Virus record (IMG/VR): IMGVR_UViG_3300033146_003853 | Coordinates: 1-28,122 of that record | Strand: one strand, 5' to 3' | From: a virus | Length of the DNA stretch: 28,122 nucleotides | In this document: piece after piece, positions 1 through 28,122 of the stretch | Layout: each line of letters opens with the position of its first letter | Position numbering within the stretch: position 1 is the stretch's first letter | Program-made: the position numbers and the translations under genes | The notes under the pieces: generated by a model | Told to the model about the DNA's origin: nothing | Databases searched by the model: none | What the model saw: only the letters and a program-made list of their open reading frames with translations

Positions 1-8
1 ATTTTAAG

Positions 9-18
9 TTATATCGTC
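9..18 (-). promoter_or_regulatory. Putative late promoter motif, copy 1
   Basis: The minus strand reads GACGATATAA immediately after the tape measure stop codon. It is identical over 10 bases to the copies upstream of the portal, major tail and TerS-module genes. The gene it would serve lies beyond the left edge, so the spacing to a start codon cannot be checked. Its role as a promoter is inferred from recurrence. Confidence 0.55.
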
Positions 19-3000
19 TTAGCCATAGCTATTGACGATATTACGAATAACCTGTCGTCCGGTTCTTGAAGTCGCCCATTCCTCTACCACTGCTGGGTCG
101 ATACTGTTGATAATAACAGTCTCTTGCTGAGGCACTTCTACATGCGGTGTTGTTACATTGTTCACTTCCTTGATAGCAGCGATATCTTTTCTTGATAAAA
201 CATATTCTCCAGTTTGAAGGATAGCTGGAACTTCATCGGCTTTCAATTTGCCTACACCGCCCCCTGCATTGTTTGTTACAAAGCCGCCATCATGGAATTT
301 TTGAGCTTTGATCTGTGCAACCAACGCCATACCTTTAATGATTTGAGCAGTAGCTTCAATGTAATTTAACGGCGGTGGCAATAATGGGTTCGCAAGAGCA
401 TTGGACGCCGCCATATAGGTGTTTACAATGGCTTGTCCTACTTGCATAGCCTGCATTGCTTTAAATACACCACGAGATTTTACCAAACCGGCTTTGTGAG
501 CTTCTGCCAAAGCATCGCCAAGAGACCCTAAGCTGGCCCCTGCTTGCCCAACAATAGAATCGAACATCGCTTTGTAGATGTCTTGTTTTTGTTGTGCATA
601 CATTTTAGTGCGTTCGAGGTCTCTCTGTTCAAGAGTGCTCTGAATCTCTTCCATTGTTGCACCATGCTCGATCATTTTTTGAATCTCATTACCATAAGCA
701 TAATCTTTTGCTTGTTCTACACGGGCATAAAATTCATTGATCTGCTGGATTTTATCCTCACCCCATGTCATCCACTGATCGACACCGCCGCCGCCAACTT
801 CCGGATGATCGGACAAGTCAAAGACTGGAGGTTGCTCTGCAATTTTATTCCGAATATTTTGATACAGCTCTGTAACTTTGTCAAGAATAGGCTGCTGATC
901 TGGGTTATAGTCTGGAAGATCGACTTTAGCGTTCAACACCAAATCTACATCAATCGGTTTTTTCATTCCAAATTTATCTTCATACTCGTCAATGATCTTT
1001 TGAATTTCAAAATCCATTTCTTTTTGGAATTGTGCTTTTGCACTTGGGTCAATTTTTCCATTGATATCTTTTACTTTGTACTTTAACATCAGATCACTTT
1101 CAAGCTTTTGCAACTCTTGAGAAGCTTTTTTGCTGAAGTTTCCATAATACGCATTGTAAGAAGCTACAAATTCTTCAAATGCTTTTTTTCTTTCGATTTC
1201 TTGTTGTGTCAAAGCGGTTTGAGTTTTTAATTCCTCTTTTGCACTGGTATGCAATTCTTTTCCCAAGCGATCTCGTTCTGCCAGCAACTCTTTCATTCTT
1301 TTTTCAATTTCTTCCTGCTCTTTTTTGGTAGAAACAGCAGAGCCTTGTTTAGTTTTCAGGGCTTCAATCTCTTGCAGCACTTTGACATACCTATTGCCAA
1401 GCACCATTTGCTTTTCTCTAATAGCGATCAATTTATCTTCTGCATCCAAATAATCAGAAGTAGTGTTATAGATATTCTCATTCAAAGAAGAAAGAATTCT
1501 TTTATTTCTTGCAAGAGTTTTCTCAGCCGCATTGATCTCTTCAATTGCTTTCACCGCTCTATCAGAGTCAATGTAAGGAGTTTTCATAATTTTTGTGAAG
1601 TCAATCACTCCTACAGCTTTAACTTTTTTAAGATTTTCATGCAGTTTAACCATGTTATTGTTGGCAGTATTGATACCATTTATCATAGGCACAAGTAATT
1701 TTTCAATAACAGGGTTTCCTGCCATACCTTCCTTTTTAAACAGAGCCATCAGATTAGCTAAAGCCAGTTGTGCTTGTTGAATTCCTTCAGTTGTATCAAG
1801 AGAATTCATAGCTTCTTCGACTTGGGCCATAGCATCTTTAACTTCTTTGGGAATACTGTTGAAAGTTTTTCCCATTGCCTCTTTCAGCTCTTTCATATTG
1901 TTTTCAAAGCGAGTTTTAATAGTTTTGGAATACTCATCAATATTTGTTTCCAAAGTTTTTATCAACCCTTTTCTAAACGTAGCAATATTTACCTTGGCAG
2001 TAAACATATTAGTTAAAGCTTGTTGCAGTTTGGAAAGGTCTTGAATTTCTTTGTCGCTTAAGGAGAACAAAGCTACATCTCCAACAGCTTTAGCTTTATC
2101 TTTAACTTCGTCCAATTCACCGTTTATTTCTGCCAATGCCAGATACGCTTCATTCAGTTTGGCTCCCCAAATCGCTAAAGCTCCAGACACGTCAACGCCT
2201 CTTTTTTCTCCTTCGGCAATAATCGTATTGATTTGGTTCAGTGCTTTTTCTATGATTGGGAATAAGTCCTCTTTTTTAAGGTCTGCTTCCACTTGAATTT
2301 TTACTCTATATTCTTCTTTGGTAAGCTCTTCAAGTTCTTTGTCAATTTCAGCAATACGTGCCAAAGCTTCTTTAGAATTGTCTTTGAACAGAATTTTTCT
2401 TTCTGCTTTGAGGCTTGTGATTTTTGCTTGAATCTCACTCACTTTCAAACGTTTTTCTTCAAACTCCAAAGTTTTTTCAGCTTCAGCTTTTTCCATCGCC
2501 GCTTTTCGGATTGCAGCCTCTTTTAACCCAATTTCTTCCGCTAACAATTTGGCTCGATTTTTTTGTCCAGCGTTCAAAGCCTTTTCCAGTTGAATTTGAA
2601 GTTTTGTTTTCTCCCCGATTAACCCTTGGATAGTGACTTCTTTATTTTTCATAACAGCACGGGCCTGCTCGATACTGGACAGTTTTTTCAACTCTTCGGC
2701 CTGCCCTTTGATAGCATTATACGCATAGGTAGCTGCCGCTGCAATAGCCATAAACGCTGCCACAATAGGATTTCTCATCACAATCCCGATAAAGGCTTGA
2801 AACAGCTTTTTAGCGATACTGATAGCTACTGCAATAGCCCCAAGGGATTTTGAAGATTTTAAAGCTGTATTGGTAGTAACTGCTCCAAGTAATCTAACTT
2901 TTTTAGAAAAAGTTGTAAACAGAGCAATTAATGATTGAACCCTCAAAGCCATAACAGCAAACACAGGTTTTGCAGTCATAGCTGCGAAAGCTAATGAAAT

Positions 3001-6000
3001 CACTCCAAAAGCAGTTTTGAATTTATCTACAAATCCGTCCATATTGTCAGACAAAGTGCTGAACATTTCCGTAGCCCCGTCCATAACACTTTTAAAGAAT
3101 GGGAATACAGTATCAGACAGTTTCTGGAAGGCTTGTCCGATAGAAATTGTCATTTTCTCCCAAGAAGAAGCATAGGATTCTGCTACATATTCTGATTTTT
3201 CAAGCTCCCCATCTACGCCTGAAAGCAAACGTTTAAAGTGTTGTTCAAATTCTGCCGCATTGTTTCTAAGCAGTGTAAGGGAGTTTGCTGCAAGCAAGTC
3301 CATACCCCGAATAGTTTTTGCAAATTCCTGATCTGACAAGCCCCTTAATTTTCTAACCAACTGCAACATAGCTTTATTGGATTCGGTAGTGCTGTATTGC
3401 AAACGGGCTGCAAAAAACTGCTGAGAAGTTCCAATAGATTCAAAAAATCTTTTTACAGCAGAGCTGTTATCCCGCAACAAAGAGCTAAAACGGCGAATCT
3501 GAGTACCGATAGTAGAAGCATTAACACCGGCATTAGAGAAGGAAATAGCCATAGCGTTGATTGCTTCCATCGATAAGTTTGCAGCTTTGGCAGCGGCCAA
3601 TGCGTAGTTCGAGAATGTTCCAATATCTTGAGTGCTCAAGCGAGATTGGTTAGCAACATAAGCAAGTTGGTCGCCAAGTTGTGAAATGCTATAAGCAACT
3701 TTTCCGGTTATCGGGTCAACTTGTCCAAATACTTGTGTATAAGTGATCATTGCATCGGCTGATACCCCGATAGAATCCCCAGTAAGTTTAGCCATTTTGA
3801 TAACAGCTTCAGTGGCTTTGACAACGTTTTCAGTGGCAATGCCTGCACGTCCAAGAGCCAAAGCAGCAGAGTTGATGTCTTTTAAAGACCCGCCATAAGC
3901 TCTACCAAGACGAATTAAACTATTTTCAAGGGCCGTAGCTTTTACTACGGAAATATCCAATACGGCTGCCATAGTTTTTGTGGCTTTATCAAACTCAACA
4001 ACGTACTCAACACCTTTTCTCATTACACTGAAAACTTCATAGAATCCAGTATACATAGAGGCATAAGCCAAAGCTCGTCGGAACACTTGAGCAATTCCCA
4101 TTTCGGACAAGGCAGCTTTTACTTCTTTGGCACGATTTTTAACTCGTCCAAGTTCGTCTTGATATTTACGGATATTTCCAAGTGGAATTATCAAATCATC
4201 AAAAGTAGCCCCTGCTCCAATTTTATTGATTACTCGATCAAGAGCAATGCTGTTTGCATGGACTTTTTTAATTTCTTCTCTCAGCCTCTTCAATTCCGCA
4301 ATTGCTTTTTCTTTAGAGCGGCTATCTGCCCAAAGTTCCTTCACTTTTAATAGGCGATTCAATGAATTGTACTGATCTTCATACTGCTGTAATAATTTGT
4401 TGTTTTGCAGTTGAGCATTTTTAGCTTTTTTAAGAAGATCGTTGATACCAGTCAATTCCGCTTTTGTGCCTTCAAGAATCCTCATAGCTTCGTGAGCTTC
4501 CTCACCAAATTGAAGCATATGAATTTTTTCTCGATTAAGAGTTTTTTCAGAAACTGCCAATACATCGTTGATATGACTATGCTCATTACCAAGAATTTTT
4601 ACTTTTTGAGCAGTGTTCTTTACCGTATCTTCAATTTGGTTATAGTAACGAATCTGGCCCTCAAGAGCGGCGATTTGTTGTCGGACAATTTTCAATTCTT
4701 CCGCATCAGCATGTACAATACTGTCTTGCAGCTGTTTCAAAGTTTTTGCCAATGTAATCTTTTCTTCAGTAGTATCAGCCCTTGCAATTGTTCTAAGTTT
4801 TTTTAAACGTTCTTCCAAATCCGTCTTACTGGTTCCAAGCTTTCTTTCCACCTCAATTGTAAGACGCTTGGATTTAATCTTGTCAATTTCTCTGCTTACT
4901 TTTTCCAACTCTTTTTCAGCATTTTTAACTTTAGAATCATCCAAGGCTATCTCAGGAGCAGAGCGAGAAATTTGTTTCAACTCTCCCTCAACATTTTTCA
5001 AAGTGTTTAAAAGGGCTTCAATTTCTTTTCTGTTCTCAGAGGAAATGAATGACTTTTTAGCTAAAGCTTGGAGTTGTTCAATTTCAGATTGAGCAGTTTT
5101 AAAGCCTTTTTCTGTAGCAGAAGTGAATTTTTTAACTCGTGTATACCCGATATCAAAAGTAGTTTTGATTTTATTCGCCAAAGCGTCCACTTGAACCTGA
5201 GCTTCTTTGGTGCTTTTACTAAAATCAAAGATATCTCCAACTTCTAAAAAAGCAAATCTATCAATGATTTTTCTGACAACATCAAGATCGAGGCCTGCTT
5301 TTCTTGCTTTTGCCGTGATAGAATCTTCAATCTTTTCAACTTTTCTAAGTATATCAAGCCTTTTTTCTACATCGGCAATAATTTTTCTACCTGTAGCTAT
5401 TTCTCCTTGGCTGATAAGTTTTTGGGCTTGAGCCAAACGCCCTGAAACTTTTTTCTCTATAGAAGGAGAGTCTATGCGAATACTCTGAACTTGTTCTTTC
5501 AAATATCCAATGACTCTATTCAATTCTGTTTTATCGTAAGAAATACCAATAAGCATTTTAGCTTCTTTGGCGGCGGCAACACGTTTTTGTACAGTATTTA
5601 TTGTCTCTGCCAAGGCTTTTTGATATTGTTTGACATCTTCATCTGACCAGACTTTTTTTCTGGAAATTTTGGAAAGAGTTTGATCTATCCCCCGAAGATT
5701 ATCTTCCAATCCCAATAAAGCCATAGAAACTCTATCTGCATCTTCAGGACTCATCACTTTTTTATTTTTTTGATAAAGCTCATCCAATACTGTTTTTTGT
5801 TTTAACAAAGCTTCTTTTTGCTTTTGCAGACTTCTTTCTACATTCCCAGCTTCTTTTATTCGAGTTTTCTCCACTGCAAGAATTTCTTTCTTTTGAGCAA
5901 GCAGGCTTTTCATACCATCTTCAAGCTTCATGATAGATTGTTGTTCATCAAAAGCAAGTTTTTTGTAAGAATTTGCCACTGCTTCAATTGATTTTGTCTC

Positions 6001-6993
6001 AGCAGCCGGGATTTTAGCAGTTTTAAGGCTGCTCAGTACATCCTGTGCTTTTTTAAAAATTTCAACTCTGCGTCGTAATTCTGCATTGAACTCTCTCAAT
6101 ACTGCCGGATTTTGAGCTTGTACGGCTTGAGTTGCTACTTTATTCAAAGAATCAGACAATTTTTTCATAATGTCGTCTTTGACTCCAATATCCGCAATGG
6201 CCTTTTTTAATTTTTTACTTGTTTCAATAGCACTTACCAAGCCTTTGAAAGCAGTTTCAGGAAAAAGCGTTTTAAACTCTCTTTTGATCTCTTGCACACT
6301 ATTCTCAAATTTCATAGTTTCAGAAATCAAATCAGCCATACGAGTTAAAGTGGAAGAAGGAATAGCTTGGGCAAAAGGTGAAGTTTCCAACTTTTTATAA
6401 CGTTCAGCAATCTCTTTAGCAAGTTCTGCACGTTTTTGCAATTCATTGTTGAATTTCAGCATGGGAGAGATATCATTAATCTCTTTTGAAACGTCTTTTA
6501 TTTTTTTAAATTCTTTTGATAAAGCAGAAATTTGTTTATCTGTTAAACCAAGCTCTCTCATAGCATCTATGGTAGCTTGAATTTCGTATTCTGCAAATTT
6601 AAAGCTGTTTTTTAAAGCTTGCCCCATAGCTTTTGTAGAAGAAGTAGCATCAAGAACCCCTTTAGTGAGTTTATTGAATTTACCTACAACTTCCTCGATA
6701 GAAATTCCCATCTCGCTAACTGCTTCTTCAAAAGGCAAATGACGGTATTCTTTAGAAGAGGCTTGAGCCATAACGTCCTGCAACCACTCCAAATCTCCAA
6801 CCAATGCAGATACTTGGCTTCTTGCTTGAGAGAATTTTTGACCAATGGTTGACTTCTTTAAACCCGCCGCTTCCATAGCTTTATTCATGTATTCAAAATC
6901 ACGAAACAGTTTAGCCATTTCGTTTTCAACACTATTTACGCCTTTAGGCACAAACTTTATAGCGACTTCGTAGGTGGATTTTGTCATAGCCAT
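19..6993 (-). CDS. Tail tape measure protein
   Basis: This 2324-residue protein should act as the ruler and scaffold for tail tube assembly and sit inside the tube. Roughly residues 1-960 are charged, heptad-rich coiled coil. Residues about 970-1295 match the phage minor tail/TP901-type tape measure domain, with a segment like ALALGRAGIATENVVKATEA and a conserved alanine-rich helical core. Two hydrophobic stretches follow (about 1334-1365 and 1381-1431), typical of tape measures that later contact the host membrane. Coiled coil resumes, and the C-terminal part (about 2180-2240) has the usual QAIVNTYMAASNAL and DGG motifs. The start at 6993 has AAAGGA six bases upstream. The preceding chaperone genes and the size make the call secure. 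At about 0.15 nm per residue the tail would be near 350 nm. Confidence 0.96.
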   Translation of the reverse strand: MAMTKSTYEVAIKFVPKGVNSVENEMAKLFRDFEYMNKAMEAAGLKKSTIGQKFSQARSQVSALVGDLEWLQDVMAQASSKEYRHLPFEEAVSEMGISIEEVVGKFNKLTKGVLDATSSTKAMGQALKNSFKFAEYEIQATIDAMRELGLTDKQISALSKEFKKIKDVSKEINDISPMLKFNNELQKRAELAKEIAERYKKLETSPFAQAIPSSTLTRMADLISETMKFENSVQEIKREFKTLFPETAFKGLVSAIETSKKLKKAIADIGVKDDIMKKLSDSLNKVATQAVQAQNPAVLREFNAELRRRVEIFKKAQDVLSSLKTAKIPAAETKSIEAVANSYKKLAFDEQQSIMKLEDGMKSLLAQKKEILAVEKTRIKEAGNVERSLQKQKEALLKQKTVLDELYQKNKKVMSPEDADRVSMALLGLEDNLRGIDQTLSKISRKKVWSDEDVKQYQKALAETINTVQKRVAAAKEAKMLIGISYDKTELNRVIGYLKEQVQSIRIDSPSIEKKVSGRLAQAQKLISQGEIATGRKIIADVEKRLDILRKVEKIEDSITAKARKAGLDLDVVRKIIDRFAFLEVGDIFDFSKSTKEAQVQVDALANKIKTTFDIGYTRVKKFTSATEKGFKTAQSEIEQLQALAKKSFISSENRKEIEALLNTLKNVEGELKQISRSAPEIALDDSKVKNAEKELEKVSREIDKIKSKRLTIEVERKLGTSKTDLEERLKKLRTIARADTTEEKITLAKTLKQLQDSIVHADAEELKIVRQQIAALEGQIRYYNQIEDTVKNTAQKVKILGNEHSHINDVLAVSEKTLNREKIHMLQFGEEAHEAMRILEGTKAELTGINDLLKKAKNAQLQNNKLLQQYEDQYNSLNRLLKVKELWADSRSKEKAIAELKRLREEIKKVHANSIALDRVINKIGAGATFDDLIIPLGNIRKYQDELGRVKNRAKEVKAALSEMGIAQVFRRALAYASMYTGFYEVFSVMRKGVEYVVEFDKATKTMAAVLDISVVKATALENSLIRLGRAYGGSLKDINSAALALGRAGIATENVVKATEAVIKMAKLTGDSIGVSADAMITYTQVFGQVDPITGKVAYSISQLGDQLAYVANQSRLSTQDIGTFSNYALAAAKAANLSMEAINAMAISFSNAGVNASTIGTQIRRFSSLLRDNSSAVKRFFESIGTSQQFFAARLQYSTTESNKAMLQLVRKLRGLSDQEFAKTIRGMDLLAANSLTLLRNNAAEFEQHFKRLLSGVDGELEKSEYVAESYASSWEKMTISIGQAFQKLSDTVFPFFKSVMDGATEMFSTLSDNMDGFVDKFKTAFGVISLAFAAMTAKPVFAVMALRVQSLIALFTTFSKKVRLLGAVTTNTALKSSKSLGAIAVAISIAKKLFQAFIGIVMRNPIVAAFMAIAAAATYAYNAIKGQAEELKKLSSIEQARAVMKNKEVTIQGLIGEKTKLQIQLEKALNAGQKNRAKLLAEEIGLKEAAIRKAAMEKAEAEKTLEFEEKRLKVSEIQAKITSLKAERKILFKDNSKEALARIAEIDKELEELTKEEYRVKIQVEADLKKEDLFPIIEKALNQINTIIAEGEKRGVDVSGALAIWGAKLNEAYLALAEINGELDEVKDKAKAVGDVALFSLSDKEIQDLSKLQQALTNMFTAKVNIATFRKGLIKTLETNIDEYSKTIKTRFENNMKELKEAMGKTFNSIPKEVKDAMAQVEEAMNSLDTTEGIQQAQLALANLMALFKKEGMAGNPVIEKLLVPMINGINTANNNMVKLHENLKKVKAVGVIDFTKIMKTPYIDSDRAVKAIEEINAAEKTLARNKRILSSLNENIYNTTSDYLDAEDKLIAIREKQMVLGNRYVKVLQEIEALKTKQGSAVSTKKEQEEIEKRMKELLAERDRLGKELHTSAKEELKTQTALTQQEIERKKAFEEFVASYNAYYGNFSKKASQELQKLESDLMLKYKVKDINGKIDPSAKAQFQKEMDFEIQKIIDEYEDKFGMKKPIDVDLVLNAKVDLPDYNPDQQPILDKVTELYQNIRNKIAEQPPVFDLSDHPEVGGGGVDQWMTWGEDKIQQINEFYARVEQAKDYAYGNEIQKMIEHGATMEEIQSTLEQRDLERTKMYAQQKQDIYKAMFDSIVGQAGASLGSLGDALAEAHKAGLVKSRGVFKAMQAMQVGQAIVNTYMAASNALANPLLPPPLNYIEATAQIIKGMALVAQIKAQKFHDGGFVTNNAGGGVGKLKADEVPAILQTGEYVLSRKDIAAIKEVNNVTTPHVEVPQQETVIINSIDPAVVEEWATSRTGRQVIRNIVNSYG

Positions 6994-7008
6994 TAGATAT
7001 CCTTTATG

Positions 7009-7734
7009 TTATCCCCGCTGTTTTTTCATTTTAGAGAGTTCTTCTTTCATCTCTTTCTCTTGTTGCTTTTTATAGGCTCTATCAACAAGAGTAGCGGAAG
7101 TAATAAAAAATTGTGTTTGGTCATAAAGACCACCACTATCGGGTAAAAACCCTGAACTAAATATATTGTAGCTCTCAATTGCAGCAGCAATCAATTCTTT
7201 ATCTATGTCATATATCGGACAATGGGTATAAATATGCTCCCCAATTTGTACTTTAAAGTCTTTACTTTTATCCAATTCTCCCCTGAAACCACAATTCCTA
7301 ACTCTATCCAACCTCTTGCTTCTACACACCTCACAATTCCAGTTGTCGCTTTTCAGTTCATCAGAAAAATGCAAACGAATATTCAATTCCAGTTTTTCAT
7401 ACTCTTCTGGAGTTATTACAGATTCTTGCAAAATAAATTTTGCTATTTCGACACACACTGAATAAGGAAGATCATCGTAAGTTAAACGGTTTCCTTGTTC
7501 ATCTTCAACATAGTTGATCGCCATAGAATAAACAAGATAGGCCGTTTCTGCTTGAACTTCATGGTCTGAGTTATATTCACTCAAAGCTTCAAGCTCTTTT
7601 TTAGATAAAACACGACAGCAGACCAAAAATTTTCTGCTGTCTTTGTAGGAAGAAGGGATGTAAAAGATTGGAGCTTTACTGATTCTGGGTTTGTGCTTCA
7701 TCATCTGAGGCAGTACCAATGTAAATGTCGGCAT
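7009..7734 (-). CDS. Tail assembly chaperone T-like ORF with zinc-binding cysteines
   Basis: This 241-residue ORF sits between the tail assembly chaperone and the tape measure, the position of lambda gpT in gpG/gpGT. It overlaps the upstream ORF by 59 bases (7676-7734) in another frame. The middle has a CEVC motif, then a further Cys about a dozen residues on and a later HCPI, suggesting a metal site. The C-terminus is a charged helix with many Lys and Glu. Relative to the upstream ORF the frame is +1 (equivalently -2), not the usual -1 of lambda. I saw no obvious slippery heptamer, so it may instead start at its own ATG (7734) or at the ATG pair around 7704/7701. The role is inferred from position; the ORF itself is convincing. 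Confidence 0.75.
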   Translation of the reverse strand: MPTFTLVLPQMMKHKPRISKAPIFYIPSSYKDSRKFLVCCRVLSKKELEALSEYNSDHEVQAETAYLVYSMAINYVEDEQGNRLTYDDLPYSVCVEIAKFILQESVITPEEYEKLELNIRLHFSDELKSDNWNCEVCRSKRLDRVRNCGFRGELDKSKDFKVQIGEHIYTHCPIYDIDKELIAAAIESYNIFSSGFLPDSGGLYDQTQFFITSATLVDRAYKKQQEKEMKEELSKMKKQRG

Positions 7735-8101
7735 TATCCGGGTCTTTGGTGATGCCTACAATGACATTAGCCACTTCCGTGATAATATCAATAGGAAGAA
7801 TGTTGATAGCATCATCAGTCAACATCCCATTCATTTTATCCGGTTTAATTTGCTTTCCATTTTCATCAAGCAAATTCACCCAGTTCGTAACACCCCGTTG
7901 AAAAGTCTCAATATTCGTAGATGCGGAAGCGAAAGTCATGGTTTCATCTCGGTAAAATTTGGCAATTTTATCCTCGATAAGAGCATATTCTCGTTTTGTA
8001 AGGGGGCGAATCGTAAGAGTGAAAGGTTTTTCTTCCCCACGCTCAGAAAGCGGAACATATTCGTAAGTTTTTACTGCTTTGGTTGATACAGTTAATGCCA
8101 T
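7676..8101 (-). CDS. Tail assembly chaperone (gpG-like)
   Basis: A 141-residue protein with the typical beginning of siphovirus tail assembly chaperones: a short beta region with FTLTIRPLTKREYALIEDKI at about residues 27-46, then a helical remainder and an acidic, polar C-terminus. These proteins coat the tape measure during tube assembly. It follows the major tail gene and precedes the T-like ORF and tape measure, the canonical order. The start at 8101 is preceded by TAGGAG and, 26 bases before the ATG, by a late motif copy. The downstream ORF overlaps its end, as in G/GT systems. No named family can be fixed from sequence alone. Confidence 0.85.
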   Translation of the reverse strand: MALTVSTKAVKTYEYVPLSERGEEKPFTLTIRPLTKREYALIEDKIAKFYRDETMTFASASTNIETFQRGVTNWVNLLDENGKQIKPDKMNGMLTDDAINILPIDIITEVANVIVGITKDPDNADIYIGTASDDEAQTQNQ

Positions 8102-8127
8102 TAGTATTCTCCTATAAAAGTTTTAAA

Positions 8128-8137
8128 TTATATCGAC
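8128..8137 (-). promoter_or_regulatory. Putative late promoter motif, copy 2
   Basis: The minus strand reads GTCGATATAA, 26 bases before the tail chaperone ATG, in a real intergenic gap. It differs from the consensus GACGATATAA at one position. It would drive the chaperone, T-like and tape measure genes. Confidence 0.65.
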
Positions 8138-8166
8138 AATTTTATCATATAGGCGACTAAAGAGGG

Positions 8167-8186
8167 TGGAGGGGGAACCCCCTCCA
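8167..8186 (-). terminator. GC-rich hairpin after the major tail gene
   Basis: A perfect 9-base inverted repeat, TGGAGGGGG and CCCCCTCCA separated by two bases, starts nine bases after the major tail gene stop. On the minus strand it is followed by ACCCTCTTTAG, a poor U-tract. It may be a leaky terminator or a 3' stabiliser that raises major tail protein output. The next gene has its own late motif just downstream. Confidence 0.6.
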
Positions 8187-8195
8187 AAAGAAGAA

Positions 8196-9233
8196 TTATT
8201 CGTGAGCGATGTAAAGAGCTTCTTTACTGGTAGTATCCTCATAAGCTTCAAACTCAAGCTTGTTGACAAGGATGCCATCATCATCTTCGACACTTACAGA
8301 AGTGTAGCGGACTTTCGGCATATAGATAGCAAATTTGTGGCTACCATTGGAAAGTTCCATATAAACTTTTGCATCTGCATTGCTTTTAAACTTGTTAAGC
8401 TCATCCCAGCTTTGGAAAGTAACAGTCAGAGAACCTTTAACCAGCTTTCCAGTAACAGCTTTAGAGGTGATACCAGCAGAGGTAATTGCTTCACGGTCAG
8501 AAACGGTATTCTCGATAGAGAAAGAAAGGTCTTTTGCCTCATACGTTACATCATCGACAGTAAATTTAGCATTTTTACCTACATACGGGTTAGTCTCAAG
8601 GCACAGAGCATTGAGCAGAGTCTCACCAGAAGCAGTGTTAAATCCAGAAGCTCCAACATCAAAAGATACTGTAGCAACGTCAGCAACAGGGAAGTTGAAA
8701 GTTACAGAGTTGGGAACAACCCCAGTAAAGTTCAGAGACTGGCTATCAGATGTATCACAACCAAGCATCATTTTCAGAGCAAGAGAGTCTTGGCTTCCGC
8801 AAGGCTTGTTAAGCTTGTAGAGGATAGCTGTACCATCTTCTCCAGCTTGAGCTTCGTAGATTTCATTTGCCGCAGTTGTACCAGCATCAGAGTATCCAAT
8901 AAAAGCTCCACTTCCTGTTCCGGGTTGTTCTTTCATACCGAGAGCAACTTCGAGAATAACACTACCCAGAAGTTCTTTAGAAACATTCGGGTCATCATCC
9001 ACAGGGATAAGTTCAAGTCCAAAAGTTCCTGAACCATACTCTTTACCTGCAAGTTTAGGTTGTCCAATGAAAGAAGGGCAAACAGCCTTTCGTTCGATAG
9101 AGTCAACTTCCGGCTTAAGGGAGGTGTCAGAAGTTACGGGAACAACATCAGCATCAGTGAACGTTCCACCTGCATTAAACGTCGCCTCTTTAACAGCCGC
9201 ATAAACAGCTCCTTGAGTTCGATAAATTGCCAT
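8196..9233 (-). CDS. Major tail tube protein
   Basis: A 345-residue, beta-rich, slightly acidic protein with the Gly/Thr/Ser-rich profile of siphovirus major tail proteins. It has a conserved-looking opening (VYAAVKEATFNAGGTFTDAD) and an alternating-strand C-terminal half (SLTVTFQSWDELNKFKSN). It would polymerise into the tail tube around the tape measure. It lies between the tail terminator and the chaperone, as expected. It appears to be its own transcription unit: a late motif ends 29 bases before its ATG and a strong hairpin follows its stop, which fits the high copy number needed. The start at 9233 has an AAAGGATATTAA leader. Confidence 0.88.
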   Translation of the reverse strand: MAIYRTQGAVYAAVKEATFNAGGTFTDADVVPVTSDTSLKPEVDSIERKAVCPSFIGQPKLAGKEYGSGTFGLELIPVDDDPNVSKELLGSVILEVALGMKEQPGTGSGAFIGYSDAGTTAANEIYEAQAGEDGTAILYKLNKPCGSQDSLALKMMLGCDTSDSQSLNFTGVVPNSVTFNFPVADVATVSFDVGASGFNTASGETLLNALCLETNPYVGKNAKFTVDDVTYEAKDLSFSIENTVSDREAITSAGITSKAVTGKLVKGSLTVTFQSWDELNKFKSNADAKVYMELSNGSHKFAIYMPKVRYTSVSVEDDDGILVNKLEFEAYEDTTSKEALYIAHE

Positions 9234-9262
9234 TTAATATCCTTTTCTTTAAAGTTCTGTTT

Positions 9263-9272
9263 TTATATCGTC
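9263..9272 (-). promoter_or_regulatory. Putative late promoter motif, copy 3
   Basis: The minus strand reads GACGATATAA, an exact consensus match, ending 29 bases before the major tail gene ATG in a 56-base gap. TAAA occurs 12 bases upstream here, but not at a constant distance in other copies. Confidence 0.7.
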
Positions 9273-9289
9273 CAACTTTTTAGCTGTTG

Positions 9290-9709
9290 TTAAGCCAAAT
9301 GTTGTCGATATTTTACCTCTATCATAATCTGACAAAGGGCATAAGGGTGTACTAACCCACCATCTCTTTTCATAGAAGAAACAGTACAATCAATAGTGTT
9401 GCACTTGATATATTCATTTTCTTCTATAATAGAATAAACCAAATCTATCAAATCACTCAAGATATCTTCAAAGTCTCTTTCAGATTCTTGTTGATTGTAG
9501 ATATACACATACAGTTTTCCTGTAATATTTGCACAGGAATTGACCACATTCCCCCGCTCTTTCTCTTCCCCTTCATAAAGTACCGCCACTGCCGGAAAGG
9601 TAGAAACCTGAGTCCAGACAGGTACAATATTCTTATACACATTTTTAAACTCGCCAGAAGCTTTCAAATCGTTGACGAGTTCTTCTACAACTTCTTGGCG
9701 AAAACTCAT
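9290..9709 (-). CDS. Tail terminator protein
   Basis: A 139-residue alpha/beta protein. An N-terminal helix with VVEELVNDLKAS, a strand-loop with FPAVAVLYEGEE, central strands (ITGKLYVYIYNQQ), a long acidic helix and a final strand (ALCQIMIEVKY) match the lambda gpU / HK97 gp9-like tail terminator fold as I recall it. Such proteins cap the tail tube and join it to the head connector. Its position between the gp10-like gene and the major tail gene agrees. It overlaps the preceding gene by four bases (ATGA), suggesting translational coupling. Confidence 0.75.
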   Translation of the reverse strand: MSFRQEVVEELVNDLKASGEFKNVYKNIVPVWTQVSTFPAVAVLYEGEEKERGNVVNSCANITGKLYVYIYNQQESERDFEDILSDLIDLVYSIIEENEYIKCNTIDCTVSSMKRDGGLVHPYALCQIMIEVKYRQHLA

Positions 9710-10197
9710 AACATTTCCCTTTCTATCATTAAGGTCTCAAAAATATCAGACATCGACATAACCCTTCCTCTTCCGCTGCCTTCAAACACATCGGAAACCC
9801 AACCTACCCATCCGGGGGTTACGCCGCTTTTTCTTCTCTTTTTGCCTCTTGTAGTAAACCAAGCATACGGTACATCGATTTCTGCCCATGCTGAAACATA
9901 TAAACGGTCGCCAGACCTCTTTCTTTTCAGCCCGCTATGCACGCTGTTGGCTTGTTTTCCAGTATTCATATAAGGAAACAAACGAGTAATGGCATCAGGT
10001 CTTTCACTGTGCCAAAACTCTTCCGGTAACGGGTCAGAAAGTTCTTCTGCAAGTTTATCTTCCCAGTCTTTCATAGAGGATTGGGTATGAGCCAAAAATT
10101 GCTCAATAACATCCATTTCCTCTTCTCGGATTTTAAACCAAAAGTTTTTCCAACCCTTTTCCGCAAAGTCCTTATAGTCAAACCGTCCAGTAATCAT
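9706..10197 (-). CDS. HK97 gp10-like neck protein
   Basis: A 163-residue basic protein in the slot of HK97 gp10-type head-tail/tail completion proteins, between the connector and the tail terminator. It has an acidic helical first half and a Tyr/Trp-rich second half including VPYAWFTTRGKKRRKSGV, then a helical C-terminus. It overlaps both neighbours by four bases, so it belongs to one coupled unit (10770-9290). The assignment rests mainly on order and size. A separate head closure protein is not seen, so this gene could also fill that role. Confidence 0.6.
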   Translation of the reverse strand: MITGRFDYKDFAEKGWKNFWFKIREEEMDVIEQFLAHTQSSMKDWEDKLAEELSDPLPEEFWHSERPDAITRLFPYMNTGKQANSVHSGLKRKRSGDRLYVSAWAEIDVPYAWFTTRGKKRRKSGVTPGWVGWVSDVFEGSGRGRVMSMSDIFETLMIEREML

Positions 10198-10760
10198 ATT
10201 CTGTAAATCCTATATGATTCTAAAATTTGTTTAGCGACAAAAGGCAACGAGTCCTCAATTTTTACAGCTTCTTTTATCCCTGTACTCATGGAAGTGAAAG
10301 AATCCATATTCTTTGAAATATCAGTATAAAGTTTTTTTACAATTTGAAACAGTACATTCTTAAGCCCACGAGGAATATCCCCTGATTGGGCATACCCAAC
10401 TTTATATTTGATAATGGTATCAGAATTGTTTCTAAACATCACTGTAGAGGTATTAGAGAGAAAGATTTCGTTTTTCTCCGTAAAAAGATAGGACTGAAGT
10501 TCAGACGTTACGTCCTCGCCGTCCATTTCAATTTTTACAATTTCTGTAATTATTCCCCACTTGGTAAAATAACGATGGCTACCATAAAAAGTTACCATCC
10601 TTTCAGTCTTTTCTCTCTCATAGACAGCAATACCGTAATGCTCAAAAATATAACCATCAACATAAGCAAGAAGATTCAGAATAAAGTCGTCCACTTCCGT
10701 GTCAGTATCAGTAATCTTCAGGTAATCTCGTTTTACCTCTGCCAAAAGTTCCTGTTCCAT
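10194..10760 (-). CDS. Head-tail connector (gp6-like adaptor)
   Basis: A 188-residue protein with the layout of HK97 gp6/phiE125 gp8-type connectors. It has N-terminal helices (LLAEVKRDYLKITDTDTEVD, then DDFILNLLAYVDGYIFEHYG), a central beta portion, a typical YKVGYAQSGDIPRGLKNVLF motif and a C-terminal helix carrying a late-maturing loop. The 'G-Y-x-x-x-x-D-I-P-x-x-L' pattern is characteristic of this family. It would bind beneath the portal in the neck. It is followed directly by the gp10-like gene (4-base overlap) and preceded by the small gene at 10770. Confidence 0.78.
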   Translation of the reverse strand: MEQELLAEVKRDYLKITDTDTEVDDFILNLLAYVDGYIFEHYGIAVYEREKTERMVTFYGSHRYFTKWGIITEIVKIEMDGEDVTSELQSYLFTEKNEIFLSNTSTVMFRNNSDTIIKYKVGYAQSGDIPRGLKNVLFQIVKKLYTDISKNMDSFTSMSTGIKEAVKIEDSLPFVAKQILESYRIYRI

Positions 10761-10769
10761 AGATTATCC

Positions 10770-11000
10770 TTAAGCTTCGGATGCTTTCTTTTTTCTTGTC
10801 CTACGTTTTGGAGCAGGTTTTTCTTCTTCTACTGGTTCTGTTGAAACCCGCTCAATCAATGTAAAATTATTGGGAAAAGTTTTGATAAGATAATCAGCAT
10901 CTTCTTTCGAGACAGTATAAAGTCCATCATTTTTCGTTTCATCAAAATTAATACCTCGACTGGTAATTCCATAGCCCGTGTACTTAACAACTACCTTCAT
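10770..11000 (-). CDS. Small protein with basic tail, capsid-tail module
   Basis: A 76-residue protein. The first 50 residues look like a compact alpha/beta fold (VVVKYTGYGI, then KEDADYLIKTFPNNFTLIE). The C-terminus is Pro/Glu then strongly basic (APKRRTRKKKASEA). It lies just after the capsid gene terminator and is first gene of a module with its own late motif 27 bases upstream and a GAGGAG site before the ATG. Small proteins with such tails occur next to the capsid gene in many siphoviruses, but I cannot name this one. A head accessory or DNA-contacting role is possible. Confidence 0.7.
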   Translation of the reverse strand: MKVVVKYTGYGITSRGINFDETKNDGLYTVSKEDADYLIKTFPNNFTLIERVSTEPVEEEKPAPKRRTRKKKASEA

Positions 11001-11027
11001 GGTTAGCTCCTCTATATTAGTTTAAGT

Positions 11028-11037
11028 ATATATCGGA
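11028..11037 (-). promoter_or_regulatory. Putative late promoter motif, copy 4
   Basis: The minus strand reads TCCGATATAT, sharing the CGATATA core, 27 bases before the ATG at 11000. It is the most divergent copy but sits at the same spacing, right after the capsid gene terminator. Confidence 0.55.
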
Positions 11038-11070
11038 TATTTGTGCGAGATTGGAAAGAATGGGTAGAAA

Positions 11071-11124
11071 ATAAAAAAGCCAAGCGTGAGATAGGGAAGC
11101 AATTTCCCTATCCAGAGGCTTGGC
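11071..11124 (-). terminator. Rho-independent terminator after the capsid gene
   Basis: On the minus strand an outer stem (GCCAAGC with GCTTGGC, plus positions 11118-11124 and 11079-11085) encloses an inner 8-bp stem (ATAGGGAA with TTCCCTAT, 11104-11111 and 11091-11098). TTTTTTATTTT follows. This is a strong compound intrinsic terminator. A second, imperfect hairpin overlaps the capsid stop codon (about 11139-11170). Confidence 0.88.
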
Positions 11125-11152
11125 GTTTGTAGTAGAGAGGTCTCCCTACCTA

Positions 11153-12361
11153 TTAGGCAGGAGAGACGTTGACCAGAGCGGCAACAGGGTTGGCATTGAT
11201 TGCCATGTTTTTGAAGTCGATATCTCGATATCCAACATACAGAGTTGTGCTGGAAACAGCTTTACGCTCAGTCTCGATACCGATGTTGCCACGATCAGCA
11301 ACTGCATAGAAACCTTTGTTGACAATAAGCAGAGCAGTTGTAGCACCGGCTCCCGTGTCAGAACCATCAGTTTCCAAATCTTCGGGAATATACTCGGTTA
11401 CAACAATCGGCATACCCCAAATACGTGCAATCTCACCTTTGAGGATAGTTGCATTTGCACCATACTGATCGATAGTTTTGACTTCATCAATAGAGTCGAT
11501 CAGCTGATAAGCGACGCTAACCGGAGCAAGAACAACAAGATCAGAAACCATCAGGCCGTATGCACCAAGCTTTCGGCGAGTTTCTGCAATCTTGTCAGCA
11601 GTAACAGCTCCACCACCATTGTCTACAGTTTGACCATTTGTGCGAGCAAACTTGAGCAGACCATCATAGGCTTTACGAACATCGTTCGGGTCAGCGATAG
11701 TAACATCACCCCGAAGGATAGAATGTTCAGAAGCACGAGCCAGAGACATAACAAGCTCTTGACGAATCAGGTCAACGATTGCAGTAACCGTTTCAAGATC
11801 AGCTTGATCAGTCAGGCCAATCAGAGTTTTGATACGCTGAGTAGCAAAGCTTACTTTAGCAGAAGCAATTGCAGACTCGATAGCATCATCGCCCGGTGCA
11901 ATCAGGTAAGCCTGTGCTTTTCCGCTTTTACCCGGAATAGAGAATGTGTTTCGGCCATCAGGCATACGCACGTGATTGAACAGACCCTCAACCTTGAGAG
12001 AAAGCTCAAGCTCTTCCAGAACACGAGAAGAAAACTCTTCCGCAAGCCAAGAAGCCACGTCAGCGGGCTTAATCGACTTCTCGATAACGTTTGCAACATC
12101 TTTGTATTCTGCGAAGGAGTCCATAGAACGCCCTGCAAGGACAGATTTCAAATAGAGCTTTGCTCCCTTTTCCCGTGCCTTTGCAACTTCGTCGTTGGAC
12201 GGTGCAGAATCTTCAAAAGATGTTTTTCGTGTTTCGAGCTTGCTTTCAAACTCTTTTTGAAGCTCTTCAACTTTTTTCTCAGCTTCAGTCTTAGAAGCCT
12301 CAAGTTTTTGCTGAAGCTCTTCTACCTGCTTTTGCAGTGTATCAATTGCTTTGATTCCCAT
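11153..12361 (-). CDS. Major capsid protein, HK97 fold
   Basis: A 402-residue protein. Residues 1 to about 45 form a charged coiled coil like the HK97 delta domain, which acts as an internal scaffold and is cut off by the protease. The rest matches HK97-family capsid proteins: an N-arm with WLAEEFSSRVLEELELSLKV, an E-loop region with SIPGKSGKAQAYLI, a spine helix with TLIGLTDQADLETVTAIVDL, and a late A-domain with VVLAPVSVAYQLIDSIDEVK and GMPIVVTEYIPED. It follows the protease gene in the canonical order. The terminator after it, and the late motif upstream of the portal, define a portal-protease-capsid unit. Confidence 0.95.
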   Translation of the reverse strand: MGIKAIDTLQKQVEELQQKLEASKTEAEKKVEELQKEFESKLETRKTSFEDSAPSNDEVAKAREKGAKLYLKSVLAGRSMDSFAEYKDVANVIEKSIKPADVASWLAEEFSSRVLEELELSLKVEGLFNHVRMPDGRNTFSIPGKSGKAQAYLIAPGDDAIESAIASAKVSFATQRIKTLIGLTDQADLETVTAIVDLIRQELVMSLARASEHSILRGDVTIADPNDVRKAYDGLLKFARTNGQTVDNGGGAVTADKIAETRRKLGAYGLMVSDLVVLAPVSVAYQLIDSIDEVKTIDQYGANATILKGEIARIWGMPIVVTEYIPEDLETDGSDTGAGATTALLIVNKGFYAVADRGNIGIETERKAVSSTTLYVGYRDIDFKNMAINANPVAALVNVSPA

Positions 12362-12371
12362 TATTTATCCT

Positions 12372-13604
12372 TCATTCTTGGTTTGAGAGGGCCTCATTCA
12401 GCACCTCTTCGATTTTGGAATATGCTAAGAATAGCTCATCCAGACCTTCTTCGGTTTCTTTGAGCCTATCCACCAGATCGAGCAAATTAACATCTTGCTC
12501 TTTACCCTCAACCTCACCGTCAGCTTTGGCCTCTTTACCCTCACCCTCAGATTCTTCTTCATCCTTGGGATTTTGAGTTTCGCCTGCCGAAGCGTTTTCA
12601 GTGCTTGTTTCTGAGCTATTTATCGTCTCAGTTTTTTCATTTTGTTCAGTGTTTGTTCCGGCCACTTCTTTTTTCTCCATTTCTTCAAATTCCTTAACCA
12701 TATCCAGAAGGTCTTGAGGAATTTCTTCAATTTTTTCCTGCTTAAGCAGCTCTCGATAATGCTTCAGAATGTGTTTAGCTGCCGCTTTCTTTTCTTGAGC
12801 TGTAATCGCAGGCTCATTTCGAGCACCTTTAAGAGCTGCATAGGCAGAAACCACGCCACCTTTATTAACTACGAGATCACCATTGGAAGTAAGCTCATGG
12901 TGTGGGAACTTCCATGTAGACCTCTTCTCTATATCTCGTACAACAAGATAGGCTTCTCGAATATAGGAAGCTTTTCCCAACTCTGCAAGTTTTTGTCCAA
13001 GGGCAGTTTTATCTACATCGCTCCATGCTCTTTCAGAGATAGTTGAGTTTTTAATTGCCTTTTCCATAAATACATCCTTAGAAAGTGCTTTATTGGCTAA
13101 AAGACATACACCCGTTTTACAAGGGGCCTCTGTCAACACCGCAAAAGTCGATTCTGAATTATCTGGAATGGATACTACAGATACTTCCAGCAATTCAACT
13201 TGTTTAAAAAACAGAATATCGTTTATAACTTCACCATCCTTGGCAATAAAACCAATAGACAAAGTTTTCAAAATACCGTTTTTAACGCCGTAGAAAGCTT
13301 TGCTGTTCATCGCTTTATGGATTTCTGCTTCAATATACAGACCATTGGGGCGAACATCGAGGCTGATAACTTTACCAATAGGCTCATCTCTCCAATGTTG
13401 ATACAGCAAAATCGGGTTCTTCATAAATGTATCAAGATCATAACTTTCAGGAAGAACAGACTCATAAGAGTGATCAACTACAATTTTCCCGTTGTCGTCA
13501 AGAAATTTGTTGGCATAGCCACTGATATGAATTACATCAGGATTTGCCTCTTCGATTGTAGACTCAAAGCCTTTTACAATCAGCTCAAGTTTTTTATTTT
13601 CCAT
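12372..13604 (-). CDS. Prohead protease with C-terminal extension
   Basis: A 410-residue protein. Residues about 5-160 are an HK97-type (U35) prohead protease: GYANKFLDDNGKIV, the LLYQHW motif giving His70, and LKTLSIGF giving Ser116, with Glu140 in LLEVSVVS as a possible third residue. It would trim the capsid delta domain. Residues about 180-290 are a second domain (RAWSDVDKTALGQKLAEL, WKFPHHEL, LVVNKGGVVSAYAALKGAR, an HY helix) that I recall only as a recurring module in phage proteins. Residues about 310-370 are acidic, Ser/Thr/Glu-rich linker, and the end is a coiled coil. Typical proteases are about 150-230 residues, so this is fused. The extension may act as scaffold or minor head protein. 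Confidence 0.88.
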   Translation of the reverse strand: MENKKLELIVKGFESTIEEANPDVIHISGYANKFLDDNGKIVVDHSYESVLPESYDLDTFMKNPILLYQHWRDEPIGKVISLDVRPNGLYIEAEIHKAMNSKAFYGVKNGILKTLSIGFIAKDGEVINDILFFKQVELLEVSVVSIPDNSESTFAVLTEAPCKTGVCLLANKALSKDVFMEKAIKNSTISERAWSDVDKTALGQKLAELGKASYIREAYLVVRDIEKRSTWKFPHHELTSNGDLVVNKGGVVSAYAALKGARNEPAITAQEKKAAAKHILKHYRELLKQEKIEEIPQDLLDMVKEFEEMEKKEVAGTNTEQNEKTETINSSETSTENASAGETQNPKDEEESEGEGKEAKADGEVEGKEQDVNLLDLVDRLKETEEGLDELFLAYSKIEEVLNEALSNQE

Positions 13605-13613
13605 TTTTTACTC

Positions 13614-15014
13614 CTATTCTGAATTATTGCTGTCATTGTTAGGGCTTCCTGCTGGATTATCAGCAGAGCCACCTTCAGGGTTGGTACTTCCAGACGGTTG
13701 ATTTGTGTTTGTACCTGTCGAAGTGGTTGGTTCTTTTCCTGCATCCTGAATATATGTGAAGTTATCCCCAAACAGGTAGGCGGCAAGAACGTTTTTATCA
13801 GCATTTTCAGCTTCGATTTTTGGCAGACCAACAAGATTTCGAGCTTCATTCAAGCTTGCCACACCTGTAGCGTACAAAGTTTTTGAAGAGGAAGCTTTTA
13901 CATCAAGACTGGTATCAAGTTCTACAACCCTATCCAAATCAAATTCAAAAACAAGAGTATCGTCTTTGAATTTTCTACGGAGAAACATCGTCATGCTGTC
14001 TTGAATTTTATAAAGATATGGACGAACAGCCGTGTTGTAAACCACTTTCATTAACTCTTGTGGGTGAGTAGTGGATGTATTTTCTCCACCAAGCACAAGG
14101 GCATTTACTTTAAAGACCCTCAAAACTCTCTGTTCAGAAATGTTTAAAGACTCCAAAAGCATAGCGTCTTTAGGGTTGGCCTGAACGGTTTTATACTCCA
14201 TCTTAGACGGGAGCACGGCGGTTCCTCTCCGTTGACTGCCCCCTTTTCCATACAACTTATCGAATTGTTCTCTAAGATTTTCAATCTGGTCAGGGTTCAA
14301 AGGTAGCTCTGATTGAATGACTCCCCCTAAAATGTTAGAACCTTCATAAAAAGTTTGTAACTCTTTGATTGAATCGCTCTCTAACGTCAAAGTATCGAGC
14401 AAAGGCCTGACAGCGGGAACACCATAATAGGGGTTGTTTAAAGTAGGGTTTCTAAGAATACATACTTCTTCCGTTTTGTAAGCGATTTTATCATCAAAAA
14501 TGATACCCTTGATATATTTCGATTTATCTGGGACAATACTTACCTTACTGGGGGGAGTAAGAAACCAACTCTCGTAGTTACCTTTATTGTTTTCAAAAGT
14601 AATGTAAGATGTACCAGAAAGCAGCAGCCCTTGAACTGCAAGCTCTATTGTGTCTCCCCATGACCAAAACTCATTAGGTTGTAAAGTCCATTTAATAAGT
14701 TTTTTATCCTTCACAGGCTTTTTTTCGCCCGTGCGGGGGTCAATTTTATACACTTTCGGAATAGCCTGACTTGCCGCCTTTCCAATATAATCTACACAAC
14801 TAAAAACAAGTTCGGAAACATGATAATAGTTTTCTTCTGTACTTTTAGCAAGCTTACCGTTCCCGTCCTTGTAATCATCCCCAAAAGTTTTGTTGGCTTT
14901 TGTGGCTTTCACCATGATTACATTGCTGCCAACCGTCTTTTCTTCGTTAGAAGTATCTGGGGCAGGAGCAGGTTCAGGTTTCTTGCCGAACCCAAAATTG
15001 AAAAACTTCATCAT
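13614..15014 (-). CDS. Portal protein
   Basis: A 466-residue HK97 gp3-type portal, the dodecameric vertex through which DNA enters. Recognisable parts are YYHVSELVFSCVDYIGKAAS near the N-terminus, GDTIELAVQGLLLSGTSYIT, GVPAVRPLLDTLTLESDSIK, SRRGTAV-like basic loop (GGSQRRGTAVLPS), the VLRVFKVNALVLGGENTSTT stem/crown region and a final GVASLNEARNLVGLP. The last 40 residues are a disordered Ser/Thr/Asn/Gly tail. Two ATGs occur in tandem (15014 and 15011). AAAGGA lies only three bases before the first, so the second is the likelier start. A late motif lies 24-27 bases upstream. Confidence 0.95.
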   Translation of the reverse strand: MMKFFNFGFGKKPEPAPAPDTSNEEKTVGSNVIMVKATKANKTFGDDYKDGNGKLAKSTEENYYHVSELVFSCVDYIGKAASQAIPKVYKIDPRTGEKKPVKDKKLIKWTLQPNEFWSWGDTIELAVQGLLLSGTSYITFENNKGNYESWFLTPPSKVSIVPDKSKYIKGIIFDDKIAYKTEEVCILRNPTLNNPYYGVPAVRPLLDTLTLESDSIKELQTFYEGSNILGGVIQSELPLNPDQIENLREQFDKLYGKGGSQRRGTAVLPSKMEYKTVQANPKDAMLLESLNISEQRVLRVFKVNALVLGGENTSTTHPQELMKVVYNTAVRPYLYKIQDSMTMFLRRKFKDDTLVFEFDLDRVVELDTSLDVKASSSKTLYATGVASLNEARNLVGLPKIEAENADKNVLAAYLFGDNFTYIQDAGKEPTTSTGTNTNQPSGSTNPEGGSADNPAGSPNNDSNNSE

Positions 15015-15038
15015 AGTCCTTTAAAGTTTTATTAATTC

Positions 15039-15048
15039 TTATATCGTC
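15039..15048 (-). promoter_or_regulatory. Putative late promoter motif, copy 5
   Basis: The minus strand reads GACGATATAA, exact consensus, between terL and the portal gene. It ends 24 bases before the first portal ATG and 27 before the second. It would drive portal, protease and capsid up to the terminator at 11071. Confidence 0.7.
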
Positions 15049-15069
15049 AGTTAAAACGACATTTGGAAG

Positions 15070-16425
15070 TTATACCACAACAACTTCCAGATTTTTCTGC
15101 ATTTCCCACGTGTAAACAGCATAACGGAGAGCGGCCAAGGCTAAATCGTAGTGCCCCAAGGATTGAGTACGCTTGACTGTTTTTGTTTTAGCGTTTTGCC
15201 ATACCATATTTTCAAGCTCATCAATCAGTTGAACACAGTTTTCCGACACAAAAAGCTGCTTATGATGGAACAAGCTATTCACTTTTTGAATACCATCTTC
15301 AATAGTGTTTAAAGCGGGAGCAGTTTCATACCCAAATTGGTACATCAAATCACTCATACTTTGAACAGCGGAAGGGTCAATGAATCTTCTAACATTTTTT
15401 ACAGAATATTTATTTTCTATTTGAACAAAGTTCTCATGGTGCACCGCCAAAGGCATCATATCCAGAGCATATTCATCAATACAGTACAAATTGCCGCTCA
15501 AAGGCTCCACACCGATCAGCAAATAACTGGTGTTATCTGTAAAGCCCATATCTATGCCCACAATATAAAAAGACTCTGAATTGAATTTTTCAAGAATTGT
15601 ATTATGGGGTAAAACATTTTTTTCTCTACTAAAGGCATAGTACACAAGATTGTCAGACATTTCTGACCAGATACCTTCATATTCTCTTTGATAAGTGATG
15701 GGGTCAAGCTCTCTCTTTTTTTGTTCTAAATAAGATTTCGGAATATAAGGATTATCGCTTGTTTTCAAAGTATGATGAATATATCCTTGATATCTTTTAT
15801 CTCTCGCTCTTACCTGTAATTTATACAAATCGTTAGATTTGTCCCGTGCAGTTCCAATAAATACAGCTTTAGCGAAGTTACTCCCTGTCTCTTCATCTAT
15901 ACCAAAGTCTGCCATAGCAGGCTGAAGATAATTTTCAAAAATTCTGATCAATTCCGGTATATCTTGAGACTCATCAAAAATAACAAGAGAGTAACGAAAG
16001 CCAAGAGCATTTTGAATGGACTTTGGAGTTACAACTACAATTTTTGATTCATGTTCAGTTGTAAATGTGAGAGATTTTGAATCTTTTGATTTTATGGGTA
16101 TACCCATCAACAAAATTCTTCTTTCCACCTGCTCAAACATATTTTTTGCAGAGCTGAATGTAGGTGTTACCAATAATACAGCGGAAAAAGGAATCAACAA
16201 TTCTGCAACAGCAATCATAGAAATAATCATAGATTTTCCAAATCGCCTTCCACATACCAAAGTCATAACGTTGAAGCGAGATTGTTGGAAATCCTGCACA
16301 ATTAATAATTGTTTTTTATGCGGCTCAAATCGCACCATATCACAGACTTTTAAATAGTCTATTTTCTTTCTAACTTTCTGAAAAGCTTGTATCTCTTCCG
16401 GTACTACTACTAATTCATTTTCCAT
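15070..16425 (-). CDS. Terminase large subunit
   Basis: A 451-residue DNA-packaging motor. The ATPase has Walker A CGRRFGKS (residues 58-65) and Walker B LVIFDE (147-152). The RNase H-like nuclease has IVGIDMGFTD (Asp292), RRFIDPSAV (Asp350) and HYDLALAALRYA (Asp427). I place the start at ATG 16425 because AAAAGG precedes it. The longer ORF, which opens at 16464, would put 13 more residues inside the 49-bp repeat. It follows terS on the same strand with a 172-base gap made mostly of direct repeats, and has no late motif of its own, so it is probably transcribed from the motif at 17318. Confidence 0.95.
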   Translation of the reverse strand: MENELVVVPEEIQAFQKVRKKIDYLKVCDMVRFEPHKKQLLIVQDFQQSRFNVMTLVCGRRFGKSMIISMIAVAELLIPFSAVLLVTPTFSSAKNMFEQVERRILLMGIPIKSKDSKSLTFTTEHESKIVVVTPKSIQNALGFRYSLVIFDESQDIPELIRIFENYLQPAMADFGIDEETGSNFAKAVFIGTARDKSNDLYKLQVRARDKRYQGYIHHTLKTSDNPYIPKSYLEQKKRELDPITYQREYEGIWSEMSDNLVYYAFSREKNVLPHNTILEKFNSESFYIVGIDMGFTDNTSYLLIGVEPLSGNLYCIDEYALDMMPLAVHHENFVQIENKYSVKNVRRFIDPSAVQSMSDLMYQFGYETAPALNTIEDGIQKVNSLFHHKQLFVSENCVQLIDELENMVWQNAKTKTVKRTQSLGHYDLALAALRYAVYTWEMQKNLEVVVV

Positions 16426-16441
16426 AACAAAGCCTTTTAAA

Positions 16442-16490
16442 AAAGGTGTAACACACTGCCCCACCCCTTAAGTAAAGTATATTCCCTGAA
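16442..16490. repeat. 49-bp direct repeat, copy 1
   Basis: A 49-base segment beginning AAAGGTGTAACACACTGCCC is repeated exactly at 16541-16589, 99 bases further on. It contains the palindromic cores GTGTAACAC and CTTAAG. This copy is in the terL leader, just upstream of its ribosome binding site. Confidence 0.95.
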
Positions 16491-16540
16491 AAAACAGAAA
16501 TATTCTCCATCCTAAATCCTCATTTTTCTTCATAGTTTTT

Positions 16541-16589
16541 AAAGGTGTAACACACTGCCCCACCCCTTAAGTAAAGTATATTCCCTGAA
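16541..16589. repeat. 49-bp direct repeat, copy 2
   Basis: This is an exact second copy of the 49-base segment at 16442-16490, ending eight bases before the end of terS. The 50 bases between the copies are AT-rich and encode nothing I can see. A terminase recognition (cos or pac) site or another protein-binding array is possible; this is inference. Confidence 0.95.
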
Positions 16590-16597
16590 CGAGGGTA

Positions 16598-17026
16598 TCA
16601 ATCTTTTATAATTTGATTCAAAATATTGATATAAGTATTACCCTCAGTTCCAAGTTCTTTCTTCTCTCGTTCTTTCATCATTTGATCGACAATGACAATA
16701 AGATCAACCACATCTTTGGATGTCGCTTTGGAAAGATCGTCTCCATATTTTTCTTCAAGCACTTGTAGTTTATCTTCAATGATTTTGTTGATGATACGAA
16801 GGCGACCTTCTTTTAGTGTAGAGTATTGTTCAGTTATCAACTCCTTAACATACTCTTTAATATGCGGAGTATTTAAAATCTTATTTACTCCAGATTCAGA
16901 AATGCCTAAAGTATTTGAAATATGTTTGATTGACTTACCTTCCGCATACAACTCACAAACTGCTCTCTCGTTGATAGAGAGAGGTTTTATATCTTTTTTC
17001 TGTCCTGAATCAACAATATTTGGCAT
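16598..17026 (-). CDS. Terminase small subunit
   Basis: A 142-residue protein with an N-terminal helix-turn-helix (LSINERAVCELYAEGKSIKH, then ISNTLGISESGVNKILNTPH), followed by a long helical part (YSTLKEGRLRIINKIIEDKL) and a helical C-terminus. This is the layout of phage small terminases that recognise DNA and load the large subunit. I chose ATG 17026 because GGAGGAAA lies upstream; the longer ORF from 17080 lacks a good site. It overlaps the end of the preceding zinc-ribbon gene by 17 bases, and terL follows after the repeat-filled gap. Confidence 0.85.
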   Translation of the reverse strand: MPNIVDSGQKKDIKPLSINERAVCELYAEGKSIKHISNTLGISESGVNKILNTPHIKEYVKELITEQYSTLKEGRLRIINKIIEDKLQVLEEKYGDDLSKATSKDVVDLIVIVDQMMKEREKKELGTEGNTYINILNQIIKD

Positions 17027-17291
17027 CTTGATTTCCTCCAAAAATGTATTGATATAAAGAAGTTTCATAAAGCTCTTCAAACAATTCTTCTGTTTTTTGC
17101 AAATCCCAGTTGTTATTCAGCGAGTTATTCGCTTTAGTACAGTTAGGGCAACGAGAAAGCATAGTAAAGTGCCTTAAAGGTCTCGTTGCAGGAGACCCGC
17201 AAGTACAGGTAAAATAGATAATTCCATTTTTTATTTTATTTACCCGTGGTAAGGGGGAATGGGTTAATTGCTTAATTTTATTGAATTTCAT
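17010..17291 (-). CDS. Small zinc-ribbon protein upstream of terS
   Basis: A 93-residue protein with a probable metal site: CTCG at about residues 29-32 and CPNC at about 48-51, separated by a basic segment. It resembles a short zinc ribbon. The C-terminal half is an acidic helix. The start at 17291 has AAAGGG upstream, and an exact late motif ends 26 bases before the ATG, so it is the first gene of the leftward late block. It overlaps terS. I do not recognise a family; packaging or DNA-binding help is only suggested by position. Confidence 0.75.
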   Translation of the reverse strand: MKFNKIKQLTHSPLPRVNKIKNGIIYFTCTCGSPATRPLRHFTMLSRCPNCTKANNSLNNNWDLQKTEELFEELYETSLYQYIFGGNQDAKYC

Positions 17292-17317
17292 AAATACCCT
17301 TTATATTTACTTCTCAA

Positions 17318-17327
17318 TTATATCGTC
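17318..17327 (-). promoter_or_regulatory. Putative late promoter motif, copy 6
   Basis: The minus strand reads GACGATATAA followed by TT, exact consensus, ending 26 bases before the ATG at 17291. It would drive the zinc-ribbon, terS and terL genes. It stands back to back with the rightward sigma70 promoter 25 bases away. Confidence 0.72.
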
Positions 17328-17351
17328 TTTAAGGTTAGATTAAGAATAAAC

Positions 17352-17380
17352 TTGACATATTTCATCTTTGTTGTTATAAT
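17352..17380 (+). promoter_or_regulatory. Strong rightward sigma70 promoter
   Basis: TTGACA (17352-17357), a 17-base spacer and TATAAT (17375-17380) form a perfect consensus housekeeping promoter, with a TG three bases before the -10. The first start codon is at 17411 after AAGGACGGAAGG. This host-recognised promoter probably makes the rightward genes, including the autotransporter-like protein, early or constitutively expressed. Confidence 0.88.
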
Positions 17381-17410
17381 TTCGCACACCAACTCAAAGG
17401 ACGGAAGGCA

Positions 17411-17902
17411 ATGTCAATACAGCAGCTTGTGGAAACTAACCTAAACAACCTCACAACTCCCGCAAAATTTTTACAAGCTCAAAAACTGGAATCCCTTCCA
17501 ACTCCTAAACAACTATTGCTAACGCCGATTGTATACTCTTCACAAGACTTCGAGTACCTCCGAAAAGTGTACAGAAATTCCGTCCAGAGAGTTGGGTTTT
17601 TCTATACTCCTCCCGCTTTTAGATACTCATTTGCAGGAAAGGTAAAAAGTTACGCTTTCTTTGTAGTGAGTGCATATCACCTGAAGGAGTGGGGAGACAT
17701 GCTGTTCGCAAATCATCAAATAAAACTTGATTACAGCATGATCTCTCCGCATCCAAAACTTTACGAGTTCGCTGACAAAAGCATTAAATTTTTTAAAAAG
17801 CCTATTGATAAAGGTTGCTTTGAGTTAGTGAAAGTAAGAGTAGGTGATTATCTGTACGGGTGGAGTATTGAAGAACCTTTCTATTCCCGTGAACCAAAAT
17901 AA
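17411..17902 (+). CDS. Hypothetical protein, first gene of rightward operon
   Basis: A 163-residue protein I do not recognise. It has a polar, helical N-terminus (SIQQLVETNLNNLTTPAKFL), a central aromatic stretch (VGFFYTPPAFRYSFAGKVKS) and a predicted mixed alpha/beta C-terminal half, with no membrane segment or catalytic motif. AAGGACGGAAGG precedes the ATG, and the strong sigma70 promoter ends 30 bases upstream. Its stop is 11 bases before the next gene, so the two are probably co-transcribed. Its position directly behind a host-type promoter suggests early expression or expression from a prophage. Confidence 0.82.
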   Translation: MSIQQLVETNLNNLTTPAKFLQAQKLESLPTPKQLLLTPIVYSSQDFEYLRKVYRNSVQRVGFFYTPPAFRYSFAGKVKSYAFFVVSAYHLKEWGDMLFANHQIKLDYSMISPHPKLYEFADKSIKFFKKPIDKGCFELVKVRVGDYLYGWSIEEPFYSREPK

Positions 17903-17913
17903 GGAGTATTATA

Positions 17914-18741
17914 ATGAGAAGAATATTGGTGGCCCTACTCATGCTTGCCTCTATTGGCTTTAGTTGTGATCTGGAAAAGTGGCAAACGTGTATGATCAAC
18001 CAGCATACAAAAGTGTTGAAAAAAGTTGGAGATCACTTTGTTATTGTGGATGAAACCCTTGCAACCCATGAAAAACAGATTAACCACAACCATGAAGAAA
18101 TTCACAATAACGAGAAAACCATTTTCCAAAATAAACAAGATATTTTTGAGACAAAAAATAAAGTACGCATCAATTCTACTCAAATCGAGCAGAATGTAGA
18201 AAAATTGCAAAACCACGAAAAAGAGATTGCAAATACGAACAAATCTCTTCGTTATACTCAAAAAACAGTGTTGAAAAATTCTCAAAAAATTGAACATAAC
18301 CATAAAGAGATACACGCTAATGGGGCAAAAATCGAAGAGACCACAGAACTTGTTAATAAAAATACACAAGTGAATACAGAGCAACAAAAAGCAATCAGTA
18401 AAAATACGAAAAAAGTTAATTCCATTGAAAACAAGATGACAGCTTATAGTGATGAAGTTGCTTATGTCAAAAATCAAGTAGATGAAAACAAAGAAAATCT
18501 AAAGGACTTGGAATCTGCCATGTTAGCTCTGAGTGCAGTTGATTTTAACCCTGATCATGAAGGCCTATCTTTAGGTTTCGGGTTTAGTTCAACAGGCAGT
18601 GATTCCGTGGCCGGAGCTATAGGAGTACAGTATGGTATGGGGTATGTAGATGGTGTATCTGTTGCAGTTAATGCAAAAGGATATGTAGGGGAAGGTTTAC
18701 ACCATAAAGGTGTCGGCGTAGGCATGACTTTAGGATTTTAA
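17914..18741 (+). CDS. Miniature trimeric autotransporter (YadA-like)
   Basis: A 275-residue secreted protein. Residues 1 to about 17 are a signal peptide (RRILVALLMLASIGFS), then Cys18 and Cys26. Residues about 50-195 are a regular coiled coil of IxxNxxx heptads, for example QKIEHNHKEIHANGAKIEET, with hydrophobic a and asparagine d positions as in the N@d stalks of trimeric autotransporters. Residues about 200-275 fit a YadA-like anchor: a linking helix, Gly-rich amphipathic strands (GLSLGFGFSSTG, VAGAIGVQYGMG) and a terminal Phe. No passenger head is present, so it is stalk plus anchor. It would form a trimer in the host outer membrane. Related surface proteins are known on prophages (Eib proteins). 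Binding, lysogenic conversion or blocking of other phages are possible; none is shown. Confidence 0.82.
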   Translation: MRRILVALLMLASIGFSCDLEKWQTCMINQHTKVLKKVGDHFVIVDETLATHEKQINHNHEEIHNNEKTIFQNKQDIFETKNKVRINSTQIEQNVEKLQNHEKEIANTNKSLRYTQKTVLKNSQKIEHNHKEIHANGAKIEETTELVNKNTQVNTEQQKAISKNTKKVNSIENKMTAYSDEVAYVKNQVDENKENLKDLESAMLALSAVDFNPDHEGLSLGFGFSSTGSDSVAGAIGVQYGMGYVDGVSVAVNAKGYVGEGLHHKGVGVGMTLGF

Positions 18742-18752
18742 AAGGAGCTTTA

Positions 18753-19307
18753 ATGGAATTTGTAAAAAATATTATTGAAATTGGTGCGATTTCTCGTGTA
18801 ATCGATTGGAACAAAAAAAGAAACAATCTGGAATTGTCAGTGTCTTTGGAAAAAGATATGCTTACAGAAGAGCTGAAAGAATACTTCGCTGCTGAGGACA
18901 TTATCGATAAGACTGATGCCGTCTGTGATACTCTGTTCGTTGCCGTAGGTACTGAAGCTAAAGTAGCGAACAATCCTTTTGATAAAGAAGGAAACATTGT
19001 TCGTTTAGCGGATATCCTGCCTATCGAGGCGATTGATGTTATGTTCACGGATTTTTACGGCTGTCTACAGAAAGAGGGCATCTCACAGAATCTTATCCTC
19101 CAATTCGTGAATGAGGCTTTTAACATTGTTATTGAGGCGAATGAGCAAAAGACCGCACAAAAAAACAAACAAGGTAAAGTCGAGAAGCCTAAAGACTTTG
19201 TAAAACCGGAAAAGAAAATCAAAAAACTGTTTGATTATTACCTTGAGCTTTCAGAGCAGGAACGTAGAAAAGCGAAAGAGCAGTTGGAAAAAGGAGTTAT
19301 GGGATGA
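18753..19307 (+). CDS. MazG/HisE-like nucleotide pyrophosphohydrolase-like protein
   Basis: A 184-residue protein. The N-terminal 75 residues resemble the all-alpha NTP pyrophosphohydrolase family: an arginine/lysine helix, then a metal-binding pattern in MLTEELKEYFAAED followed by IIDKTDAVCDTLFVAVG, corresponding to ExxE...DxxD. Family members hydrolyse (d)NTPs to monophosphates, and phage copies are common. The C-terminal third is very lysine-rich and probably flexible, ending in a charged helix. AAAGGAG precedes the start 11 bases after the autotransporter stop, and the end overlaps the next gene by four bases. The spacing of acidic residues is not perfectly canonical, so activity is uncertain. 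Confidence 0.65.
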   Translation: MEFVKNIIEIGAISRVIDWNKKRNNLELSVSLEKDMLTEELKEYFAAEDIIDKTDAVCDTLFVAVGTEAKVANNPFDKEGNIVRLADILPIEAIDVMFTDFYGCLQKEGISQNLILQFVNEAFNIVIEANEQKTAQKNKQGKVEKPKDFVKPEKKIKKLFDYYLELSEQERRKAKEQLEKGVMG

Positions 19308-19576
19308 TGCCAAGAAAATTGACTTGTAAAGAAGTCAAAAAAATCGTTCAAAACTTTTTTGATGGGAGGACTCTGTTGGCCCTTGGGCAGGAGTTTAATG
19401 TATCCCGACAAACAGTTAGAAATATTTTGACGAGAATAATCTATAAAGACTGCTTTGAAATAAAAGAATTTGGGTACTTTTCAATACCTGAATGGGAAGA
19501 GGCAGTCCGAAAACGCCTAACGCAAAATCAACGCCTCTCCAAAGGTCGAGGTGTACGAGGACGCAGAGGGCCATAA
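19304..19576 (+). CDS. Small helix-turn-helix protein
   Basis: A 90-residue basic protein. Residues about 22-47 (GRTLLALGQEFNVSRQTVRN) read as a homeodomain/resolvase-like helix-turn-helix. The C-terminus is an Arg/Gly-rich tail (KGRGVRGRRGP). It could bind DNA as a regulator of this region. The start overlaps the previous gene (ATGA), with AAAAAGGAG about ten bases upstream. A second ATG follows at 19307. Confidence 0.7.
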   Translation: MMPRKLTCKEVKKIVQNFFDGRTLLALGQEFNVSRQTVRNILTRIIYKDCFEIKEFGYFSIPEWEEAVRKRLTQNQRLSKGRGVRGRRGP

Positions 19577-19587
19577 AAGGATTATTC

Positions 19588-19809
19588 ATGGCTTATAAAT
19601 ATCAGGCAAGAGATTTCAAAAAATCTCTTGTTTTTATCAACGGAACTCCCTACAGAGCGGAGTCTATCTACAGTGTTTCTCCCGTTGTCTTTGATGGAAA
19701 AGACTACACTTTTGAAGTTCATTTTTTAAACGGTTCCATCAAGCATTTGTTTTTCCCCAGTAAAGAAGCTGCATTACAGACTCACGAAAAATTAGAAAGG
19801 TTACTATAA
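19588..19809 (+). CDS. Hypothetical protein
   Basis: A 73-residue protein I do not recognise, predicted mostly beta (FKKSLVFINGTPYRAESIYS, YTFEVHFLNGSIKHLFFPSK) with a closing helix. I start it at ATG 19588, which has AAAAGGA upstream; the longer reading frame from 19492 overlaps the previous gene by 85 bases and lacks a ribosome binding site. Its stop shares TAATG with the next gene. Confidence 0.72.
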   Translation: MAYKYQARDFKKSLVFINGTPYRAESIYSVSPVVFDGKDYTFEVHFLNGSIKHLFFPSKEAALQTHEKLERLL

Positions 19810-20117
19810 TGATTGATGATATCTTAGTTTTAATTGGTTATGGTTATGCTTTAAATATTTTATTTTTTCTTGCCCTCCTCTTTTTAGGAGTTTACGAAAA
19901 CATTAGATATCCGCATATAGGACTTTTGTTAGACCTCCAAAGAGAAAAAATAAAGAAATGCAAATACTCTAAAATTCCGAGTATGCTTTTACCCTATCTC
20001 TATGCCTACAATGTTTGGAGAATTTTCTGGAAAAGCCGTAGTAAGCCCAGAAATTCGATACTCCTCGCTATGGTGGATGTCGCTCTTGAAGAAGAGTGTA
20101 AGGAACAGTTAAGCTAA
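19809..20117 (+). CDS. Small membrane protein, one N-terminal TM segment
   Basis: A 102-residue protein with a clear hydrophobic segment at about residues 5-28 (VLIGYGYALNILFFLALLFL) followed by a basic cytoplasmic-type tail (REKIKKCKYSK) and a C-terminal helix rich in Glu. By the positive-inside rule the tail should be cytoplasmic. The start overlaps the preceding stop (TAATG), which implies coupling. Function unknown; a role in altering the host envelope is conceivable. Confidence 0.72.
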   Translation: MIDDILVLIGYGYALNILFFLALLFLGVYENIRYPHIGLLLDLQREKIKKCKYSKIPSMLLPYLYAYNVWRIFWKSRSKPRNSILLAMVDVALEEECKEQLS

Positions 20118-20124
20118 CATGCTA

Positions 20125-20141
20125 TATAATGCTGTTATATA
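20125..20141 (+). promoter_or_regulatory. Possible promoter with tandem TATA elements
   Basis: TATAATGCTGTTATATA lies in the 40-base gap before the gene at 20158. The same arrangement (TATAATACTGTTATATA) recurs at 24615, also in a gap before a start codon. Both contain sigma70 -10 hexamers; no clear -35 is seen. Confidence 0.45.
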
Positions 20142-20157
20142 AAACAAAGGAGTAGAA

Positions 20158-20454
20158 ATGGTTGATTTTGTAGGTATCTCAATTGATGAGGACAAGGTTC
20201 TTGAAATTTCAGACCCAAAAGCTATGTATCAAAGGTGGAGAATTTCAATTCTATTGAATGATGGTTCTACACTTGTTTTTTACAATAATGACAAAAAATA
20301 TCTGGAAGATGTAAAGAAATATATCCTCGATAAAAAAGAGGAGAGTAAAAAGAAAAGCAGAAAAAAGAAAAAATCTGAAGATGTTACTTTTGAAAAAGAG
20401 CACAAAGGCGAGTGGGTAGATCAAGCTGATTCAGAGCCAACAAATGAAAAGTAA
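20158..20454 (+). CDS. Hypothetical protein with lysine-rich linker
   Basis: A 98-residue protein I do not recognise. The first 60 residues look like a small beta-rich domain (VDFVGISIDEDKVLEISDPK, RWRISILLNDGSTLVFYNND) resembling short PH-like or Sm-like folds, ending in a helix. Residues about 60-75 are almost all Lys, Glu and Ser, and the tail is acidic. AAAGGAG precedes the ATG, after a possible promoter. Confidence 0.7.
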   Translation: MVDFVGISIDEDKVLEISDPKAMYQRWRISILLNDGSTLVFYNNDKKYLEDVKKYILDKKEESKKKSRKKKKSEDVTFEKEHKGEWVDQADSEPTNEK

Positions 20455-20776
20455 AACTTTACGGGTCGTTAATTGCAACGACCCTATAACTTACTTTTCC
20501 GTTCGATATTATCAGGCTCGCAGAAATTCAGAAGTATTTGTGTGGGTTCATATAAATTTACCTGTTTATAGAAAGTTAATAGAGGACAAAGAAAAAGCTA
20601 CACAAATTATATCTTTATTTGAAATGATAAACAATATTTCAACATTTATTTCAAAACAAAATTATAAGTATTCTTTTGTTGATGTTTCTGAAAATCTTAA
20701 AAAGCACTTGTTAATTTTTTCTCAGTCTCTTAAAGTTGTATTAAATACCTCTATTTGTGTAGAGGAAGAAAATTAA
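20444..20776 (+). CDS. Hypothetical protein
   Basis: A 110-residue protein of unknown family, mixed strand then helix (NSEVFVWVHINLPVYRKLIE, ISLFEMINNISTFISKQNYK). The start is uncertain: ATG 20444 overlaps the previous gene by 11 bases and has no good ribosome binding site, and an 8-bp inverted repeat occupies codons 7-14. It may be translated by coupling. Strongly AT-rich. Confidence 0.6.
   Translation: MKSKTLRVVNCNDPITYFSVRYYQARRNSEVFVWVHINLPVYRKLIEDKEKATQIISLFEMINNISTFISKQNYKYSFVDVSENLKKHLLIFSQSLKVVLNTSICVEEEN
20463..20484 (+). other. Perfect 8-bp hairpin at the start of a coding region
   Basis: GGGTCGTT and AACGACCC flank a six-base loop, eight bases after the previous stop codon. It resembles an intrinsic terminator stem, but a proper U-tract does not follow (TATAACTTACTTTT). 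It may attenuate transcription or shape translation of the gene at 20444. Confidence 0.55.
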
Positions 20777-20786
20777 AGGATAAACC

Positions 20787-20975
20787 ATGACAAATGTATA
20801 TTATTGCTATATTCAATTTAGAAGTGGAGAGAGCACAAAATACACAAACATAACAGAATACTCTGTTATCAATAACATTCTAACTTTGAAATTTTTCAAT
20901 ATGGATACTATGTTGGTAAATTTTGATGAGATTTTCAAAGTTCGTTTTATGATTCAAGGACAAAAAGATGACTGA
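20787..20975 (+). CDS. Small hypothetical protein
   Basis: A 62-residue protein, predicted all beta (NVYYCYIQFRSGESTKYTNI, ILTLKFFNMDTMLVNFDEIF), unknown family. AAAGGA precedes the ATG by about seven bases. The fold pattern is similar in outline to the beta-rich N-terminus of the protein at 20158, so both may be small Sm/PH-like domains; this is weak. Confidence 0.68.
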   Translation: MTNVYYCYIQFRSGESTKYTNITEYSVINNILTLKFFNMDTMLVNFDEIFKVRFMIQGQKDD

Positions 20976-21375
20976 ATATTCTGTAACTGAAGATATTCCC
21001 TTTGAAATTAAAAGACAGGTAATTTCTGTACTTGAAGCAAAAGCTGAAGTTTCATATGATAAAGTAGCGATTGAACAGGGTTATACAACTTTGGAAGAGC
21101 TATCTAAAAAAGCAAAAGAATATTTATGTAAACGCATAGAGGGCACAATAAAAGTTATTGACAAAGAGGATGTATATTCGCCTTATAAACGGGTTTTATT
21201 GGCAAAATTTTATTTGCCTTATGTCGAAAGTGAAAAAATAAAGGCTATTCAAAAAGAAAAAGAAGTAGTTCAACAATATGCTGATTATGTTGAACAAAAA
21301 CTCAGAGTTTATGAAAAGGCCTCTCTTTTGACACTTTTAAAACTGTGGTGGGAAAGGAGAAAAAAGCGTGGATAA
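20968..21375 (+). CDS. Hypothetical helical protein
   Basis: A 135-residue, mainly helical, charged protein of unknown family (FEIKRQVISVLEAKAEVSYD, KIKAIQKEKEVVQQYADYVE). The C-terminus ends with LLTLLKLWWERRKKRG, an amphipathic Trp-containing basic segment that could touch membrane or nucleic acid. It overlaps both neighbours by eight bases. Confidence 0.7.
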   Translation: MTEYSVTEDIPFEIKRQVISVLEAKAEVSYDKVAIEQGYTTLEELSKKAKEYLCKRIEGTIKVIDKEDVYSPYKRVLLAKFYLPYVESEKIKAIQKEKEVVQQYADYVEQKLRVYEKASLLTLLKLWWERRKKRG

Positions 21376-21745
21376 AAAAGAAGTTTATACGGTTGTGGCT
21401 TACAGATTCGGTGACAAAGAGAGGCACTCATATATCGTCGGAATTTTTTCAAATGCAGACGACGCTTTGCAAGAGGCTTTGAAAGAAGAAGAATTTCGTG
21501 GGGGAAAATACGAGTGTGAAATTTATAAAATTCCTTTAAATACTCCTATGAAAATGAAAGGTTGGGAAACTATCAAAGATGTACCGCCAACTCCCCATGA
21601 AGAGCATCTTAAAAGGTTCGCTTTAACAAAAGAGCTTACCAGAATGAAAATGCTTTCTCAGGGCTTTTCAGAATATCCAACCCTTCAAAAAACTATCCAA
21701 GCCTTCATCGAAGAATTGCAAAATACCTTAGATAACTTAAAGTAA
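21368..21745 (+). CDS. Hypothetical protein, GTG start
   Basis: A 125-residue protein. The first 60 residues (YTVVAYRFGDKERHSYIVGI and EEEFRGGKYECEIYKIPLN) look like a compact alpha/beta domain that I recall from short unnamed phage and bacterial proteins; I cannot give a function. The second half is helical. I accept the GTG start at 21368 because GGAAAGGAG precedes it. It is the last gene before the holin control hairpin, and no terminator separates them. Confidence 0.7.
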   Translation: MDKKEVYTVVAYRFGDKERHSYIVGIFSNADDALQEALKEEEFRGGKYECEIYKIPLNTPMKMKGWETIKDVPPTPHEEHLKRFALTKELTRMKMLSQGFSEYPTLQKTIQAFIEELQNTLDNLK

Positions 21746-21750
21746 TCTTA

Positions 21751-21815
21751 AAGACCAACTTCCAAAATAAAAACGATATATGTAGTAAATATATCTATTT
21801 TTGGGAGATGGTCTT
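21751..21815 (+). promoter_or_regulatory. Hairpin hiding the holin start site
   Basis: AAGACCA (21751-21757) pairs with TGGTCTT (21809-21815) and, after one A-A mismatch, CTTCCAAAA (21759-21767) pairs with TTTTGGGAG (21799-21807), including one G-U. The right arm contains the holin GGGAG site and ATG (21808). The 31-base loop contains the late motif. Read-through RNA should fold and block translation; RNA started in the loop cannot. The same logic is known for T4 gene e. Confidence 0.78.
21772..21781 (+). promoter_or_regulatory. Putative late promoter motif, copy 7 (plus strand)
   Basis: AACGATATAT on the plus strand ends 26 bases before the holin ATG, the same spacing as in the leftward copies. 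It is in the loop of the holin hairpin, so a start about 6-8 bases downstream would give RNA without the left arm. Confidence 0.65.
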
Positions 21816-22242
21816 GAAGTGGCTTACAGACATCATTTCCGGCAGCGTCGATAAAGTTATTGATTCTGTAGGAAATGCTTTAGACAAATTATTTACCTCA
21901 GATGAAGAGCGAATGAAGGCTCAGGTTCTGCTGGACAAAGTTTCCAATGAATTGAAATTGGAATTAGGTAGGCAGAGCCTTGAGTACGATAAAGAAATTA
22001 CAAAACGGTGGCAAAGCGATAATGAACATTTTGTTACTCGTTTAGTTCGCCCCTCTGTCGTTATCTGGGTCTATACTCTTTTTACCGTAGTCATGCTTGC
22101 TGACGGAAATCTCGGAAATTTTAAAATCAATACCGCTTATATTCCTCTCCTTGAGACCGTTTTGGTTACAGTGACTGTAGCTTACTTTGGTAGTAGAGGC
22201 ATTGAAAAAACTTCAAAATTTTTTAGTAGGGGCAAAGAATGA
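21808..22242 (+). CDS. Holin, 3-TM family
   Basis: A 144-residue membrane protein matching the 3TM holin family seen in phages and gene transfer agents. It has an amphipathic N-terminus (LKWLTDIISGSVDKVIDSVG), a conserved charged middle (TSDEERMKAQVLLDKVSNEL, YDKEITKRWQSDNEH), then TRLVRPSVVIWVYTLFTVVM and a second hydrophobic segment (LLETVLVTVTVAYFGSRGIE). Holins permeabilise the inner membrane at a set time to release endolysin. The start codon and GGGAG site are inside the inverted repeat described here. It overlaps the next gene by four bases and begins a holin, XhlA-like, lysozyme cassette. Confidence 0.88.
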   Translation: MVLKWLTDIISGSVDKVIDSVGNALDKLFTSDEERMKAQVLLDKVSNELKLELGRQSLEYDKEITKRWQSDNEHFVTRLVRPSVVIWVYTLFTVVMLADGNLGNFKINTAYIPLLETVLVTVTVAYFGSRGIEKTSKFFSRGKE

Positions 22243-22568
22243 CTCATGAACAATATGAACAAATTTTTACCAATCATATAAACCGACTGGAAAAAGATTT
22301 GTCCATTCTACAACAAAATCAAGAGCACATCAATCATACTCTTGAAAAGTTGGATGGAAACATTACACGGTTGCTTCAAATTCAAACCTCCATCCAATTA
22401 CACTCACAAAGGATGGATTTGATGGATAAAGAATTAACACAAAGTTTTAAACGAGTACACAACCGTCTTGATATTCTCGAAGGTAATGTTCGCTGGGTGG
22501 TAAGAAGCATCATAGGTACTTTTATAGCAGGTGGAGTAAGTCTTTTGTTTTATCTGGTAAGGACATGA
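22239..22568 (+). CDS. XhlA-like membrane protein of the lysis cassette
   Basis: A 109-residue protein: a coiled coil over residues about 10-80 (QNQEHINHTLEKLDGNITRL, RVHNRLDILEGNVRWVVRSI) and one C-terminal transmembrane helix (IIGTFIAGGVSLLFYLV). This is the shape of haemolysin XhlA-type proteins, which help holins and endolysins in other phages. Its ATGA overlap with the holin and its stop one base before the lysozyme gene show tight coupling. It is not a typical inner-membrane spanin, which would carry its TM helix at the N-terminus. Confidence 0.75.
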   Translation: MTHEQYEQIFTNHINRLEKDLSILQQNQEHINHTLEKLDGNITRLLQIQTSIQLHSQRMDLMDKELTQSFKRVHNRLDILEGNVRWVVRSIIGTFIAGGVSLLFYLVRT

Positions 22569-22569
22569 T

Positions 22570-22980
22570 ATGGAAAAATTGATAGAACAAATCAAAAAAG
22601 CTGAGGGGTTCAGTGGGATGCCTTACGAAGATACATTGGGAATCCCTACAATTGGTTATGGTACTAAATTACCAATTGATGAAGAAGAAGCGGAACTTTT
22701 GCTTAAAAAAAGATTAAATGATACAATCAAAGACTTGAAACGGGCCTACCCTAAATTTGAAGAGTTGCCCCCAACGATTCAAGAGGTTCTTTTGGATATG
22801 GGATACAATATGGGTATTCCCAGACTGATGAAATTTAAAAAAATGTGGAAAGCTATTGACAAAGGTGATTGGAATAAAATGGCCGATGAGATGGTAGACA
22901 GCCGATGGTATCGTCAAGTTGGAAACAGAGCTAAAAATCTTGTCCAAGTGGTAAGAGACTATGCGGAATGGGTTTTGTGA
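22570..22980 (+). CDS. Endolysin, T4-type lysozyme (GH24)
   Basis: A 136-residue muramidase that cleaves the peptidoglycan glycan chain. The catalytic triad of T4 lysozyme is present: Glu12 in KKAEGFSG, Asp21 in YEDTLGIPTIGYGT and Thr27. The C-terminal part has the conserved VLLDMGYNMG, MADEMVDSRWYRQVGNRA and a final Trp. No signal peptide is visible, so it should rely on the holin. It has no ribosome binding site far from the upstream stop (GTAAGGACATGAT leader). A terminator follows. Confidence 0.94.
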   Translation: MEKLIEQIKKAEGFSGMPYEDTLGIPTIGYGTKLPIDEEEAELLLKKRLNDTIKDLKRAYPKFEELPPTIQEVLLDMGYNMGIPRLMKFKKMWKAIDKGDWNKMADEMVDSRWYRQVGNRAKNLVQVVRDYAEWVL

Positions 22981-22992
22981 AAATAAAGATTT

Positions 22993-23031
22993 ATGCCTAT
23001 TAATTATGAATTTAATAGGTATAAGTTTTTT
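22993..23031 (+). terminator. Terminator after the lysis cassette
   Basis: ATGCCTATTAA (22993-23003) pairs with TTAATAGGTAT (23012-23022) with one G-U and an 8-base loop. TTTTTT follows at 23026-23031. The stem is AT-rich but complete, and it lies 13 bases after the lysozyme stop. Confidence 0.75.
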
Positions 23032-23059
23032 AATCTATTTAATTATAAAAGGAGAATGA

Positions 23060-23482
23060 ATGGCAACGCAAATTGTAAGAGATAAAAGCCCAATGGCCAT
23101 AGCAAAAAGAAAAGCAGTAGATGTAATGGCTAAAACTGCGGCTATCAACATTACAACAGATGAAGGAGCTGTAGAAATTGGTATTGATGGAAATATTGAT
23201 TCCGATTTTATGATTGAAGTTAATTATAGTGGAAACGACACATTTTCTTTTCGTGTTAATGAAACAAACAACTTTAAAAAAGGGCAGCGTGGTTTTATTA
23301 CGATCTGGAATAAGTCTGACAACAATATGGATATTGAATTAAGACAGTTTAGCCACGAAGGTATTCCTGCTTATTATGCTTTGAATGGTTATGCTCTTGT
23401 TATTGCTGAATATTTTGCAATTGAGGATAACGAATTACTGTATTCCGTATTTGGAAGTTGGGAATTTACTGGAGAGGGGTAA
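23060..23482 (+). CDS. Hypothetical beta-rich protein
   Basis: A 140-residue protein I do not recognise. After a basic helix (SPMAIAKRKAVDVMAKTAAI) it is mostly alternating strands (GAVEIGIDGNIDSDFMIEVN, FKKGQRGFITIWNKSDNNMD) ending with LYSVFGSWEFTGEG. The pattern resembles small phage virion or fibre-associated beta domains, but no motif decides this. AAAAGGAGAATGA precedes the ATG. It lies after the lysis terminator, so a separate promoter is expected; I see only AT-rich sequence. Confidence 0.75.
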   Translation: MATQIVRDKSPMAIAKRKAVDVMAKTAAINITTDEGAVEIGIDGNIDSDFMIEVNYSGNDTFSFRVNETNNFKKGQRGFITIWNKSDNNMDIELRQFSHEGIPAYYALNGYALVIAEYFAIEDNELLYSVFGSWEFTGEG

Positions 23483-23530
23483 TAAAATATGAAAACGGTA
23501 AATAAATATGGTGTCGGAGGGGTGTGAATA

Positions 23531-24028
23531 ATGAAAAAGATTTTGATGATTATATTTGCAATGATTTTTTTCTCTGGATGTACAACGGATGATGTAATCG
23601 ATTTGTCTTTCTTTAAAAAAGATGGAAAAGAGAAAAAACAAGAATGTCCTGTATGTCAAGATCAAAATTTGACTTACATCAAACAGGTCTGCGAGGCAGA
23701 AAAATTGCTGCCTTGCCCAGAGTGCCCAGAATGTAACACAACAAAAGATTGTCCTGTTGTAGAGCCTTGTCCTGAGCCGGAACCTTGTCCTGTCTGCCCG
23801 ACTTATGGGGATTATCAAGGGATTATGCAGGATATTCTTGAGGATATAGATACCCAGAACATTAAAATGAATCATTATGTCGATGGGGAGTTGATTGATA
23901 CCAACTATGCAGAGCTTTTGTATGATATCCATAATAAGCCCTACACAAAAAACAATATTATTATGCCTCCTTACAAAGGAGAGCCTATGAAGCACGTGCT
24001 CGTTATCGAGTTTACCCAAATCCGTTAA
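23531..24028 (+). CDS. Cys/Pro-rich lipoprotein
   Basis: A 165-residue lipoprotein. The N-terminus KKILMIIFAMIFFSGC is a signal peptide with lipobox FFSGC, so Cys17 should be lipidated. Residues about 38-92 are crowded with CPxC-type motifs (ECPVCQ, PCPECPECN, CPVVEPCPEPEPCPVC). The C-terminal 70 residues are an unrelated mixed domain ending in VIEFTQIR. Its place shortly after the lysis genes, Pro-richness and lipidation recall outer-membrane spanin subunits (Rz1-like), but it is longer, and no Rz-like partner is seen. The Cys motifs could bind metal or form disulphides in the periplasm. GGAGGGGTG precedes the start. Confidence 0.8.
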   Translation: MKKILMIIFAMIFFSGCTTDDVIDLSFFKKDGKEKKQECPVCQDQNLTYIKQVCEAEKLLPCPECPECNTTKDCPVVEPCPEPEPCPVCPTYGDYQGIMQDILEDIDTQNIKMNHYVDGELIDTNYAELLYDIHNKPYTKNNIIMPPYKGEPMKHVLVIEFTQIR

Positions 24029-24047
24029 GGAACTTCAAAGCTACTTT

Positions 24048-24088
24048 CAGCTATCCTTTCATATAGCATGAAAAAGGAAGGATAGCTG
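24048..24088 (+). promoter_or_regulatory. Hairpin hiding an RBS and GTG start
   Basis: CAGCTATCCTT (24048-24058) pairs perfectly with AAGGATAGCTG (24078-24088), extendable by T-G and C-G. The right arm contains the GGAAGG site and the first base of the GTG start (24088). No U-tract follows, so this looks like a translational control hairpin and not a terminator. Confidence 0.6.
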
Positions 24089-24393
24089 TGTCTGATGATG
24101 CAAAAGAAAAAATGAAGCAATTGTTGGAAGAGGCAATTGCAGGAAAAGAACTTTCTTCATCTTCTCCAATTTCTATACTATCCATGAAAGATTTGATAAA
24201 CATTGCCAGAGCTGAAGGCCTTTTACGAGGTTTGTTGATGTCCCTGCGGCATTTGCTGCACGCTGTGTCCAACGGGGAGGTGTCAGCAGACGAAGCCTAC
24301 AAGAAAATTTTAAAGGTTTTGAACGAATCTGTGGATTTGCTTCACGATGTTAATAAAAAATCCCGACAGGAGAAAACACATGGTAAAATTTGA
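24088..24393 (+). CDS. Hypothetical helical protein, GTG start
   Basis: A 101-residue protein, predicted all helical (DAKEKMKQLLEEAIAGKELS, ARAEGLLRGLLMSLRHLLHA, SADEAYKKILKVLNESVDLL), unknown family. The GTG at 24088 is chosen because AAGGAAGG lies six bases upstream. Both are buried in an inverted repeat. The end overlaps the next gene by 14 bases. Confidence 0.68.
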   Translation: MSDDAKEKMKQLLEEAIAGKELSSSSPISILSMKDLINIARAEGLLRGLLMSLRHLLHAVSNGEVSADEAYKKILKVLNESVDLLHDVNKKSRQEKTHGKI

Positions 24394-24601
24394 TTGGAAA
24401 AGGCTATTTCTGGCATTTCTTGTTTTACAGGTTTTGATGTGGGGTTCCTACCTTGTTTATGATATCACTGGAAAATCTTTTGTTTGTGTAGCACAAAATT
24501 GTGAAAGAGCAGATTGGGGATTGGCTTTTTTGTTTGGGGTACAAGCTCCTTTGCTTGTTTTGTTTATGATTTTGACTATAACTGCAATTAAGATTGATTA
24601 A
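24380..24601 (+). CDS. Small membrane protein, two TM segments
   Basis: A 73-residue protein with two hydrophobic segments (LFLAFLVLQVLMWGSYLVYD and FLFGVQAPLLVLFMILTITA) around a short loop carrying two Cys (FVCVAQNCERADW), perhaps a periplasmic disulphide. I chose ATG 24380 with CAGGAG upstream. Unknown function; an envelope-modifying phage protein is possible. Confidence 0.72.
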   Translation: MVKFDWKRLFLAFLVLQVLMWGSYLVYDITGKSFVCVAQNCERADWGLAFLFGVQAPLLVLFMILTITAIKID

Positions 24602-24614
24602 AGTTTGCACCTGT

Positions 24615-24631
24615 TATAATACTGTTATATA
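24615..24631 (+). promoter_or_regulatory. Possible promoter with tandem TATA elements
   Basis: TATAATACTGTTATATA, nearly identical to the element at 20125, in the 48-base gap before the ATG at 24650. CTGTTATAAT precedes CTGTTATATA as an imperfect tandem. TTGATT lies 15 bases upstream of the first TATAAT, a weak -35. Confidence 0.5.
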
Positions 24632-24649
24632 TCATCTTAAGGAACACTC

Positions 24650-24847
24650 ATGACCAAATATTCAATCAAGATTATGGAAGTCCATCTTCTCAAAGACGGA
24701 GAAGATATCGCTGTAATGTATCGAGAAGATACGACACAAGATATGGTTGTCTCTACCGAATCTTCTTTGGATAAAGTGGATTTAAAAATGCTGGACTACA
24801 TCATGTCTGTCGTTGACAAGACTGAAAAAGAGGTGGAAGATTTATGA
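24650..24847 (+). CDS. Small hypothetical protein
   Basis: A 65-residue acidic protein, strands then helix (YSIKIMEVHLLKDGEDIAVM, LKMLDYIMSVVDKTEKEVED), unknown family. It follows a possible promoter and TTAAGGA. It overlaps the next gene by four bases (ATGA). Confidence 0.65.
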   Translation: MTKYSIKIMEVHLLKDGEDIAVMYREDTTQDMVVSTESSLDKVDLKMLDYIMSVVDKTEKEVEDL

Positions 24848-25155
24848 AATTCACAGAGGAACAAAGAAAGATGTATAAAGAAATTGGCGAGTATTTAGAA
24901 AGTCAGGAATTTTATAAAAACCGAATCAAAATGTGCAAAGAATATCTGGAAGGTAATGGGGATATGAGGACAAAAATCATTTTCACGAACCCAAAAGATA
25001 TGACCAGAGATAGACACTTGAATCTGGATAGAGATGTTGGGGAACTTGTGTTTAAAACACTGCTGAAAAGATACGAGGAAGATTTGGAATTCATCCAAAG
25101 TTGCCTTGACGATTACCATATTTATAAATTTGAAGATGTTATGGAGAACACATGA
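24844..25155 (+). CDS. Hypothetical helical protein
   Basis: A 103-residue charged helical protein (QRKMYKEIGEYLESQEFYKN, ELVFKTLLKRYEEDLEFIQS), probably coiled coil, unknown family. It overlaps both neighbours by four bases and so is part of a coupled string. Confidence 0.68.
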   Translation: MKFTEEQRKMYKEIGEYLESQEFYKNRIKMCKEYLEGNGDMRTKIIFTNPKDMTRDRHLNLDRDVGELVFKTLLKRYEEDLEFIQSCLDDYHIYKFEDVMENT

Positions 25156-25292
25156 ATCAGGTTATCTGGGATATGACGATTGTGTATGCTCTGTTGGTTA
25201 TAGGAGCATTGGCGAGTTTGTTCAACGCTGTATTACAGTATAAGTGGTATAGAAAAACTCATGGAATGACAGATAAAGAAGAAAAGGAATAA
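25152..25292 (+). CDS. 46-residue single-pass membrane protein
   Basis: A short ORF starting in the ATGA overlap with the previous gene. Residues about 5-29 form one transmembrane helix (WDMTIVYALLVIGALASLFN) followed by a basic then acidic tail (YKWYRKTHGMTDKEEKE). Overlap coupling and the clean TM pattern support it as real. Function unknown. Confidence 0.65.
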   Translation: MNQVIWDMTIVYALLVIGALASLFNAVLQYKWYRKTHGMTDKEEKE

Positions 25293-25294
25293 CA

Positions 25295-25555
25295 ATGGCA
25301 TTGAATGATATAGAAAAAGCGGTCTTTTTTGATAAGCTTAAAAAGGTTCCTCTGCATTTTGAGGAGTATTACAAACACAAGTTTTTGTATAAAACCATCC
25401 TTATGAGTGGTGATATCGTAAAAGTGGTTTTCACGGTGGAAGATTGTTACCGAGAACATTTTGCCAGAGTGGAAAATTTTTCTTCTATTGCCAATGAAGA
25501 GGATGCAGTTGTTACCTATCAATCAGGGGAGTTCATCGTGGAGGTGACGGTATGA
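25295..25555 (+). CDS. Hypothetical protein
   Basis: An 86-residue protein of unknown family, helix then strands (DIEKAVFFDKLKKVPLHFEE, GDIVKVVFTVEDCYREHFAR, YQSGEFIVEVTV). AAAAGGA precedes the ATG two bases after the previous stop. It overlaps the next gene by four bases. Confidence 0.68.
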   Translation: MALNDIEKAVFFDKLKKVPLHFEEYYKHKFLYKTILMSGDIVKVVFTVEDCYREHFARVENFSSIANEEDAVVTYQSGEFIVEVTV

Positions 25556-25833
25556 GCCAGATTTCCATGACCTTGAATGAATATGTTGAAGATGCTTTGT
25601 ACAAAGCGGTGGAAAAGTATGTGCGGGAAGTTATGAACGAAGAGTTCAAAGAGGTTGTCAGAAAAGAAATCGAAAAACACCTTGATGATATCCTCAAAAA
25701 TTACTTTGAAGAATTTTTGAAATACGGAGATGAAATTGTTTACGAAAACTTTTCCGAAATGTTGGTCGAAATGTTGAGAGAACGATTAAAGAACCTGAAA
25801 TTGGTTGATAAAGGGAGTGAAGATGCAGTATGA
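25552..25833 (+). CDS. Hypothetical acidic helical protein
   Basis: A 93-residue protein, almost fully helical and Glu/Lys-rich (NEYVEDALYKAVEKYVREVM, FKEVVRKEIEKHLDDILKNY), probably an elongated coiled coil. Unknown family. It is coupled to the previous gene through ATGA and overlaps the next by 11 bases. Confidence 0.68.
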   Translation: MSQISMTLNEYVEDALYKAVEKYVREVMNEEFKEVVRKEIEKHLDDILKNYFEEFLKYGDEIVYENFSEMLVEMLRERLKNLKLVDKGSEDAV

Positions 25834-26011
25834 ATCTTTGAGCAACCCAAAACAAGCCAAAGTTATGAGCGTTGTCATTGGAGTCAAAAGTTATTCCGAT
25901 TTTCAGAAAATGCTAAATCAATGGAAAACTGTCAAGGTGGAGTATAAACTCCTGAAAGTTGAGTTTGACAGGGAGAACCGGCAGGTTCACTACATGCTTG
26001 AAAAAGGTTAA
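25823..26011 (+). CDS. Small hypothetical protein
   Basis: A 62-residue basic protein (VVIGVKSYSDFQKMLNQWKT, VKVEYKLLKVEFDRENRQVH), alpha/beta. I start it at ATG 25823 with AAGGGAG upstream; an upstream TTG at 25805 is less likely. Unknown family. Confidence 0.62.
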   Translation: MQYESLSNPKQAKVMSVVIGVKSYSDFQKMLNQWKTVKVEYKLLKVEFDRENRQVHYMLEKG

Positions 26012-26027
26012 TCCAAAAGGAGCACCG

Positions 26028-26309
26028 ATGAATCTTGAGGGCTTTGAAGAAAGCTTTGAAAAACTGTTTGACGTTGTGTTGAAAGAGGATTGGAAAGAAA
26101 TCTACAACACCGTCACCGCCGAACGTCTTGTTTCTGGGCGAAACACTGTGATGTTGCATGAGGAATTGGCTAAAGAGCAAGGCCTTTTGCACGTGTGGGA
26201 TGTTGACCCTGATGGTGATTATTTAGTCACCATGCAGTCTGATCGTAACCTTACACCTTATTATGTGTACCCTGAAATGGTTGAAAAAGTCAAGGAGACA
26301 GTGAAATGA
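26028..26309 (+). CDS. Hypothetical protein
   Basis: A 93-residue acidic protein of unknown family (LEGFEESFEKLFDVVLKEDW, LHVWDVDPDGDYLVTMQSDR). I chose ATG 26028 with AAAAGGAG upstream; the longer frame from 25959 overlaps the previous gene. It overlaps the next gene by four bases. Confidence 0.68.
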   Translation: MNLEGFEESFEKLFDVVLKEDWKEIYNTVTAERLVSGRNTVMLHEELAKEQGLLHVWDVDPDGDYLVTMQSDRNLTPYYVYPEMVEKVKETVK

Positions 26310-26626
26310 ACAACAAATGCAAAAAACGCTGGAAAAAAGCGAAAAAATTTATCAAGAAAATCAACAAACTCATCGATCAGGGTTATCTGATTTTTGATGA
26401 CTACGGAGAAAAAATCGACAGAAGATTCATCATCACAAAAAACCAAATTTCTCTGAAAACCCATGAATGGGTGGAAGAAGTGTTTTTTGTGTATAACACT
26501 GAACTCGACAATGGTTGCCACGAATCACACAAAGAATGGACACAACGTTTCATGGAATGGAGAGTCGTGAGACCGGAGTGCTACAAAACATTGGAAGAAA
26601 GGATAGAAGATGGCGATTTCCTGTAA
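26306..26626 (+). CDS. Hypothetical protein with basic N-terminus
   Basis: A 106-residue protein with a very basic first helix (CKKRWKKAKKFIKKINKLID) and a mixed, Trp-rich remainder (THEWVEEVFFVYNTEL, WTQRFMEWRVVRPEC). Unknown family; nucleic acid contact is possible. It overlaps the next gene by 17 bases. Confidence 0.66.
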   Translation: MNNKCKKRWKKAKKFIKKINKLIDQGYLIFDDYGEKIDRRFIITKNQISLKTHEWVEEVFFVYNTELDNGCHESHKEWTQRFMEWRVVRPECYKTLEERIEDGDFL

Positions 26627-26975
26627 AAAATGTGGGTCAATGGCGATCAACCCGCATCTGCATGGCAGAGACCCAGAGGTTGACACCGATCTGTGCGATG
26701 TGTGCTATTGGAGAAAACGAGCGGATTTGCCGAAATTGAAAGTGCCCCTGCGGGTCTCGATTGAAGTGGCAGATCAGATGCCGGATTTGGAAGAGTTTTT
26801 GAAAAATGAAGGAGAAAGAGTCTTGTGTGCCGACATGCGGCCTTTCATGTCTCTGTATCAGAACGGTTCCACTTTTGGCACGATTCAGTATGTGTTCTCC
26901 TTCGATTTGGAAGCTTTTTTGGCACATATGAAAGAACTCACAGAACAGGAGATGGAAAAATGGCAGTCGTTATGA
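26610..26975 (+). CDS. Zinc-ribbon hypothetical protein
   Basis: A 121-residue protein. Cys5 and Cys8 (CKKC) with Cys29 and Cys32 (CDVC) form a likely four-Cys zinc ribbon in the first 35 residues. The rest is alpha/beta (VPLRVSIEVADQMPDLEEFL, TIQYVFSFDLEAFLAHMKEL). GGAAGAAAGGATAG precedes the ATG. Function unknown. It overlaps both neighbours. Confidence 0.7.
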   Translation: MAISCKKCGSMAINPHLHGRDPEVDTDLCDVCYWRKRADLPKLKVPLRVSIEVADQMPDLEEFLKNEGERVLCADMRPFMSLYQNGSTFGTIQYVFSFDLEAFLAHMKELTEQEMEKWQSL

Positions 26976-27226
26976 AATTCAACACTGAACAACTGGCTGA
27001 GTTGCTCCATTCTCAACTGTCTCACAAAGAGGTGGTGGAACTTATCCATATGATCGAAGAGCTTGATGGCAGTTTCGCTCTGTCTGCAAAGATCATCCAA
27101 TCAGTGTTGTCGAATTTCACAACGGACTTGGAAATCGGGGAAGTGGTGAAGTTTTCAGAGTTCCCTGAAGTGTATGAAGTTGCAAAGCACTTTGTGAAAA
27201 AATACGAATGTGAGCAAGAGCAATGA
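26960..27226 (+). CDS. Hypothetical helical protein
   Basis: An 88-residue protein of unknown family (TEQLAELLHSQLSHKEVVEL, ALSAKIIQSVLSNFTTDLEI). I start it at ATG 26960 with CAGGAG upstream; the longer frame from 26825 overlaps the zinc-ribbon gene heavily. It overlaps the next gene by four bases. Confidence 0.64.
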   Translation: MAVVMKFNTEQLAELLHSQLSHKEVVELIHMIEELDGSFALSAKIIQSVLSNFTTDLEIGEVVKFSEFPEVYEVAKHFVKKYECEQEQ

Positions 27227-27429
27227 CAATTCAAATTCCGGTCATGACCCCTCTCGCCGTCGATAACAAAATCGACACGGTGCGACAGGAAGAAAACAGG
27301 CAGATGGCTGTGTCACAGTTGGTGATGGCCCTCTACAGTTCCATCGAGTTCAAAAGACGCAACCAGAAGTGGGAAATGTTGGAATTCGATTGCAACAAAT
27401 TTTTGAAACAATTTGGAGTGAAAGTATGA
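27223..27429 (+). CDS. Small hypothetical protein
   Basis: A 68-residue protein of unknown family: a beta-like start (TIQIPVMTPLAVDNKIDTVR) and a basic helical end (IEFKRRNQKWEMLEFDCNKF). It begins and ends in four-base ATGA overlaps, so it is translationally coupled on both sides. Confidence 0.62.
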   Translation: MTIQIPVMTPLAVDNKIDTVRQEENRQMAVSQLVMALYSSIEFKRRNQKWEMLEFDCNKFLKQFGVKV

Positions 27430-27938
27430 AAGAGCCAAGACCCTCACCAAAAACCGGAAAGCCGGATTTCACACCCCCTGCAATGGGCAGCGAGGTTGAG
27501 AGTTCACCGTTTCATGAGTTGACCATCCAAGACATCAAACGGTTGCTGGCCTCTCAACCCATTGAGCAGAACTTGAGGAGCTTGCAACGGTTGCAAGACC
27601 TTGAAAACCGTGGTGTGCGTCTCACACCCATCCAAGCGAATTTGATGTTCTTCAACCGCAGCTATGGAAAGACCTTCATGAGCTATTGCATGATCGCCGA
27701 GACCATGCGTGAAATGTTCAATTGTCAATTGATGGTTCTGGTTGGGTTCAATGTGTGGAGCGAGCACCACATCAACCCGAAAAACTATGACCCAGACCTG
27801 ATAAAATATGATCACGAGATCAACAAAAAAATCTGGATGAACGGGTTTTTGGACTTCCTTGCAAAGCACTTCCCGGAATTTGAGGTGATAGAGAAAAAGC
27901 AGTTCATGGTCAGTTTTAAAATGAAAGGGAAAAAATGA
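27426..27938 (+). CDS. Hypothetical protein, GC-rich region
   Basis: A 170-residue protein of unknown family. A Pro-rich disordered start (KEPRPSPKTGKPDFTPPA) leads to helices (TIQDIKRLLASQPIEQNLRS, MSYCMIAETMREMFNCQLMV) and a mixed C-terminus (EFEVIEKKQFMVSFKMKGKK). I chose ATG 27426 from the ATGA overlap. Its GC content is clearly higher than that of genes near 20 kb. Confidence 0.65.
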   Translation: MKEPRPSPKTGKPDFTPPAMGSEVESSPFHELTIQDIKRLLASQPIEQNLRSLQRLQDLENRGVRLTPIQANLMFFNRSYGKTFMSYCMIAETMREMFNCQLMVLVGFNVWSEHHINPKNYDPDLIKYDHEINKKIWMNGFLDFLAKHFPEFEVIEKKQFMVSFKMKGKK

Positions 27939-28122
27939 GTGAAACGAAATGCTCTAAATATCGATGTGAATACTGTGAAAACAGCTTCACACTGCACACC
28001 ACGTTCGACGGGAAGCAGTTCGCAAGAGCCGAACACCGCACGACCGAAGTGATCGAAGTGAAGCTGACCAAGTTTGACGGCACGGAGATCAACAACGATT
28101 TCGGCGTGCCTTGCCCGCATTG
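27935..28122 (+). CDS. Partial zinc-ribbon-like protein, cut by window end
   Basis: The first 62 codons of an ORF that continues beyond the window. The start ATG overlaps the previous stop (ATGA). Residues CSKYRCEYC and a later CPH suggest a zinc ribbon. The strand-rich middle (TEVIEVKLTKFDGTEINND) is unclassified. Product unknown. Confidence 0.6.
   Translation, partial: MSETKCSKYRCEYCENSFTLHTTFDGKQFARAEHRTTEVIEVKLTKFDGTEINNDFGVPCPH

Follow-up and report, generated by a model that had tools for sequence, protein, structure and literature searches.

A probable lysis-timing switch, comparable to that of T4 gene e, over the holin gene of an uncultivated phage

From this analysis we consider it likely, though well short of certain, that the lysis operon of an uncultivated phage carries a timing switch that works like the one of T4 gene e and that arose independently of it. 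The window, meaning the whole stretch of DNA analysed, is the 28,122-base IMG/VR virus record IMGVR_UViG_3300033146_003853 (positions 1 to 28,122). A switch of the T4 e type had been proposed for this region in a sequence-only reading, and the late promoter element, the operon on the opposite strand and the hiding of the start by the left arm of a hairpin were all borne out, whereas the layout, the start codon and the degree of opening had to be revised. The coordinates are collected in Table 1.

Table 1. Positions of the hairpin, promoter elements, lysis genes and gene blocks in the window
Feature	Position	Strand	Basis
Leftward structural (late) block	19-17291	-	gene layout
Rightward block	17411-27938	+	gene layout
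Early promoter of rightward operon, TTGACA-17-TATAAT	17352..17380	+	12/12 sigma-70 consensus, TG before -10
Late promoter element just beyond the stop codon of gene 19-6993, pointing outward over the left end of the contig	10..17	-	motif search
Late promoter element before gene 7676-8101	8129..8136	-	motif search and extended model
Late promoter element before tail gene 8196-9233	9264..9271	-	motif search and extended model
Late promoter element before gene 10770-11000	11029..11036	-	motif search and extended model
Late promoter element before portal gene	15040..15047	-	motif search and extended model
Late promoter element before small-terminase operon	17318..17326	-	motif search and extended model
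Hairpin left arm	21751..21767	+	16/17 bases paired; MFE and partition function
C at -19 of holin site, second conserved base of element	21755	+	inside hairpin left arm
Holin late promoter core ACGATATA in loop	21773..21780	+	sole plus-strand CGATATA
Inner 7-bp stem GATATAT/ATATATC in loop	21775..21795	+	MFE structure
Expected late transcription start	21786..21790	+	inferred: 6-8 nt past element, by analogy with phiEco32
Hairpin right arm	21799..21815	+	holds SD GGGAG 21803-21807, AUG 21808 and first two bases of UUG 21814
Holin gene, 3TM holin type	21814..22242	+	phrog_3427 E=1.1e-16; ORF also open from ATG 21808
XhlA-like lysis protein	22239..22568	+	PF10779 E=1.4e-8; ATGA overlap with holin stop
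Endolysin, phage lysozyme family	22570..22980	+	PF00959 E=1.8e-13
Intrinsic-terminator-like hairpin closing lysis operon	22985..23030	+	-19.2 kcal/mol, z=-5.6, A+T-rich, U-rich 3' arm

The holin gene does lie, as had been claimed, in a rightward operon opposite to the late block, and this operon is headed by a perfect sigma-70 promoter, the sole such site in 17250-28122. The further claim that no terminator precedes the holin also held: a scan of the plus strand from 19031 to 24439, which requires three G-C pairs, gave no terminator-like site. With the promoter upstream and the plus strand free of terminators in that GC-requiring scan, early read-through into the holin gene is predicted. The holin scored 18.1 bits against Pfam GTA_holin_3TM (PF11351), under the cut-off of 24.8. 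A candidate promoter and a terminator flank the lysis genes, which therefore form a unit of their own inside the early operon. The same operon contains a gene at 17914-18741 with a signal-peptide-like start, coiled-coil repeats and a GMTLGF C-terminus, the predicted product of which resembles a trimeric autotransporter-like surface protein.

The hairpin was found where it had been placed, with 17 nt on either side forming 16 pairs around one A·A mismatch (A21758/A21808). Bases 21751-21757 pair with 21809-21815 and bases 21759-21767 with 21799-21807, in 15 Watson-Crick pairs and one U-G (21761-21805); the U-G pair and the mismatch caused a repeat finder to overlook the stem. The loop measures 31 nt (21768-21798) and contains an inner stem that was not in the earlier reading (21775-21781 with 21789-21795); the promoter core makes up one of its arms. 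The opening energy of the holin start, about 20.7-20.8 kcal/mol, is the highest of the 43 gene starts in the window, and the partition function gave the holin SD an unpaired probability of 0.00 on the read-through RNA, which is the sequestration expected of a T4 e-type hairpin. Rfam gave no match at gathering score anywhere in the window and sub-threshold hairpin-like matches only in 21600-22000, so an Rfam element was set aside as the identity of the hairpin. The second highest opening energy (14.2 kcal/mol) belongs to another occluded start, GTG 24088, whose ribosome site falls within a 10-bp hairpin (AGCTATCCTT...AAGGATAGCT, within 24045-24090) that has no CGATATA in its loop.

The ribosome site GGGAG and the ATG were both said to lie inside the right arm, and they do; the ATG is probably not the true start. 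GGGAG directly adjoins AUG 21808 with zero spacing, UUG 21814 is 6 nt downstream of GGGAG, and two homologues from Vibrio phages have their annotated start at the equivalent of holin residue 3. Because the spacing from GGGAG to AUG is unworkable and two homologues begin at the equivalent residue, we take UUG 21814 as the probable start. Both candidates are in the right arm.

The late motif itself proved to be genuine. Exact copies of CGATATA number eight on the minus strand and one on the plus strand of the window, against 0.6-0.7 per strand expected from shuffles, and five of the minus-strand copies, standing ahead of late operons, end 25-30 nt before the gene starts 17291, 15014, 11000, 9233 and 8101. 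We assembled a family of about 20 IMG/VR records through terminase, tail and capsid alignments; IMG/VR searches with single holin or portal proteins gave no confirmed relatives. Homologous structural genes in these relatives are preceded by CGATATA or, in one subgroup, by CGATNATA. A C at -19 from the core was present in 30 of the relatives' 52 sites compared with a background of 16% (a nominal p of 9e-12 that is indicative only, the sites not being independent), and also in four of the five late sites in the window. Going by these sequence comparisons, the late promoter of the family is C-N18-CGATATA or CGATNATA. An extended promoter model, built from the relatives alone and spanning -25 to +17, ranked the five intergenic late sites of the window first to fifth; the sixth (10-17) is too close to the contig end to be scored by it. 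In the subgroup comprising L003, L005, L006 and L007-L011, the element before the same genes exceeds CGATATA by one base (CGATAATA/CGATTATTA), which, to judge from the sequences, is a traceable promoter shift inside one family. A candidate late transcription factor for CGATATA is the 90-aa protein encoded at 19304-19576, which has a sigma-70 region 4-like HTH (PF04545, above cut-off) and is kept just after a MazG-like gene in most relatives.

At the holin, AACGATATAT occurs once, at 21772-21781 in the hairpin loop. The placing of the late motif in the loop thus stands for its core, while the second conserved base sits in the left arm. The extended model gave this site a score of 12.2, seventh overall and near the 5th percentile of the relatives' sites (11.5), whereas a core-only model gave it 6.6, a rank of about 20th, and the late sites 10.8-17.0; several non-promoter sites outscored it in the core-only weight matrix. 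These results suggest that the holin site is probably a genuine promoter, weaker than the true late sites.

We infer the transcripts, their timing, the translational block and the coupling of the lysis genes as follows. Early, polymerase with the host primary sigma would start at 17352-17380 and read through the holin gene, and the RNA, having both arms, would fold and bury the holin start. The XhlA and lysozyme starts would also be poorly used on this early RNA, owing to a dependence on holin translation through overlap or adjacency. Late, a form of polymerase that reads C-N18-CGATATA, and that would also be used for the structural genes of the opposite strand, would start at about 21786-21790. 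The resulting RNA would begin past the left arm, the long stem would be impossible, holin, XhlA and lysozyme would be made, and the transcript would end at the 22985-23030 terminator.

Folding in silico is in keeping with such a mechanism, up to a point. Removal of the left arm lowered the opening energy from 20.7 to 10.1 kcal/mol, and by the same method the start of T4 gene e went from 16.5 to 4-6 kcal/mol without its left arm. The predicted late start would lie past the arm end at 21767 and give an RNA without the 5' arm. In the late holin RNA the SD is still paired with the coding sequence, and at about 10 kcal/mol this RNA remains above most genes of the window. Perhaps this residual fold lowers the holin yield, or the switch may be less clean than that of T4.

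Persistent folding of the late RNA would also suit another explanation, that the hairpin blocks the holin on any transcript and keeps its level low at all times, that CGATATA is there by chance, and that lysis is timed by slow, leaky translation or by upstream ribosomes opening the stem. The low core-only score points the same way, as does the stop of the upstream gene at 21745, just 5 nt from the left arm, where a stopping ribosome might open the lowest pairs of the stem; an RNA begun at 21758 had an opening energy of 12.2 kcal/mol. However, this is the only CGATATA on the plus strand, and it stands 27 nt from the AUG or 33 nt from the UUG, compared with 25-30 nt at the late sites. It also has the C at -19, and under the extended model it scores highest on the plus strand. 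We therefore regard a chance occurrence as unlikely, while granting it more room than any of the explanations that follow.

Given that the promoter evidence stands alone, and that the inner palindrome and the promoter core share bases, the late promoter could be real and drive the lysis operon while the inverted repeat is irrelevant to translation, being a chance structure or a site for a protein at the DNA level. The fold statistics make this improbable. The stem suits RNA pairing, with its one U-G, and covers the SD and start exactly. Its MFE is -27.9 kcal/mol (z = -5.5), none of 5000 full dinucleotide shuffles folded as well, and a chance fold was set aside on this ground; when the 22-nt left-arm region was shuffled alone, the observed blocking was reached in 4 of 3000 cases. 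The hairpin is not the most stable among 70-nt windows across the whole contig. Among the 76 motif-bearing starts in the family, the holin alone is strongly occluded (20.7-22.9 kcal/mol), the next being at 12.1 kcal/mol. An intrinsic terminator or attenuator parting the early genes from the lysis genes, as the position of the repeat directly after the stop at 21745 might suggest, is very improbable, since the plus strand has no U tract after the stem and the terminator scan found nothing there.

The placement of the lysis genes in relatives bears on why such a switch would be needed. None of the family records checked had a holin in the early operon or the arrangement of the window. In the relatives with a recognisable lysis cassette (L106, L108 and L109) it belongs to the late block, with the capsid gene on one side and the homologue of the gene at 10770 on the other, and it differs in composition, with a spanin-like pair and XhlA-like, holin-like and amidase genes. 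Such late-block cassettes would need no early silencing, and the contrast with the early-strand cassette of the window explains the need for a switch here. One further locus, with a lysozyme match of 64%, was rejected as not comparable, its cassette lying beside tail genes in another order.

In another relative, L107, CGATATA also precedes an early-strand gene (4166), and therefore the element may not be strictly late. This might be taken to mean that early silencing is unneeded, the rightward operon being of middle or late class, but we find that hardly credible for an operon headed by a 12/12 sigma-70 promoter and lacking CGATATA at its start, when TTGACx/TATAAT-like sequences are found ahead of early genes in several relatives.

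Some further observations concern the record and its relatives. Tail-protein comparison showed the late block to be 99% identical to a contig of a Desulfobacterales MAG and 72% identical to one of a Saprospiraceae MAG; these host labels disagree, so neither is taken as naming the phage host. The former contig spans late genes only, and the holin region was sought elsewhere in its MAG and was absent. Around the point where the large terminase gene begins there is a perfect 49-nt direct repeat (16442-16490 and 16541-16589, 99 nt apart), which is possibly a packaging or terminase-binding site. Next to the portal and small-terminase genes of L003, at about 9080-9190, is a similar pair of about 45-nt repeats, unrelated in sequence. 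On the minus strand of L107, about 450 nt of non-coding sequence (about 690-200) lie downstream of two tandem CGATATA (649 and 683); this stretch matched nothing in Rfam, lacked homologues in the other loci, and is a candidate phage non-coding RNA.

Returning to the switch, we give about an even chance to the fuller proposition that a family unrelated to T4 evolved an e-type switch independently, with the lysis cassette in the early operon and its own bipartite promoter superimposed on the hairpin. As part of that same evenly balanced claim, the left arm would hold the conserved base, the loop the core and the right arm the ribosome site, and a single set of bases would act both as a promoter in DNA and as a repressor in RNA. 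If the switch is real, an RNA hairpin over the ribosome site of a lysis gene, bypassed late, would be a recurring solution and no peculiarity of T4, and such hairpins would be worth seeking wherever lysis genes sit on the early strand. The analysis also provides an uncultivated phage family with a late promoter and a candidate partner for it, the conserved small sigma region 4-like protein. Our full-text literature search, with incomplete journal coverage, found no description of a holin governed in this way outside T4-like phages, a silence that is a weak sign of novelty.

Related arrangements have been described in several phages. In T4, genes e, soc, 49 and I-TevI have their starts hidden in a helix on early RNA (PMC3014915), and the same hairpin arrangement is found at T4 segB and Aeh1 mobE (PMC2988022). 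As is proposed for our phage, soc, 49, I-TevI, segB and mobE are late genes present on early or middle RNA, whose SD becomes accessible only when the RNA is begun at the late promoter; unlike the holin, they are not lysis genes, and they are confined to T4-like phages with T4-type late promoters. For SPP1, the passages at hand describe lysis genes in an early transcription unit, with the endolysin and one holin made early and lysis awaiting a second, late-made holin component (PMC6316719). A separate device times lysis there, as is proposed here, but it is that late component, and those passages describe no hairpin switch. The gp36 late promoters of phiEco32, which serve middle and late genes, consist of a short single AT-rich element (tAATGTAtA) with the start 6-8 nt downstream (PMC8948821). 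The holin core is likewise short, single and AT-rich; its sequence is different, and a full phage sigma is known for phiEco32, as against only the 90-aa protein here.

The closest comparison is with T4 gene e itself, where the hairpin cuts synthesis about 100-fold and late promoters directly precede the ribosome site (PMC3014915, citing McPheeters et al. 1986). In T4, and by prediction in our phage, a long early RNA hides the SD and start of a lysis gene in a stem; in both, the late promoter is located where the 5' strand of that stem is encoded, and folding in silico is similarly lost without the left arm. It had been claimed that the holin follows exactly this plan, and that goes too far, given the bipartite element reaching into the left arm, the probable UUG start and a late RNA at about 10 rather than 4-6 kcal/mol. 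T4 has two copies of TATAAATA, whereas there is a single promoter core here and no T4-type TATAAATA late promoter in the loop, the family using its own element instead. The target in T4 is the lysozyme; here it is the holin, with the lysozyme downstream, and the late RNA is more folded. Because the late promoter differs and the phage families are unrelated, the switch is a functional parallel of T4 gene e and not a homologue of it.
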